DNA from: Methyloversatilis universalis EHg5
Lineage (GTDB): Bacteria; Pseudomonadota; Gammaproteobacteria; Burkholderiales; Rhodocyclaceae
Direction of reading: 5' to 3'
Assembly (NCBI RefSeq): GCF_000378945.1
Contig: NZ_KB900539.1
Location: forward strand, 3,422,122-3,486,121
Length of the DNA stretch: 64,000 bases
Below the pieces are notes generated by a model. The model worked only from the letters and a program-made list of their open reading frames with translations. It was not told the DNA's origin and searched no databases. A program made the translations under genes and the position numbers. This document shows, piece after piece, positions 1 through 64,000 of the stretch; position 1 is the first letter of the stretch, and each line of letters starts with the position of its first letter.

Positions 1-139
1 GGTCGTCGTCCATCAGCATGCGGTGGGCCGGCCCTTCGAGGTCGTCGAACTGGCCGCTGCGCGCCGACCAGATGAATACCGCACCGATGCCGATCGCGAT
101 CAGCACCGACATCGGCACCAGCAGCCACAGGATGTCCAT
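1..139 (-). CDS. ccoS: CcoS, cbb3 oxidase assembly protein (partial, C-terminus off window)
   Basis: Small single-pass membrane protein needed for maturation of cbb3-type cytochrome c oxidase. The visible 46 residues begin MDILWLLVPMSVLIAIGIGA, one hydrophobic helix, followed by the family hallmark FIWSARSGQFDDLEGPAHRM and a run of Asp. This matches CcoS/FixS closely. Its ATG overlaps the ccoI stop codon by one base, so the two are translationally coupled, as in ccoGHIS clusters. The end lies beyond the left edge. Confidence 0.9.
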   Translation of the reverse strand, partial: MDILWLLVPMSVLIAIGIGAVFIWSARSGQFDDLEGPAHRMLMDDD

Positions 140-2616
140 CAGCTTTTCTCCGGTGTCCGCCGCTGCAGGCGCAGCGCGTTCAGCACCACCATCAGCGAAC
201 TGAGCGACATGCCGACACCCGCCATCCAGGGCGTAATCCAGCCCAGCATGGCCGGCGGAATGGCGAGCAGGTTGTAGGCGAAGGCCCAGCGCAGGTTCTG
301 GCGCACCACGGCCAGCGTGGCCTGGGCGCTGTCGAGCCCGCGGGTGAGCGCGTCGAAACGGTCGGACAGCAGCACCAGATCACCCTGGGCGCGCGCCAGT
401 TCGGTGCCGCTGCCCATGGCGACCGACACCTGGGCCTGCGCCAGCACCGGCGCATCATTCACGCCGTCGCCAAGCATGGCCACCACGGCGCCCCGCTGCT
501 GCAGCGCCTCGATGTGGGCGCGCTTGCCTTCGGGCGTCATCCGCGCGTGCGCATCGACGATGCCCAGTTCAGCGGCCAGCGCGGCCACCGGCGCCGGTGC
601 GTCACCGGACAGCAGACTGATTTCGATACCCCGCTCGCGCAGGCGCGCCACCAGTTCGTGCGCGCCCGGGCGCAGCGTGTCGCTCAGGTCGAAGCGGGCC
701 AGCAGACCGCCTTCGTCGCCCAGCCACACCGGCGAGACCAGACCGTCCGGCGGCAGCGGCTGCGCGGCGCCGGACAGTGCGCAGACATAGTCCGCCCGGC
801 CCAACCGCAGCCGCCGGCCGGCGATGCGGCCTTCGACCCCCTGCCCGGTTTCGGCGGCCAGTTCGCTCACAGCCGGCTGCGTGCCGCCGGCCGCCGCACG
901 CAGCGCGCGGGCGATCGGGTGGGTGGACGGACCTTCGAGCGCCGCCGCGAACCGGCGGGCGTCGTCCGCACTGCACGCACCCAGCGGCTCGACCGCCTGC
1001 ACGCTCATGTCGCCGGTGGTCAGGGTGCCGGTCTTGTCGAACACCACGTGGGTCACCCGGGCCAGCGTTTCGATGGCGTGCGGCCGGGTCACCAGCAGGC
1101 CGCCGCGCGACAGCACGCCAGTGCCCACGGTGAGCGCCGCCGGCGTGGCCAGCGACAGCGCGCACGGGCAGCTCACCACCAGCACCGCGACGAACACCGG
1201 CAGCGCCTGCGACGGGTCCAGCCACAGCCAGACGGCTGCGGTGAGCAGCGCCAGCACGATGAGCGCCTTCACGAAATGCACCGCCACCCTGTCGGCGAAC
1301 TGCACCACCGCCGGCCGGCTGGCCGAGGCGCGGCCGATCAGCCGGCGGATCGCCGCCAGCCGGGTCGCCTCGCCGACCTGTTCCACCGCCAGCACCACCG
1401 GCGAGGCGATGTTCAGGCTGCCGCCGACCACCCGGTCGCCCGGCGCGCGCGCCTGCGGGCGCGACTCGCCGGTGAGCAGGCTTTCATCGACCTCGCTGCG
1501 GCCATCGACCAGGCGGCCGTCGGCCGGAAACACCTCGCCTGCCGCCACCGCCACATGGTCGCCGGCGGCCAGCCGCGCCACCGGTACCGCTTCGGTCGCG
1601 CTGCCCGGCCAGGCGGTGAAACGCCGCGCCAGCGCCGGCATCACACGCGCCAGTTCCTCCACCCCACGCACCGAGCGCTGGCGGGCCAGCATTTCCAGAT
1701 AGCGCCCGCCGAGCAGCAGAAACACGAACATGGTGACCGAATCGAAATAGACCACGCCCGAATGCGTCAGCGTGGCCCACAGGCTGGCGATGAAGGCGCT
1801 GCCGATGCCGAGCGCGACCGGCAGGTCCATGCCGACCCGCTTCGCCGCCAGATCGCGCAACGCGCGCGAAAAGAAGGGGGCGGCGGAATAGCACACCACC
1901 GGCGCGGTCAGCACCAGACTGGCCCAGCGCATCAGTGCGGCGATGCTGCCCGGCAGTTCGGCGTCACCCGCGGTGTACTCCGGCCACGCATACATCATCA
2001 CCTGCATCATGCCCAGACCGGCCACCGCCAGCCGCCAGAGTGCATCGCGACGTTCACTGCGCGCGAGCGATTCGGCATGCGCGCGGTCGTTCGGCCAGGC
2101 TTCGTAGCCGATGTCGGCCACCGCCTGCAGGATGGCCGACAGCTGCACGCGCGTCGGGTCCCACACCACGCGGGCGCGGCGGGTGGCGTAGTTGATGTCC
2201 AGCGCCAGCACGCCGGGCAGACGGCCGACATGCTGTTCGTTCAGCCACACGCAGGCGGCGCAGCGTATGCCTTCGATGATGAGCAGCGCCTCGCGCGCGT
2301 CGGCGCAGGCGGGGTGGGCGACCGTGCGCACGAAATCGGCCTGCACTTCCGGCAGGTCGTAGGCACTCAGGTCCCGGCCGGCACCCTCAGGCGCGGTTTC
2401 GGGCAGCGCATCGCGGTGGGCGTAGAAGGCGTCCAGCCCGCCGCCGGCGATCGCCTCGGCCACCGCGGCGCAGCCGGCACAGCACATCGGCCTGTCCTCG
2501 CCGCCCAGACGCACCCGATAGCGCACCGCCCCCTCGACCGGCAGGCCGCAGTGGTAACAGGGGACGGAAGACGCGTCGGCCGGCCGCAGCTTCAGCGGCG
2601 ATTCCGGCGCGTTCAT
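139..2616 (-). CDS. ccoI: Copper-translocating P1B-type ATPase for cbb3 oxidase (CcoI/FixI type)
   Basis: Inner-membrane P-type ATPase expected to export copper for assembly of the cbb3 oxidase binuclear centre. In order it has an N-terminal cysteine-rich metal-binding region (CYHCGLP and CCAGC), an HMA domain with GIRCAACVW, transmembrane helices, TGES, the CPC membrane metal site (about residue 483), the phosphorylation motif DKTGTLTTG (Asp about 527), and GDGVNDAP. The N-terminal cysteine-rich region plus the adjacent ccoS separate it from general CopA. The frame opens at 2649, which would add 11 residues. I chose ATG 2616 because an FNR-like box at 2677-2690 would place the transcript start near 2642. 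Neither start has a good ribosome site. Confidence 0.92.
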   Translation of the reverse strand: MNAPESPLKLRPADASSVPCYHCGLPVEGAVRYRVRLGGEDRPMCCAGCAAVAEAIAGGGLDAFYAHRDALPETAPEGAGRDLSAYDLPEVQADFVRTVAHPACADAREALLIIEGIRCAACVWLNEQHVGRLPGVLALDINYATRRARVVWDPTRVQLSAILQAVADIGYEAWPNDRAHAESLARSERRDALWRLAVAGLGMMQVMMYAWPEYTAGDAELPGSIAALMRWASLVLTAPVVCYSAAPFFSRALRDLAAKRVGMDLPVALGIGSAFIASLWATLTHSGVVYFDSVTMFVFLLLGGRYLEMLARQRSVRGVEELARVMPALARRFTAWPGSATEAVPVARLAAGDHVAVAAGEVFPADGRLVDGRSEVDESLLTGESRPQARAPGDRVVGGSLNIASPVVLAVEQVGEATRLAAIRRLIGRASASRPAVVQFADRVAVHFVKALIVLALLTAAVWLWLDPSQALPVFVAVLVVSCPCALSLATPAALTVGTGVLSRGGLLVTRPHAIETLARVTHVVFDKTGTLTTGDMSVQAVEPLGACSADDARRFAAALEGPSTHPIARALRAAAGGTQPAVSELAAETGQGVEGRIAGRRLRLGRADYVCALSGAAQPLPPDGLVSPVWLGDEGGLLARFDLSDTLRPGAHELVARLRERGIEISLLSGDAPAPVAALAAELGIVDAHARMTPEGKRAHIEALQQRGAVVAMLGDGVNDAPVLAQAQVSVAMGSGTELARAQGDLVLLSDRFDALTRGLDSAQATLAVVRQNLRWAFAYNLLAIPPAMLGWITPWMAGVGMSLSSLMVVLNALRLQRRTPEKS

Positions 2617-2676
2617 CGCGGGAGGCGGTTCGGGGACATGGGAGCGCATTCTAGGCGGACCGCCCGGCGGCCCCCC

Positions 2677-2690
2677 ATGACGTGAGTCAA
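2677..2690 (-). promoter_or_regulatory. FNR/ANR-like box upstream of ccoI
   Basis: On the minus strand the sequence reads TTGAC-TCAC-GTCAT, close to the FNR consensus TTGAT-N4-ATCAA with the spacing kept. Its centre (about 2683.5) would give a class-II start near 2642, just ahead of the proposed ccoI ATG at 2616. Oxygen control of cbb3 assembly genes by FNR-family regulators is established in other bacteria. The assignment here rests on the motif and position only. Confidence 0.45.
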
Positions 2691-2706
2691 GCCGGCCCGA
2701 CCGGGG

Positions 2707-4092
2707 TCAGAGCATGGCCAGACGGGACTTGGCCAGCGGCGGATTCTTCGCCAGATAGCGGCGGATGCCACGCAGGATGGCGTCGGCCAGCTTGTCCTGA
2801 TAGGCGTCGTCGGTCAGCCGCTTTTCCTCTTCCGGATTGGAAATGAAGGCGGTTTCTACCAGGATGGACGGAATGTCAGGCGCCTTCAGCACCGCGAAGC
2901 CGGCCTGTTCCACCTGCGCCTTGTGCAGCGTGTTCACGCCACCCAGTTCGCCCAGCACCGCGCGACCGAGCTTCATCGAATCGTTCATCGTCGCGGTCTG
3001 CGACAGGTCGAGCAGCGTGCGCGCCAGATAGGGGTCGCGCCCTTCCAGATTCACGCCGCCGATCAGGTCGGCCGAGTTTTCGCGCTGGGCGAGCCAGCGC
3101 GCGGCCGAACTGGTGGCGCCGCGGTCGGACAGCACGAACACCGAACTGCCGCGCGCGTCCGGCCGCACGAAGGCGTCGGCGTGGATGGACACGAAAAGAT
3201 CCGCCTTCACCCGGCGGGCCTTGGCCACGCGGGTGCCCAGCGGCACGAAATAGTCGTCGTCGCGGGTGAGCACCGCGCGCATCGCCGGGTCGGCGGCGAT
3301 CTTCTTCTGCAGCCGCTGGGCGACCTGCAGCGTCACGTTCTTCTCGTAACTGCCCCCGCGGCCGACCGCACCCGGATCCTCGCCGCCGTGACCGGGGTCG
3401 AGCACGATGGTGACCAGGCGGCTCACGTCGTCGTCCGCCGGCTGCTGCGGGCGCCGGCCGCCGTCGCGCGACGCGGTCTGGCGCACCGGCTCCGGTGCCG
3501 GTTCAGGTGCCTGCTGCGGATTGCCCTGTGCAGCGGCCTGCGGCGGCGCATCCGGCTGGTCCGGGGCGACGTCGCCCTGGTACTGGATGTCGCCCTGGCG
3601 GGCCAGTTGCATCAGAGGATCGATGGGCTGCGCCGGATAGATGTCCATCACCAGCCGGTGACCGTACTGCCCGACCGGCGCCAGCGTGAACACCTGCGGC
3701 TTCACTTCGGTCTTCAGTTCCATCACCAGCCGCACCACGCCCGGCTTGTTGCGGCCGGCGCGGATGAGCTTGATATAGGGGTCGGCGTCGGAAATCTTGC
3801 CCGGCAGACTGCCGAGCACGTTGTTCAGCTCCACGCCCTCGATGTCGATCACCAGGCGTTCCGGGTTCTGCACCGTGAAGTGGGCGAACTTCAGCGCGTC
3901 GCGGGATTCCAGCGTGATGCGCGTATATTCCAGCGACGGCCACACCCGCACCGCCATCAGTGAGGTGGCGGCGGCACGCCCGACCGGGCTGACCGACAGC
4001 AGCAGCGCAGCGCCGGAAAATCCGAGAAAATCGCGCCGGCTCAGATCGCGGGCGGACGGCTTGCCGCGACGGCGGACAAACGGCTTAAACAT
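2707..4092 (-). CDS. amiC: N-acetylmuramoyl-L-alanine amidase, AmiC type
   Basis: Periplasmic zinc amidase that cleaves the peptide from N-acetylmuramic acid during daughter-cell separation. A twin-arginine signal (SRRDFLG, residues 18-24, then a hydrophobic stretch) predicts Tat export. An AMIN septal-targeting domain covers about residues 45-165, followed by a Pro/Gln/Ala-rich linker and an Amidase_3 domain from about 225 with VLDPGHGGEDPGA, SIHADAF and VETAFISN. The length of 461 aa fits AmiC. The start of this gene lies inside the 3' end of tsaE (52-base overlap), a common pairing in proteobacteria. Confidence 0.93.
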   Translation of the reverse strand: MFKPFVRRRGKPSARDLSRRDFLGFSGAALLLSVSPVGRAAATSLMAVRVWPSLEYTRITLESRDALKFAHFTVQNPERLVIDIEGVELNNVLGSLPGKISDADPYIKLIRAGRNKPGVVRLVMELKTEVKPQVFTLAPVGQYGHRLVMDIYPAQPIDPLMQLARQGDIQYQGDVAPDQPDAPPQAAAQGNPQQAPEPAPEPVRQTASRDGGRRPQQPADDDVSRLVTIVLDPGHGGEDPGAVGRGGSYEKNVTLQVAQRLQKKIAADPAMRAVLTRDDDYFVPLGTRVAKARRVKADLFVSIHADAFVRPDARGSSVFVLSDRGATSSAARWLAQRENSADLIGGVNLEGRDPYLARTLLDLSQTATMNDSMKLGRAVLGELGGVNTLHKAQVEQAGFAVLKAPDIPSILVETAFISNPEEEKRLTDDAYQDKLADAILRGIRRYLAKNPPLAKSRLAML

Positions 4093-4553
4093 GCCCGACC
4101 TCCTTCACTGCAGGCGACGAGCTGCGCGCGGCGCGCTTCGCCGACCACGGCGAGCGCCACGCGGAGATCGGGCGACGGCAGGTGAGCGCCGGCCTTGTCG
4201 GGCCATTCGACCAGACAGACGCCTGCGTTTTCACCGGTTTGCCCGAAATATTCGTCCAGACCTGCATCGATGAATTCATCCGGATGCGTGAAGCGATAAA
4301 AATCAAAGTGATACAACGGGAAGTTTAAGCTAGAAATAGCATATGGTTCAAGCAAAGTGAAGGTCGGACTTTTTACCTTTCCTGTATGGCCCAGTGCCCG
4401 CAGCAGCCCACGTACCAGCGTGGTCTTGCCGGCGCCCAGATCGCCTTCGAGAAAAACGCACAGGCCGGGGGCCAGCGCGAGCGCCAGCTGCGCCCCCAGC
4501 GCTTCGGTGGCGGCGGTGTCGGCGAGGTCGATGACGACGGTCGAATCAGTCAT
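4041..4553 (-). CDS. tsaE: tRNA threonylcarbamoyladenosine biosynthesis ATPase TsaE
   Basis: ATPase partner of TsaB/TsaD in making t6A37 on ANN-decoding tRNAs. The 170-residue frame shows the Walker A motif GDLGAGKTTLVRGLLRALG near residues 35-53, then SPTFTLLEPY and the YHFDFYR segment. The start at 4553 (MTDSTVV) matches usual TsaE length; the frame stays open upstream, but that part is the antisense of queG. The C-terminal 17 codons overlap the amiC start. It is divergent from queG with a 54-base gap. Confidence 0.92.
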   Translation of the reverse strand: MTDSTVVIDLADTAATEALGAQLALALAPGLCVFLEGDLGAGKTTLVRGLLRALGHTGKVKSPTFTLLEPYAISSLNFPLYHFDFYRFTHPDEFIDAGLDEYFGQTGENAGVCLVEWPDKAGAHLPSPDLRVALAVVGEARRAQLVACSEGGRACLSRLSAVAASRPPAI

Positions 4554-4607
4554 GGCGGTATGCGCGAAATCGGATCGGCCGCCATTATCCGCCGGGGCGG
4601 CCGCGCG

Positions 4608-5687
4608 ATGAGCGACGCCCTGTCTTGCACCCCTGACGAACTGGCGGCGCGCATCCGTGAGTGGGCGCGCGAACTGGGCTTCGCCTCGGTCGGCATTTCC
4701 GGCGTCGATCTCGGCGAAGCCGAAGCGCGTCTGCTCGACTGGCTGGCCGCCGGCCGTCACGGCGACATGGACTACATGGCGCGCCACGGCGCCACCCGCG
4801 CCCGCCCGGCCGAACTGGTGCCGGGCACGCTGTCGGTCATCAGCGTGCGCATGCCCTACTGGCCGGATGAGGCGGCGGACGCCCAGTCGGTGTTGGACGA
4901 CGGCGAACTGGGCTATGTGTCGCGCTACGCGCTCGGCCGCGACTATCACAAGGTGCTGCGCAACCGCCTGCAGAAGCTGGCGGAACGCATCGAAACGGTG
5001 ACCGGCCCGTTCGGCCACCGCGCCTTCACCGATTCCGCGCCGGTGCTCGAAGTGGAGATCGCGCGCCGCGCCGCGCTCGGCTGGCGCGGCAAGCACACGC
5101 TGCTCATCCACCGCGACGCCGGCTCGATGTTCTTTCTGGGCGAACTGTTCACCACGCTGCCGCTGCCGCCGGACGCGCCGCAGCCCGACCACTGCGGCAC
5201 CTGCACCCGCTGCATCGACGTCTGCCCGACTGGCGCCATCGTCGCGCCCTACCAGCTGGATGCGCGGCTGTGCGTGTCCTATCTGACGATAGAACTGGAC
5301 GGCGCGATACCCGAGCCGCTGCGTCCCCTGATCGGCAACCGCATCTACGGCTGCGACGACTGCCAGCTGGTGTGCCCCTGGAACCGCCACGCGAAAAAGG
5401 CGATGGAGCCTGACTTCGCGGTGCGCAACGGTCTGGACCGGGCCCCGCTGACCGCGCTTTTTGCCTGGTCGGAAGACGAATTCAACCGCCGGCTTGAAGG
5501 CAGCGCCATCCGGCGCATCGGCCACGAACGCTGGCTGCGCAATATCGCGGTCGCGCTCGGCAACGCGCCGGCCGCCCCCGCCATCACTGCCGCGCTGCAG
5601 GCGCGCGCCGACCACGTCTCACCGGTCGTACGCGAACACGTCGCCTGGGCGCTGGCCCGACAACATTCTCCGGACACGCCGACATGA
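4608..5687 (+). CDS. queG: Epoxyqueuosine reductase QueG
   Basis: Cobalamin- and Fe-S-dependent reductase for the last step of queuosine synthesis on tRNA. Two ferredoxin-like cysteine sets are visible: CGTCTRCIDVCPTGA near residue 195 and YGCDDCQLVCPWN near residue 247. A C-terminal HEAT-like tail (ALQARADHVSPVVREHVAWAL) follows. The ATG at 4608 (MSDALS) gives 359 aa, the normal size. The stop codon overlaps the slyX start by four bases (ATGA), so the two are probably cotranscribed. Confidence 0.94.
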   Translation: MSDALSCTPDELAARIREWARELGFASVGISGVDLGEAEARLLDWLAAGRHGDMDYMARHGATRARPAELVPGTLSVISVRMPYWPDEAADAQSVLDDGELGYVSRYALGRDYHKVLRNRLQKLAERIETVTGPFGHRAFTDSAPVLEVEIARRAALGWRGKHTLLIHRDAGSMFFLGELFTTLPLPPDAPQPDHCGTCTRCIDVCPTGAIVAPYQLDARLCVSYLTIELDGAIPEPLRPLIGNRIYGCDDCQLVCPWNRHAKKAMEPDFAVRNGLDRAPLTALFAWSEDEFNRRLEGSAIRRIGHERWLRNIAVALGNAPAAPAITAALQARADHVSPVVREHVAWALARQHSPDTPT

Positions 5688-5884
5688 CCGACCGCCTGAA
5701 CGACCTCGAAGCCCGCATCACGCTGATGGACGACCTGCTGGACGCGCTGAACCGCACCGTGTTCGACCAGCAGCGCGCAATCGAATCACTGCAGCTGCAG
5801 CTCAAGCATGTGTATGCGCAGGTGCAGGGCATGCAGCCGGCCGAGCGGGCCGACGCGCAGCAGGACATTCCGCCGCACTACTGA
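5684..5884 (+). CDS. slyX: SlyX family protein
   Basis: A 66-residue protein with the SlyX pattern: an N-terminal heptad-rich coiled coil (LNDLEARITLMDDLLDALN, then QQRAIESLQLQL) and the typical C-terminal DIPPHY ending. SlyX is widespread in proteobacteria but has no settled biochemical role. It overlaps queG by four bases. Identification rests on the HY ending, the small size and the coiled coil. Confidence 0.85.
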   Translation: MTDRLNDLEARITLMDDLLDALNRTVFDQQRAIESLQLQLKHVYAQVQGMQPAERADAQQDIPPHY

Positions 5885-5987
5885 GCGGCGCAGCCGCCTG
5901 CACGCTGGCACTCACTGCGGAGCATCGGACTCGTGGGAGCCGCGCCCCGCCGCGATGCAGCCGCCGCCCACCGCACTTGACCGCGGA

Positions 5988-6869
5988 TCACGCCGCTGCC
6001 AGCCGCTCCGGACGCCAGTTCGCCACAGCCCATTTCAGCAGCGCATCGCGCCCCGCGGTCATGGCATCCGCCGGCGGCGGGTGGCGCAGGAAGGTGAGCG
6101 CTTCGGCCAGATCGGCCCGCGCATTCTCCAGCTCCAGCGCCTGTGCGCGCGTCTGTTTCGACAGCTTTTCGCCGTGCGCGTCCAGCACCAGCGGCACATG
6201 GGCGTAATCCGGCTGCGGCAGGCCCAGTGCCCGCTGTACCAGGATCTGGCGCGGCGTCGAGGTCAGCAGATCGGCGCCCCGCACGACGTGGGTCACGCCC
6301 TGATCGGCGTCGTCGACCACCACCGCGAGCTGGTAGGCGCAGTAGCCGTCGGCGCGCCACAGCACGAAATCGCCGGCATCCGCCGCCACATCGACCGCGA
6401 TGCGGCCGAGCATGCGGTCGTCGAACGCGAGCTCACCCGGCGGCACGCGCAGCCGCCAGGCGCGGGGCTCGACACCGGCGCGATCGCGACAGGTGCCCGG
6501 ATAGCGCCGCGCACCGTCGGAGGCCAGCGGCTGCGCTTCGAGGTCGCGCCGGGTGCAGGCGCAGCCATAGGCCGCGCCCCGCGCGATCAGCGCATCCAGC
6601 GCGGCGCGGTAAAGCGCGCTGCGCCGGCTCTGCCACACCACCTCGCCGTCCCAGTGCAGGCCGAGCGCATCGAGCTGACGCACGATGGTGTCGGCCGCTG
6701 CGGGCGAACAGCGCGGTTCGTCCACGTCCTCGATGCGCAGCAGCCAGCGTCCGCCGGTCGCCCGCGCATCCAGCCAGCTGGCCAGTGCGGCCACCAGCGA
6801 ACCCTTGTGCAGCGGGCCGGTCGGACTGGGCGCGAAACGCCCGACATGGGGTCGGGCATCGGCTACCAT
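5988..6869 (-). CDS. gluQ: Glutamyl-Q tRNA(Asp) synthetase
   Basis: Truncated paralogue of glutamyl-tRNA synthetase that glutamylates queuosine on tRNA-Asp. It has the Rossmann signature [13 protein letters not shown] near residues 13-25 (HKGS standing for HIGH), a zinc-type cluster (CACTR and YPGTCR) and the second signature EKLSKQ near residue 229. At 293 aa it lacks the anticodon-binding domain, as the family does. It acts after QueG in the same modification, and queG lies only about 300 bases away. Only 24 bases separate its start from the divergent thioredoxin gene. Confidence 0.93.
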
Positions 6870-6893
6870 GCCGGCTCATTCCCGAGGACAGCC

Positions 6894-7271
6894 ATGGCCA
6901 CCGTAGAACTGACCGAAGACAGCTTCAACAGCACGATAGAGAACAGTCCTTTCGTGATCATCGATTTCTGGGCGCCGTGGTGCGGCCCCTGCCGCAATTT
7001 TGCCCCGGTGTTCGAAGCCGCGTCGGAAAAGCATCCGGACATCGTGTTTGCCAAGGTGAATACCGAAGAGGAACAGGGCATCGCGGCGGCCTTCGGCATC
7101 CGCTCGATTCCGACCCTGATGGTGTTCCGCGACCAGATCGTGCTGTACGGACAGCCGGGCGCGCTGCCCGCCGGTCAGTTCGACCAGCTGATCGATCAGG
7201 CCAAGGCGCTGGACATGGACAAGGTACGCGCAGAAGTCGCGGCCCAGCAGAGCGACGGCGCAGCCGGCTGA
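6894..7271 (+). CDS. Thioredoxin family protein
   Basis: A 125-residue cytoplasmic thioredoxin-fold protein with the redox motif WCGPC (Cys30 and Cys33) in FWAPWCGPC and a cis-proline at SIPTLMVF. No signal peptide is present. The C-terminus runs about 15 residues past a standard thioredoxin (ALDMDKVRAEVAAQQ and onward), so this is a thioredoxin-like reductant rather than certainly the housekeeping TrxA. The ATG at 6894 follows GAGGA. Transcription likely ends at the strong hairpin at 7284-7321. Confidence 0.88.
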   Translation: MATVELTEDSFNSTIENSPFVIIDFWAPWCGPCRNFAPVFEAASEKHPDIVFAKVNTEEEQGIAAAFGIRSIPTLMVFRDQIVLYGQPGALPAGQFDQLIDQAKALDMDKVRAEVAAQQSDGAAG

Positions 7272-7283
7272 AAGGTGCTGACG

Positions 7284-7321
7284 CCAACAAAAAAGCCTCC
7301 TTGCGGAGGCTTTTTTGTTGG
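7284..7321. terminator. Bidirectional intrinsic terminator
   Basis: A perfect 17-bp inverted repeat with a TTGC loop: a GCCTCC/GGAGGC core flanked by A6 on the left and T6 on the right. Read on either strand it gives a GC stem followed by a U tract, so it can end both the thioredoxin transcript (+) and the ychF transcript (-). It is the clearest intrinsic terminator in the window. Confidence 0.92.
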
Positions 7322-7335
7322 CCGTGGGCAGGCAC

Positions 7336-8427
7336 TCAGACGTTGAACAGGAAGTTCAGCACGTCGCCGTCCTTGACCACGTATTCCTTGCCTTCGGCGC
7401 GCATCTTGCCGGCTTCCTTCGCACCCTGTTCGCCCTTGTAGGCGATGAAGTCCTCGAACGCGATGGTCTGGGCGCGGATGAAGCCGCGCTCGAAGTCGGT
7501 GTGGATGACGCCGGCCGCCTGCGGCGCGGTGTCGCCCTTATGGATGGTCCAGGCGCGCACTTCCTTCACGCCGGCGGTGAAGTAGGTCTGCAGACCGAGC
7601 AGGTCGTAACCGGCGCGGATCAGCCGGTTCAGGCCCGGCTCGTCGAGGCCGAGGTCGGCCAGGAAGGCCTTCTTGTCCTCGTCGTCGAGGTCGGCCAGTT
7701 CGGCTTCGATCTTGGCGCACACCGACACCACCGGCGCGCCTTCCTTCGCCGCAAACTCGCGCAGACGGTCGAGGTAGGGATTGTTCTCGAAACCGTCTTC
7801 CAGCACGTTGCCGACATACATGGCCGGCTTGATGGTGAGCAGGCACAGCGGCTTGATGATGACCTTGTCGTCGTCCGACAGGTTCAGCGTGCGGGCCGGC
7901 TTGCCCTCGTTCAGGTGGGGCAGCAGCTTTTCAAGCACCGCGACCAGCTTCTGCGCATCCTTGTCGCCGGACTTGGCCTTCTTGCCGTCGCGCGCGATGG
8001 TGCGCTCGACCGCGGCCAGATCGGCCAGCGCCAGTTCGGTCACGATGGTTTCGATGTCGGCGATCGGATCGACGCGGCCATTCACGTGCACCACGTTCTC
8101 GTCGTCGAAGCAGCGCACCACGTTCACGATGGCGTCGGTTTCGCGGATATTGGCCAGAAACTGGTTGCCCAGGCCTTCACCCTTGCTGGCCCCGGCGACC
8201 AGGCCGGCGATGTCGACGAATTCGACGATGGCCGGCTGTATCTTCTGCGGCTTCACGATGTCCGACAGCTGGGCGAGACGCGGGTCCGGCACCTCGACGA
8301 TGCCGACATTGGGCTCGATGGTGCAGAACGGATAGTTCTCGGCCGCGATGCCGGCCTTGGTGAGCGCATTGAACAGCGTGGATTTGCCGACGTTGGGCAG
8401 GCCGACGATGCCGCACTTGAGACTCAT
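7336..8427 (-). CDS. ychF: Redox-regulated ribosome-associated ATPase YchF (OLA1/Obg family)
   Basis: Conserved P-loop NTPase that prefers ATP and binds ribosomes. It shows G1 GLPNVGKST at residues 8-16, G3 DIAGLV, and a C-terminal TGS domain ending [10 protein letters not shown]. Its length of 363 aa equals that of the E. coli protein. Its ATG overlaps the pth stop by four bases, the usual pth-ychF operon. Confidence 0.96.
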
Positions 8428-9080
8428 GACTGTTTTCCCTGGGTGGATGCCTGACCGGGCAATTTCGGCGCCTTGCCGGCACCCGGCTTGGCATTGAGCA
8501 GCGTGGACACGCGAGTCCAGTCGCCAGCCGCGATCATCGGCCAGGCGTCGAGCGCACGCCCGATGGCGGCGTCGATGTCCTGCTGTTCCTCGATGCGCGG
8601 GCGATGCAGCACGTAGTCGGCCACTTCGGTACCCGGCGCGCGGTCGCGCGGATGGCCGATGCCGATGCGCAGCCGCCAGTAATCGTGTGTGGACAGATGG
8701 GCGCTGATGTCCTTCAGCCCGTTGTGGCCGCCAAGGCCCCCCCCGAACTTCAGGCGCAGTTCGCCCGGCGCGATGTCCAGTTCATCATGCACCACCAGTA
8801 TTTCGGCCGGTGCGATGCGGAAGAAGCGCGCCAGAGCCCCGACCGACTGGCCGGAGCGGTTCATGAAGGTCTGTGGCAGCAGTATCGTGACGCCGTCGGC
8901 TCGCGACGAACCGGTGAAGCCGTTGAAACGCGCTTCACGGTTGAGCGTGACGCCCAGCTTGCGTGCCAGCCCCTCACAAAACCAAAACCCGGCGTTGTGC
9001 CGGGTTTCGGAATAGTCCGGGCCGGGATTCCCCAGCCCGACGACGAGCCGGGGCACGGCCTTGGAACCGTTCCCGGACAT
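8424..9080 (-). CDS. pth: Peptidyl-tRNA hydrolase
   Basis: Releases tRNA from prematurely dropped peptidyl-tRNA. It shows [19 protein letters not shown] (catalytic His within RHNAGF), the FMNRSG loop and [17 protein letters not shown]. The protein is 218 aa, slightly longer than E. coli Pth because of a basic C-terminal tail. It sits nine bases after rplY and overlaps ychF, consistent with one translation-related operon. Confidence 0.96.
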
Positions 9081-9089
9081 CGCGGAGAC

Positions 9090-9698
9090 TTACTTGGCTT
9101 CGCCGTCGGCAGCCGCAGCTTCGTCCGACTTGGCGCCGCGCGGCAGCGTCAGCGTGGCGATCACCGGATCAGTGCCGTGGGTCAGCGCTTCCACGCCGGC
9201 CGGCAGCTTGATCTGGGACACGTGGATCGACTGGCCGACCGACAGGCTGGACAGGTCGACTTCGATGAATTCCGGCAGCTGGCTGGGCAGGCACTGGACA
9301 TCGATTTCGTTCATCACGTGCGACACGATGCCGCCCTGCAGCTTCACGCCCGGGGCTGCGTCGGCGTTCACGAAGTGGAACGGCACCTTGGTGTGCAGCT
9401 TGTGGGTGGCGTCAACGCGCTGGAAATCGACGTGCAGCACCTGCAGCTTGTAGGCGTGCATCTGGGTGTCGCGCAGCAGCACGGTTTCCTTTTCGCCTTC
9501 GACGTTCAGCGTCAGCACGGACGAATGGAAAGCTTCCTTGCGCAGGGCGTGGAAGATTTCGTTGTGGTCGAGGGTGATCGGCGTGGCGGCCTTGTCGCCG
9601 CCGTAGATGATGGCCGGGACCTGGGCGGTACGACGCAGGCGGCGGCTCGCTCCGGTGCCCTGCGCAACGCGCTTCTTGACGTTCATTTCGATGGACAT
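9090..9698 (-). CDS. rplY: 50S ribosomal protein L25/general stress protein Ctc
   Basis: Binds 5S rRNA in the large subunit. The 202-residue protein has the L25 RNA-binding domain at the N-terminus ([16 protein letters not shown]) and a TL5-type C-terminal domain ([20 protein letters not shown]), so it is the long CTC form rather than the 94-residue E. coli form. The ATG at 9698 has AGGAG well spaced upstream; a second in-frame ATG lies at 9686. It follows prs, as in many betaproteobacteria. Confidence 0.95.
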
Positions 9699-9760
9699 GA
9701 TGACTCCTGGTGATTGAAGGGCCGCCCGCGACCAGGCGACCCCGGGGTGTCCCGCTTCGC

Positions 9761-10711
9761 TTATTCCATGAAGAGGGACGAAACCGATTCCTCGTTGCTG
9801 ATGCGCAGCAGCGTTTCGGCCAGCAGCTCGGCGATGGACACGACACGGATGCGGTCGCAGGCCTGGGCGGCGGGCGACAGCGGAATGGTGTCGGTCACGA
9901 CCAGCTGGTCGAGATCGGAACTCTGGATGCGGTTGAGCGCTTCGCCCGACAGCACCGCATGGGTGCAGTAGGCCAGCACGCGCTCGGCGCCGTGTTCCTT
10001 CAGCGCCTGCGCCGCCTTGCACAGCGTGCCGGCGGTATCGACCATGTCGTCCATGATGACGCAGGTACGGCCGGTCACGTCGCCGATGATGTTCATCACT
10101 TCCGACACGTTCGCCTTCGGGCGACGCTTGTCGATGATGGCCAGATCGCACTCGAGGCGCTTGGCAAAGGCACGGGCACGCACCACGCCGCCGACGTCCG
10201 GCGACACCGCCATCAGGTTCGGGTATTCCTGCTTCCAGATGTCGCCGAGCAGGATGGGCGTGGCGTAGATGTTGTCGACCGGAATGTCGAAGAAGCCCTG
10301 GATCTGGTCAGCGTGCAGATCAACGGTGAGCAGGCGCTGCACACCGGCGGCCTGCAGCATGTTGGCCACCACCTTGGCGGTGATGGGCACGCGGGCGCTG
10401 CGCGGGCGACGGTCCTGGCGGGCGTAGCCGAAATAGGGCATCGCCGCAGTGATCCGGCCGGCCGACGCACGCTTCAGCGCGTCGACCAGGATCATCAGTT
10501 CCATCAGACTGTCGTTGGTCGGCGCACAGGTCGATTGCAGCACGAACACGTCCTTGCCGCGGACGTTCTCGAGGATTTCGACGTTGACTTCGCCGTCGGA
10601 GAAACGGCCGACCTGGGCACGGCCCAGCGACATGTTGAGCCGCTTGGCAACGTCCGCCGCCAGTTTGGGGTTGGCGTTGCCGGTAAAGATCATCAGGCTG
10701 TCGTAAGCCAT
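9761..10711 (-). CDS. prs: Ribose-phosphate pyrophosphokinase
   Basis: Makes PRPP from ribose 5-phosphate and ATP for nucleotide, His and Trp synthesis. Visible landmarks are [10 protein letters not shown], the [10 protein letters not shown] flexible loop, [13 protein letters not shown] and the PRPP-binding loop [13 protein letters not shown]. The start MAYDSLMIF at 10711 gives 316 aa, the standard length. The preceding 232 bases before the tRNA gene hold no gene and presumably include leader or promoter sequence. Confidence 0.96.
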
Positions 10712-10943
10712 GCTGCCTCGCGAAACTCGGTAGTTGCTGAATTCAAACCGGCTTGCGCCGGACCTGCTGTACGGCCGCCCTGTTCCGCCCGGCCTGTCTT
10801 TCCCGATCGGCGGATACTGCGACGTCCTGTTCCAGTTCGGAACTTGTTCAGGCAGATGACCGGTCTCGACCCGTCGGCATGCCTGCTGCCCTGAAAACAC
10901 ATCGGGCAGGCCCACACTGGCTGCGAGCCCGCCCGATCATATT

Positions 10944-11020
10944 TGGCTGAGGAGGAAGGATTCGAACCTTCGAATGCCGGAATCAAAATCCGGTGCCTTG
11001 ACCAACTTGGCGACTCCCCA
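10944..11020 (-). tRNA. tRNA-Gln (anticodon TTG)
   Basis: Read on the minus strand this is a 77-base cloverleaf: acceptor TGGGGAG pairing with CTCCTCA (one G-U), anticodon TTG at 10984-10986 within ATTTTGAT, T-arm GGTTCGAATCC, discriminator G and an encoded CCA end. The position between ispE and prs is a conserved betaproteobacterial arrangement. Confidence 0.96.
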
Positions 11021-11072
11021 AACTCTGCATCGACCCCGTCGCACGTATCCGTTGCGCCGCGGTTTCAAACCT

Positions 11073-11978
11073 TCAGCTTCCTTCAGGACTGCTGCCGTAA
11101 AGCGGATGCTCATCGAGCCCCTGTGCAGCAAACCCCTGCCAGCCTGCCGGCCACTTCGCCGACATTCTGTCCTGCAACTGCCTTGCTGCTTCGATATTCG
11201 CGCACTGCACGAACACGCATGCACCCGAACCGCTCATTCTGACCACCGCTTCACCCGCCTGAGCAGCCAGCAGCGAAATCGCCTGTCTGACTTCCGGGTA
11301 AAGCTTTGCGGCCACCGGCTGCAGATCGTTTCGACCGAAAAGACGGTCAATCGAGGGTGATGCAGCAAAGTCCGCTATTTTGCAGGCTTCGGTATCGCGT
11401 GTCAAATCCGGATCGGCAAAAATCCGTGGCGTCGGTACTGAAACGCCTGGCGCCACCACCAGATAGGCGGCCGGCGGCAACTGCAGCGGCTGCAGACGCT
11501 CGCCGACACCTTCGGCGAAGGCCGAGCGGCCGAACACGAATACCGGTACATCCGCCCCGAGCGTGAGGCCGATCGCCTGCAGCCGCTCGCGCGGCAGATC
11601 GAGCTGCCACAGCCGGTTCAGCGCGATCAGTACGGTGGCGGCATCGGAACTGCCACCGCCCAGACCGCCGCCCATGGGCAGGCGCTTGTCGATCTCGATC
11701 GCCACGCCCTGCGTGCAGCCGGTTTCCTGCTGCAGCAGCCGGGCCGCGCGTACCACCAGATCGTCGTCCGCGGGCACGCCCGGCACGTCGTTCAGCCGAT
11801 GCACCCGCCCGTCGTCGCGCGGCGTGAAGCGCAGCCGGTCGCCGTAATCCAGGAAGCGGAAGGCGGTCTGCAGCAGGTGGTAGCCATCGGCGCGTCGGCC
11901 CACCACGTGCAGGAACAGATTGATCTTGGCCGGCGCAGGCAACCATACGCCCCACGCCACCGCCAGCGGATCGCTCAT
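11073..11978 (-). CDS. ispE: 4-(cytidine 5'-diphospho)-2-C-methyl-D-erythritol kinase
   Basis: GHMP-family kinase of the MEP isoprenoid pathway. It has LPAPAKINLFLHV at the N-terminus, the ATP loop LPMGGGLGGGSSDAATVL, and a C-terminal RMSGSGACVF. Starting at MSDPLAV (11978) gives 301 aa and a four-base ATGA overlap with lolB; an upstream in-frame start at 11993 would intrude further into lolB and is less likely. Confidence 0.95.
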   Translation of the reverse strand: MSDPLAVAWGVWLPAPAKINLFLHVVGRRADGYHLLQTAFRFLDYGDRLRFTPRDDGRVHRLNDVPGVPADDDLVVRAARLLQQETGCTQGVAIEIDKRLPMGGGLGGGSSDAATVLIALNRLWQLDLPRERLQAIGLTLGADVPVFVFGRSAFAEGVGERLQPLQLPPAAYLVVAPGVSVPTPRIFADPDLTRDTEACKIADFAASPSIDRLFGRNDLQPVAAKLYPEVRQAISLLAAQAGEAVVRMSGSGACVFVQCANIEAARQLQDRMSAKWPAGWQGFAAQGLDEHPLYGSSPEGS

Positions 11979-12553
11979 GGCAGCGGATACCACTCGTCGA
12001 TGCGCAGCCGGAAGCTGTATTCGCCGTCACTGGCGTCGATCTGTCTCGGCAGCGCTTCCGTGCCGTCGCCATCGTACTCGGTGAATTCGACCCGCCAGTT
12101 GCGTTCGGACAGCACTGCGATGCGCCCGGCCGCGTCGCGTGCCCGGACATCGGCGCTGCCGGCGCGGCCGGTCACCCACACCGCGGCGCGCGACAGTGGC
12201 AGATCCATGCCGAACACCGTGCGCGACAGCGCATCCAGTGACGCTGCCTCGGTTACCCGCTGACGATCGTCGATCAGCCGCACGCCGCGCTCGTCGCGCA
12301 CCAGCTGCGCCAGTACCTTGCCCAGCGGTCCGTTGACCTGCAGTTCGTCGTGCCGGGTGGAATGCGTCCAGTCCAGTGCAGCCGACCCGCTCTGATCCGG
12401 CCCTTTGACGACGAAACGGCCGGACAGCGAGAAAGCCGGATCGACCGCATCGCGGGCACGCAGCGCAACCGGCGAAGCCGGTTCGTCGACCTGCGGCGGC
12501 ACGGCCGCACAGCCGGCGAGCGCGAGCGCGCCGGCACAGATGAAGGCGCGCAT
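11975..12553 (-). CDS. lolB: Outer-membrane lipoprotein receptor LolB
   Basis: Accepts lipoproteins from LolA and inserts them in the outer membrane. The 192-residue protein begins with a lipoprotein signal, MRAFICAGALALAGC, with Cys15 as the lipidation site (LAGC). The body shows LolB-like segments FSLSGRFVVKG, SAALDWTHS and the ending FRLRIDEWYPLP. The ATG overlaps the stop of the upstream TPR gene by one base. The lolB-ispE-tRNA-prs order supports the call. Confidence 0.9.
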   Translation of the reverse strand: MRAFICAGALALAGCAAVPPQVDEPASPVALRARDAVDPAFSLSGRFVVKGPDQSGSAALDWTHSTRHDELQVNGPLGKVLAQLVRDERGVRLIDDRQRVTEAASLDALSRTVFGMDLPLSRAAVWVTGRAGSADVRARDAAGRIAVLSERNWRVEFTEYDGDGTEALPRQIDASDGEYSFRLRIDEWYPLP

Positions 12554-14289
12554 CACGGAATGAAACGCTTGATGGTCTGTTCGAGCGCCGCGTTGTCCGG
12601 GTGCTGGGCCGCGACGGTGCGCCACAGCTTTTCGGCGTCTTCGCGGCGGCCGAGCAGCCACTGCACCTCGCCCAGATGGGCGGCGATCTCCGGATCCGGC
12701 CGGATAGCGAAGGCGCGCTCGAGATAGCCCAGCGCACCATTCAGGTCACCGCGACGGAACAGCACCCAGCCCATGCTGTCGAGGATGAACGGATCTTCCG
12801 GCGCCAGCTCCAGCCCCTTGGCAATCAGGGCCTGCGCCTCGTCCAGCCGGATGTTGCGTTCGGTCAGCGAATAGCCGAGCGCGTTGTAGGCATGGGCGTG
12901 ATCCGGCTTCAGCGCGATCAGCCGGCGCAGCCGCTGTTCGGCCACGTCGATCTTCTGCTGCCGCTCGGCGATCATCGCGGTTTCGTACAGCAGATCCGGG
13001 CTGTCCGGCTGCGCAACCAGCGCTTCTTCCAGCACTGCGGTGCCTTCGTCGGCACGACCGGCGTCGCGCAGCAGCTGGAATTCCATCAGCGCCGAACGCG
13101 CCCTGTCGCCACCCGGCTGGGCCGCCAGCGCGTGCAGGTGGGTGCGCGCTTCGTCCAGCCTGCCGCTGCGGCTGAGCAGCAGCACATAGCGCCCCTGCGC
13201 GCCCATGTAGTGATCGCCCTGACCGACCTGGCGATACCAGTCCAGCGCTTCGTCCGTCTGCTTGAGTTCCTCGGCCAGCTGACCCAGATAGAGACGGATC
13301 AGATTGGGGTCGGCCGGCCGCTGCGCGAGCAGCTGCTTGAAATAGCCCTGGGCACCGGCATAGTCCTGCATCTGCATGGCCAGCACGCCGACCGCAAACA
13401 GCACGTCCGGATTGTTCGGGGCACCGCCCAGCAGCGCTTCGAACTGCTTGCGCGCGGCCGGGAAATTGCGCTCGGACACCAGCGCGCGGGCGTACTGCAT
13501 GCGCACGTCGCGCGCCTGCGGATAGCGCTTCAGATAGTCGCCCATCAGTCGCGTGGCCGCAGGCGGATCGGTTTCGGCGGTGGTCTGCGCCTTCAGCAGC
13601 AGGCCCAGCTCCCATTCGGGACGCATCGCGTGCGCCTTGGCCGCGTCGTCCTGCGCACGCTTGGGTTCGCGCGCCTGCAGCGCCGCCTGGGCGCGGGCAA
13701 ACCACGCTTCCGGGTACTGCAGATAAGGCTCGGTCAGACGGTCGACAATGCCCAGCACCTCGGTCTTGTCGGTCAGCCGGGCCAGCACACGGTTCAGCCG
13801 CATCAGGCTTTCGCCGATCTGCACGCCCTCCTGCGCCAGCAGAGCCGCCAGCTGCGGCTCCAGCTCCTGTGGCCGGTTGGCATTGACCAGCAGGCCGGAC
13901 AGCATCTGCCGTGCCTGGATGGATTCCGGGTCCAGTTCCAGCCAGAGCTGGGTGGCCTGCAACGCGATGTCGTTCTGCCGGCTGAAAGCGGCGATTTCCG
14001 ACGCCCGCTTGGCGATGCGCGGGTCGCGGGTCGATTGCGCCAGATCCAGATAGGCCGCGGCCGACACCCCAAGTTCGCCGCGCTGAGCAGCCACCTCGCC
14101 CAAAAGCAGCTGGTAAGTGATCTGGCGGGTCAGTTCGAGTTCGGGCAGAGGCGGCGTACGCGGTGCCGGTTCGCTGCGTTCTTCGGCAGGTGCGGCCGCA
14201 ACCGGCGGCTTCCTTACGGTGTGGGCACAAGCGCCCAGCAGCAGCGGAAGCAGGGCTGCGAACAGCAGGGGACGGAATTTCATGGGCAT
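12553..14289 (-). CDS. Tetratricopeptide-repeat lipoprotein
   Basis: A 578-residue predicted outer- or inner-membrane lipoprotein: hydrophobic signal then LLLGAC with lipidation Cys21. The rest is TPR repeats, clearest at the C-terminus (DHAHAYNALGYSLTERN, then EDPFILDSMGWVLFRRGDLN). Similar proteins precede lolB in many betaproteobacteria, but their function is unknown to me; a scaffold in envelope assembly is only a guess. I start at MPMKF; MKF six bases later is equally possible, and the longer open frame would lose the signal peptide. Confidence 0.85.
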   Translation of the reverse strand: MPMKFRPLLFAALLPLLLGACAHTVRKPPVAAAPAEERSEPAPRTPPLPELELTRQITYQLLLGEVAAQRGELGVSAAAYLDLAQSTRDPRIAKRASEIAAFSRQNDIALQATQLWLELDPESIQARQMLSGLLVNANRPQELEPQLAALLAQEGVQIGESLMRLNRVLARLTDKTEVLGIVDRLTEPYLQYPEAWFARAQAALQAREPKRAQDDAAKAHAMRPEWELGLLLKAQTTAETDPPAATRLMGDYLKRYPQARDVRMQYARALVSERNFPAARKQFEALLGGAPNNPDVLFAVGVLAMQMQDYAGAQGYFKQLLAQRPADPNLIRLYLGQLAEELKQTDEALDWYRQVGQGDHYMGAQGRYVLLLSRSGRLDEARTHLHALAAQPGGDRARSALMEFQLLRDAGRADEGTAVLEEALVAQPDSPDLLYETAMIAERQQKIDVAEQRLRRLIALKPDHAHAYNALGYSLTERNIRLDEAQALIAKGLELAPEDPFILDSMGWVLFRRGDLNGALGYLERAFAIRPDPEIAAHLGEVQWLLGRREDAEKLWRTVAAQHPDNAALEQTIKRFIP

Positions 14290-14524
14290 GATCGCCGGAG
14301 GCCTGTAGAAGTGCCGATCAGGGTGTGCAGGGGTGAGATGTACGCGCTTACGGGCTTTGAGTGGGGCCGCTAGAATTCGTTGCAGCACCTCGCCACACCG
14401 CTGCGGCCTGCAATGATGCAGGCGGTCGGCCCGATGTTAGTCCAAATATGCCCTGCCTGATGTGCAGGTCGCGCACACGCCGACGCACCTCGACCCCGCT
14501 CCCTTCCCGACCCGCTTCCGTCCC

Positions 14525-15337
14525 ATGCCCGAACTGCCCGAAGTCGAAGTGACCCGCCGCGGCATCGCCGCGCCACTGACCGGCCTCACCGTAAGCACGG
14601 TCACCGTGCGCGAACCGCGGCTGCGCTGGCCGGTGCCCGCCGGGCTGAGCACGACCCTGCCCGGCCAGACGCTGCGCGACATCGACCGGCGCGCGAAATA
14701 CCTGCTGCTGCGCTTCGACCGCGGCACCCTCATCCTGCACCTGGGCATGTCCGGCAGCCTGCGCGTGCTGGACCCGGAGGTGCCACCGGAAAAGCACGAT
14801 CACCTGGACATCGTGTTCGGCGACCGGCTGCTGCGCCTGCGCGACCCGCGCCGCTTCGGCGCGGCGCTGTGGCACGAGGGGCCGGACGACGCACACGCGC
14901 TGCTGGCCAGCCTCGGGCCGGAACCGCTGGGTGCGGATTTCACCGCTGCCGGGCTGCAGGTGGCACTCGCCCGTCGCAGCTGCGCGATCAAGCTGGCCAT
15001 CATGGACAGCGCAGTCGTGGTCGGCGTCGGCAACATCTATGCGTCGGAAAGCCTGTTCCGCGCGCGCATCCGGCCGGGCACCGCGGCGCGGCGGCTGACC
15101 GGCCCGCAATGCGCCCGCCTGCGCGACGAGATACGCGCCACGCTGAACGACGCGCTGGCGGCCGGCGGCAGCACGCTGCGCGACTTCCTGCATGCGGACG
15201 GCGAACCCGGCTATTTCCAGCAGTCCTATTTCGTCTATGGCCGGGACGGTCAGCCCTGCCGCGTCTGCGGCACGGCGATACGGCAGCGCCGCATGGGCGC
15301 GCGTTCCACCTTCTTCTGTCCGTCCTGCCAGCGTTAG
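14525..15337 (+). CDS. mutM: Formamidopyrimidine-DNA glycosylase
   Basis: Base-excision repair glycosylase/AP lyase for 8-oxoguanine. The mature N-terminus PELPEVE supplies the catalytic Pro and Glu, which fixes the start at 14525 although the frame is open further upstream. LILHLGMSGSL holds the conserved Lys/Met region equivalent, and the C-terminal zinc finger has CRVCGT and FFCPSCQ. The length of 270 aa is normal. A 235-base gap without recognised features separates it from the divergent TPR gene. Confidence 0.96.
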   Translation: MPELPEVEVTRRGIAAPLTGLTVSTVTVREPRLRWPVPAGLSTTLPGQTLRDIDRRAKYLLLRFDRGTLILHLGMSGSLRVLDPEVPPEKHDHLDIVFGDRLLRLRDPRRFGAALWHEGPDDAHALLASLGPEPLGADFTAAGLQVALARRSCAIKLAIMDSAVVVGVGNIYASESLFRARIRPGTAARRLTGPQCARLRDEIRATLNDALAAGGSTLRDFLHADGEPGYFQQSYFVYGRDGQPCRVCGTAIRQRRMGARSTFFCPSCQR

Positions 15338-15383
15338 CAGCCGGGGCCTGTGCTAGATTGACAGATGGGTGAAGGAGACGGCG

Positions 15384-17336
15384 ATGGGCATGCAGGAGGA
15401 ATTGTCGGCGTATGGCGCATGGCGCACGCGGGTCGAACAGACGGTTACCCGTCTGCGCGGCTGGCTGTTCGAAGCCAATCTGAGCGATACGCACAACGAC
15501 CAGTGCATAGACCAGCTTCTGCAGAAGCTGCGTGACGACCGGCTGGTGGTCGCCTTCGTCGCCGAGTTCTCGCGCGGCAAATCGGAGCTGATCAACGCCA
15601 TCTTCTTTGGCGACCAGGGCACGCGGGTGCTGCCCTCCAGCACCGGCCGCACCACCATGTGTCCGACCGAACTGATGTACGACCCGGCCCGCCCGGCCTG
15701 CATCGACCTGCTGCCGATCGACACCCGGCGCGGCAACACGCCGGTGGCCGACTACAAGAGTCAGCCCGCGGCCTGGACCCGCATCCCGCTCGACACCGGA
15801 TCGACGCCGGCCATGCAGCAGGCGCTCACCCGGGTCAGCGAACAGCGCCGGGCCACCATCTCCGATGCCGAAGCGATGGGTTTCCGCATCGACCTGAGCG
15901 GCGAAACCGGCCTGCAGCCGGACGCGCAGGGCGGCGTGCAGGTGCCGGCCTGGCGCCATGCGGTGATCAATCTGCCGCACCCGCTGCTGCGCCAGGGCCT
16001 GGTCATTCTCGACACCCCGGGTCTGAACGCGATCGGCGCCGAACCGGAACTGACGCTGTCGCTGCTGCCGGCTGCGCACGCGGTGCTGTTCGTGCTGGGC
16101 ATGGACACCGGCGTCACCCAGAGCGACCTCGGCGTCTGGAAGACGCACGTGACCGCCGCCGGCGGTTCGCGTCAGGGCCGCATCGCGGTGCTGAACAAGA
16201 TGGACAGCCTGTGGGACGGACTGCGCAGCGAAGCCCAGATCGAGGCGGAAATACAGCGCCAGATCGAATCCTGTGCGCTCACGCTGGACATTCCGGCCTC
16301 ACGCGTCTTTCCGGTCTCGGCGCAGAAAGGCCTGCTGGCGCGCATCCAGCATGACGACGCGCTGCTGGCGCGCAGCCGCCTGCCGCAGCTGGAACGCGCG
16401 CTGGTCGAGGACCTGCTGCCCGCCAAGCGCGACATCGTCGCGGCAGCGGTCGAGCACGACGCCGGTGAACTGATCAAGCGCATGCAGGAACTGCTGGCCG
16501 GCCGGCGGCGCGGTCTGGAAGAGCAGCAGGCGGAATTTTCCGACCTGCGCGGCAAGAACCGCGGCGTCATCCAGTACATGCTGAAGCGGGTGAAAGCCGA
16601 GAAGGAAGAGTTCGAGCGCGGCCTGGAACGCTTCTACGCCACCCGCAATGTGTTCTCGTCGCAGACCAATGCGCTGTTCGCCCACCTCGGCATGGACGCG
16701 CTGCGCACCCGCACCAATCACACACGCGAAGTGATGGAAGCGGCCAACTTCTCGCTGCAGCTGCGCGACGCGATGAATGCCTTCTTCGAAGGCGTGCGCG
16801 AAAGCCTGCGCCAGTCCGCCACCAGCGTGGACGAAATCTTCCACATGATGGAAGCGATGTACCAGCGCTTCTCGACCGAGCACGACCTCCGGCTGGGCGT
16901 ACCGGTGCCGTTCTCGGTACAGCGCTACGAAAAGGACATCAACCGGCTGGAAACCGCCTTCCACCAGCAGTTCAACACCTGGCTCAATCTGCTCACCACC
17001 GAAAAGCGCCTGCTCACCCAGCGCTTCTTCGAAACCGTGGCGGTGCAGGTGCGCAAGCACATGGAAGTGGTGAACCGCGACGTCGAGCACTGGCTGCGCG
17101 CCATCATGGCGCCGCTGGAAAACCAGGTGCGGGAACACCAGAAACAGCTGAAGCGCCGGCTGGAAAGCGTGAAGCGCATTCACGAGGCGACCGATACGCT
17201 GGAAGAACGGATCGAGGATCTGCGCCAGACCGGCGCGGCGATAGACCAGCAGCTGGAAGAACTGGGGCGCCTGCAGGGGGCGCTGGACTCGGCGCTGCGC
17301 GCGCCGGTGCTGAGGGTGGTATCGGCGGCGGCCTGA
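15384..17336 (+). CDS. Dynamin-family GTPase
   Basis: A 650-residue bacterial dynamin-like protein. The GTPase domain has a P-loop AEFSRGKSELINA near residue 55 (the usual first Gly is Ala), a switch region TGRTTMCPTEL, G3 LDTPGLNAI and G4 LNKMDSL. The C-terminal half is helical and rich in Glu/Lys/Arg, suggesting a coiled-coil stalk; no clear transmembrane segment is visible. Such proteins remodel or protect membranes, but the role here is unknown. ATG 15384 has GGAG eight bases upstream; an in-frame GTG at 15369 is a weaker start. Confidence 0.85.
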   Translation: MGMQEELSAYGAWRTRVEQTVTRLRGWLFEANLSDTHNDQCIDQLLQKLRDDRLVVAFVAEFSRGKSELINAIFFGDQGTRVLPSSTGRTTMCPTELMYDPARPACIDLLPIDTRRGNTPVADYKSQPAAWTRIPLDTGSTPAMQQALTRVSEQRRATISDAEAMGFRIDLSGETGLQPDAQGGVQVPAWRHAVINLPHPLLRQGLVILDTPGLNAIGAEPELTLSLLPAAHAVLFVLGMDTGVTQSDLGVWKTHVTAAGGSRQGRIAVLNKMDSLWDGLRSEAQIEAEIQRQIESCALTLDIPASRVFPVSAQKGLLARIQHDDALLARSRLPQLERALVEDLLPAKRDIVAAAVEHDAGELIKRMQELLAGRRRGLEEQQAEFSDLRGKNRGVIQYMLKRVKAEKEEFERGLERFYATRNVFSSQTNALFAHLGMDALRTRTNHTREVMEAANFSLQLRDAMNAFFEGVRESLRQSATSVDEIFHMMEAMYQRFSTEHDLRLGVPVPFSVQRYEKDINRLETAFHQQFNTWLNLLTTEKRLLTQRFFETVAVQVRKHMEVVNRDVEHWLRAIMAPLENQVREHQKQLKRRLESVKRIHEATDTLEERIEDLRQTGAAIDQQLEELGRLQGALDSALRAPVLRVVSAAA

Positions 17337-17358
17337 CGCCGGCCGCCGGAATGCAGGG

Positions 17359-18108
<750 letters not shown>

Positions 18109-18112
<4 letters not shown>

Positions 18113-18642
18113 GATCGTTCCAGCAGCTGGTAATGGACTTGCCCCGCCCGCCCTTCGCGCGTCGCCTGGAAATCACCGAGCTCGGCCACCGGCTGTTCCG
18201 CCTCGCAATAAATCACCGCATCGTCGGTCAGCAGACCGGACAGATGCGGCTGCACGCGTTCGAGCAGGCCCTTGCCGTAGGGCGGGTCGAGAAAGAGTAC
18301 ATCGAAGCGCTGCGGCGGATGGGCGGCGAATTCTAGCGCATCGCCCCGTACCAGCCTGGCCTGGGGTGCGGGCAGCAGCTCGACCGCCTCGCGCAACCGG
18401 CCGAAGGCGCGCGCGTCGCGTTCGACCAGCGTGACCGAGGCAGCACCGCGCGACGCGGCTTCGAAGCCGAGCACGCCGGTGCCTGCGAACAGATCGAGAC
18501 AGTGCAGGCCGTCCAGATCCTGGCCCAGCCAGTTGAACAGCCGCTCGCGCACCGAATCGGGCGTCGGGCGCAGGCCGGGCACGGCGGCGACCGGAAGGAG
18601 ACGGCTGCGCCACTGGCCGCCGATGATGCGTATGCGGGACAT
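18109..18642 (-). CDS. rsmD: 16S rRNA (guanine(966)-N2)-methyltransferase
   Basis: SAM-dependent methyltransferase acting on the small ribosomal subunit. It shows [13 protein letters not shown], the [15 protein letters not shown] segment, the SAM loop [18 protein letters not shown] and the catalytic DPPYGKG. At 177 aa it is a standard RsmD. It lies directly before coaD with a four-base overlap. Confidence 0.95.
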
Positions 18643-18715
18643 GGCGCGGATTCTACCTGCGCACCTGCCCGCACACGTGACGGCGCCGGTCGGGCGCCGG
18701 CCGGCGACCGATCGC

Positions 18716-20056
18716 TCAGTCGCCGGCGACGATCACCCGCACCATGTGCTCGGCCGACAGACGGCGGCGGAAGGCGTCCTTCACCTGGGCGGCGGTCACC
18801 GCTTCCACCCGCTCAGGGAACTTGCTGAGCCAGTCCAGCGGCAGGCCGTAGAAGCCGATCACCGCAAGGCTTTCCAGCAGCTTGCGGTTGCTGTCGAGAC
18901 GCAGCGAATAGCCATCGACCAGATTGCGCTTGGCCGCCTTCAGTTCGTCGTCGGTCGGACCGTCGGCGATGAATTTCGCCAGCGTTTCATCGACCACCTT
19001 GAGCGCGTCGGCCGCCTGCGCGCGCTGGGTCTGCAGACCGATCTGGAACGGCCCGGGCTCGCGCTGCGGGTTGAAATAGCTGTACACGCTGTAGGCGTAG
19101 CCGCGCTTCTCGCGCACTTCCTTGGTCAGCCGTGACACGAAACCGCCGCCGCCGAGGATGTAGTTGCCGACCTGCAGCGGGAAGAAATCCGGGTCGCCAC
19201 GCCGGGTGACCGGCTCGCCGACGAAAATGTGGCTCTGGTTGGCCGGATGCGCGATGCGCTCGGTCACCGCCTTCGGCATGGTGACCGCCGGAATTGGTGC
19301 CAGCGGCTCGCCCGCCGGCAGATCGCCGGTCAGCTGCAGCGCAATGGCCTCCGCCTGTTCGCGGGTCACGTCGCCGACGATGGACACCACCGCGCGCGAC
19401 GCGACGTAATGGCGACGGTAGTGGGCCAGCAGGTCGTCACGGGTGATGGCGGCCACCGATTCGACGGTGGCGCTGCGGCCGTACGGATGGTCACCGTACA
19501 GCGCCCGGGCGAAGGCCTTGCTGCCGATCTGGTCCGGCTTGGTATCGGCTTCACGCAGACTGGCGGTGGCACGGGCCTTTTCGCGCTCCAGCACCGCAGC
19601 GGGGAATTCCGGCCGGGTGAGCACGGTGCGCAGCAGCGCCAGCGCCCCGTCACGCTCGCGGGCGCTGGACAGCGTGCGCAGCGACAGGCCGGCACGGTCG
19701 TTGTCGGCCACGCCGGACAGGCGGGCACCCAGATCGCTGAATTTTTCGGCCAGCGCGTCTTCATCCAGACCACCGGCAGCGGCGTCCAGCATGCCTTGGG
19801 TCATGCCGGCCAGACCGCTGCGGCCGGCCGGGTCGCGCGCGGCGCCGGCATCGAAATCGACCTGCAGGTCGAGGATGGGCAGCACATGGCTTTCGACGAA
19901 ATACACCCGGGCGCCATTGGCGGCCACCCAGTGCTGGATGTTCACGTTCGCCCACGCCGGAACGGACAGCGCGAACAGCGCGGCGGCCTGCAGCAGCGGA
20001 TGTCGGAAGAATCGGTTCATCGGATTCACCAGAAGAAAATCGTTGCGGAAACGCAT
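18716..20056 (-). CDS. M16-family peptidase-like subunit lacking the zinc motif
   Basis: A 446-residue exported member of the pitrilysin/insulinase family. Where active members carry HxxEH this one has GLAGMTQGMLDA, so it should not bind zinc. It does keep the C-terminal Arg/Tyr motif (REKRGYAYSVYSYF) that completes the active site in two-subunit M16B enzymes. It follows the active subunit with a one-base overlap, which suggests a heterodimer. A later start (MNRFF, 20020) would give a cleaner signal peptide ending near VPAWA. Confidence 0.88.
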   Translation of the reverse strand: MRFRNDFLLVNPMNRFFRHPLLQAAALFALSVPAWANVNIQHWVAANGARVYFVESHVLPILDLQVDFDAGAARDPAGRSGLAGMTQGMLDAAAGGLDEDALAEKFSDLGARLSGVADNDRAGLSLRTLSSARERDGALALLRTVLTRPEFPAAVLEREKARATASLREADTKPDQIGSKAFARALYGDHPYGRSATVESVAAITRDDLLAHYRRHYVASRAVVSIVGDVTREQAEAIALQLTGDLPAGEPLAPIPAVTMPKAVTERIAHPANQSHIFVGEPVTRRGDPDFFPLQVGNYILGGGGFVSRLTKEVREKRGYAYSVYSYFNPQREPGPFQIGLQTQRAQAADALKVVDETLAKFIADGPTDDELKAAKRNLVDGYSLRLDSNRKLLESLAVIGFYGLPLDWLSKFPERVEAVTAAQVKDAFRRRLSAEHMVRVIVAGD

Positions 20057-21441
20057 CAGTGACGCAGGCCGGCCGGCTTGGCGCGCGGCTTGGCATTCGG
20101 ATCGAGCGGCTGCGGGTCGAGCACCGCCACGGTCAGCGTGTCACTGCCGAAATACTTGCGCGCCACCGCCTGCACTTCGGCCGCGGTCACTGATTTCAGC
20201 TTTTCCAGCATGAGATCGGCGTCCTGCCAGCGGTAGCCGGAGGCCTCCATGCGGCCGATTTCCATCGCCTGCACATAAGTGGAGTCGAGCTTGTAGACCT
20301 GGGCGGCGACGGTGAGCGTCTTGATCCGCTCCAGTTCGGCCTCGGACACGCCTTCGTCGGCGATGCGCTTCACCTCGGCGCGCAGCGCGGCTTCCAGTTC
20401 GGCCACGCTGTGGCCCTTGGCCGGCGTGCCGCCGAGCATGAAGGTGGTTTCGCCGCGCGCGGTGGCGTCGTAATAGGCGCCCACTTCGACCGCGACCTGA
20501 CTGCCGCGGACCAGCGCCTTGGGCAGGCGCGACGCCGCGTGGCCGTCCAGGATGCCGGCCAGCACTTCCAGCGCGTAGGGTTCGCGGTCGTTCACCACAT
20601 CGACCAGCTTGGGCGCCTTCCAGGTCATGGCCAGCTGGGGCAGTTCGGCCGGCGCCTTCACGGTGATGCGCCGCTCGCCGGTCTGCACCGGTTCGGCGGT
20701 CATCTTGCGCACCGGCAGCTGAACCGGCTTCATGTGGCCGTAGGCCTTCTTCACCTGTTCGAATACTTTCTTGTGGTCAACGTCGCCGACCACCACCACA
20801 TAGGCGTTGTTCGGCGCATACCAGCGGCGGTACCAGTCGCGCGCATCGTCCGGCCGCATGTTCTCGAGATCGTTCATCCAGCCGATCACCGGCCGACGGT
20901 AGGGGTGGGCAATGAAGGCGCTGGCCATCAGCTGTTCGTGCAGCTGCGACTGCGGCTGGTCGTCGGTGCGCAGCCGGCGCTCTTCCATGACCACCTTCAG
21001 CTCGCGCGCGAATTCGTCGTCCGAAATCACCAGATTGCGCATGCGGTCGGCTTCCAGCTCGATCATCTTCGGCAGCGCGGCAGCCGGTACCCGCTGGAAA
21101 TAGGCGGTGTAGTCGTGGCTGGTGAAGGCGTTGTCGTTGCCGCCGGCGCGGGCGACGATTTCGTTGAATTCGCCCGGTTTCAGGGTTTTCGTACCCTTGA
21201 ACATCATGTGCTCGAGCAGGTGGGCAATCCCGGTCGTACCGTCATGCTCGTCGATCGCGCCCACCCGGTACCACACCATATGCATGGCCACCGGCGCCCG
21301 GTGATCTTCCTTCACGATCACGTGCAGGCCGTTATCGAGCCGGGTTTCGTAGGGGTTCGCGCGTGCCGGCGCAATCGGAGCCAGCAGTGCGGCCAGCGCG
21401 CTGCACAGCGCGAAGCCACGGGAAAAACGGCGCAATTCCAT
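20056..21441 (-). CDS. M16-family zinc metallopeptidase (active subunit)
   Basis: A 461-residue periplasmic protease: signal peptide to about residue 28 (APARA), the zinc-binding motif HLLEH at residues 74-78, and the distal glutamate region ELKVVMEERRLR. It is the catalytic partner of the downstream zinc-less subunit. Pairs like this beside ftsY/ftsEX and rsmD/coaD are common in betaproteobacteria; substrates are not known. The long open frame upstream of 21441 is antisense to ftsY and is not coding. Confidence 0.9.
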   Translation of the reverse strand: MELRRFSRGFALCSALAALLAPIAPARANPYETRLDNGLHVIVKEDHRAPVAMHMVWYRVGAIDEHDGTTGIAHLLEHMMFKGTKTLKPGEFNEIVARAGGNDNAFTSHDYTAYFQRVPAAALPKMIELEADRMRNLVISDDEFARELKVVMEERRLRTDDQPQSQLHEQLMASAFIAHPYRRPVIGWMNDLENMRPDDARDWYRRWYAPNNAYVVVVGDVDHKKVFEQVKKAYGHMKPVQLPVRKMTAEPVQTGERRITVKAPAELPQLAMTWKAPKLVDVVNDREPYALEVLAGILDGHAASRLPKALVRGSQVAVEVGAYYDATARGETTFMLGGTPAKGHSVAELEAALRAEVKRIADEGVSEAELERIKTLTVAAQVYKLDSTYVQAMEIGRMEASGYRWQDADLMLEKLKSVTAAEVQAVARKYFGSDTLTVAVLDPQPLDPNAKPRAKPAGLRH

Positions 21442-21562
21442 CTGATACACTCTCCGCCAAAGTTCGCGACCAAGGCCAAATGCTTGATCGCGCCTGAATT
21501 TTCCAGCCGTGCGGCCACAGAAGTCCGGCCACTGCACGGTGCTCCACAGACCGTCTTCCCAC

Positions 21563-22609
21563 ATGTTTGGTTTCTTCAAGAAGGACAAGCCGGCCGCACC
21601 CGAAGCGGTCGCGCAGCCAGAAATCGCGCCGGCCGCGGTCGCGCAGGATAGCGCGCCGGAGGCAGCCGCACCGAAAATGTCCTGGGCGCAGCGCCTGCGC
21701 GCCGGGCTGTCCAAGACCCGGGCGCAGATCGGCGGCCAGCTCAGCGCGCTGTTCTCGCGCACCAGGGTCGACGACGAGCTGCTGGAAGAGCTGGAAACCC
21801 TGCTCATCACCTCCGACGTCGGTCTGGACGCCACCACCCATCTGCTGGACGTGCTGCGCGAGCGGGTGCGCCGCGAGCGGATCGAAGACCCGGCGAAGCT
21901 GCGCGACGTGCTGAAGGAAGCGCTGACGAAGCTGATCGCGCCGCTGGAAAAGCCGCTGGACCTCGACGCGCACAAGCCCTTCATCATCATGATTGCCGGC
22001 GTCAACGGCGCCGGAAAGACCACCTCGATCGGCAAGCTGGCCAAGCACTTCCAGGCCCAGGGCAAGAGCGTGCTGCTGGCCGCCGGCGACACCTTCCGCG
22101 CCGCCGCCCGCGAACAGCTGGAAACCTGGGGCGCCCGCAACAATGTGGCGGTGATCGCTCAGGATTCGGGCGACCCGGCCGCGGTGGTATTCGACGCGGT
22201 GAGCGCGGCGCGCGCCCGCAATATAGATGTGGTGCTGGCCGACACCGCCGGCCGCCTGCCCACCCAGCTGCATCTGATGGAAGAAATCGCCAAGGTGAAG
22301 CGGGTGATCGCCAAGGCCGATCCGACCGGCCCGCACGAAGTGCTGCTGGTGCTGGATGGCAATATCGGCCAGAACGCGCTGGCCCAGGTGAAGGCCTTCG
22401 ATGCCGCCATCGGCGTGACCGGCCTGGTCATGACCAAGCTGGACGGCACCGCGCGCGGCGGCGTGATCGCCGCCATCGCCAAGCAGCACGCGCCGTCGCG
22501 TCCGATCGCGCTGCGCTACATCGGCGTCGGCGAAGGCGTGGATGACCTGCAGCCCTTCCGCGCCGCCGAATTCGTCGACGCGCTGTTCGACAGCCCGCAG
22601 GCGGGTTGA
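21563..22609 (+). CDS. ftsY: Signal recognition particle receptor FtsY
   Basis: SRP-type GTPase that docks ribosome-nascent chains at the membrane. It starts MFGFFKKDK, has an Ala/Pro-rich acidic linker, then the NG domain with [34 protein letters not shown] and [10 protein letters not shown]. The length of 348 aa is on the short side because the acidic A domain is reduced. It leads the ftsY-ftsE-ftsX operon. Confidence 0.96.
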
Positions 22610-22616
22610 GCGGCGC

Positions 22617-23267
22617 ATGATCCGCTTCGAACAGGTCACCAAGCGCTACACCGGCGGCCACACCGCCCTCGAACGCGTCGATATCGACATCGCGCGCGGC
22701 GAGATGGTGGTGGTGACCGGCCACTCGGGTGCCGGCAAAAGCACCCTGCTCAAGCTGCTGGCGGTACTCGAACGCCCGACCGAAGGGCGCGTGCTGGTCG
22801 GCGGCGAAAACGTGTCGGCGCTCAAGCGCGCTGCCCTGCCCTACTGGCGCCGCTCGATCGGGCTCATCATGCAGGACCAGCGCCTGCTGTTCGACCGCAG
22901 CGCCTTCGACAACGTGATGCTGCCGCTGTCCATCAGCAGCCACCCGCCGCGCGAAGCGGCGAAGCGGGTCAGCGCCGCGCTGGAGCGGGTCGGTCTGGCC
23001 GGGCGAGACAAGGCGATGCCGGTCGAACTTTCCGGCGGCGAACAGCAGCGGCTCACCATCGCCCGCGCCATCGTGAACCGGCCGCAGATCCTGCTCGCGG
23101 ATGAACCGACCGCTCACCTCGACGACGCCTACGCGCGCGACATCGCCGACCTGTTCCGTTCGTTCAACGAAGCCGGCGTGACCATGCTGCTCACCACCCA
23201 CGACGGCGGACTGTTCGAGCGCTACGCGCCGCGCCGGCTGTCGCTCGCGCACGGGAAGCTGCAATGA
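22617..23267 (+). CDS. ftsE: Cell division ATP-binding protein FtsE
   Basis: ABC ATPase that with FtsX regulates septal peptidoglycan hydrolases. It shows Walker A GHSGAGKSTLLKLL, the signature LSGGEQQRL, Walker B ILLADEPTAHLD and the H-loop LLTTHD. At 216 aa it is typical. It starts seven bases after ftsY and overlaps ftsX by four bases. Confidence 0.95.
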   Translation: MIRFEQVTKRYTGGHTALERVDIDIARGEMVVVTGHSGAGKSTLLKLLAVLERPTEGRVLVGGENVSALKRAALPYWRRSIGLIMQDQRLLFDRSAFDNVMLPLSISSHPPREAAKRVSAALERVGLAGRDKAMPVELSGGEQQRLTIARAIVNRPQILLADEPTAHLDDAYARDIADLFRSFNEAGVTMLLTTHDGGLFERYAPRRLSLAHGKLQ

Positions 23268-24166
23268 ACTGGCTGCGTCTTCAGATGCGCGCAGGCCTGC
23301 GCGCCGCCCGGCAGATGCTGCGCCAGCCTTTCAATACGCTGCTGGCCGCGCTGGTGGTGGGCATTGCCGCCGCACTGCCGGCCACTGGCTACATGCTCTT
23401 GGGCAATCTGCAGCGGCTGGCCGGCACGGTCAGCGCGGCGCCGGAAATTTCGGTGTTCATGCAGCCGGCCGCCAGCGCCGACACGGTGAAGGACACCGAG
23501 AAGAAGATACGCGCGCTGCTCGCGAAGGACGGCCGGGTCGAGCTCATTTCGCGCGACGCCGCGCTGAAGCGCTTCCGCGACAACGACGGGCTGTCGGAAA
23601 TTCTCGACGCGCTGCCGGAAAACCCGTTCGCCGACGCCTTCGTCGTGCGGCTCAAGGACGCGGACGCGCAGCACCTGGAAGCGCTGCGCAGCGACCTCGC
23701 GAAGCTGCCCGAAGTCGAGCACGTGCAGCTCGACTCCGACTGGGCCAAGCGGCTGGACGCCATGATTGCGCTCGGCCGGCAGGCACTCACCATGCTGGCC
23801 GGCGTACTCGGCCTCGGGCTGGTGGCGGTCACCTTCAACACGATACGGCTGCAGCTGCTGACCCAGCGCGACGAGATCGAAGTGAGCCGCCTGCTCGGCG
23901 CCACCGACGCCTGGATACGCCGCCCCTTCCACTGGTTCGGCGCGCTGCAGGGCCTGCTCGGCGGCGCGCTGGCCGGCCTGCTGGCGCTGGTCGCCACCCG
24001 CATGCTGGCCGAGCCGATGGGCGAGCTGGCCGGTCTGTACAGCCTGGAATTCGTGCTGCGCCCGCTGGCCGCGCTCGACTGGGCGGTGCTGCTGGCGCTG
24101 TGCGCGCTGCTCGGCTGGCTGGGCGCCAGCGCGTCGGTACGCCGTCACCTGTCGCGCATCGCCTGA
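23264..24166 (+). CDS. ftsX: Cell division permease-like protein FtsX
   Basis: Integral membrane partner of FtsE. The 300-residue protein has a cytoplasmic basic N-terminus, a first transmembrane helix near residues 25-48, a periplasmic extracellular loop (EISVFMQPAAS, LPENPFADAF), and three C-terminal helices with the FtsX-domain sequence EIEVSRLLGATDAWIRRPF. Its TGA overlaps the dacB ATG by one base. Confidence 0.95.
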   Translation: MNWLRLQMRAGLRAARQMLRQPFNTLLAALVVGIAAALPATGYMLLGNLQRLAGTVSAAPEISVFMQPAASADTVKDTEKKIRALLAKDGRVELISRDAALKRFRDNDGLSEILDALPENPFADAFVVRLKDADAQHLEALRSDLAKLPEVEHVQLDSDWAKRLDAMIALGRQALTMLAGVLGLGLVAVTFNTIRLQLLTQRDEIEVSRLLGATDAWIRRPFHWFGALQGLLGGALAGLLALVATRMLAEPMGELAGLYSLEFVLRPLAALDWAVLLALCALLGWLGASASVRRHLSRIA

Positions 24167-25590
24167 TGCGGGTTCTGTTTCTCGCTGCACTGGTCTCGCT
24201 GTCCACCGCTGCGCAGGCGGTGCTGCCGGCACCGGTGCTGCAGGCGCTGAAAGCGGCTGAAATCCCGCCGTCGGCGGTATCGGTGGTGGTGCAGCCGGTC
24301 GAGGGCGGACCGGCGCGCATCAGTCATCAGGCAAAGCTGGCGATGAATCCGGCGTCGGTGATGAAGCTGGTCACCACCTACGCCGCGCTCGACACGCTGG
24401 GCCCCGCCTTCAGCTGGCGCACCGAACTCTTGGTCACCCGGCTGCCGCGCGACGGCGTGCTGGATGGCCCGCTCTACATCCGCGGCAGCGGCGACCCGGC
24501 GCTGGGCATGGAACAGCTCTGGCTGCTGCTGCGCGAACTGCGCAGCCGGGGCGTGCGCGACATCCGCGGCGACGTGATCGCCGACCGCAGCCGCTACGCC
24601 GCCGCGCCCTACGATCCGGGCGCCTTCGACAACGAACCGATGGCGCCGTACAACGTCGGCCCGGACGCGCTGCTGTTCGCCCACAACGCGCTGCGCATCC
24701 GGCTGCAGCCGATCGAGGGCGGCAGCCCGGCGCTGTGGGCCGAACCGCCGCTGGAGGGCGTGCAGATCGACAACCGGGTGCAGCTGGTGGTGGGCGAATG
24801 CGGCGACTGGAAGGACACGCTGACCGCCATGGTGCAGCCGGCGGCCGACGGCCGGCTGACGCTGCAGATTGCCGGCCGCTATGCGCGCGACTGCGGCGAA
24901 CGCATCTGGAATGTGGCGCCGCTGCCGCACGCCGAGTTCTTCGCCCGCGCGCTGCGCGCGATGTGGGGCGAGCTGGGCGGCCGCATCGCCGGGCGCATCC
25001 GCGATGGCGTGGTACCGCCGGAGGCCCTGACGCTCGGCGGCATCGATTCGCCGCCGCTGGCCGAGGTGGTGCGCGACATCAACAAGTACAGCAATAACGT
25101 GATGGCGCGCCAGCTCTTCCTGACGCTGGCGCCGGCCGGAGCGCCGGCCGATACCGCGGCGGCGCAGGCCGGCCTCCGCGCCTGGGCAGTACGGCGCGGG
25201 CTGACGCTGAACAGCCTGGTGATGGACAACGGCTCGGGCCTGTCACGTGCGGAACGCCTGTCCGCCGCCGATCTGGCCACGATACTGAGACATGCCTGGG
25301 CCAGCCCGGTCATGCCCGAATTCATGTCTTCGCTGCCGGTGTATGCGGTGGACGGCACCCTGCGCCGGCGGCAGAAGACCTCGCCGCTGGCCGGTCAGGC
25401 CCATCTGAAAACCGGTTCGCTGGCCGACACCCGCTCGATCGCCGGCTACATGCTCGATCGCAATGGCAAGCGGGTACTGCTGGTCGCCTGGCTGAACCAC
25501 CCGAACGCCAAACGCGCGCAGCCGGTGCTGGATGCACTGCTGGAATGGGTGTGGACCGGCAACCCGCAGGGGCTGCCGGTCACCGACTGA
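24166..25590 (+). CDS. dacB: D-alanyl-D-alanine carboxypeptidase/endopeptidase (PBP4, S13)
   Basis: Periplasmic penicillin-binding protein trimming peptidoglycan cross-links. Signal peptide ends near STAAQA; the three active-site motifs are SVMK (Ser64, Lys67), SNN (309-311) and KTG (415-417). The 474-residue length and the large insert between the first two motifs are characteristic of peptidase family S13. It is translationally coupled to ftsX, giving a division/cell-wall operon. Confidence 0.94.
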   Translation: MRVLFLAALVSLSTAAQAVLPAPVLQALKAAEIPPSAVSVVVQPVEGGPARISHQAKLAMNPASVMKLVTTYAALDTLGPAFSWRTELLVTRLPRDGVLDGPLYIRGSGDPALGMEQLWLLLRELRSRGVRDIRGDVIADRSRYAAAPYDPGAFDNEPMAPYNVGPDALLFAHNALRIRLQPIEGGSPALWAEPPLEGVQIDNRVQLVVGECGDWKDTLTAMVQPAADGRLTLQIAGRYARDCGERIWNVAPLPHAEFFARALRAMWGELGGRIAGRIRDGVVPPEALTLGGIDSPPLAEVVRDINKYSNNVMARQLFLTLAPAGAPADTAAAQAGLRAWAVRRGLTLNSLVMDNGSGLSRAERLSAADLATILRHAWASPVMPEFMSSLPVYAVDGTLRRRQKTSPLAGQAHLKTGSLADTRSIAGYMLDRNGKRVLLVAWLNHPNAKRAQPVLDALLEWVWTGNPQGLPVTD

Positions 25591-25595
25591 GGCGA

Positions 25596-25615
25596 TCCGC
25601 CCGGGACCGGGCGGA
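25596..25615. terminator. GC stem-loop between convergent dacB and grxD
   Basis: TCCGCCCGG and CCGGGCGGA form a 9-bp inverted repeat around a GA centre, in the 31-base gap between two convergent genes. No T tract follows on either strand, so it may act only as a weak or Rho-assisted terminator. Confidence 0.4.
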
Positions 25616-25621
25616 CGCGGA

Positions 25622-25933
25622 TCAGAGGCCTTCCAGTTCCTTCTTCAGTTCGCCCGACTGGAACATCTCTTTCATGATGTCGCAGCCGCCGATGAATTCG
25701 CCGCGGATGTAGAGCTGCGGGATGGTCGGCCAGTTGGCGTATTCCTTGATGCCCTGACGGATTTCGGCGTCTTCCAGCACGTTCACCGTGTGCAGCTGCT
25801 GCACGCCGAGGTGCTTCAGGATCTGCACCGCGGTGGACGAGAAGCCGCACTGCGGGAACTGCGGCGTGCCCTTCATGTAGAGCACAACCGGGTTGCTGGT
25901 GACGGTTTCCTTGATACGGTCCTGGGCGCTCAT
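25622..25933 (-). CDS. grxD: Monothiol glutaredoxin (Grx4 family)
   Basis: CGFS-type glutaredoxin involved in Fe-S cluster trafficking. The single active-site cysteine lies in PQCGFS (Cys29), with KGTPQFP upstream, [17 protein letters not shown] and a final [10 protein letters not shown]. The ATG at 25933 with AGGAAA upstream gives 103 aa. It closes the hemA-prfA-prmC-grxD row. Confidence 0.95.
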
Positions 25934-26009
25934 CTTCGTTTCCTTTGAAAAGTCGGTATTGCCAATATTGAAAAAGCCGTCGGCACCGCGCCGCCGGGGG
26001 TAAAGGTAT

Positions 26010-26834
26010 TCAGTCGCCGCCGCGCCGGCGGCCGCCGCTGACCCGTTCGATGCCTGCAATATCGCGCCATGACGCGACATCGGCAAGCCCCGCGCAACGC
26101 ATCAGCGCGCGCACCGCGGGCGCCTGATCGTAGCCGTGCTCGCACAGCAGCCAGCCGCCATCGGCCAGCCGTGGCGGCGCCTGCCGGCACAGGATGCGCA
26201 GGTCGTCCAGCCCGTCCGCGCCGCTGGCCAGCGCCGACGACGGTTCGAAGCGCAGATCGCCCTGGACCAGATGCGGGTCGCCGGTGCGGATGTAGGGCGG
26301 ATTCGACACGACGCAGTCAAATTCTTCACCGGCAACGGCTTCCAGCCAGTTGGAGGCGATCCAGCCGACTTCAAGCCCCAGCCGCTGCCCGTTGTCGCGG
26401 GCGATGGCCAGTGCCGCCTCGGAGCGATCCAGCGCCTGCACGCGGGCGCGGGGACACTGCGCCTTGATCGCCAGCGCGATCGCGCCTGAGCCGGTGCCGG
26501 CGTCGAGCACGCGCGGTGCCGGCAGCCCGGCGATGCATTCCAGCGCCCGCTCGACCAGCACTTCGGTATCCGGCCGCGGAATCAGCACGCCCGGGCCGAC
26601 CGCGATGTCCAGCCCGAAGAATTCGCGCCGGCCGACCAGATAGGCCACCGGTTCGCCGGCCGCGCGGCGTTCGAGCAGATGGTCGAGCGCGGCTCGCGCC
26701 GGATCGGCCAGCGAATCGCGCCCGCGCGCGATCAGGCCGGCGCGGTCGCAGCCCAGCGCATGCGCCGCCAGCACCTGCGCGTCGCGGCTGTCGATGCGCG
26801 CGCGCGCGGCGCGCAGCCAGTCATCGAGCGTCAT
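26010..26834 (-). CDS. prmC: Release factor glutamine methyltransferase PrmC
   Basis: Methylates the GGQ glutamine of RF1 and RF2. It shows the [16 protein letters not shown] segment, RPDTEVLVE, the SAM loop [13 protein letters not shown] and the catalytic NPPYIR. At 274 aa it is normal. It lies 13 bases after its substrate gene prfA. Confidence 0.95.
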
Positions 26835-26847
26835 GCGCCGGCGCCGC

Positions 26848-27933
26848 TCAGGCGCCCTCCTCCGCCAGCTGGGCGAGCTGTTCGGCCTGGTGCTCGTGCG
26901 CCAGCGCGTCCATCAGTTCGCTCAGATCACCGTCCATGATGGCGTCCAGCTTGTACAGCGTCAGATTGATGCGGTGATCGGTCATCCGGCCCTGCGGAAA
27001 GTTGTAGGTGCGGATGCGCTCCGAGCGGTCGCCGCTGCCGACCAGACTTTTGCGGGTGGAGGCGATCTGGCTGTCGCGCGCACGCACCTGGGCGTCGCGG
27101 ATGCGCGCCGCCAGCACCGACATCGCCTGCGCCTTGTTGCGGTGCTGGCTGCGGTCGTCCTGGCACTCGACCACGATGCCGGTCGGCAGGTGGGTGATGC
27201 GCACCGCCGAATCGGTCTTGTTGATGTGCTGGCCGCCGGCACCGGACGCGCGGAAGGTGTCGATTCGCAGATCGGCCGGATTGATGTCGATTTCGGCCAC
27301 TTCATCGACCTCGGCCATCACCGCCACGGTGCAGGCCGAAGTGTGGATGCGGCCCTGGGTTTCGGTCACCGGCACCCGCTGCACGCGGTGGCCGCCGGAT
27401 TCGAACTTGAGCCGCTGATAGACGCCGTCGCCGCTGACGCGGGCAATGATTTCGCGGTAACCGCCGAGGTCGGACTCGCTCGCCGACACCACCTCGACCT
27501 TCCAGCGGCTGCGCTCGGCGTAGCGCGAGTACATGCGGAACAGGTCGGCCGCGAACAGCGCCGATTCATCGCCGCCGGTACCGGCGCGGATTTCCAGGAA
27601 CACGTTGCGGCCGTCGTCCGGGTCCTTGGGCAGCAGCGCGCGCTGCAGTTCGCCTTCCAGCCGCTCCATGTCGGCAGCCGACTGTTCGATCTCGCCCTGG
27701 GCCAGTTCCTTCATGTCCGGGTCGGCCAGCAGTTCACGGGCGGCTTCGCCGTCGTCCCGCGCCCTGCACCACGCCTGGTAAAGGGCGATAACCGGGGTCA
27801 GTTCGGCATGTTCGCGGGTGAGCTTGCGGTAGTGGTCGATGTCGGCGGTCACGCCCGGATCGGCCAGCGCGGCGTCGAGATCGGCCAGACGGGTCGACAG
27901 CTGTTCGAGTTTTTCGGCGATGCGCGGCTTCAT
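26848..27933 (-). CDS. prfA: Peptide chain release factor 1
   Basis: Reads UAA and UAG stop codons. The GGQ tripeptide is at residues 233-235 in [15 protein letters not shown], the same numbering as in E. coli, and the anticodon-like tripeptide is PVT (in RVPVTETQG) rather than PAT. The length of 361 aa is standard. It lies between hemA and prmC, a widely conserved order. Confidence 0.96.
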
Positions 27934-27990
27934 GTCGGCGGAACGGGAAAAGGCGTGAAACGGCGCCGGGCCGGTGCCCGACACCGTGAG

Positions 27991-28009
27991 GGCGACGCTA
28001 GGCGTCGCC
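27991..28009. repeat. Inverted repeat overlapping the hemA stop codon
   Basis: GGCGACGC-TAG-GCGTCGCC, a perfect 8-bp inverted repeat with a three-base loop, covers the hemA stop codon. There is no U tract after it. It could attenuate read-through into prfA or slow mRNA decay; this is inference from position. Confidence 0.4.
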
Positions 28010-29269
28010 GCCGTGCTGCGGGAACAGGCGCTTGACCAGACCTTCGATCTGTTCGCGCGCCTGCGGCGGCGCCTCGTTCAGCATGCGGGTCGGACCGTGC
28101 AGCAGCTTGTTGGTGAGGTTGCGCGACAGCGTGTCGAGCACCCGATCGGGCGATTCGCCGCGGGCGATCGCGCGCAGCGCGCGCTCCAGTTCGGCCGCGC
28201 GCATGTCCTCGGCGTGGCCGCGCAGCGCACGGATGGCCGGCACCGCCTCGCGTGCCTGCACCCACTGCAGGAAGTTGGCGACCCGTGCGTCGATGATGGC
28301 CTGCGCCTCGACCACGGCCGCCTGCCGGGCTTCCAGACCGGAATCGACGATCTGCGCCAGATCATCGACCGTGTAGAGGAATACGTCGTCCAGCATGTCC
28401 ACTTCGCCTTCGATGTCGCGCGGCACCGCGAGATCGACCATCACCATCGGACGGTGGCGGCGCTGCTTCAGCGCGCGCTCGACCATGCCCAGGCCGATGA
28501 TGGGCAGCGGACTGGCAGTACAGGACAGCACGATGTCGAACTCGGCGAGGCGCTCGCCCAGTTCGTCCAGCCGGATGGCACCGACCTTGAGATCGCTGCG
28601 CGCAAAGCGGTCGGCCAGCGCCTGGGCACGATCCAGCGTGCGGTTGGCGATCACCATTTCGCGCGGCGTACAGCCGGCGAAGTGGGCGGCGCACAGTTCC
28701 ATCATTTCGCCGGCGCCGACACAGAGCACGCGCTGGCCGGACAGGCTGCCGAAGATGCGCTCCGACAGATGCACCGCTGCGGCCGCCATCGACACGATGT
28801 TGGCGCCGATCGCGGTGGTCGAACGCACCTCCTTGGCCACCGCGAAGCTGCGCTGGAACAGCGTGTGCAGCAGCGCACCCAGCGTGCCCGCACCTTCCGC
28901 CACGCGCACCGCCTGCTTCATCTGGCCGAGGATCTGCGGCTCGCCCAGCACCATGGAATCGAGCCCGCTGGCCACACGGAACACGTGGCGCACCGCCTGC
29001 TGGTGCTCCAGCCGGTAGATGTAGGGCGCCAGTTCCTGCGCACCGATGCGGTGGTACTGCGCCATCCAGTCCAGCGCGCTGTCCGGATCGTTGGTCGCAC
29101 AGTACAGCTCGGTGCGGTTGCAGGTGGACAGGATGGCCGCCTCCTGCACCGGGCGCGCGCGGGTCAGTTCGCCCAGCGCATCGGGCAGCGATTCCGGCAG
29201 GAAGGTCATGCGCTCGCGCACCGCCAGCGGGGCGGTGTGGTGGTTGAGACCGAGCGCGAACAGGGACAT
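27998..29269 (-). CDS. hemA: Glutamyl-tRNA reductase
   Basis: First enzyme of C5-pathway tetrapyrrole synthesis. The catalytic cysteine is Cys50 in STCNRTELY, as in other GluTRs; GLNHHTAPL precedes it and the NADPH domain shows [12 protein letters not shown]. The protein is 423 aa. It heads the hemA-prfA-prmC row; the 97-base upstream gap to the serine protease gene holds no recognisable gene. Confidence 0.96.
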
Positions 29270-29366
29270 TGTGGGGCGGGCTGAAGACGTGAATGCGGCG
29301 CAGAGCGCCTGTCGGGGCCGGATTATACCAGCCGCTCCCGGGCGGTCAGCCGGCAGGCGTGAAGCG

Positions 29367-30128
29367 TCAGCGGACGGTGGCCAGCAGCGCCGTCAGATGG
29401 ACGCCCGGAATCGCGTAGCTGATCGCGCTGGGCTGAGCCAGCACGCTTTCCTTGCCGGCCTTGACCAGCACCATGTTCAGGATGCCGATCACCTCGCCGG
29501 ATTCCGGATCGAACAGCGGACTGCCGCTGTTGCCCGGATAGGCGGTGGCGTCGAGCTGGAACACGGTCAGGCTGCCGCGGGCGAGCCGCGTGCGGTTGGG
29601 CGTGCTCAGGTGGGCGATGTTGTCGACCGGAATCACGATGGGTGTCAGGGCCGACACGATGCCGCGGTGGGTGACCGGAATGAAGCCCAGCACGCTGCCG
29701 ATCGGAAAGCCGGTAAAGGCCACGGCCTGACCTTCGCGCACCCGGGCCGAATCGCCCAGCGGCAGCGCCGGCAGCGGCGCACCCTGGATGCGCAGGATGG
29801 CCAGGTCGTGCTCGACACTGACCGCGACGATGCGCGCATCGCGCATCTGCTGCCGCCCATCGATGCTGGCCATCACCGCCAGTGTTTCGAAGCGATCGGC
29901 ATCGAGCTGCACGCCAGCCACGTGGGCATTGGTGGCCACCAGCGTACCGTCGCCGATGGCGAAGCCGGTGCCTTTCAGTTCGAAATTGGGCGCCCGCAGC
30001 CGCATATTGGTGCCGACGATGACGATGGACGGCTTGATGCGGGCAATGGTGTCCGGCAGGTCAGCCTGCGCCAGCAGCGGCGCCGACAGCAGCGCTGCGC
30101 ACAGCAGGCGCCGGCGCGGATCAGCCAC
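29367..30128 (-). CDS. Exported trypsin-like serine protease
   Basis: A 253-residue protease of the chymotrypsin/DegP fold with a signal peptide (to about LLAQA) and no PDZ domain. The triad reads as His69 (TNAHVAG), Asp108 (VEHDLAI) and Ser201 (YPGNSGSPL). It overlaps the end of the upstream lytic transglycosylase gene by eight bases, so both belong to one envelope-related transcript. Single-domain trypsin-like proteins often act in envelope stress or in processing surface polymers; the substrate here is unknown. Confidence 0.85.
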
Positions 30129-31014
30129 GGCGGGACACGAGGCGCAGTGCCGGGGAAGGCTGGGTAACGGTCTGGTCGAAACGGTGCTCGGTCTTGCCGA
30201 ACAGGGTCTGGATGCGCTTCACGTATTCGCGGGTTTCACGGTAGGGCGGCACGCCGCGATACCTGTCCACCGCCCCCTCGCCGGCGTTGTAGCCGGCGGT
30301 AGCCAGCACCACGTCGCCTTCGAAGTAGGCCAGCAGCCAGCGCAGATAGGCCATGCCGCCGCGGATGTTCTGTACCGGATCGTAGGAATCGCGCACATTG
30401 AAGCGCAGCGCGGTTTCCGGAATGAGCTGCATCAGGCCCTGCGCGTTCTTCGGCGAGCGCGCTTTCGGGTTGAAATTGGATTCGGTGCCGATCACGGCCA
30501 GCACCAGATGCGGGTCGATATCGAACTGGGGCGCCAGTTCGCGGACGATTTCGATCACCCGGCGGCGGTCGGCCGTGGTGCCGAACGCGGCTTCCAGATC
30601 CGGGTTGATGGCTTGCGCCATCATGACCGGCTCGGGCTCCGGCGGGTCCTGCATGCACAGTGGCAGCTCGCGGGTCGGCGCGCCGGTGAAGCGCAGCATG
30701 CGCTGGGCGTGTTCGTGACCCTGACGGGCGGCCAGATCGAAGAAGGTGGCGGCCAGCGCGTCGTCGCGGTCCACACCGCGGCCATTGGCGTACATCCAGG
30801 CCAGATTGAACTGCGCATCGGCATCGCCCAGCTTGGCCGCCTGGCAGTAGAGCGCCGCGGCACGGGCCGTATCGCGACGCACGCCCTCGCCGTGCTCGAA
30901 CGCCCGCGCCTCGGCCAGCAGCGAACGCGCCGCTGCCTCGGGTTCGAGTGCGTGCGCAGACGGCGCCAGCAGGCAGGCGGACAGCAGGACGGCGGAGAGC
31001 GGCAGGAATTTCAT
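30121..31014 (-). CDS. Lytic transglycosylase with Sel1-like repeats
   Basis: A 297-residue exported protein. After a signal peptide (ending near PSAHA) come two Sel1-type repeats (AAALYCQAAKLGDADAQFNL, then ALAATFFDLAARQGHEHAQR) and a C-terminal SLT domain with the catalytic Glu178 in GTESNFNPKA, followed by GLMQLIPETA and AGYNAGEGAVDRY. It should cleave peptidoglycan glycan strands. It sits next to exopolysaccharide sugar genes, so a role in opening the wall for a polysaccharide exporter is plausible but unproven. Confidence 0.9.
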   Translation of the reverse strand: MKFLPLSAVLLSACLLAPSAHALEPEAAARSLLAEARAFEHGEGVRRDTARAAALYCQAAKLGDADAQFNLAWMYANGRGVDRDDALAATFFDLAARQGHEHAQRMLRFTGAPTRELPLCMQDPPEPEPVMMAQAINPDLEAAFGTTADRRRVIEIVRELAPQFDIDPHLVLAVIGTESNFNPKARSPKNAQGLMQLIPETALRFNVRDSYDPVQNIRGGMAYLRWLLAYFEGDVVLATAGYNAGEGAVDRYRGVPPYRETREYVKRIQTLFGKTEHRFDQTVTQPSPALRLVSRRG

Positions 31015-31020
31015 CGAGGA

Positions 31021-32076
31021 TCAGGCGGCACGGGCCGGCGCGAAGCGCGCCACATACCAGTTCATCGCTTCCGCGAGCCCGCGCGACACATCATGCGTCG
31101 GCGCGTACCCCAGACGCGTCTGGGCGCGGGAAATATCGGCCAGCGAGTGGCGCACGTCGCCGGCCCTGAACTCGCGATACTGCGCCTGCGCGCCCGCGAT
31201 GTCCGGGAAACGTTTCACGAGTTCGTCGCGCATCGCTGCAAACAATTGATTCAGCGAGGTCTGGCGGTGGGCCGCGACGTTATAGACCGTGTTCACCGCC
31301 TCCGGGCTGTCGGTCAGGCCGGCCAGCAGATTGGCCTGTACCGCGTTGTCGACGTAGCAGAAGTCGCGGCTGGTTTCGCCGTCACCGTTGATCTGCACGG
31401 TGTCGCCCAGCAGCAGCGCGCGCGCCCAGCGCGGAATCACCGCGGCGTAGGCGCCTTCCGGGTCCTGCCGCGCGCCGAACACGTTGAAGTAGCGCAGGCC
31501 GACACAGGGCAGGCCGTAACAGCGGCCGAACACATCCGCGTACAGCTCGTTCACGTATTTGGTCACCGCATACGGCGACAGCGGCTTGCCGATCACGTCC
31601 TCAACCTTGGGCAGCGACGGCGAGTCACCGTAGGTCGAACTGGATGCGGCATAGACGAAGCGCGATACCTTGGCGTCGCGCGCCGCCACCAGCATGTTCA
31701 GGAAACCATTGACGTTGGAGTCGTGCGAGATGAGCGGATCGGCGATCGAGCGCGGCACCGAACCCAGCGCGGCCTGGTGCAGCACGACGTCGGTGCCGGC
31801 ACAGACCCGGGCACAGGTCGCCAGATCACGGATATCGCCTTCGACGAAGGTGAAGCGCGCTTCGGCTCCGGCCGGCAGACCGGCCATGACCTCGTCGAGA
31901 TTGCGCTGGTGGCCGGTCGAGAAATTGTCCAGCCCGGTCACCGTCTGGCCGGCGTGAAGCAGGGCCTCGACCAGATGGGAACCGATGAAACCGGCCGCGC
32001 CGGTCACCAGCCAGCGTCGCGGCGCGGCGGTCAGCGCGGCCTGCAGCGGCGCCGGAAGGGTGGTCGGAACGGTCAT
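31021..32076 (-). CDS. UDP-N-acetylglucosamine(uronate) 4-epimerase, TviC/WbpP type
   Basis: Extended short-chain dehydrogenase of 351 aa. NAD loop [16 protein letters not shown] is at residues 24-39, the catalytic set is Ser145-147 and Tyr169/Lys173 (PYAVTK), and [12 protein letters not shown] is characteristic of TviC/WbpP 4-epimerases acting on N-acetylated UDP-sugars. With the adjacent TviB-like dehydrogenase it would make UDP-GalNAcA from UDP-GlcNAcA. The ATG at 32076 lies eight bases after the TviB stop. Substrate preference is inferred. Confidence 0.85.
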
Positions 32077-32083
32077 GCCGGTC

Positions 32084-33364
32084 TCACAGACGCCATACGC
32101 TGACACCGTGCGCGGCCAGCGCATCGACGTCGAACTGGTACTTGATGTCGGCCACCACGCCGCCGTCCTTCAGCTTGGCCACGTAGTCGGTGACCGGGCG
32201 CGCCTTGAATTCGGCGTGCGAAACCGCGGCGACGATGGCATCCACCTTGGGCACGGCATCCCAGTCGACCAGCGACACGCCGTACTCGTGCTCGGCTTCG
32301 GCCGATTCGGCCACCGGGTCATGCACGATCACCTCGACGCCATAGCTCTGCAGTTCGCGGATCACGTCGATCACGCGCGAATTGCGCAGGTCGGGGCAGT
32401 TCTCCTTGAAGGTGAGGCCGAGTACCAGCGCCTTGGCGCCCTTCACCGACGCGCCGCTCTGGATCAGCTTCTTCACCGTCTGTTCGGCCACGTACTTGCC
32501 CATGCCGTCGTTGATGCGGCGGCCGGCCAGGATGACCTGCGGGTGATAGCCCAGCATGTCCGCCTTGTGCGTCAGGTAGTACGGGTCGACGCCGATGCAG
32601 TGACCGCCGACCAGACCCGGACGGAAGGGCAGGAAATTCCACTTGGTGCCGGCGGCCTTCAGCACTTCCTCGGTGTCGATACCGAGCTTGTTGAAGATGA
32701 TGGCCAGTTCGTTCACGAAGGCGATGTTCAGGTCGCGCTGCGTGTTCTCGATCACCTTGGCCGCTTCGGCCACCTTGATGCTGGACGCTTCATACACACC
32801 GGCCGTGATGACCGCCTTGTACAGGTCGGACACCTTCGTCAGCGTGTCCGGCGTATCGCCCGACACCACCTTCAGGATCTTGGTAACCGTGCGTTCCTTG
32901 TCGCCCGGGTTGATGCGCTCCGGCGAGTAGCCGACGTTGAAGTCCTGCTTCCACTTCAGGCCGGAGAACTTCTCGATCACCGGAATGCACACTTCTTCGG
33001 TCGCACCGGGATAGACGGTGGATTCGAACACCACGATCGCACCACGCTTCATGTGCCTGCCGCAGGTTTCCGAGGCGCCGACCAGCGGCGAGAAATCGGG
33101 CTGGTGCGCGTCATCGACCGGCGTGGGCACGGCCACGATGATGTAGTCCGCGTCCTTCAGCGCAGCGCCGTCAGTGGTGACCGTCAGCTGGCTGGCCGCC
33201 CGCAGGTCCTCGCTGCTCACCTCACCGGTCGGATCGACGAATTCGCGATAGGCCGCCACCTTGGCTTCAGACATGTCCACGCCGATGGTGGGCATCTTCT
33301 TTCCGAATTCGACAGCGAGAGGCAGGCCGACGTAGCCGAGGCCGATCACAGCAACTTTGGTCAT
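32084..33364 (-). CDS. tviB: UDP-N-acetyl-D-glucosamine 6-dehydrogenase, TviB/WbpO type
   Basis: NAD-dependent oxidation of the C6 hydroxyl of UDP-GlcNAc (or UDP-GalNAc) to the uronic acid. Rossmann motif [17 protein letters not shown] starts at residue 4; the catalytic Cys256 is in [15 protein letters not shown], and the UDP-binding C-terminal domain has [14 protein letters not shown]. The protein has 426 residues. The [12 protein letters not shown] segment fits the TviB/WbpO branch more than UDP-glucose dehydrogenase. It provides the acidic sugar for the polysaccharide encoded to the right. Confidence 0.88.
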
Positions 33365-33385
33365 GGTCTTGTATCCGGATTCAGT

Positions 33386-36160
33386 TCAAAGGGTTTTCAT
33401 CAGCGCAGCCACTTCGGCCGCACGCGGGTACTTGCTGCCCATCGCGGACAGCGGTTCGAGTTCCTTGCGGGCATCCGCCTTGCGGCCGGCGCGCGCCAGC
33501 GCGGACGCCAGCGACAGCCGGAGATCATTCGACTGCGGTGCGATCGCCACGCCTTCGCGCATCAGCTTCACGCCGCGATCCACATCGCCGGCATCGACCA
33601 GGATGGCCCCCAGCGTGTCCAGCACTGCCGGATTCGACGGCGAGATCGAATACGCCTTTTCCGCATATTCGCGCGCCTTGGCGTCGCCGGACTGCGCGGC
33701 AATCCAGGCCAGATTGTTCAGCGCTGCCACTTCCGAAGGCGCTCGTGCCAGCACCGTCTGGTAATGGCCCTTCGCCTCGTCCAGCTTCTTCTGCGCGAGT
33801 GCGACGTCGCCGAGATAGAGCGGCACCACCACATCCTTTGGCTGTTCCTTCATCCAGGCATCGACCAGAGTCTGCGCGTCACGGTTGGCGCCGGCACGCG
33901 TGAGCGCAGCATGCAGCCGGGTCAGGTTGGAGCCGTTGTGCTCGCGCGAGTAGGCCTCGCGGAAGCTGCGCGCGGCCACGTCCGGCTTGGACGAAGCCAG
34001 CATCAGTTCGCCTTCCATGATGAAGCCGACCGCCTGCTTCGGACGCTGACGCTGCACGTCGCGGGCGACGCGCAGCGCGTCGTCCAGCGCACCGCGTGAG
34101 CGGTGGATGGCAATCATCATGTTCTGCGCTTCGAGCGATTCGGGCTCCACGACCAGCGCCTTCTTCACCGTCTGGATCGCTTCCGATTCACGCTTGCCGC
34201 TCATCTGGGTCGCCGCCAGCATGAGCAGCGCAGACAGGCTGCCAGGCTCGCGATCAACGATGCGCTTGCGGGTGGCGATAGCCGCATCGAAATCGCCGGA
34301 CTGCCCTTGCGCCATCGCCAGTGCCTGCAGCACCAGAGTGTCCTCCGGCAGCGCCGTGGCCGCATCGCTTGCCGCCTTGAGCGCAGCGCGTCCGTCTCCG
34401 GTCGCCATGTAGAGGTCGACCAGTGCCGCACGCGGCGACGCGAGCTTCGGATTGCCCTCGATCGCCTTGTTCAGCAGCGCGATCGCTTCCGGCACGCCGG
34501 CACGGTTGCGCGCCTTCAGGCCCGCCAGCGCCTGCAGGGCGTCGGCATTCCTGGGATTGTGCTCGATCACCTTGCGGAAACGCGCCTCGGCGTCATCCAC
34601 CTTGCCATCCAGCATGTCGAGCCGGGCCAGGTTGGCCACGGCCGGGAAATAGGCCGGCTCGAGTTCGACCGCACGGCTGAAGGCGGCACGGGCCGCCCGC
34701 GGATCGCTCTTCAGCAGCTGGGCCGTGCCGCGCAGGTTCTGCACGGCCGGATCCTTGGGCAGCTTGCGCTCCATCGCGTCGATGGCCACCAGCGCCTGGT
34801 CGGGTTCGCGATTGCGCAGATGGGTCATCACCAGAACCAGATCCGCGCGGGCGTCCTTGTCACCGAGATTGACCGCGCCTTCGAGCGCGCGCACCCCACC
34901 GCTGCGGTCACCGGTGGCCAGCCGGCTGATGCCCAGACGGGTCTGTGCAACCGGATCGTCCGGCGACTGCTTGGCCGCGACCGCGAACGCACGTTCAGCC
35001 GCCTTGGCGTCACCGGCGGACAGATACACCTGCCCTGCCAGCGCCTGGATTTCGGGATCCGTTTCACCGGTCTTCAGCAGCGGAGCCAGCGCCTGCTTGG
35101 CCTTATCGGTACGACCGTTACGCAGATAGCTGCCGATCAGCAGCTTGCGGATGAACAGCGTGTCGGCGCCGCGCGATATCGCCTTTTCCGCATGCTGTTC
35201 GGCCATCGCGTAGGACTGCAGTTCGTACTCGGTGGCGGCGGCCAGACCCAGAGCAGGCACGAAGTCCGGCGCCACTGCCAGCACCTTGCTCAGCCGGTCG
35301 CGCGCCTCGATGAATTTCTTTTCCTTCACGAACAGCATGCCGTCGAGATAGTTGATGTCCGGCGACCGGGGCATCACCTTGCGCAAGCCGTCCAGTTCCT
35401 TGCGGGCCTCCTCGATGCGACCTTCGTTCGCCAGCGCCGAAATGACGATGGAGCGGGCACGCACGTTCTCCGGCGCGATCTCATACACCTTGCGGTAAGA
35501 CGCCAGCGACGGGTCACCCTGCCCCTGGAAGGCCTTCATTTCGGCATCCAGGAACCAGGCGTCGGCGGTCGGTTTGGGCGAGGTGAGCACCTTGTCGAGC
35601 AGCGCCTGCGCTGCCTTGAAATCCTTGTTCATGCCGAGCATGCGGGCCTTGCCGACCAGCGCGTCAGGCTGCATCGCATCGATGGCCAGCGACTCGTCGA
35701 AGGCCGCCAGTGCGCCGTCCGCATTGCCGGCGGCGAGCAGGGCACGCCCGACCAGGGCACGCAGTTCGGCCTGGGCGGCCGGCTGATCCAGCCGGACCGC
35801 AGCGAAGCGCGAGGCGACGTCGGAGAACTGCCCGGTTTCGAGCAGCGCTCGCGCCAGTGCCGGCGCCACCTGCACCTCCGGGTGCTTCAGTTCCGCCGCA
35901 CGATTCAGTTCCTTGACCGCCGACGCCCCGTCACCGACCCGCAGGTGCAGACGACCCAGTTCGAAACGTGCAGCCGCATTGCTTCCGTCCTGCTGCAACG
36001 CATTCTTCAGCTGGATGGCGGCGGTCTGGACGTCGTTGCGCTCGATGGCGGCGCGCGCGTCGCCCAGCAGTTCTTCCGGCGGCTTGCTGCGGTTGCAGGC
36101 AGTCAAGGCAACGGCGCACAGCAGCGCCGCAAGCAATCGCGAAATGACGGGACGGGACAT
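33386..36160 (-). CDS. prsT: XrtA/PEP-CTERM system TPR lipoprotein PrsT
   Basis: A 924-residue TPR-rich lipoprotein: lipoprotein signal with LTAC (Cys22), then tandem TPR units across almost the full length. These are clearest at APSEVAALNNLAWIAAQSGD and PSNPAVLDTLGAILVDAGD. PrsT proteins of this size accompany PrsK and PrsR in exosortase A loci and are thought to be a periplasmic scaffold for exopolysaccharide or PEP-CTERM protein export; the mechanism is not established. It is followed by tviB after 21 bases and preceded by prsR after 25, so one transcript is likely. Confidence 0.92.
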   Translation of the reverse strand: MSRPVISRLLAALLCAVALTACNRSKPPEELLGDARAAIERNDVQTAAIQLKNALQQDGSNAAARFELGRLHLRVGDGASAVKELNRAAELKHPEVQVAPALARALLETGQFSDVASRFAAVRLDQPAAQAELRALVGRALLAAGNADGALAAFDESLAIDAMQPDALVGKARMLGMNKDFKAAQALLDKVLTSPKPTADAWFLDAEMKAFQGQGDPSLASYRKVYEIAPENVRARSIVISALANEGRIEEARKELDGLRKVMPRSPDINYLDGMLFVKEKKFIEARDRLSKVLAVAPDFVPALGLAAATEYELQSYAMAEQHAEKAISRGADTLFIRKLLIGSYLRNGRTDKAKQALAPLLKTGETDPEIQALAGQVYLSAGDAKAAERAFAVAAKQSPDDPVAQTRLGISRLATGDRSGGVRALEGAVNLGDKDARADLVLVMTHLRNREPDQALVAIDAMERKLPKDPAVQNLRGTAQLLKSDPRAARAAFSRAVELEPAYFPAVANLARLDMLDGKVDDAEARFRKVIEHNPRNADALQALAGLKARNRAGVPEAIALLNKAIEGNPKLASPRAALVDLYMATGDGRAALKAASDAATALPEDTLVLQALAMAQGQSGDFDAAIATRKRIVDREPGSLSALLMLAATQMSGKRESEAIQTVKKALVVEPESLEAQNMMIAIHRSRGALDDALRVARDVQRQRPKQAVGFIMEGELMLASSKPDVAARSFREAYSREHNGSNLTRLHAALTRAGANRDAQTLVDAWMKEQPKDVVVPLYLGDVALAQKKLDEAKGHYQTVLARAPSEVAALNNLAWIAAQSGDAKAREYAEKAYSISPSNPAVLDTLGAILVDAGDVDRGVKLMREGVAIAPQSNDLRLSLASALARAGRKADARKELEPLSAMGSKYPRAAEVAALMKTL

Positions 36161-36185
36161 GTGCAGGAAGGACTCCGGTTCGATT

Positions 36186-37535
<1,350 letters not shown>

Positions 37536-37546
37536 GTCACTCCCGG

Positions 37547-39643
37547 TCAGGCGACGGCGGCCACCACAGCCGTCTGCTGAGGAAACACGAGCCGGAACAG
37601 GCTGCCCCGGCCCGGCTCGCTGGTTACTTCGATGCGTCCACCCAGATCCTGGATGTAGCGGAAACTTTCGTAGGCGCCGATGCCCATGCCGTTTGCCTTG
37701 GTCGACTGGAAGGGCTTGAACAGGCGCTCGCGCACGAACTCTTCGGTCATGCCGCAGCCGCTGTCCTCGACCTCGACCACGACGCCCGCAGCTTCGGTGC
37801 GCGCTCTGATGCTGACTTTACCGGTTTGCGGCGTGGCATCCAGTGCATTCTGCACAAGATGCCCCACAACCCTTTCTATCCGGTCTTCATGCGCCCGGAT
37901 GACCAGGCCGCCCTCCACCTCAAGGTCAACCGCGCAGGCGCTGCGCGCCCTCGCACGGTGCAGTCTTTCGAGCAGCGGCGTCAGCGCCACCGGAGCAGCC
38001 TGTTCGATCGGCTGGGTACCGGAACGCAGCTGCAGCAGCATGCTGTTCATGCGCCCCACCGCGTGTTCGATGGTTTCCAGCATGTCCTGCTGGAACTCCG
38101 GGTTGTCCTTGTGCTTCTGGGCGTTGCGCAACAGCAGCGTCAGCTGCGCGATCAGGTTCTTCAGATCGTGCACGACGAAGGCGCTCATCTTGGAGAAGGC
38201 CTCGAACTTCTTCGCCTCGATCAGCGCCTCCATCGCCTGGGTCTGGCCCAGCACGCCGGCCACCTGACGACCGGCGGTCTTGAGCAGGTCGCGCACCTCC
38301 CAGTTCAGATCCAGCAGCGCGCGCGGCCGGCACAGCACGACGAAGCCGAGCGGCATGTCCTCACTGCCCAGCGGGCAGATGAGCCAGGCTTCGGGAATGG
38401 CCGCCACCCATTCGGGCAGACGCATGTTTCCGTAAATGCCCGGCCGCGAGCGGTGCTCCTCGATATTGACCACCCACATGCGCCCCAGCAGCAGCGTCAC
38501 CAGCGGGCTGTCGGCCGGCTCACGCGCAACGATGTCGGGCACGTTCAGACGGGCGGCGGGCACGTAATCACCCTGTTCGTCACGCAGCCACAGCAGGCCA
38601 CCCGGGCTTTCGACCAGATCGGCCATCACCTGGATGGATGCCTCACGCAGCTTGTCCACGCTGGAGGCGCGGTACAGCGTATCGGCCAGTTTCAGCCATT
38701 CGGCACGGTAGTCGTAGCGCAGGCTGAAGAAATGCTTGTTGATGAACACCCGCAGCCAGGCACGCACGCTGCCCGAGGCGATCGAGGCCACCAGGCCCAG
38801 CGCCCCGGCCGCCAGCACCACGGTCTGCAGCGCCGCGCCCCATTCGCCGCCGAAGAAGCGCACGTAGTAACCGGCCAGCGCGATGATGAGCAGCGCCGCC
38901 CCGGCGATCACCAGCGCCGAGGTGTGGAACACCGCTTCGCGCGACACGTTGAGCCGGATCGACCACTCGCGCACCCGCGCCGACGAGGCTGCGAACAGTG
39001 GCAGCGCCAGCGCGTGCACGATGCCGCGCACCGCCCACACCGTGGCGTCGATCTCGCGGAACATCAGCGCTTCGGAGAAGTAGTACAGGTCGAACACCAG
39101 CGTGAAGGCCAGGCCGAGCGTCATCGGCTTGATGCCCCAGCGCCACTGCTGCGGCGTGTTCCGGTAGAACTGTTCGGTCATCACCGCGCCCAGCAGGCTG
39201 AGCGCCAGCCCGCTGCCCATCATGACCGACAGCACTGCGTGATCGCGCGACAGCAGGAAGGCCGCCCCGGCATAGAGCAGCGTACAGGGCAGAACCGCCA
39301 GCAGCACCAGACGCATCAGCCAGGACGGCCGGGCCACGAGACGGCGCAATGGCCGATGACCGTCGGGATCGACCACGCAGGCGGCAAGAAAACCCAGGAA
39401 GATCAGGTAGTGCAGCGCATCGGCGGCATGAGCCAGCATCCAGAATGCGGCATTCGGCAGCTTGACGAAGGCCGCCAGCGCCGCACACCAGACCGCACCG
39501 GCCGCCATGCAGCCCCCGAGCAGCCGCGCCCGCGGCGCATTGCCCGGTCCGAGCAGCAGCTGCAGAGACAGCGCAAGGAAACCCAGCGCGGCCACCAGGT
39601 AGGCATACAGCGCAAAGGCAGCGGGGAGCGAATCCATCGACAT
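37547..39643 (-). CDS. prsK: XrtA/PEP-CTERM system histidine kinase PrsK
   Basis: A 698-residue sensor kinase. The N-terminal ~290 residues contain about ten hydrophobic helices, then a GAF-like domain (about 310-460), a HisKA-like helix with the phosphorylated His492 (VVHDLKNL) and an HATPase domain with VQNALDATP and DSGCGM. The KxxL variant after the histidine is typical of PrsK. The signal it senses is unknown. It precedes prsR by 11 bases. Confidence 0.94.
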   Translation of the reverse strand: MSMDSLPAAFALYAYLVAALGFLALSLQLLLGPGNAPRARLLGGCMAAGAVWCAALAAFVKLPNAAFWMLAHAADALHYLIFLGFLAACVVDPDGHRPLRRLVARPSWLMRLVLLAVLPCTLLYAGAAFLLSRDHAVLSVMMGSGLALSLLGAVMTEQFYRNTPQQWRWGIKPMTLGLAFTLVFDLYYFSEALMFREIDATVWAVRGIVHALALPLFAASSARVREWSIRLNVSREAVFHTSALVIAGAALLIIALAGYYVRFFGGEWGAALQTVVLAAGALGLVASIASGSVRAWLRVFINKHFFSLRYDYRAEWLKLADTLYRASSVDKLREASIQVMADLVESPGGLLWLRDEQGDYVPAARLNVPDIVAREPADSPLVTLLLGRMWVVNIEEHRSRPGIYGNMRLPEWVAAIPEAWLICPLGSEDMPLGFVVLCRPRALLDLNWEVRDLLKTAGRQVAGVLGQTQAMEALIEAKKFEAFSKMSAFVVHDLKNLIAQLTLLLRNAQKHKDNPEFQQDMLETIEHAVGRMNSMLLQLRSGTQPIEQAAPVALTPLLERLHRARARSACAVDLEVEGGLVIRAHEDRIERVVGHLVQNALDATPQTGKVSIRARTEAAGVVVEVEDSGCGMTEEFVRERLFKPFQSTKANGMGIGAYESFRYIQDLGGRIEVTSEPGRGSLFRLVFPQQTAVVAAVA

Positions 39644-39723
39644 GCGGCAACGTCCTGTTCAGCGGAACCGCATTGTGCCCGCGGGGGCGCCGGCGTGCAG
39701 CCGCTCCCCGGGCGGGAACCGGC

Positions 39724-41112
39724 TCAGCGCGCGCCGTCTCCGGTCAGCACGACACGCACGGTCTGCAGCAGTACCAGGATGTCGAGGAAGAGGGTGTGGT
39801 TCTTCACGTAGTACAGGTCGTACTGCAGCTTCTGCACCGCGTCGTCCACCGACGCGCCGTAGCTGTAACGGACCTGGGCCCAGCCGGTGATGCCCGGCTT
39901 GACGCTGTGGCGAGCGGCGTAGAACGGAATCTGGTCGGTCAGCTGATCGACGAAGAAAGGACGTTCCGGACGCGGGCCGACGAAGCTCATGTCACCGTGC
40001 AGCACGTTGAAGATCTGCGGCAGTTCATCAATGCGGGTCTTGCGGATGAAGTGACCGACGCGGGTGATGCGGTCGTCGTTGCTGCCGGCCCAGCGCGGCT
40101 TGCCGTCAGCTTCGGCGTCCAGGCGCATGCTGCGGAACTTGAGCACCTTGAAGGTACGACCGCCCTGCCCCACCCGCTCCTGCCGGTAGATGACCGGGAA
40201 GCCGCTTTCGATCGCGATGGCCAGCGCGGCCAGCAGCATGATGGGCGCGGTCAGCACCAGCAGCACACTGGAGGCGACGATGTCGAACACCCGCTTGACC
40301 GCAGCCCGGGCGAAGCCCTGGCGGAAGCCGTCGCCGTAGATCAGCCAGCTGGCGCGCAGCGTATCCAGCCGCACCTGGCCGCGCATGCGTTCGAAGAAGC
40401 TGGACAGATCATTGACGGTCACGCCGGCCAGCTTGCAGTCCAGCAGTTCGCGCAGGGGCAGCACGCCACCACGGCGTTCGCGCACAGCAACCACAATTTC
40501 GTTGGCGCGGTGATCGCGGGCCAGCTGCATCACGCAACTGCCTTCGGGCATCACCATGGTCGAGGGCACTTCGACGCCATCTTCCGAGCCGACCGGCACG
40601 AAACCGACAATCGTGTGGGTGCTGCTGGCCGACGTAGACACCGCCGCCCACACCGAAGCCGCTTCCGAGCCGGTGCCAACCACCAGGATGCGGCGGGTGA
40701 ACATGCCGGCACCGTCCGCCTGCAGGAAGGAGGCGGCGCGCAGCAGCAGGATGCCGCCGAACCCCATGCACAGGGACACGTCCAGCGCCGGCATCGCCAC
40801 ACTGCCCTGCGGCAGCAGCCGGAACACCATGTACGCCACAGGCAGGCCGAGCAGGAACGCGAACAGCACGCGACCGACCAGTTCGGACAGATTGCGCGGC
40901 TGTTCCCGCTGATACAGGCCGAGGGCGCTCATCAGCAAGGTCATCAGGATGGCGAATACCGATGCCGGCAGCAGAGCGGGCAACAGCGTTTCAATGCTGG
41001 CCGGCGCGCTGATCCAGGCAGCGCCGAAACCGGCGATCAGCAGCACGATCGCTTCGGCAATCAATCTCATGAGCGTGACGGACGGTACGTAGTGACTGAA
41101 AAGTCTGACCAC
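39724..41112 (-). CDS. XrtA-system polyprenyl-phosphate glycosyl-1-phosphate transferase
   Basis: Initiating sugar transferase of exopolysaccharide synthesis in PEP-CTERM/XrtA loci (TIGR03013-type). Five N-terminal transmembrane helices, a central cytoplasmic nucleotide-binding-like region (RILVVGTGSEAASVWAA), one more helix, and the catalytic bacterial-transferase domain with KFRSMR, RKTRIDELPQIFNVL and GDMSFVGPRPERP. The GTG at 41112 with AAGGGG six bases upstream gives 462 aa beginning VRLFSHYVPS, as in the family. A sigma-54-like promoter lies 45 bases ahead. Confidence 0.92.
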   Translation of the reverse strand: MVRLFSHYVPSVTLMRLIAEAIVLLIAGFGAAWISAPASIETLLPALLPASVFAILMTLLMSALGLYQREQPRNLSELVGRVLFAFLLGLPVAYMVFRLLPQGSVAMPALDVSLCMGFGGILLLRAASFLQADGAGMFTRRILVVGTGSEAASVWAAVSTSASSTHTIVGFVPVGSEDGVEVPSTMVMPEGSCVMQLARDHRANEIVVAVRERRGGVLPLRELLDCKLAGVTVNDLSSFFERMRGQVRLDTLRASWLIYGDGFRQGFARAAVKRVFDIVASSVLLVLTAPIMLLAALAIAIESGFPVIYRQERVGQGGRTFKVLKFRSMRLDAEADGKPRWAGSNDDRITRVGHFIRKTRIDELPQIFNVLHGDMSFVGPRPERPFFVDQLTDQIPFYAARHSVKPGITGWAQVRYSYGASVDDAVQKLQYDLYYVKNHTLFLDILVLLQTVRVVLTGDGAR

Positions 41113-41154
41113 AATCAACCCCTTCTGGCGTCTGCGGCGTACAGGCAGCTCGCC

Positions 41155-41170
41155 GGCAATATTCTTTCCG
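41155..41170 (-). promoter_or_regulatory. Sigma-54-like -24/-12 promoter
   Basis: On the minus strand CGGAAAG-AATA-TTGCC aligns with TGGCACR-N4-TTGCW: GG and GC are exactly ten bases apart and TTGC is perfect; 8 of the 12 defined positions match. A start about 12 bases downstream (near 41144) would leave a 32-base leader to the GTG at 41112. The nearby PrsR is a sigma-54 activator, which supports it. The rest of the 235-base gap (41113-41347) shows nothing else recognisable. Confidence 0.5.
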
Positions 41171-41347
41171 GCACGGTGCGGCCGGCTTGTTGAGGGCGAA
41201 AGATATGGGCAGCGCCCGCCGGAACGCGTGAATCCGGTCACGAGAGGGCGCCGCACACGTGGCCAGTGATAACTAACGCACGTTGCGACGCCGTTTCAGG
41301 GCAGGCTGGCCCCGGTGACGACACAAATTTCCACATTGAAACCCGGG

Positions 41348-42517
41348 CTAAAAGGCCCCCGCCAGCGCCAGCAGGGTGAGTCCGGACAGCAGTGCGGCAA
41401 TCTTGCGACGGCGGCCGGACACCAGCACGCGGGCCGCCAGCGCCTGCAGCCGGACCCACGGTCGGCGGTCGATCAGTCCGTTTCCGGCGGCATAGGCCGC
41501 GGCCAGCGCCTCTACCGACAGGAAACGGATGTCCGGAAAGCCCTGCTGCGCCCCGAGCAGCAGGTCGTCCAGCGCCTGCAGGCTTTCCGGATGCCGGGCG
41601 TGGCGCCCGACGAAGTTGGAACGGTGGGTTTCCAGCAGCAGCGGGCGACGCTGGCGCCATTTGCGGACCAGCGCCTCCAGCCCCTGCGGCGCCCGGTGAC
41701 CCCGCACCGGTTCGTAGTAATCATTGCGCACCACCGCCATCAGACCGGACGGACAGCGCTGGCCGTTGCGGTACAGATGGCCGCTATCCACCGGCAGCCC
41801 GTCGCTCCCGCGCGCCTCGTAACGCTCGCCCGGCGTCACGATCACCTGCACGCCGGCCGCAGCCCAGGCGGATTCCACCTGGTCGTTCCAGACAAAGGTG
41901 GGGGGTACGGCGACTGCCGGCGGCTGACCGAACACGCGGACGAACTCGGTCACCTCGGCGGTGGCACGCTGCCGGATGTCCGCTGCGTCCAGCGGTCGCG
42001 ACGGCAGCACCGAGGCGTCGGTCCAGCGTGACTGCAGCGGCGAAGGCAGGTCTTCGGTGGCCGGCAGCGGCTGCCGGCGCCAGGCAGCGAGTGCCGGATC
42101 GGCACGGCAGGCGCGGTCCAGCACCGCCGGGTGGTAATGCTGCATGCCGTGCAGCTGCAGCGCGAACACGCGGTCACGTGCACCGTCGTTGATGCTGTCC
42201 AGAACCGGGCGCAGCAGCGCATCGTCAAGCCGGAGGCCGGCTTCCGGCTCATCCGGCCGCTCGGGATCGGGGCCGGACAGCACCACGCCCAGCGTCATGA
42301 CCGGATGCCGCCCTTCTGCATCGGCATGCCGGCGCAGCACGCCGGCGATGTCGCGCAGCGCGTCGGCCTGGGCGGGCGGGCCGAAACCCCAGTCGTCGCC
42401 TTCGAAAACGAGCACCGGCGCGCGCAGGCAGGGCTCCGCCCAGGCGCTCGCCAGGTCACGCCGCAACAGAAAAAGAAAGGCTGCCCACAGCAGCCCGATC
42501 ACGATCAGCCCGTACAT
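41348..42517 (-). CDS. Polysaccharide deacetylase-like membrane protein
   Basis: A 389-residue protein with an N-terminal transmembrane anchor (residues 2-18), a C-terminal hydrophobic segment (ALLSGLTLLALAGAF) and a central region resembling a TIM-barrel carbohydrate esterase: VLVFEGDDWGFG near residues 36-46 (Asp pair), LQLHGMQHYHP, and a late LLETHRSNFVGRH. The pattern recalls NodB-fold deacetylases but the canonical TFDDGP and HxxxH are absent, so activity is uncertain. Start at 42517 has GGAGG nine bases upstream; 42526 is an alternative. It is divergent from the heparinase fusion gene. Confidence 0.6.
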   Translation of the reverse strand: MYGLIVIGLLWAAFLFLLRRDLASAWAEPCLRAPVLVFEGDDWGFGPPAQADALRDIAGVLRRHADAEGRHPVMTLGVVLSGPDPERPDEPEAGLRLDDALLRPVLDSINDGARDRVFALQLHGMQHYHPAVLDRACRADPALAAWRRQPLPATEDLPSPLQSRWTDASVLPSRPLDAADIRQRATAEVTEFVRVFGQPPAVAVPPTFVWNDQVESAWAAAGVQVIVTPGERYEARGSDGLPVDSGHLYRNGQRCPSGLMAVVRNDYYEPVRGHRAPQGLEALVRKWRQRRPLLLETHRSNFVGRHARHPESLQALDDLLLGAQQGFPDIRFLSVEALAAAYAAGNGLIDRRPWVRLQALAARVLVSGRRRKIAALLSGLTLLALAGAF

Positions 42518-42696
42518 CCGGTCCATCCTCCGGGAGCGGACTTTCGCACAGCCTGCCTGCGGGCGGAACCGCAGTATCGCGGCCTTCGTGACGCGCACCA
42601 CTCGCACCGCCACGCAACCCGGGCATGCTGTCGGCCGCGCCGGCCTCCGCACCGGCAGAGACCAACCATCGCCAGCGCCGCCCGCCACAGGACACG

Positions 42697-45600
42697 ATGC
42701 ACCCCGAACCGAATCGTCACCCCCTGCTGCTGCTCACCGCCTATGTGGCGCTGATCCTGTACGGAAGCCTGTTTCCGTTCAGCGGCTGGCACAGCGGCGT
42801 GGATACCTGGGCCTTCCTTGAACCGGGCATCGCCCACCGCCCGCTGTCGCTGCCCGATCTGGTGGTGAACGCCCTCATCTACATCCCGATCGGTGTCCTC
42901 ATCCGGCTGGCGATGGCGCGGCGCAGTCTGGCGACCGCGGCCATTGCCGCAACCGTGCTCGGCGGACTGCTGAGCCTGACGGTTGAAACCGCCCAGGCCC
43001 ACCTGCCGCAGCGGGTGCCGGCGCTGTCCGATCTGCTGCTCAATACCGCCGGTGCGCTGGCCGGTGCGCTGCTGGCCGGTCTGCTGGCGCCGGACGGCCG
43101 CCTGGCCGGCCGCTTCGGCGCGTGGCGGCAACAGCACCTGCAACCGGGACCGGAAGCCAATATCGCACTGCTGGCCACCGGTCTGTGGGCGCTGGCCCAG
43201 CTTGCACCCTTCGTACCGTCGCTGGACATCGGCCTGCTGCGCAGCGGGCTCAAGCCGCTGGCTCAGGTGCTGGACGACCCGTCCCGCTTCGAACCGGTGC
43301 GGGCACTCACCTATGCACTTGAAATCGCCGCGCTGGCACTGTTGATACGCGACGCGCGGCAGCGTCCGGCCTCGGTCACGCGTGCGCTGTGGGCATTCTT
43401 CTTCGCCGTGCTGATCGGCAAGGCCTTCGTGGTCAGCCGCCAGGTATCGGCCGAAGCGCTGATCGGCGCACTCGCCGGTCTGACGCTGGCACTTGGCTCG
43501 CCGCGCGCGCTAAAACCGCGGCGGCCGGCTCTGGCCGCGCTGATGCTGGCGCTGGCGCTCACCGTGGGCGAACTGGCCCCGGAGCCGGGGCCACTGCGCG
43601 TGCTGAACACGGTGCCCTTCCTGGCGCACATGAGCAATCCGATGCAGGGCCTGAGCGTGCTGCTGGACAGCGCCTGGCCCTATCTGGCGCTCGCACTGGC
43701 GCTGTACCGTTGTTCGTCGCGCAGCCGCATCGCCAGCGGCGTCATCGTCGCCGGCTGCGGCGGCCTCGCCTTTGCGCTCGAATGGCTGCAGCAGTACGTG
43801 CCCGGACGCACGCCCGACCTCACCACGGCGGTCATCGCGCTTACCGCCGCGGCGCTGACGGTCGGACAGCTGCCCCGGCGCAGCAGCGCCCCCGGCCCTG
43901 GCGGGCTGGCCGGCACCTTTGCTGCGGTATGCGTGTTCAGTGCAGTGGCCGGCCTGTGGTCGATCACGCGCACGCCGCCGGCAGTGGCAGCCACTTCAGC
44001 CAGCAAGGCCATGCTGCCGGAACCGGCCGAACTGAGGATGCCGGACCTGCCCGGCTTCCGTACCGCCCACCCGCGCCTGCCGCATCCGGATGCCGGCGAA
44101 CGCGCCCGGATCGCGCAGGAAAATCCGGAATACATCAATCAGCTGCTGACCCGCGCCCGCGGCGGGCAGGGCGACCTGGCGGCCGCGATCGAAGCGGAAT
44201 TCCTGCGCCCGGGCAGCCAGGACATGCGGGCGCTGACCGAAAGGCTGATCCGCCTGAAGCCGAGCTGGCGCGGCCACGAACAGACCAAGCCGATCGCCCA
44301 GGCCTACGACTGGCTGCACGGCCGCATTCCGCCCGACCTGATGCCCGCCCTCAGGGACAAGGTGATCGAGGCCTGCGAGTACCAGATCAGTGTCATCCGC
44401 ACCGAGCGGCTGTCGCCCTACAACGTCTATCTGTACAACTCGCCGCTGCAGGCGCTGATGGCGTGCGCGCTGGCGGTCTATCGCGATGATCCGCGCGCTG
44501 AGCCGGTCATGGCCTTCACCCACGACTACTGGCTGAACCGCGTGCTGCCGGTCTGGCGGCAGATCGGCGGGCGCAACGGCGGCTGGCACGAGGGCGGCGA
44601 ATACGTGGGCATCGGCATCGGCCAGGCGATCTACCAGCTGCCGGCGATGTGGCGCGCCGCCACCGGCGACGACCTGTTCGCCCGCGAGCCGGCGATCCAC
44701 GGCTTCCTGACCTTCCTGATCCACCGCGCACTGCCCGACGGCACCATACAGCGCTGGGGCGACGTCGCCTTTCCGCGTCGCAGGGTGGATGACGCGCTGG
44801 CGCTGGCGCTCGAATTCCGCGACCGCCCGGCCTATTCCATGCTCGGTTCGCCGAAGGCGAGGCTGGCGCCGACCTCCTGGCCCTGGGGACCGCTGCCCGA
44901 CGCGACGCTGTACTCCGAGCCGGAGCAGCTGGCCGATCGCCCGCTCATCCACTTCGCCGACGGTCTGGGACTGGTGACCGCGCGCAGCGGCTGGGACCGC
45001 AACGCAACCATCGTGAGCTTCAAGGCCGGCGACAACTACTGGTCGCACAGCCATCTCGACCAGGGTGCCTTCACGCTCTACACCGGCGTGCCGCTGGCGC
45101 TGGACAGCGGCTGCTACTGCGGCGGCTATGGCAGCGACCACTACCTGAACTATTACTACCAGACCATCGCGCACAACACGGTCACCGTAACCGATCCGGC
45201 CGACAACGCCCCCAAGCCGGCGCGCAAGGACAAGGAACCGCGCCCGATCGCGAACGACGGCGGTCAGCGGCGGGTCGGCTCGGGCTGGGACCTGCATGCC
45301 GCACCGCTGGACCTGGACGACTGGCGGCGCCAGTACGACGACTTCCATACCGGCCGGCTGCACACGCTGTTCGATGAAGAAGGCCTGCTGGTCGCGCTGG
45401 CCGACATCACGCCGGCCTATACCAACAGCCAGAGCGGTCCGGACAGCTTCCATCACCGCACGCGGCGGGTCGAGAAGGCGTGGCGGGTGTTTGTCTACGA
45501 CCGCCGGAGCGGCACCATCGTGGTGTATGACGACATCGAGGCCGCGCGGCCGGATCTGGCCAAGCGCTGGCTGCTGCACGGTACGCTGGCGCCCGCGGTC

Positions 45601-46125
45601 AGCGGCAACCGTTTCGTGTTCGAACGCCCGCTGGGCGGCAACCAGGCCGGCACTGCCAAGCTCGAAGGCACGGTGCTGTTCCCGTCCGACGCGCGGCTGA
45701 CGCCGATCGGTGGCCGCGGCTTCGAGTTCTTCGCCGACGGACAGAACTACGACGAGAACGGCGCCATCTGGGGTGAAATATCCCGCCATGCCGCCGATTT
45801 CGAAGCCGGTGCCTGGCGCATCGAAGTGTCGCCAGCGCTGGAATCGCGCCAGGACCGTTTCCTGGTCGTGATGCACACCGGCACTGACGCCGCCGTTGCA
45901 CCACAGAAGATCGAACGGCTGACGCCGGGCGATGGCCGCATCGGCGCCCGGATAGAAGCCGGCGGCCGCACACTGGAATTGCTGTTCCAGCCGGACCGGC
46001 TGGGGGTCGACCTCACGCTGCGCGACCCGTCCCGGCCCGAACTGCGTCGCAGCCTGGAAGCCAGAGCGGCGCGTGCGCCGGCACGCAGCTGGATGCAGAC
46101 GCTGCGCGAATGGATGCATCCCTGA
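42697..46125 (+). CDS. VanZ-VanZ-heparinase II/III fusion protein
   Basis: A 1142-residue membrane protein. Residues about 10-130 (LYGSLFPFSGW, VNALIYIPIGVLI, VETAQAHLPQR, SDLLLNTAGALAGALL) form a VanZ-like unit; after further helices a second VanZ-like half (ALEWLQQYVPGRTPDLTT, about 360-380) follows. From about 450 the protein is soluble: a helical toroid region (GGWHEGGEYVGIG near 628) and a heparinase II/III domain with SHSHLDQGAF (His784, His786) and AHNTV (His826). This predicts a membrane-tethered uronate-polysaccharide lyase. The start follows AGGAC. It is translationally coupled to the SGNH gene. Substrate is unknown. Confidence 0.85.
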   Translation: MHPEPNRHPLLLLTAYVALILYGSLFPFSGWHSGVDTWAFLEPGIAHRPLSLPDLVVNALIYIPIGVLIRLAMARRSLATAAIAATVLGGLLSLTVETAQAHLPQRVPALSDLLLNTAGALAGALLAGLLAPDGRLAGRFGAWRQQHLQPGPEANIALLATGLWALAQLAPFVPSLDIGLLRSGLKPLAQVLDDPSRFEPVRALTYALEIAALALLIRDARQRPASVTRALWAFFFAVLIGKAFVVSRQVSAEALIGALAGLTLALGSPRALKPRRPALAALMLALALTVGELAPEPGPLRVLNTVPFLAHMSNPMQGLSVLLDSAWPYLALALALYRCSSRSRIASGVIVAGCGGLAFALEWLQQYVPGRTPDLTTAVIALTAAALTVGQLPRRSSAPGPGGLAGTFAAVCVFSAVAGLWSITRTPPAVAATSASKAMLPEPAELRMPDLPGFRTAHPRLPHPDAGERARIAQENPEYINQLLTRARGGQGDLAAAIEAEFLRPGSQDMRALTERLIRLKPSWRGHEQTKPIAQAYDWLHGRIPPDLMPALRDKVIEACEYQISVIRTERLSPYNVYLYNSPLQALMACALAVYRDDPRAEPVMAFTHDYWLNRVLPVWRQIGGRNGGWHEGGEYVGIGIGQAIYQLPAMWRAATGDDLFAREPAIHGFLTFLIHRALPDGTIQRWGDVAFPRRRVDDALALALEFRDRPAYSMLGSPKARLAPTSWPWGPLPDATLYSEPEQLADRPLIHFADGLGLVTARSGWDRNATIVSFKAGDNYWSHSHLDQGAFTLYTGVPLALDSGCYCGGYGSDHYLNYYYQTIAHNTVTVTDPADNAPKPARKDKEPRPIANDGGQRRVGSGWDLHAAPLDLDDWRRQYDDFHTGRLHTLFDEEGLLVALADITPAYTNSQSGPDSFHHRTRRVEKAWRVFVYDRRSGTIVVYDDIEAARPDLAKRWLLHGTLAPAVSGNRFVFERPLGGNQAGTAKLEGTVLFPSDARLTPIGGRGFEFFADGQNYDENGAIWGEISRHAADFEAGAWRIEVSPALESRQDRFLVVMHTGTDAAVAPQKIERLTPGDGRIGARIEAGGRTLELLFQPDRLGVDLTLRDPSRPELRRSLEARAARAPARSWMQTLREWMHP

Positions 46126-47114
46126 TGCGCGCCCTGGTCCGCCACATCGGACCGGCTGCGGCCTGGGCACTGGTACTGCTGCTCGGCTTCGAAGCCGCGC
46201 TGCACTGCGACGCCTGGCTCTACCGTTACCGCTCGGTATTCGCGGCCGGCCGGGCAGAAGACAAGATGCGGCACGCCGCCAACCGGCAGCCGGCCACGCT
46301 GTTCATCGGCAACAGCCGCACCGACAACGGCCTGTCTCCGATCGCTTTCCGCGCCGGCGCTGGCCTGCCCGACGATGCCGCCGTATTCAACCTGGGCCTG
46401 CCCGGGGCCAACACGCTGGTGCTGCGCGGCGTCGTGGAGCGACTGCTGGGACGCGGCATGAAGCCGCCGGCCGACGTATTCATCGCGCTCGACGAAACGC
46501 TGTTTCAGGACGAAGACTCGCTCGGCTACTACGGTTTCTTCGCGCGGCGCACCGACCTCTGGGACGACCGGCTGCACGCAGCGCTGTTCGGCTCCTGGCT
46601 GCGCAGCTGGTATTACAGCGGCAATCTGCGCCAGCTGCGCGAACCGGACAAGCTCGGGCGCTTTGTCCAAGCCACCTTCAGCGAAGTTGAACCGGTGGGC
46701 GGCAGTGCCGCCCACACCGCCGGCTACCGCAAGGGGCGCAGCGGCGGTTTCCAGTCCGCCGAACAGCTGCGCGCACAGGAAGGGGCCACGCACGCACCGC
46801 CCGATCCGCGCATGACCCGCCATCTGCTCGATCTGGTCGAGCGACTGGCCGGCGCCGGCAGCCGGGTGCACCTGATCGCGGTGCCGATGTTCGAGCGCGC
46901 GTCCGCCTTCGGGCCGGACGTGGCGGCCGGCCCCTACGCCGACATCGTGCCGGCGCTGCAGGCACGCGGTGCCCGCTGGCTGGAAACGCCGCTGTCGCGG
47001 GCGCTGGAGGCTGGCGACTTCGCCGATCCGGGCCACCTCAACGACCACGGCGCCCGCGTCTTCAGCAGTTCGCTGGGACAGGCCTACGCACGCACACGAG
47101 CCGCCCGGCCATGA
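46125..47114 (+). CDS. SGNH/GDSL-like membrane-anchored protein (DltD/AlgX-like)
   Basis: A 329-residue protein with one N-terminal transmembrane helix and an SGNH-hydrolase fold: nucleophile Ser64 in FIGNSRTDNG and the C-terminal Asp301/His304 in DPGHLNDHG. Such proteins pair with MBOAT acyltransferases and transfer acyl groups in the periplasm. Here the MBOAT gene follows with a four-base overlap, which strongly supports an O-acetylation pair. I start at 46125, overlapping the previous stop by one base; an in-frame ATG at 46110 is possible. Confidence 0.82.
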   Translation: MRALVRHIGPAAAWALVLLLGFEAALHCDAWLYRYRSVFAAGRAEDKMRHAANRQPATLFIGNSRTDNGLSPIAFRAGAGLPDDAAVFNLGLPGANTLVLRGVVERLLGRGMKPPADVFIALDETLFQDEDSLGYYGFFARRTDLWDDRLHAALFGSWLRSWYYSGNLRQLREPDKLGRFVQATFSEVEPVGGSAAHTAGYRKGRSGGFQSAEQLRAQEGATHAPPDPRMTRHLLDLVERLAGAGSRVHLIAVPMFERASAFGPDVAAGPYADIVPALQARGARWLETPLSRALEAGDFADPGHLNDHGARVFSSSLGQAYARTRAARP

Positions 47115-48538
47115 TATTCAGCCAGCCTGTCTTCTTCGTCTTCCTGGCAGTACTGCTGCTGCTCTACAGCCTGTGCCGCTCGCAAAGCGAGCGTGCCGCC
47201 ACGCTGCTGGCCGGCAGCCTGCTGTTCTATGCATCGTGGAAGCCGGCCTACCTCATCCTGCTGGTGCTGTCGGTCAGTGCGAACTACCTGTTCTACAGCG
47301 CACTGTCGCGCACCCGCAGCCGCCGGACGCTGGTGGTCGCGCTGACACTGAACCTCGCCCTGCTGGGCGTGATCAAGTATCTGGGCATGCTGCTGGACAC
47401 CGCGATCGCCGCCGCCGGACTGGCCGGTGCGGACATGAGCGGCATCGACACCCGCTGGACGCACTGGGCGCTGCCGCTCGGCATCAGCTTCTACACCTTC
47501 CACATGCTGTCGGTGATGATCGACGTCTATCGCGGCGAATGGACCACCCGCATCAGCTTCCGCGCCTGGTGGCTGTATGTGAGCTTCTTCCCGCACATGG
47601 TGGCCGGCCCCATCCTGCGCGCGTCCGAACTGGTCGAACAGCTGGAGCGCCTGCAACCTCTGCAGGCGCGCGACCTCAAGCTGGGTGCCCTCATCTTCAT
47701 GGGTGGCCTGATCAAGAAAGTGCTGTTTGCCGACAATCTGGCAGGCGTGGCGGACGATCTGCTCGCCCACCCCGAGCGGCTGGACAGCGCGACCGCCTGG
47801 CTGGGCGTGACCGCCTTCTCGCTGCAGATCTATTTCGACTTTTCCGGCTACAGCGAAATGGCGATCGGTCTGGCGCGGGTGTTCGGCATCACGCTGCCAC
47901 GCAACTTCCTCTATCCGTATGTGAGCCGCAATCCGCAGGAATTCTGGCAGCGCTGGCACATCACGCTGTCACGCTGGCTGCGCGACTACCTCTATGTGTC
48001 GCTGGGCGGCAACCGCGCAGGCCACGCACGCACGCTGGTCAATCTGATGATCACCATGGTGCTGGGCGGTCTGTGGCACGGCGCGGCCTGGACCTTCGTC
48101 ATCTGGGGCGCGCTGCACGGCAGCTGGCTGGTGCTGCACCGGCTGCTCAGACCCTGGCTGCCGGCGCCCGGCGCAGCGCTGCCGGCGGCGCTCTACGCCG
48201 CACTCAGCTGGGCGGTCAGCATGATCATCGTATGGGTCACCTGGGTGTTCTTCCGCGCACCGGACCTGGACGCGGCGCTGACGCTGTGCAGTCGCCTGTT
48301 CGGCCTGTCGGCGGCGACCGGCCCGGCACCGGCGGTGCGCAGCTTCGTCTGGAGCCTGACCGCGCTGTCGATGGTGCTGGTGCTGCTGGAACCGCGCCTG
48401 GTCGGCTTCGCCGCCCGCAGCACCGAGCGCTGGTCACGTACGCCGGCACTGCTGCGCGGCTCAGTCTACGCCGCCTGCGTGCTGGCGCTGGTGGTGTTCG
48501 GCGGCAGCACGCAGCGCTTCATCTACTTCGATTTCTGA
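47111..48538 (+). CDS. MBOAT-family O-acyltransferase (AlgI-like)
   Basis: A 475-residue polytopic inner-membrane protein of the membrane-bound O-acyltransferase family. Family signs are FYTFHMLSVMIDVYRGE, the RWHITLSRWLRDYLY segment and the invariant His323 in LGGLWHGAAW. It should pass acetyl groups across the membrane to the SGNH partner for polysaccharide O-acetylation, as in alginate AlgI/AlgX systems. The 3' end converges on a TPR gene with nine bases between. Confidence 0.93.
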   Translation: MIFSQPVFFVFLAVLLLLYSLCRSQSERAATLLAGSLLFYASWKPAYLILLVLSVSANYLFYSALSRTRSRRTLVVALTLNLALLGVIKYLGMLLDTAIAAAGLAGADMSGIDTRWTHWALPLGISFYTFHMLSVMIDVYRGEWTTRISFRAWWLYVSFFPHMVAGPILRASELVEQLERLQPLQARDLKLGALIFMGGLIKKVLFADNLAGVADDLLAHPERLDSATAWLGVTAFSLQIYFDFSGYSEMAIGLARVFGITLPRNFLYPYVSRNPQEFWQRWHITLSRWLRDYLYVSLGGNRAGHARTLVNLMITMVLGGLWHGAAWTFVIWGALHGSWLVLHRLLRPWLPAPGAALPAALYAALSWAVSMIIVWVTWVFFRAPDLDAALTLCSRLFGLSAATGPAPAVRSFVWSLTALSMVLVLLEPRLVGFAARSTERWSRTPALLRGSVYAACVLALVVFGGSTQRFIYFDF

Positions 48539-48547
48539 GCCACGGGC

Positions 48548-49138
48548 TCAGCCTGCGCTGACGCCCAGCTCTTTCAGCCGCAGCAGTATCTTCTTCTGGT
48601 CGCCCAGCTTCTCCCTGGCGTCCTGCAGCACCTTGATCGCGTCCTGCTTGCGACCCTTCGCGACGTGCACGTCACTGAGGAAGGCCCAGGCATCGACCAG
48701 ATTGGGATCGATCTCGAGCGCAGCTTCGAAACGCTCCCGCGCATCGTCCGGCTGGTCGGCGAGCACGAAACCGCGCCCCTGGGTCACCAGCGCCTCGGCG
48801 CGCAACGGGCTTTCTTCCGGCGCGTGCTCAAGAAAGTAGGCGGTTTCGGACACCGTCGCGTTGGCGAAGAAACGCCGGCGGTTCTTGTCGGTGTAATTGG
48901 CGTAGGCCAGCGCGACCGCCTTCATTCCGAAACAGTAGTGGTGCACGTGCAGGAAGGACGCCGCGCCGATCTTCTTCTCCCAGACCGGGATCATGAGCTT
49001 GCTCTTGTTGTCGAGCCGGGCACGGCAATACTGCGGATACATCGCGAAATCACTGTCTTTCCAGGTCGTCGCCTCACCGGCCCACACGCCCCCGGACACC
49101 AGGCACGCGGCCAGCAAGGTCTTCCAGCGTACACCCAT
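48548..49138 (-). CDS. Exported tetratricopeptide-repeat protein
   Basis: A 196-residue exported protein: signal peptide ending near GGVWA, an N-terminal region with two cysteines (YPQYCRARL and HVHHYCFGM) not found in simple TPR proteins, then TPR units (DARERFEAALEIDPNLVDAW, DVHVAKGRKQDAIKVL). The ATG at 49138 has GGAGG eight bases upstream. It is opposite in strand to the surrounding polysaccharide genes. No function can be assigned. Confidence 0.75.
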   Translation of the reverse strand: MGVRWKTLLAACLVSGGVWAGEATTWKDSDFAMYPQYCRARLDNKSKLMIPVWEKKIGAASFLHVHHYCFGMKAVALAYANYTDKNRRRFFANATVSETAYFLEHAPEESPLRAEALVTQGRGFVLADQPDDARERFEAALEIDPNLVDAWAFLSDVHVAKGRKQDAIKVLQDAREKLGDQKKILLRLKELGVSAG

Positions 49139-49272
49139 CGTCTCACCCTCCAATGCTCTGAAACCGTTCCTGCGGCATCATACCGCCCGCCCCTCACCCC
49201 TCCCGTGACCCGTGCAACGGACAGACCGAGCGGGCTCGGCTACTGTCGGCAGGCTATGGACACCCCCACCTC

Positions 49273-50748
49273 ATGAGCTCGGCCCAGTCTTTCCGCTCCA
49301 GTGTGCGCTGGCTCTTCGTCGGAAGCACCGGCAATCAGATCCTTGGCTTCCTGTTCGGCATCGTTCTGACGCGCCTGCTGGCGCCGGAGCATTTCGGCGT
49401 ACTGCTCACCACCCAGGTATTCACCGGTTTCGCCGGTTTCCTCGCCGGCGGCGGCATGGGGCAGGCGCTGATCCGCTCCAAGGAAGCCACGCCGGACGAC
49501 TACCGCAGCGTGTTCACGCTGCAGCTGGCGATCGGTACCGCGATCTATGCCTTCTTCTTCGTGCTCGCGCCGGCCTTTTCGGTCTGGTACGAAAACCCGA
49601 TCTATACCGACCTGCTCCGGGTGTCGGCCCTGTCCTTCATCATCCGGCCCTTCGTTAACCTGCCCACCACGCTGCTCCACCGCGGCATGAAGTTCAACAC
49701 CATCGCGCTGTTCAACCTCGGCATCCTGGTGGTCACCAACGTGCTGAGCGTGGTCATGGCCTTCGGCGGCATGGGAGTGTGGGCGCTGGTACTGGGCGGC
49801 CTGATCGGCTCGCTGGTGTCGGTGGTGGTGCTGCAGGTGATCACCGGCTGGCGGCCCGGCTTCACGCGCGACTTCAGCCGCGCCAAGCATCTGGCGCAGT
49901 ACGGCGCGCTCACCTCGGCCACCGACATCATCTTCTACCTGCGGCAGCAGGCCAGTACCGCCATCCTGTCCTCCACGCTGGGTGCCGCCGCCGTCGGCCT
50001 CTACAACAAGGGCGAAAGCCTGGCCAAGATGCCGCACGGCTTCGTGACCGGATCGGTCTATCACGTGCTGTTCCGGGCCATTGCGGCGGAACAGGACAAT
50101 CTGGACCGCTGCCGCTACCTGCTGTTCCGCAGCATCGGCCTGCTGGCGGTCTATCTGACCCCGCTCTACATCCTGCTGTTCTGGGTGTCCGATCCGCTGG
50201 TCGCCTTCGTCTATGGCGAGAAGTGGCTGGAATCGGCGCAGGTGATCGCCATCATCTGTCTGGCCTGGCCGGCGCTGCTGATCGACAACATGGCCGGTGC
50301 GGTGCTGGGCGCACAGAACTGGCTGCATTACGAACTGCCGGTACAGATCGGTGCCCTGGCGCTGACCGCGCTGGCGGTCTATGTCGGTCAGCATTACGGC
50401 ATCGAGGGCGTGGCTGCCGCCATCGTGCTGGTGTTCTACCTGAGCAGCATCGTCATGTTCTGGCTGGCCGCGAAATGCCTGCGCGCGCGGATGCATGAAC
50501 TGGTGCGCGCACTGCGCCCGGCGCTGCTGCTGAACCTTCCTCTGCTGGCCGCCAGCGGCGGTCTGTACCGGGTGCTGCTCGGGCCGGACGGGCGGCTGGA
50601 CCTGACCGGCGCCATCGTGCTGACCGGCTTGTCCGGTCTGGCCTACGGGCTGGCCTTCCTGTTCGCACCGATCGAATCGCTGGCCACCGAACAGGCCCGC
50701 TATCGCGGCCTGATCACCGCCCTGATCCGGAGAATGCGCGGTGCTTGA
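49273..50748 (+). CDS. Lipopolysaccharide/exopolysaccharide flippase (MOP superfamily, Wzx-like)
   Basis: A 491-residue polytopic membrane protein with about 12-14 helices. The opening (WLFVGSTGNQILGFLFGIVLTRLLAPEHFG) is typical of the polysaccharide synthase/WzxC branch. It should flip the lipid-linked repeat unit assembled by the glycosyltransferases that follow. The 3' end overlaps the deacetylase gene by eight bases. Confidence 0.9.
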   Translation: MSSAQSFRSSVRWLFVGSTGNQILGFLFGIVLTRLLAPEHFGVLLTTQVFTGFAGFLAGGGMGQALIRSKEATPDDYRSVFTLQLAIGTAIYAFFFVLAPAFSVWYENPIYTDLLRVSALSFIIRPFVNLPTTLLHRGMKFNTIALFNLGILVVTNVLSVVMAFGGMGVWALVLGGLIGSLVSVVVLQVITGWRPGFTRDFSRAKHLAQYGALTSATDIIFYLRQQASTAILSSTLGAAAVGLYNKGESLAKMPHGFVTGSVYHVLFRAIAAEQDNLDRCRYLLFRSIGLLAVYLTPLYILLFWVSDPLVAFVYGEKWLESAQVIAIICLAWPALLIDNMAGAVLGAQNWLHYELPVQIGALALTALAVYVGQHYGIEGVAAAIVLVFYLSSIVMFWLAAKCLRARMHELVRALRPALLLNLPLLAASGGLYRVLLGPDGRLDLTGAIVLTGLSGLAYGLAFLFAPIESLATEQARYRGLITALIRRMRGA

Positions 50749-51538
50749 TCCGATTGCCAGCACGCTGGCCCGCAAGTCAGCGGGCCACGGCCCGCTGATG
50801 CTGATGTACCACTCGGTGACCGCAGACGGGCAGCCGGACTGGCCATGGGCGGTTTCGCTCGAACGTTTCGGTCAGCAGCTCGATCTGCTGTCCTCGCTCG
50901 GCTATCGCACCGCCACCATGGGCGACATTGCCAGCGGCAGGGTGTCCGCCTCGGACGGTCCGGTCGCAGTGATCACTTTCGACGACGGCTACGAGGACAA
51001 TCTGCTGGCCGTCGAGGCGCTGCAGCGCCGCGCCATGACCGCCACCTGGTTCATCGTCAGCGGCGCCATCGGCGGCGAACCGGACTGGCCCTACGACGGC
51101 CGCCCGGCCGGGCGCATGATGGACGCGGCCGCACTGCGCGACCTGCGTGCCGCCGGCATCGAGATGGGTTCGCACACGGTGTCGCACTGCCGGCTCACCC
51201 AGGCGTCCGACGCCGATCTGACACGTGAACTGGCGGATTCGAAAGCCGTGCTGGAAGACGTGCTGGGCGACGAAGTCAGCAGCTTCGCCTACCCCTACGG
51301 CGACTGGGACGCGCGCTGCGCCGGCGCGGTCGAGGCCGCGGGCTACCGCCAGGCCTGCACCACCCGCACCGGCTGGGCACTGCGCGACGGCAATCCCTAC
51401 ACGCTGCGCCGGCTGACCGTGTTCAATCACGACACCGCGTCCACGCTGTGCCGCAAGCTGGTGCTGGCCAGCAACGACGGCAGCCTGGGCGCGCTGGCGC
51501 GCTACATGGTCCAGCAACTGCGGTCCAGGCTGGCCTGA
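50741..51538 (+). CDS. Polysaccharide deacetylase (NodB domain)
   Basis: A 265-residue carbohydrate esterase family 4 protein: LMYHSVT, the metal/catalytic Asp pair in TFDDGYEDN (81-82), HTVSH with zinc ligands His145 and His149, and AYPYGDWD. It would remove acetyl groups from N-acetylated sugars. No signal peptide is visible, so a cytoplasmic step on the lipid-linked sugar is possible. It starts with GTG inside the end of the flippase gene. Confidence 0.88.
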   Translation: MLDPIASTLARKSAGHGPLMLMYHSVTADGQPDWPWAVSLERFGQQLDLLSSLGYRTATMGDIASGRVSASDGPVAVITFDDGYEDNLLAVEALQRRAMTATWFIVSGAIGGEPDWPYDGRPAGRMMDAAALRDLRAAGIEMGSHTVSHCRLTQASDADLTRELADSKAVLEDVLGDEVSSFAYPYGDWDARCAGAVEAAGYRQACTTRTGWALRDGNPYTLRRLTVFNHDTASTLCRKLVLASNDGSLGALARYMVQQLRSRLA

Positions 51539-51540
51539 AC

Positions 51541-51557
51541 CGCGCCGGGCCGGCGCG
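51541..51557. repeat. GC-rich palindrome after the NodB deacetylase gene
   Basis: CGCGCCGG-G-CCGGCGCG, a perfect 8-base inverted repeat three bases after the stop codon, at the start of a 160-base gap. It could be a weak terminator; no U tract follows. Nothing else is recognisable in this gap. Confidence 0.35.
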
Positions 51558-51698
51558 GATGAGCCGAAATGCGCCCCAGCGCACGGCCGGGCCGCTTTTC
51601 CGCTTGATCGCGAAGCCGGCGCACCGCACCATGCGATGCGCCTGCCGGTCCGCCGGCCCCCTCCGCCAACCGCCACCCCTGCCGTCGAAACGCGTCGC

Positions 51699-52655
51699 AT
51701 GAACCTGCCCCACGTATCGATCATCATGCCCTGCTACAACGCGGCCGCCCATCTGGCCCGCAGTGTCGGCAGCGTGCAGGCGCAGACCTTCGGCGACTGG
51801 GAACTGGTGGCCATCGACGACGGCTCCGCCGACGACACCGCCGCGCGCTTGGCCGCGATGGCGGCTGGCGACCCGCGCATCCGCGTATACACCCAGGCCA
51901 ATGGCGGCGTCAGCCGCGCCCGCAACCGCGGCCTGAGCGAAGCACGCGGCCGCTGCATCGCCTTCCTCGACGCCGACGACGACTGGAGCCCGTATTTTCT
52001 GGCCCGCATGACAGCCGCGCTGCAGGCGCAGCCGGACGCAGTGCTTGCCTACTGCGGCTGGCAGAACATCGGACTGAGCGGCGGGCGGGGACAGCCTTTC
52101 GTACCGCCGGACTACGAAACCGCGGGCAAGCGCGAAACGCTGTTCGCCGGCTGTCGCTGGCCGATCCACGCCACGCTGACCCGGCGCGAGGCGGTAACCG
52201 CGGCCGGCGGTTTCGATACCGCGCTGAAAAATGCCGAGGATTATGCGATGTGGCTGCGCATCGCCGGTCGCGCCCCGATCACCCGGGTGGCCGAGGTGCT
52301 GGCCTTCTACCACTTCCATTCCGACACCCAGGCCTCGAGCGCGCACGCACGTGCGGCCCTCGACTTCGCCGATGCCCAGCTCGACTATCTGGCCGACCAC
52401 CCCGATTTCCCGGCCACGCTGGGTACGGACCGGGTACGGCAGATGGTGTTCGGCACGCTGCTGACCCGGGGCAACGAGTGCTTCTGGAAGCGCAACCTGA
52501 AGGACGCGCGCCTCATCTTCAGGCGCGTGATGGCCGCCCGCTATGGCCGAGCGACCGACTGGCTGCGCATGCTGCCCGCACTGCTGCCCGAGCGCGCCTA
52601 CTGCCGGCTGATCGGCACGCTGGATCGGCTCGGATCGATGCGCCCCGCCCGATGA
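51699..52655 (+). CDS. Family 2 glycosyltransferase (GT-A fold)
   Basis: A 318-residue cytoplasmic glycosyltransferase: VSIIMPCYNAAAHL at the N-terminus, AIDDGSADDT, SRARNRGLSEARG and the metal-binding FLDADDDW. No transmembrane helix. It should add one sugar to the repeat unit; donor and acceptor cannot be read from the sequence. The stop overlaps the next transferase start by four bases. Confidence 0.9.
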   Translation: MNLPHVSIIMPCYNAAAHLARSVGSVQAQTFGDWELVAIDDGSADDTAARLAAMAAGDPRIRVYTQANGGVSRARNRGLSEARGRCIAFLDADDDWSPYFLARMTAALQAQPDAVLAYCGWQNIGLSGGRGQPFVPPDYETAGKRETLFAGCRWPIHATLTRREAVTAAGGFDTALKNAEDYAMWLRIAGRAPITRVAEVLAFYHFHSDTQASSAHARAALDFADAQLDYLADHPDFPATLGTDRVRQMVFGTLLTRGNECFWKRNLKDARLIFRRVMAARYGRATDWLRMLPALLPERAYCRLIGTLDRLGSMRPAR

Positions 52656-53599
52656 AGATCACCTACGCCTTCTGCACCTACAACCGCAGCGCCCGGCTGC
52701 CGGCGCTGGTCGCCGCGCTGCGCGCGCAGCACTTTCCGGCACCGGCCGAACTGCTGGCGATCGACAACAACAGCAGCGACGACACGCCGGCGGTGCTGGC
52801 TGCGCTGGCCGACGCACCCGGCATTCCGCTGCGTGCGGTATGCGAACAGGCGCAGGGCATCGTGCATGCCCGCAACCGCGCGCTGCAGGAAGCGCTGGAC
52901 AGCGACATCCTCATCTTCATCGACGACGACGAACTGCCGGACCCGGGCCTGGTGGCTGCGGTGCATCACGCCATCACGGTCGAGGGCGCGCGCTGCGTCG
53001 GCGGGCACATCGGTGTCGACTACACGCCGTCCACCCGGCCGGCGTGGATGAGCGACGAACTGCAGGCCTTCCTCGGCGAAGTCGATTACGGCAGCGAGGC
53101 CTTCTGGGTGACCGACGACAGTCACCCGCTGTGGTCCGGCAACATCGCCTACGACATGTCGCTGTTCCGCGATGACCCGGCGCTGCGTTTCGACCTGCGC
53201 TACAACCGCGCCGGCCTCGGCGTGGGTGGCGGCGAGGACGCGATGATGTTCCGCGAACTGCTGCGCCGGGGCACACCCATCCGCTACCGGCCCGACATGT
53301 CCATCCGCCACCTGGTGGACGACTGGAAACGCGAGCGGCGCTATTTCCTGCGCCTGCACTACACCGCCGGCCGGCGCTACGGCGCGCACCGGCTGGAACA
53401 TGCGGGCACCCACCTGCTCGGCATGCCGCCCTGGCTGCTGCGCCAGCTGTTCGATCATGCCGGCCGCTGGCTGGGCATGGTGGCCGGCGCCCGTCCGGGC
53501 CGCCTGCGCCAGGCCATGAATGTCGCGCACACGCTGGGCATGCTGAACGGCTACCGCGCGCGCACCACCTCCTCCGACCCGTCGCGCTCCGGCGCCTGA
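52652..53599 (+). CDS. Family 2 glycosyltransferase
   Basis: A 315-residue GT2: ITYAFCTYNRSARLPAL, AIDNNSSDDT, ARNRALQEA and the acidic FIDDDELP. The segment GGGEDAMMFRELLRRG resembles the ED catalytic-base motif of the family. It is coupled to the preceding transferase (ATGA) and nine bases ahead of the next one, so the three are likely cotranscribed. Confidence 0.88.
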   Translation: MKITYAFCTYNRSARLPALVAALRAQHFPAPAELLAIDNNSSDDTPAVLAALADAPGIPLRAVCEQAQGIVHARNRALQEALDSDILIFIDDDELPDPGLVAAVHHAITVEGARCVGGHIGVDYTPSTRPAWMSDELQAFLGEVDYGSEAFWVTDDSHPLWSGNIAYDMSLFRDDPALRFDLRYNRAGLGVGGGEDAMMFRELLRRGTPIRYRPDMSIRHLVDDWKRERRYFLRLHYTAGRRYGAHRLEHAGTHLLGMPPWLLRQLFDHAGRWLGMVAGARPGRLRQAMNVAHTLGMLNGYRARTTSSDPSRSGA

Positions 53600-53607
53600 G
53601 CTGCACG

Positions 53608-54507
53608 ATGCCCACGCTCACCGTACTCATCTGTACACACAACCGCAGGCCGCTGCTGGAAAAGGCGCTCGCTTCGCTCGACCGCACCCGGCCGCCAGCC
53701 GGCTGGGCCGTGCGCATACACGTGATGGCCAATGCCTGCAGCGACGACACGCTGGACTGGCTGGCCCGCCGCAGCGGCCGGCTGCCGCTCAGCGTCGACC
53801 ACGAACCGCGGCCGGGCAAGTCGAATGCGCTGAACCGCGCGCTGCCGACCGTCAGCGACGACTGCATCGCCTTCGTCGACGACGACCACCGCGTGGATGA
53901 AGGCTATATCGACGCGGTATGCCGCGCCTTCGACGCACGCCCGGACGCCGACCTGCTGTGCGGCCGCATCCTGCCCGACTGGGACGGCAGCGAGCCGGCC
54001 TGGGCACACGACACCGGCCCCTTCCGCATCTATCCGCTGCCAGTGCCGCGCTTCGATCTGGGTGACACGATGACCGAGGTGTCGCCGGACCGCGCCATTC
54101 CGGGCGGCGGCAATCTGGCGATACGCACACCCTGGTGCGCGCGCATCGGCGACTTCTCCACCGAACTGGGTCCGCAGGGCCACAATCTCGGCGGTGCCGA
54201 AGACATCGAGTGGGTGAAGCGCGGGCTGGCCCAGGGCGCGCGCCTGGTCTATGCGCCGGACATGATCCAGTACCACTACGTCGATGGCGCGCGGATGACC
54301 ACCGGCTACGTGGTGCGCAAGGCCTTCATGCGCTCGTCCTCGGTCGCCCGCATCGAAGGCATCCGCCCCGCCGCCTACATGCTGCGCAAGGCGGCCGGCT
54401 ATCTGGGCTCGGCCGCGCTGTCGCTGGCCGGCCACCGTCGCCGGCACTACCTGGTGCGCCTCGCAGCTGCGCTGGGCGAACTGCACGGCGCCCTCAAGAA
54501 CCGCTGA
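53608..54507 (+). CDS. Family 2 glycosyltransferase
   Basis: A 299-residue GT2 with TVLICTHNRRPLLEKAL, NACSDDT, GKSNALNRAL, the metal motif FVDDDHRVD and GGAEDIEWVKR as the catalytic-base region. Its closest neighbour in style is the preceding GT2 (CTYNR/CTHNR openings), which suggests an old duplication. A hydrophobic C-terminal patch may contact the membrane. Confidence 0.88.
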   Translation: MPTLTVLICTHNRRPLLEKALASLDRTRPPAGWAVRIHVMANACSDDTLDWLARRSGRLPLSVDHEPRPGKSNALNRALPTVSDDCIAFVDDDHRVDEGYIDAVCRAFDARPDADLLCGRILPDWDGSEPAWAHDTGPFRIYPLPVPRFDLGDTMTEVSPDRAIPGGGNLAIRTPWCARIGDFSTELGPQGHNLGGAEDIEWVKRGLAQGARLVYAPDMIQYHYVDGARMTTGYVVRKAFMRSSSVARIEGIRPAAYMLRKAAGYLGSAALSLAGHRRRHYLVRLAAALGELHGALKNR

Positions 54508-54528
54508 ACCGACACTTCCCGCATACCG

Positions 54529-55479
54529 ATGCTGAGCAAACTCGCCAAACTGCGTGACCGCGAAATCGTCATCAAGAACCTGGTCGAACTGAAGCGCGAC
54601 GCGCGCGGGCTGTGGTGGGACCTCACCCGCCCTGCCGCGAAGCCACCGGTGTTCCTGGTCGGCTGTTCGCGTTCCGGTACCACGGTCACCTTCGAAACCA
54701 TCGGCGCCTCGACCGAACTGGTCAATCTCGGTTTCGAGATCCCGCAGTTCTGGAACGATCTGTACGGCCCGCTGAACAACGGCTGGCATTCGGAAGCCGC
54801 CGGCGCCGAACACGCGCGGCCGGAACACCGCGACGCCGCGCTGCGCTTCTTCTACCGCCGGCTGGGCGGCGGCCGCATCCTGGACAAGACCTGCATCAAC
54901 GTGATGCGCATCGGCTATCTGCACGCGCTGTTCCCGGAAGCGAAATTCGTGTTCATCCAGCGCGACGGCCGCGACAACATCAGTTCGATGATCGACGGCT
55001 GGCGGCTGGGCCGCACCGACGGCGACTTCCACCTGTCGCAGTTCCTCGGCCAGTTCCCGGAGCCGGTGGCGATCAATCATGGTGAGTACACCGACTGGGC
55101 CTTCTTCCTGGCGCCCGGCTGGCAGGCCTACAACCACGCGCCGATCGAGGAGGTATGCGCCTTCCAGTGGATCAGCGCCAATCAGCTCGCGCTCGATGCC
55201 GCGGCGGCGCTGCCGGCCGACCGCTGGATACACCTGCGTTACGAAGATCTGTTCGAACGCCCGGTCGACATGTTCCGCGACGTCTATGCACGGCTTGATC
55301 TCGAATTCACCGCTGACATCGAACAGCGCTGTCGCACGCTGGACCAGCGCCCGACCAGCATCGTGAAGGGCAAGCCGGCCAAGGCGAAATGGAAGCAGCA
55401 GAACCCGGAGCTGATCGAACGCATCCTCGACCGCATCGCGCCGATGCAGGCGCGGCTCGGCTACGACAACCGGTCATGA
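54529..55479 (+). CDS. Sulfotransferase family protein
   Basis: A 316-residue PAPS-dependent sulfotransferase. The 5'-phosphosulfate loop is FLVGCSRSGTT (residues 42-52) and the 3'-phosphate site is FIQRDGRDNISSM. Position among glycosyltransferases suggests sulfation of a sugar in the repeat unit. PAPS-forming genes are not in the window. The stop overlaps the next transferase start by four bases. Confidence 0.87.
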   Translation: MLSKLAKLRDREIVIKNLVELKRDARGLWWDLTRPAAKPPVFLVGCSRSGTTVTFETIGASTELVNLGFEIPQFWNDLYGPLNNGWHSEAAGAEHARPEHRDAALRFFYRRLGGGRILDKTCINVMRIGYLHALFPEAKFVFIQRDGRDNISSMIDGWRLGRTDGDFHLSQFLGQFPEPVAINHGEYTDWAFFLAPGWQAYNHAPIEEVCAFQWISANQLALDAAAALPADRWIHLRYEDLFERPVDMFRDVYARLDLEFTADIEQRCRTLDQRPTSIVKGKPAKAKWKQQNPELIERILDRIAPMQARLGYDNRS

Positions 55480-56369
55480 GCGCGCCGACCGTCAGCGTCG
55501 TCATCCCGGCCTACAACGCCGCCTGGTGCGTGGCGCGGGCGATCGATTCGGTGCTCGCACAGACCCGCGCGGCGGACGACATCATCGTCGTGAACGACGG
55601 TTCCACCGATGACACCGCAGACGTGCTGGCGCGCTATGGCGACGCGATCCGCGTCGTCAGTCAGTCAAACGCCGGGCTGTCGGCCGCGCGCAATGCCGGC
55701 ATCGCCGCCGCCCGCGGCGACTGGGTCGCCTTTCTCGACGCCGACGACTGGTGGCTGCCCGGCAAGCTGGCCGCACAGTGCGCGCTGATCGAAGCGGATC
55801 CGGCTCTCGGCTTCTGCGGCGGTGCTGCGCAGACCGTGGACGACGCAGGCCGCACGCTGGGCAGCTGGGACCCGCCGGCCAGCCGCGGCGACATTCTGGC
55901 CGACATCTTCACCGTCCATGCCACCGTGGCCGGCAGCGGCTCGGCGGTGATCGCGCGGCGCGCGCTGTTCGATCGCACCGGCGGTTTCGACACCACGCTG
56001 CGCAGCCTCGAAGACATCGACATGTGGATGCGGCTGGCTGCGGTCGCCCGCTACGACTGCGTGCGCGAGCGTCTGGTCTGCATCCTGCGCACGCCGGGCA
56101 GCATGAGCCGCAACCGCGAGGTGATGCGCAGCAGTGCGCTGCAGGTGATGAACAAGAACCGCGCACTGCTGCCCGCCGCGGCGCGCGGTGCCTTCTGGCG
56201 CAACGCGATGGCCGGCGTGCTGGCCGACTACGCCAAATGGCGCTATCGCGACGGCGAACGACTGGCCGGTCTGCGCGATCTGGCACACGCCTTCGCGCTG
56301 GCACCGCTGGCGCGCGGCCGCCTGCTCGCCTCGCTGGCGCTGGCCATGCTGACCGGCCGCAAGGTCTGA
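55476..56369 (+). CDS. Family 2 glycosyltransferase
   Basis: A 297-residue GT2 starting VSVVIPAYNAAWCVARAID, with VVNDGSTDDT, AARNAGIAAARG, FLDADDWW and LRSLEDIDMWMRLA. It is coupled to the sulfotransferase gene and followed after eight bases by a similar transferase; shared phrases (FLDADD, GGFD, EDxDxWxR) suggest the two arose by duplication. Confidence 0.9.
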   Translation: MSAPTVSVVIPAYNAAWCVARAIDSVLAQTRAADDIIVVNDGSTDDTADVLARYGDAIRVVSQSNAGLSAARNAGIAAARGDWVAFLDADDWWLPGKLAAQCALIEADPALGFCGGAAQTVDDAGRTLGSWDPPASRGDILADIFTVHATVAGSGSAVIARRALFDRTGGFDTTLRSLEDIDMWMRLAAVARYDCVRERLVCILRTPGSMSRNREVMRSSALQVMNKNRALLPAAARGAFWRNAMAGVLADYAKWRYRDGERLAGLRDLAHAFALAPLARGRLLASLALAMLTGRKV

Positions 56370-56377
56370 TCGCCGAC

Positions 56378-57226
56378 ATGCTGAGCGTCGTCATTCCGGC
56401 TCACGACGCGGCGCGCTGGATAGGCGACGCGCTCGCCAGCGTGCGCGCGCAGCCGGTGCATCTGCCGGTCGAGGTGGTGGTCGTGACCGATCGCTGCCGC
56501 GACGACACCGCGGCCATCGCCCGCGCCGCCGGCGCCCGCGTGATCGACAGCCCGGCGTCGGGTGCGGCGGCCGCGCGCAACGCCGGTGTCGATGCCAGCC
56601 ACGGCGCCTTCATCGCCTTTCTCGACGCCGACGACCTGTGGCCTGCCGACAGCCTGGGCGGCCGCCTGGCGCTGCTGGAATCGGTGCCGGAGGCCGCGCT
56701 GGTGTTTGGCGACTGCCGGCAGTTCGACGACGATGGTCTTGGTGAGCACCGGCCGCACCGGCACACGCTGTTCGAAAGTGGCGGACTGGACGCCGGCTTC
56801 TTCGGCCATCCGCAGCGGGTGACCGATCCGCTGACGCGGCTGCTCGATGCCGGCTTCATCACCACCGGCAGCGTCATCATGCGGCGCGAAGCCTTTCTCG
56901 CGCTGGGCGGCTTCGATCCGTCACTCGCGCTGGTCGAGGACCTGGATCTGTGGCTGCGCGCGGCCCTGCGCCACACCGTGCTGTGGCATCCCGCGCTTGC
57001 GCTGCTGCGTCGCCGTCATGGCGCCAATCTGTCGCGTAACGCGGGCGCGATGGCGCGCGCGCACATCGCGGTACTCGAAGGCCTGGCCCGCCAGCCGGAT
57101 GCCGCCGCTCACCGCGCACGCATCGCCGCGCTGCGCAACCGGGCGCTGCGCGGACTTGCGCGGCAGGAAGCGGCGGCCCACCCGCTGCAGGCGCTCGGCC
57201 ACCTGCTGCAGTCCCTGCGGTCATGA
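56378..57226 (+). CDS. Family 2 glycosyltransferase
   Basis: A 282-residue GT2: LSVVIPAHDAARWIGDAL, VTDRCRDDT, GAAAARNAGVDASHG, FLDADDLW and VEDLDLWLRAAL. The stop overlaps the following asparagine-synthase-like gene by four bases. It resembles the preceding gene. Confidence 0.9.
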   Translation: MLSVVIPAHDAARWIGDALASVRAQPVHLPVEVVVVTDRCRDDTAAIARAAGARVIDSPASGAAAARNAGVDASHGAFIAFLDADDLWPADSLGGRLALLESVPEAALVFGDCRQFDDDGLGEHRPHRHTLFESGGLDAGFFGHPQRVTDPLTRLLDAGFITTGSVIMRREAFLALGGFDPSLALVEDLDLWLRAALRHTVLWHPALALLRRRHGANLSRNAGAMARAHIAVLEGLARQPDAAAHRARIAALRNRALRGLARQEAAAHPLQALGHLLQSLRS

Positions 57227-58884
57227 ACGTGCGCGCCACCGCGGCCGGCCTGTTCGACCCCACCCGCAACACCCTGTCGCTGGATGCCGCGTGGGTCGCC
57301 GAGGGCCGGACCTGGATCGCCGGCGAACGTTTTCCGGGCGAGACGGCGGACGATCTGCTGCGCGCCGGTCACGCGCCGGGCGCCGATGGCCGCTACGCGC
57401 TGGTCGCCCACGACGTGGCGGCGTCCACGCTGGTGCTGGCGCGCGATCCGGCCGGATCGGTGTCGCTGTTCTGGCAGCGCGGGCGCGACGGCTGCATCCG
57501 CTTCGCCACCGACCTCGACGCGCTGCTGCGCAGTCTGCCGGACGCACCAGCGATCTCCCGGCAGGGGCTGGACGAATTCCTGCGCTTTCTCGACATTGCA
57601 CCGCCGAACACGATCTACGACCGGGTGTATGCGCTGGAAGCCGGCCAGGCGCTGCGGCTGGCCCCTGCCGGCGAACGGCCGCTGCCGGCGGCGCCCGCAC
57701 CAGCCCTGCCCGACAGCCATGCCGCCGCCTGCGACACGGTCGAGGCGGCACTGACCGCCGCCATCACGCGCCGGCTGGACGGCGCGCGTGCGCCGGCCGC
57801 CTTCCTGTCAGGCGGTATCGACTCGGCGCTGCTGTGCGCGCTCGCGGTACGCGCGGGCTTTCCGGTCACCGCCTGGTCAGCCGGCTTTGACGACCCGGTG
57901 CTCGACGAATCAGCCACCGCCGCGCGCATCGCTGCGCATCTGGGCTGTCGTCACGAAATCGTCCGGCCGGATGCCGCCGCGCTGGCAGCCGCCTTCGAGC
58001 GCGTCCATGCACGGGCCGAACAGCCCTTCTGCGATCCGGCCGGCATGCCCACGCGGCTGCTGTACGAAGCCTGCGCGGTACAGACCGATCGCGCGCTCGA
58101 CGGCACCGGTGCCGAAGCGCTGGCTGGGCTCATGCCTGCGCGCTGGCGGCGCATCGCGCACGACCACGCAGCCCGTCTGCCGCGCGCGCTGCGACGCGCA
58201 CTGGCCGGCGGCCTGCGCCCGCTGCCCGCGGTGGGCGGCTACGCCCGGCTGTTCGAATTCGACGTGGCCCAGGATCTGTACATCCGCTGGCAGGGCTTTC
58301 GCGGCGAGGACATCGCCCGCCTCACCGGCCGCCCGCCCGACCTGTCCGGCACCCGCTTCTACCGCGCGCACGCGGCACTGGCCGGCGCCAGTCACCTGAA
58401 ACGGCTGTCGGTGCTGCAGGGCGAGGCCCAGCCGGACGACCGCATACGGCAGGCCGCACGGGCTACCGGACTGCGCGTGGACCATCCTTTCGGCGCACCT
58501 CAGGTCAGCGGCCTGCTGCGCGCGCTGCCGGAAGACTGGGCCTGGCAGCCGGGGCGCGAGAAGCGGCTGCTGCGCGACCTGCTCGCACGCCGGGTACCGG
58601 AAGCGCTCTGGGACGCGCCCAAGCGCGGCTTCAACATCGACCTGCCGCAGCTGATGCGCAAGGACGGTGCAGCGCTGGTGCGAACCTGGCTGAATGCAGG
58701 CGGCACGCTGGACGCCGCCGGTCTGGACACCACCGAAGTCGCGCGCTGGCGCGACCGCTTCCTCGCCGGCGACGACCACGCCACTCATCGGGTATGGGCC
58801 CTGATATCGCTGTCGGCGTGGCTCGGACAGCGCCACAGTGCGGCATCTGCCCGCGCAGCGGACACGATGCCTCGGCTACAGTGA
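57223..58884 (+). CDS. Divergent asparagine-synthase-like protein without glutaminase Cys
   Basis: A 553-residue protein with the asparagine synthase B layout. The N-terminal Ntn domain starts MNVRATAAGLFD and lacks the nucleophilic Cys2, so it should not hydrolyse glutamine. The C-terminal PP-loop synthetase domain keeps FLSGGIDSALL (SGGIDS at 196-201). The usual GDGGDE motif is replaced by DGTGAEAL (293-300). It may use ammonia, act as an amide or ester ligase, or be inactive. In polysaccharide loci such proteins (WbpS-like) are linked to amidation of uronic acids; that role here is inference. Confidence 0.8.
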   Translation: MNVRATAAGLFDPTRNTLSLDAAWVAEGRTWIAGERFPGETADDLLRAGHAPGADGRYALVAHDVAASTLVLARDPAGSVSLFWQRGRDGCIRFATDLDALLRSLPDAPAISRQGLDEFLRFLDIAPPNTIYDRVYALEAGQALRLAPAGERPLPAAPAPALPDSHAAACDTVEAALTAAITRRLDGARAPAAFLSGGIDSALLCALAVRAGFPVTAWSAGFDDPVLDESATAARIAAHLGCRHEIVRPDAAALAAAFERVHARAEQPFCDPAGMPTRLLYEACAVQTDRALDGTGAEALAGLMPARWRRIAHDHAARLPRALRRALAGGLRPLPAVGGYARLFEFDVAQDLYIRWQGFRGEDIARLTGRPPDLSGTRFYRAHAALAGASHLKRLSVLQGEAQPDDRIRQAARATGLRVDHPFGAPQVSGLLRALPEDWAWQPGREKRLLRDLLARRVPEALWDAPKRGFNIDLPQLMRKDGAALVRTWLNAGGTLDAAGLDTTEVARWRDRFLAGDDHATHRVWALISLSAWLGQRHSAASARAADTMPRLQ

Positions 58885-58918
58885 GCGCCCGTCAAGCATC
58901 CCTCCGTTTCCGGCCGGC

Positions 58919-60150
58919 ATGAGTCGTCTGCACCCTGCATCGAGCACCCGCCCCCCGGCGGCGCACACGTCAGCCGACGTGGCGTCGCCCAGACTGCCGC
59001 GCGTGCTGATGTACTCGACCTACTTTCCGCCCGAATTCAGCGGTGCGGCACAGCAGGCGCTGGTGCTGGCCCGGCAGCTGCGCGACCTCGGCCACCAGGT
59101 CGAATTCGTCACCGTGCGCTGGCACGCGCTGCCTGAGCGCGACATGGTCGACGGCTTCCCGGTCACGCGGCTCTACGCCGGACGCGGCAGCAAGCACCGC
59201 GAACTGCGGCTGTGGGCCAATCTGTGCGCCTACGTCTGGAAGCGGCGGCACGACTTCGACATCCTGCACAGCCACGGCGCCTATTACACGAATGCCATCG
59301 TCGGCCCGCTGGCGCGGGCGGCCGGGCTCAAGTCCATCGTCAAGGCCAGCCTGTCGAACGACGATCTGCACAATATCGGACGCACGCTGAGCGGCCGGCT
59401 GCACCGCGCCCTGCTCAGCCGGGTCGACGCCTGCGTGGCGATCAGCCGCGACCTGATGCGCGAATTCAGCGATTGCGGCCTGCCGCCGGAGCGCATCCAC
59501 TATCTGCCCAACGGCGTGGATACCGCGCAGTTCACGCCCACCGACGACGCACGCCGGCAGGCGCTGCGCTCGGACTGCCGGCGGATGTACCGCTGGCGCT
59601 CTATGCCGGCGTGATGGACGGGCGCAAGAACATCGAATGGCTCGCGCGTCAGTGGGTGGAACAGGAGGGCTTCGGCACCGGCGCGCGGCTGCTCGCGGTC
59701 GGCCCGCAGAGCCGCGAAGACCCGGACGGCGCGGTGATTTCCCGGCTGCAGGCGCTGGCTGCGCGTGCACCTCGACTGTTCATGCTCAAGCCTCACAGTA
59801 GCGGCATGGAAAGCTATCTGCGCGCAGCCGATCTGCTGGTGCTGCCGTCGCATCGCGAAGGTCTGCCCAATGTGGTGCTCGAAGCCATGGCCTGTGGTCT
59901 GCCCTGCGTCGCGGCCGACGTCAGCGGCACGCGCGATCTGGTTCAGCACGGACGCACCGGCTACACCTACGCGCCGGACGACGCCTGCTCGCTCGGCCAG
60001 GCGGTGCGCGAAGCGCTGTCGCCGGCCGGCCGCGTGCTGGGCGAAAACGGCCGGCAGCTGGTGGAAGCTTCTTACGCGCTGTCGCAGGTGGCGAATGGCT
60101 ACAGCCTGCTGTACCGGCGCCTGGTCGGAACGAAGAGTCGGAATGAATGA
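58919..60150 (+). pseudogene. Family 4 glycosyltransferase, frameshifted
   Basis: Two frames together encode one GT-B family 4 enzyme. The first part (to about 59572) has VLMYSTYFPPEFSGAAQQAL, ISRDLMREFSDCG and YLPNGVDTAQF; it then runs into a stop at 59612-59614. From about 59575 the second frame resumes the same fold with LPADVPLALYAGVMDGRKN and SHREGLPNVVLEAMACGLPC through to 60150. A net loss of one base (mod 3) near 59573 explains it. It may be a real inactivation or a sequencing error. If intact it would be about 410 residues. Confidence 0.85.
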
Positions 60151-60198
60151 CGTGCGCCGCGACATGAATGCGGCGTGCCGCATCGAAAGGGATGAACG

Positions 60199-62067
60199 AT
60201 GAACAAGATCTGCGGATGGCTGGACGGCGGCAACGCATCGACGGTCGCGACGCCCGACCGTGACCGGGTGATCGAACGGATGGCGCAGCGCCTCGGCGGC
60301 CTGTCCGGCAGCACCGTCCAGTCCCGCATCGGCCAGACCGGTGCGGTGGGGGTGCGCAGCCTGCCCGGCCACATCGAACTGGGCAAGGACGGCGACCTGC
60401 TGATCGCACTTGCCGGCCAGCCGCGCTGGCACGACGCAGATCTGTCAGCGCGCGCCGCACACACCGGTTTTGCCCAGTCGCTGGCCCACGCCTGGCGCGA
60501 GCGCGGCAGCGCATTGCTGTCCGCGCTGCACGGCCGCTTCTCGCTCGCGGTGCTCGACTGCGCGCGCGGCGAAGCGCTGCTGGCCATCGATCGCGTCGGC
60601 GCGGAAGAACTGTGCTTTGCCCAGCGTGGCGGCAGCCTGGTGTTCGGTGCCACCGCCGACGCGGTGACCGCCCACCCGGCAGTGCGGCCGGACATCGACC
60701 CGCAGTCGCTGCACGACTATCTTTACTGCCACATGGTGCCCGCGCCCGCCACCATCTACCGCGGCGTGTCCAAGCTGCTGCCGGCGCAGTTTGTTCATCT
60801 GCGCAAGGGCGCGCTGGAAACCGGTTTCTACTGGAGCATGCCGTATGCCGACGACAGCGCCGATGACTACCCGCGCTACGCCGCGGAATTCCGGCACCTG
60901 CTCGAAGAGTCGGTGCGCGACGCCAGCGCCGGCAGCCAGGTCGGCGCCTTCCTGAGCGGCGGCACCGACAGTTCGACCGTGGCCGGCATGCTGGCCAGGA
61001 CCGGCGGCGCCAGCCCGCACACCTATTCCATCGGTTTCGATGCCGAAGGCTTCGACGAGATGGAATTCGCCCGCATCGCGGCCAACCACTTCGGCTGCAC
61101 CACCCACGAGTACTACGTCACCCCGGCGGACGTGGCGGCGGCGATTCCGAAGATCGCCGCCATCTACGACGAGCCCTTCGGCAATGCGTCGGCCGTGCCC
61201 ACCTATCTGTGCGCGCGCATGGCCCGCGCCGACGGGCGCACCCGCATGCTGGCCGGTGACGGCGGCGATGAAATCTTCGGCGGCAATGCCCGCTATGCGG
61301 ACCAGGAAGTGTTCGAGCGCTATGGCCGCGTGCCGGCGCCGCTGCGCATGCTGCTCGACGGCGTGTTCGGCCACCTGCCGGATGCGCTGGCGGTGGGCGT
61401 GCTGCGCAAGGGCCGCAACTACGTGCAGCGTGCCAACATTCCGCTGCCCGACCGCATGGAAGTGTTCAACCATGTCGAGCGCGAAGGTGCGGCCAGCATG
61501 CTGACGCCGCGCATCATGTCAGGCGTGAACACGGACCGGCCGCGCGCCATCGCCCGCGAGGTGTACGGACGCACCCGCTCGTCCGCCATGGTGAACCGGA
61601 TGATGCATCTGGACCTGAAGCAGACGCTGGCCGACAGCGACCTGCGCAAGGTGTCGCGCATGTGCGAACTGGCGGACATCGAGGTGCAGTACCCGCTGCT
61701 CGACGAACGACTGATGGATTTTTCGGCCGTGCTGCCGGCCGACTACAAGGTGCGCAACGGCCAGCTGCGCTGGTTCTTCAAGGACGCGCTGAAGGACTTC
61801 CTGCCGCAGGCCACCATCACCAAGTCCAAACACGGTTTCGGCCTGCCTTTCGGACTGTGGATGCAGCAGGATGCCGCACTGGGCAGACTGGCGACCGACT
61901 CGCTCGACGCGCTGGTGCAGCGTGGCGTGGTGCAGCCCGCCTTCGTCCGCCAGCTGCTGGAACGCCATCGCAGCGAACACGCCTCTTACTACGGGGTCAT
62001 GATCTGGGTGCTCATGATGCTGGAGCAGTGGCTGCAGGCCCACCCGGATGCCCGTCTGGAAAGCTGA
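60199..62067 (+). CDS. Asparagine synthase-like amidotransferase
   Basis: A 622-residue asparagine-synthase B homologue. The N-terminus reads MNKICGWLDG, so the expected nucleophile is Cys5 rather than Cys2; a short propeptide would have to be removed. The synthetase domain is canonical: SGGTDSS at 253-259 and GDGGDEIFGG from 353. Beside UDP-GalNAcA genes, amidation of a uronic acid in the polysaccharide is a reasonable guess. It lies 48 bases after the frameshifted GT4 and three bases before the next GT4. Confidence 0.88.
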   Translation: MNKICGWLDGGNASTVATPDRDRVIERMAQRLGGLSGSTVQSRIGQTGAVGVRSLPGHIELGKDGDLLIALAGQPRWHDADLSARAAHTGFAQSLAHAWRERGSALLSALHGRFSLAVLDCARGEALLAIDRVGAEELCFAQRGGSLVFGATADAVTAHPAVRPDIDPQSLHDYLYCHMVPAPATIYRGVSKLLPAQFVHLRKGALETGFYWSMPYADDSADDYPRYAAEFRHLLEESVRDASAGSQVGAFLSGGTDSSTVAGMLARTGGASPHTYSIGFDAEGFDEMEFARIAANHFGCTTHEYYVTPADVAAAIPKIAAIYDEPFGNASAVPTYLCARMARADGRTRMLAGDGGDEIFGGNARYADQEVFERYGRVPAPLRMLLDGVFGHLPDALAVGVLRKGRNYVQRANIPLPDRMEVFNHVEREGAASMLTPRIMSGVNTDRPRAIAREVYGRTRSSAMVNRMMHLDLKQTLADSDLRKVSRMCELADIEVQYPLLDERLMDFSAVLPADYKVRNGQLRWFFKDALKDFLPQATITKSKHGFGLPFGLWMQQDAALGRLATDSLDALVQRGVVQPAFVRQLLERHRSEHASYYGVMIWVLMMLEQWLQAHPDARLES

Positions 62068-62070
62068 CCC

Positions 62071-63252
62071 ATGAGTACGCATCTCGCCGCGGCGGGTGAT
62101 CGCCGCTATCTGGTCATCACCGAACTGTTCCAGCCCACCAAGGGCGGCACGGCCGTATGGTTCGACGAGGTCTACCGCCGGCTCGGCGGCGCCGGCACGC
62201 ACATCCTGACCGCCGACGTGCCGGGCGCGCAGGAGCACGACCGCGCCAGCCCGAACACCGTGCACCGGCTGGGCCTGAAACGCTATCCGTGGATACGGCC
62301 GGAATCGCTGCCGGTCTATGTGGAGTTCTTCCTGAAGGCGCTGTCGGTCGGCCTGCGTCACCCGATCGAACAGATACACGCCGGCCGCGTGCTGCCGGAA
62401 GGTCTGGTCGCCGTGCGCGCCGCCCGCCTGCTGCGCAAGCCGGTGGTGATCTACGCGCACGGCGAGGAAATCACCACCTGGCGCCAGCCCCGGCGCATCA
62501 AGGGCATGCGCGAGGCTTACTGCAGCGCCGATCTGGTGATCGCCAACAGCACCTTCACCCGCGACCTGCTGCTGGAACTGGGCGTGCAGCCTGAGCGCAT
62601 CGTCATCATCAATCCGGGCGTGGACACCGAACGCTTCCGCCCTGGCCTCGACGGCTCGCACCTGCGCGCCTCGCTGGGCCTGGGCCCGCAGTCGAAACTG
62701 GTGCTGTCGGTAGGCCGGCTGTCGCGCCGCAAGAGCTTCGACCACGTGATGCGGGCCATACCCGAACTCGTGAGCCGGGGGCTGGACGTGCACCACGCGA
62801 TCATCGGCAAGGGTGAGGACGCCGACTATCTGGCGGGCCTGCGCGCTGCGTCACCGACGCCCGAGCGCATCCATCTGCTCGGCGGCGTCGGTGCCGACGA
62901 TCTGCCGCTGTGGTACGCCGCCAGCGATCTGTTCGCCATGCCCAACCGTGACATCGGTGCCGACACCGAAGGTTTCGGCATGGTCTATATCGAGGCGGCC
63001 GCCTGCGGCCGTGCGTCGCTGGCCGGCAATACCGGCGGCACCGGTTCGGCCGTGCTGGACGGGGTGACCGGCCTGCGCTGCGAAGGTGATTCGGTGCCGG
63101 CGATCGCCGACGCGCTGTTCCGCCTGCTCGATCCAACCAGCCCTTTCGGTGCCGAGTGCGCGGCACGCGCCCAGGCCCGCGCGCACGACGAATTTTCGTG
63201 GCACGCGGTGATGCGCAAGACGCTGGAACACTGCGGCCAGCTCGGCCGCTGA
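62071..63252 (+). CDS. Family 4 glycosyltransferase
   Basis: A 393-residue GT-B enzyme with VITELFQPTKGGTAVWFDEV, IYAHGEEITTW, the hinge NPGVDTERFRPG, LSVGRLSRRKSFDHVM and the EX7E region TEGFGMVYIEAAACG. It begins three bases after the amidotransferase gene. It converges on the ligase gene at the right edge. Confidence 0.92.
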   Translation: MSTHLAAAGDRRYLVITELFQPTKGGTAVWFDEVYRRLGGAGTHILTADVPGAQEHDRASPNTVHRLGLKRYPWIRPESLPVYVEFFLKALSVGLRHPIEQIHAGRVLPEGLVAVRAARLLRKPVVIYAHGEEITTWRQPRRIKGMREAYCSADLVIANSTFTRDLLLELGVQPERIVIINPGVDTERFRPGLDGSHLRASLGLGPQSKLVLSVGRLSRRKSFDHVMRAIPELVSRGLDVHHAIIGKGEDADYLAGLRAASPTPERIHLLGGVGADDLPLWYAASDLFAMPNRDIGADTEGFGMVYIEAAACGRASLAGNTGGTGSAVLDGVTGLRCEGDSVPAIADALFRLLDPTSPFGAECAARAQARAHDEFSWHAVMRKTLEHCGQLGR

Positions 63253-63259
63253 CCTGCCA

Positions 63260-63282
63260 GTGGGGGCCAGCGGAGCCCCCAC
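63260..63282. terminator. Stem-loop between convergent genes
   Basis: GTGGGGGC and GCCCCCAC form a perfect 8-bp stem around a seven-base loop in the 35-base gap between the GT4 and ligase genes. There is no T tract, but its position suits a shared transcription end. Confidence 0.5.
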
Positions 63283-63287
63283 CCCGT

Positions 63288-64000
63288 TCAGCCGTGCGGC
63301 AGCACGCCGCCCGGGCGCTTCTTCTTCAGCCAGGGAATCACCAGCCGGCCGTTTTCCAGCAGGCCTGAGGGCCGGGTGCGCGCCCATTCCTCGTCGGACA
63401 TTCCGGCCACCCGCTGGCGGACCAGCCAGCTGGTCGCAATCACCGCCACCACCAGCATGTAGTAGTAGTCGTAATAGGCCATGCCGAGGAACTGGCCGGC
63501 GACCGCATAGGCGATCAGGCTCACCTGCACCATGCGCATCATGTCCGCCACCCAGTGGATGTCCGGCATCTTGCGCGCCTGCCGCGCCGCCCAGCCGGCG
63601 CTGTACCAGGTCATCAGGCCCAGCGTCAGGAACAGTGCGAGGCCGATGAAGCCGTGCTCTCCCAGCACCTCGAAGGTCACGCTGTGCACGTCGCGCACAT
63701 TGTCCGGGTCCGGTGCGTACAGCGCGAAGGTGGGCGACTGCCAGCACTCGAAGCCGCCGCCCATCAGCCTGTCCTTGGCCATATTGAAACTGGTCCACCA
63801 CGCGTTCACCCGCCCACGCGCCGATGCATCCTCGTCGTGAGTCTTGATGGTGCCCATGCGCTCGTACCAGGCTTCCGGCATCAGCGCGGCAATGCAGGCC
63901 CCGGTCACCACGACGATGATGCCGCTCATGAATTTGCGGCGGCTGTTGATCCACACGAAAAACGCCATCGCCGACATGCCCAGCAGCGCTCCGCGCGACT
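63288..64000 (-). CDS. O-glycosylation ligase, exosortase A system-associated (partial)
   Basis: C-terminal part of a Wzy/WaaL-like polytopic membrane protein. Visible are ALMPEAWYERMGTI, HDEDASARGRVNAWW, the GGGFECW loop, HSVTFEVLGEHGFIGLALF and several helices, matching the putative ligases found beside exosortase A genes. The frame runs through the right edge (SRGALLGMSAM upstream of 63977), so the N-terminus is missing. Either polymerisation or transfer of the glycan is possible. Confidence 0.88.
   Translation of the reverse strand, partial: SRGALLGMSAMAFFVWINSRRKFMSGIIVVVTGACIAALMPEAWYERMGTIKTHDEDASARGRVNAWWTSFNMAKDRLMGGGFECWQSPTFALYAPDPDNVRDVHSVTFEVLGEHGFIGLALFLTLGLMTWYSAGWAARQARKMPDIHWVADMMRMVQVSLIAYAVAGQFLGMAYYDYYYMLVVAVIATSWLVRQRVAGMSDEEWARTRPSGLLENGRLVIPWLKKKRPGGVLPHG

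Follow-up and report, generated by a model that had tools for sequence, protein, structure and literature searches.

The locus raises the question of what is done by a single protein that joins VanZ-like membrane units to a polysaccharide lyase within an exopolysaccharide gene cluster. The window analyzed was a stretch of 64,000 nucleotides from Methyloversatilis universalis EHg5, and its features are listed in Table 1. As the preliminary description had stated, one frame of 1142 residues was open throughout and contained SHSHLDQ (residues 783–789) and AHNTV (residues 825–829). An in-frame ATG lies upstream at 42625; the start at 42697 was supported because alignments with the relatives L003, L004, and L007 begin at its residue 1. 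The Pfam models VanZ (58.1 bits, cut-off 30.1), Hepar_II_III_C (38.0 bits, cut-off 24.0), and DUF4962 (29.9 bits, barely over the cut-off of 28.7) matched the protein. All three were above cut-off in 5/5 additional fusion members scanned, and the VanZ identity claimed for the N-terminus was confirmed. A literature search, judged by titles and abstract openings, gave no paper on the VanZ-heparinase pairing, in line with the earlier remark that it was not recognized as described.

Table 1. Positions of the fusion gene, its parts, and neighboring genes in the window.
Feature	Position	Strand	Description	Evidence
TviC-like epimerase and TviB-like NDP-sugar dehydrogenase	31021-33364	-	candidate GlcNAcA/GalNAcA supply
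PrsT	33386-36160			label by gene context alone
XrtA-system response regulator	36186-37535	-		above model cut-off
XrtA-system histidine kinase PrsK	37547-39643	-		above model cut-off
XrtA-system sugar transferase EpsB2	39724-41256	-		TIGR03013 540 bits, cut-off 393
VanZ-heparinase fusion gene	42697-46125	+	1142 aa	ORF, Pfam, PDB profile search
VanZ unit 1	42697-43116	+	residues 1-140, predicted TM1-4	Pfam VanZ, hydropathy, AF2 helices
Middle four-helix stretch	43117-43521	+	residues 141-275	weakly VanZ-like, hhalign
Degenerate VanZ unit 3	43522-43896	+	residues 276-400	hhalign to unit 1
TM13, linking VanZ module to lyase	43906-43965	+	residues 404-423	hydropathy, AF2
Lyase part	44017-46122	+	residues 441-1142; helical ~466-716, beta ~751-1122	AF2, Foldseek
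Y575 and N576 codons	44419-44424	+	at heparinase II His202 place	Y575 44/44, N576 43/44 rows
Y636 codon	44602-44604	+	aligns with heparinase II Tyr257	43/44 rows
H784 codon	45046-45048	+	aligns with heparinase II His406	43/44 rows
DltD-like SGNH-type protein	46125-47114	+	GNSR and DPGHLN motifs	AF2, Foldseek
MBOAT O-acyltransferase	47111-48538	+	overlaps DltD-like gene	Pfam MBOAT 106 bits
Wzx-type flippase	49273-50748	+		Pfam Polysacc_synt_3 225 bits
Polysaccharide deacetylase	50741-51538	+		Pfam 83 bits
Sulfotransferase	54529-55479	+	present in 5/5 other genomes of genus
Asparagine-synthase-type amidotransferase 1	57223-58884	+
Asparagine-synthase-type amidotransferase 2	60199-62067	+

Relatives of the fusion were encoded at 43 loci in named genomes, mostly over almost the full length, so a chance frame or an assembly joint was ruled out. 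The fusion was present in all 6 sampled genomes of the genus (its own included) and in 10/199 genomes of the family, and at close similarity only in the window's own genome within the order (300) and phylum (299) samples; the 43-locus search was pattern-based and the order and phylum samples were thin, and these give lower bounds on the spread. Plasmid-borne spread was rejected, as residues 400–1142 had no match at 1e-20 in the plasmid collection.

Alignment A1 comprised the window protein and 43 of the 53 fusion loci (44 rows). Identical copies (L044, L046, L047, and L051) and partial or frame-broken members (L021, L023, L027, L039, L042, and L053) were dropped. Since near-identical rows (L005/L048/L049 and L003/L004) and some partial rows were kept, residue counts in A1 do not equal independent events. 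Over 48 rows with duplicates included, block conservation was 0.30–0.79 in the lyase, highest at residues 601–650 (mean 0.79), and 0.29–0.49 in the membrane part up to residue 450. A tree was built from the residues up to 290, with one row dropped for gaps; in it, the 43 fusions and 21 stand-alone VanZ proteins from one bacterial family formed separate groups (support 0.91 or 0.99, by rooting). This topology fits a single fusion event.

Thirteen helices were predicted for the N-terminal module. In order, they make up VanZ unit 1, a middle stretch of weak similarity, unit 3 as a degenerate copy of VanZ, and one extra helix. The two VanZ units described earlier were upheld in that units 1 and 3 were homologous (hhalign probability 97.7, E 1.4e-12), but the middle stretch was weakly similar to both (E 5e-4 and 3e-3) and the Pfam VanZ model was matched within the protein by unit 1 only. 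A PDB search with residues 1–400 as one query gave nothing significant (best E 0.12). The window's genome also carries a further, separate VanZ relative.

D54, N58, E97, Q100, P104, R106, and D112 of unit 1 were invariant in all covering A1 rows; with gaps set aside, the counts were 41/41 for N58, 42/42 for E97 and Q100, and 43/43 for D112. These last four residues were also kept in 21/21 stand-alone VanZ relatives. By motif-based mapping, they correspond to the signature of the VanZ-1 lipocone proteins given in passages of PMC12419801, namely Asn in helix 2 (N58), ExxQ in helix 3 (E97/Q100), and Asp in helix 4 (D112). From the helix-4 motif DxDDxxxN, D112 and N116 were present, and the two earlier Asp were A109 and S111 in the window protein; position 116 was N in 37/43 and E in 6/43 A1 rows. 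By A1 residue counts, unit 3 mostly kept ExxQ and D374, and did not keep the helix-2 Asn. A degenerate C-terminal copy is shared with the betaproteobacterial proteins that combine VanZ-1 with an inactive copy, according to passages of the same paper. Unlike those VanZ-1 proteins, the fusion adds a polysaccharide-lyase domain, and a term search of the main text of PMC12419801 found neither "heparin" nor "lyase".

Positively charged residues (K+R per residue) were richer in the even loops (~0.21) than in the odd loops (~0.08) of the 13-helix hydropathy prediction, which predicts the N-terminus inside and the lyase outside. The VanZ active-site residues were in or beside odd loops (hydropathy, AF2). 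Both the lyase and the conserved VanZ residues are thus predicted to face the periplasm.

The preliminary description had the lyase tethered to the membrane; the VanZ part probably does more than tether it, since the lipocone active-site residues that were mapped are preserved in unit 1. The outer-leaflet head groups of lipid-linked glycans are the proposed target of VanZ-1 in passages of PMC12419801 (2025). An inert anchor that just holds a periplasmic lyase for chain length or clearing, free of VanZ chemistry, would suit the degeneracy of unit 3, the barely VanZ-like middle stretch, and the lyase relative L088, which has one membrane helix and no VanZ match. The mapped residues kept in unit 1 and in every stand-alone relative argue against it, and 13 helices would be a costly anchor; this explanation is unlikely, if the strongest of the alternatives.

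By its gene content, the neighborhood of the fusion gene is an XrtA/PEP-CTERM, Wzx-type exopolysaccharide cluster, with XrtA-system chain-length and tyrosine-kinase genes immediately beyond the window. The second ATG of the DltD-like gene overlaps the fusion stop (TGATG), and its first in-frame ATG is at 46110. The DltD-like protein had no match in a Pfam scan; its AF2 model (mean pLDDT 73.1) was best matched in Foldseek by DltD (6pfx, E 8.6e-4). The MBOAT protein scored 163.5 bits against the DltB model, under the cut-off of 375. The TviC (437.7/760 bits) and TviB (517/592 bits) matches were both under the equivalog cut-offs, and the NDP-sugDHase model was matched at 398.6 bits, above its cut-off of 189.8.

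Exopolysaccharide genes were near 12/13 full-flank loci outside the genus, compared with 3/20 random 20-kb stretches; this control is imperfect because its stretches were all taken at set coordinates within a single bacterial family, and the loci were 23 kb long and from many families. In five of the 12 positive loci (L008, L014, L016, L019, and L031), the sole exopolysaccharide match was an EpsB2-like frame cut by the end of the locus, and in another (L015) it was a single weak one (113 bits); L013 had full flanks and no exopolysaccharide gene. When all loci outside the genus were counted, many of them on short contigs, an exopolysaccharide gene was in the available flank at 18/36.

Sulfation is likely a property of the Methyloversatilis cluster only. 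A sulfated polymer for the whole family was considered and rejected. Six loci (L011, L017, L022, L026, L028, and L040) had a neighbor similar to the Pfam-Sulfatase protein of L022, and these are probably not true sulfatases because the [CST]xPxR motif was found in 0/6 (the L011 frame extends to the end of its contig). At Thauera/Aromatoleum loci, an SLC13-type transporter was nearby in five and CysN/APS kinase was clear in one (L035); the random control stretch L114 had a sulfotransferase-like match of 162 bits. A tie to the floc papers on Thauera MZ1T and Aquincola was also set aside, as a term search of their main texts found no heparinase and no VanZ.

The preliminary description had placed the action of the lyase at the membrane, on the polymer of this cluster, for length control or clearing. 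The predicted periplasmic orientation supports this, as does the cluster's content, which includes a Wzx-type flippase and genes that would supply uronate-type sugar nucleotides; the substrate and the preference for clearing over length control are inferred. We judge the chances about even that the fusion is an inner-membrane protein whose periplasmic lyase cuts a uronate-containing glycan exported by the XrtA/Wzx-type cluster, clearing or trimming it as AlgL does for alginate. Like AlgL, the fusion lyase is encoded among synthesis genes of an acidic exopolysaccharide; its gene is followed by the DltD-like and MBOAT genes, and algL by algI and algJ. AlgL is soluble and is not known to be fused to VanZ, whereas the fusion adds a beta part and the 13-helix membrane module. 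AlgL (PL5) was absent among PDB matches at 1e-5 and among the 50 Foldseek matches listed. Passages of PMC8829089 describe AlgL as a periplasmic alginate lyase of Pseudomonas with an alpha/alpha toroid fold, a precedent for clearing.

A purely length-controlling enzyme, whose final cut releases completed chains from their carrier or determines chain size with no clearing role, would go well with a Wzx-type cluster flanked by chain-length and tyrosine-kinase genes. A possible role of VanZ in terminal chain release is also suggested in passages of PMC12419801. The presence of the fusion is patchy, with absence from most sampled genomes, which counts against this explanation, and we regard it as improbable.

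The AF2 model of the lyase, weak at residues 783–785 and 811–823 near the active site, showed the helical toroid and beta-sandwich of heparinase II/III-fold lyases. Heparinase II of Pedobacter heparinus (PL21, 2fuq) was the nearest solved relative in sequence (E 3.2e-42 from the protein sequence alone and 1.3e-62 from the 44-row profile) and in fold (Foldseek E 3.5e-24, TMt 0.68). Together with the Pfam match and the conserved Tyr/His pair, this bears out the heparinase II/III-type C-terminus claimed earlier. Heparinase II is soluble and is not known to carry VanZ. The two proteins have in common the Tyr257 and His406 positions, whose roles in heparinase II are taken from a table in PMC12088678, and the aligned HxH, D, and AHN positions; H786, D803, and H826 were kept in 44/44 A1 rows. 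Unlike heparinase II, the fusion has Y575 and Y578 for His202 and Glu205 (hand-counted alignment, beside a two-residue gap), and the NCBIfam HepB equivalog scored 156.7 bits, far under its cut-off of 600. From its place in the alignment, also read by hand, N576 is probably the carboxylate neutralizer. With Tyr in place of His202, an iduronate-type substrate was not retained as a candidate.

Dermatan sulfate epimerase acts during polymer synthesis. The overall fold of the human enzyme 1 (6hzn) was similar to that of the fusion lyase (Foldseek E 4.3e-14, TMt 0.57), and the neighboring acyltransferase, sulfotransferase, and deacetylase genes are those of synthesis and modification, as would befit a polymer-level C5-uronate epimerase that shapes the glycan and does not cut it. 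However, heparinase II was nearer in both fold and sequence, and the epimerase was absent from the 8 PDB matches at 1e-5 (profile) and the 18 at E 1 (single sequence), leaving such an activity improbable, though a serious rival. Most characterized heparinases are degradative enzymes, but service in nutrition or against foreign glycans is very hard to reconcile with the predicted inner-membrane anchoring and the biosynthetic gene context.

In the proposed clearing or trimming of the cluster's own polymer, glycan units would be flipped and then polymerized at the outer leaflet. Stalled or over-accumulating polymer would be cut via beta-elimination by Y636 and H784, with N576 probably neutralizing the carboxylate. 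VanZ unit 1, opening on the periplasmic side, would bind the polyprenyl-phosphate end of the glycan and probably cleave or transfer it; by this action on the lipid-linked end, carrier lipid and glycan would be recovered together. The full form of this proposal is tentative and, on balance, doubtful: a two-headed salvage enzyme in which unit 1 would sever stalled exopolysaccharide at its polyprenyl-phosphate link and the lyase would break the sugar chain. If true, it would return the lipid carrier and relieve periplasmic build-up in one protein, and the VanZ family would gain a concrete partner reaction. Because the fusion is patchy in the sampled genomes, most XrtA clusters would have to do without it, which counts against the proposal.

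VanZ proteins are widespread, and the lipocone proposal, in passages of PMC12419801, predicts that their chemistry is directed at lipid-linked glycans. A VanZ-lyase fusion in an exopolysaccharide cluster, with both parts on the same predicted side of the membrane, is an independent fit to that proposal, in a single protein whose two halves can be disabled separately. The recurrent pairing suggests built-in polymer clearing or trimming at the membrane. If true, this would be a Wzx-type PEP-CTERM parallel to AlgL clearing in alginate synthesis, with relevance to floc and biofilm formers.

The N-terminal part of the fusion matched VanZ and the C-terminal part matched heparinase II, in agreement with the preliminary description; the Pfam domains are listed in the table. 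Among solved structures, the top match of the single-sequence query was Pedobacter heparinus heparinase II (E 3.2e-42), and the 44-row profile gave the same enzyme at E 1.3e-62. The AlphaFold2 model built from the 44-row alignment had a mean pLDDT of 86.2 and a pTM of 0.77, and was weak at residues 783-785 and 811-823, near the active site. In Foldseek the top match of this model was heparinase II (E 3.5e-24, TMt 0.68), followed by alginate lyases and exo-heparinases and then by dermatan sulfate epimerase 1 (TMt 0.57). The lyase domain may alternatively be a C5-epimerase.

Locations of the fusion, its domains and associated features
Feature	Location	Strand	Detail
Fusion open frame	window 42697-46125	+	1142 residues
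VanZ (Pfam)	residues 48-129		58.1 bits
DUF4962 (Pfam)	residues 583-688		29.9 bits, barely over cut-off 28.7
Hepar_II_III_C (Pfam)	residues 758-834		38.0 bits
Protein adjoining fusion	window 41348-42688	-	446 aa
Fusion stop/downstream start overlap	window 46123-46127		TGATG
Overlap of next gene pair	window 47111-47114
Small TPR protein	window 48548-49153	-	adjoins flippase, opposite strand
Sulfotransfer_3 gene	window 54529-55479
Diverged amidotransferase	window 57223-58884		asparagine-synthase type
Diverged amidotransferase	window 60199-62067		asparagine-synthase type
Sulfatase-superfamily protein	L022:15939-18119		near fusion
Lyase-domain relative	L088:208-2742		845-aa frame
Other VanZ relative of the genome	L115, ~5153-6694	-	adjoins hydrolase-like frame

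Family-averaged hydropathy showed 13 peaks ahead of residue 425, matching the helices of the model: three groups of four and one more. Group 1 was the Pfam VanZ domain. Group 3 proved to be its homologue (hhalign probability 97.7, E 1.4e-12), and the middle group showed weak similarity only. The two VanZ units described earlier thus hold for groups 1 and 3, with a weakly similar group between them. Topology was called from the averaged hydropathy and from K+R counts per residue, which were about 0.21 in even loops vs about 0.08 in those odd loops that link helices. From this excess the N-terminus is predicted to be inside and the lyase part, which follows the thirteenth helix, outside. The conserved residues D54, N58, E97, Q100 and D112 of VanZ unit 1 lay in or beside odd loops, predicted to be on the same outer side as the lyase.

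Residue conservation was counted in the 44-row alignment, for VanZ unit 1 over rows with a residue at the position. In this unit, N58 (41/41), E97 (42/42), Q100 (42/42) and D112 (43/43) were invariant, and position 116 was N in 37 rows and E in 6. In unit 3, E362 (39/44), Q365 (37/44) and D374 (43/44) were largely kept, and the helix-2 position, residue 324, was variable. The lyase part kept Y636 and H784 (43/44 each) and H786, D803 and H826 (44/44 each). Unlike in heparinase II, the His202 position was tyrosine (Y575, 44/44), followed by N576 (43/44). Several lyases of this fold use an Asn neutraliser with Tyr and His, according to the catalytic table of PMC12088678. By its residues, the fusion family looks more like this Asn-neutraliser set than heparinase II proper.

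A scan of one genome per species (84,980 species) with short exact patterns from the window protein found 43 loci encoding relatives, mostly near full length; this is a lower bound because the patterns were exact. They occurred in Methyloversatilis, Thiobacillus, Thauera, Aromatoleum, Thiohalobacter, Methylothermaceae and other gamma- and betaproteobacterial MAGs. Within the window's family, 184 of 199 genomes had some match and just 10 had a fusion-type match, one of them (G103) at a contig end with only the lyase part visible. The remaining matches, among those listed, covered about residues 5-340 and for the most part lay in open frames of 350-450. All six genomes of the genus in this set, including the window's own, carried the fusion; the copy at L046 (genome G118), from the genus, did not differ from the Methyloversatilis thermotolerans one (L007), which puts the window in Methyloversatilis. 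Among 300 genomes sampled from the order and 299 from the phylum, the window's own was the only one to match at close similarity. At 1e-10, 5 more genomes of the phylum sample matched, at 7 loci, none with a frame matching the VanZ module. The lyase-domain relative in L088, from another family of the order, did not match VanZ and was predicted to have one membrane helix.

Near the fusion gene were an XrtA-type sugar transferase, PrsK, a response regulator, a Wzx-type flippase, a deacetylase, several glycosyltransferases and a sulfotransferase, together with TviB/TviC-like genes that scored under the equivalog cut-offs and over the general NDP-sugar dehydrogenase cut-off. Further genes of this system lay just beyond the window end: exosortase A, FemAB, tyrosine kinase and outer-membrane genes, all over cut-offs, and a partial chain-length determinant (227.9 of 278.85 bits). 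The first gene 3' of the fusion carried GNSR and DPGHLN motifs, and its model (mean pLDDT 73) was closest to DltD (E 8.6e-4); an MBOAT acyltransferase followed. This pair was absent from 2/7 genus loci L001-L007 (L002, L007) and from 2/5 other genus regions (L079 and L075, the latter from the L007 genome), so it is optional. The Sulfotransfer_3 gene of the cluster was kept in 5/5 other genus genomes, which suggests a sulfated Methyloversatilis exopolysaccharide. The two diverged amidotransferases are additional to the standard XrtA amidotransferase, which lies in L085, and are possibly uronamide-forming. The 446-aa protein adjoined the fusion in L001-L005 and L007, was near it in L015, and matched neither Pfam nor NCBIfam models at 0.01. 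The small TPR protein was kept in 5/5 other genus regions.

The context at 36 other loci (L008-L043) was investigated, counting proteins of at least 100 bits to one of 17 window exopolysaccharide genes. Such a neighbour was present at 12/13 loci with full flanks vs 3/20 random 20-kb stretches (Fisher p 1.4e-5), and at 18/36 of all loci (p 0.011). The link is thinner at L008, L014, L016, L019 and L031, 5 of the 12 positives, where it was a single EpsB2-like frame cut off by the end of the locus, and at L015, a single weak match. L013, with full flanks, had no such neighbour at this threshold. A Sulfatase-superfamily protein lay near the fusion in L022, L011, L017, L026, L028 and L040, and the [CST]xPxR motif was absent from all six; we take these to be perhaps transferases of the LtaS/EptA kind.

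The VanZ and heparinase halves are each of known kind. No description of their pairing was found in the open-access literature, judged mostly by title and abstract opening with supplements aside, and no paper there joined PEP-CTERM with heparinase; the preliminary description likewise did not recognise the pairing as one already described. As an architecture conserved across genera, the fusion appears to be new.

VanZ-1 domains are argued in PMC12419801 to act on lipid-linked exopolysaccharide head groups at the outer leaflet, and betaproteobacterial duplications with an inactive second copy are described there; neither "heparin" nor "lyase" occurs in its main text. The VanZ relative in L115 sits next to a frame resembling an alpha/beta hydrolase by eye, an arrangement similar to a betaproteobacterial operon in that paper. 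Alternatively, the VanZ part may be only an anchor, or the lyase domain may set chain length. With a VanZ-1 module that may act on lipid-linked head groups fused to a lyase predicted to face that side as well, the account we find simplest, at even odds in our judgement, is that the fusion would salvage or clear the glycan of this cluster, much as PMC8829089 describes for AlgL and alginate.
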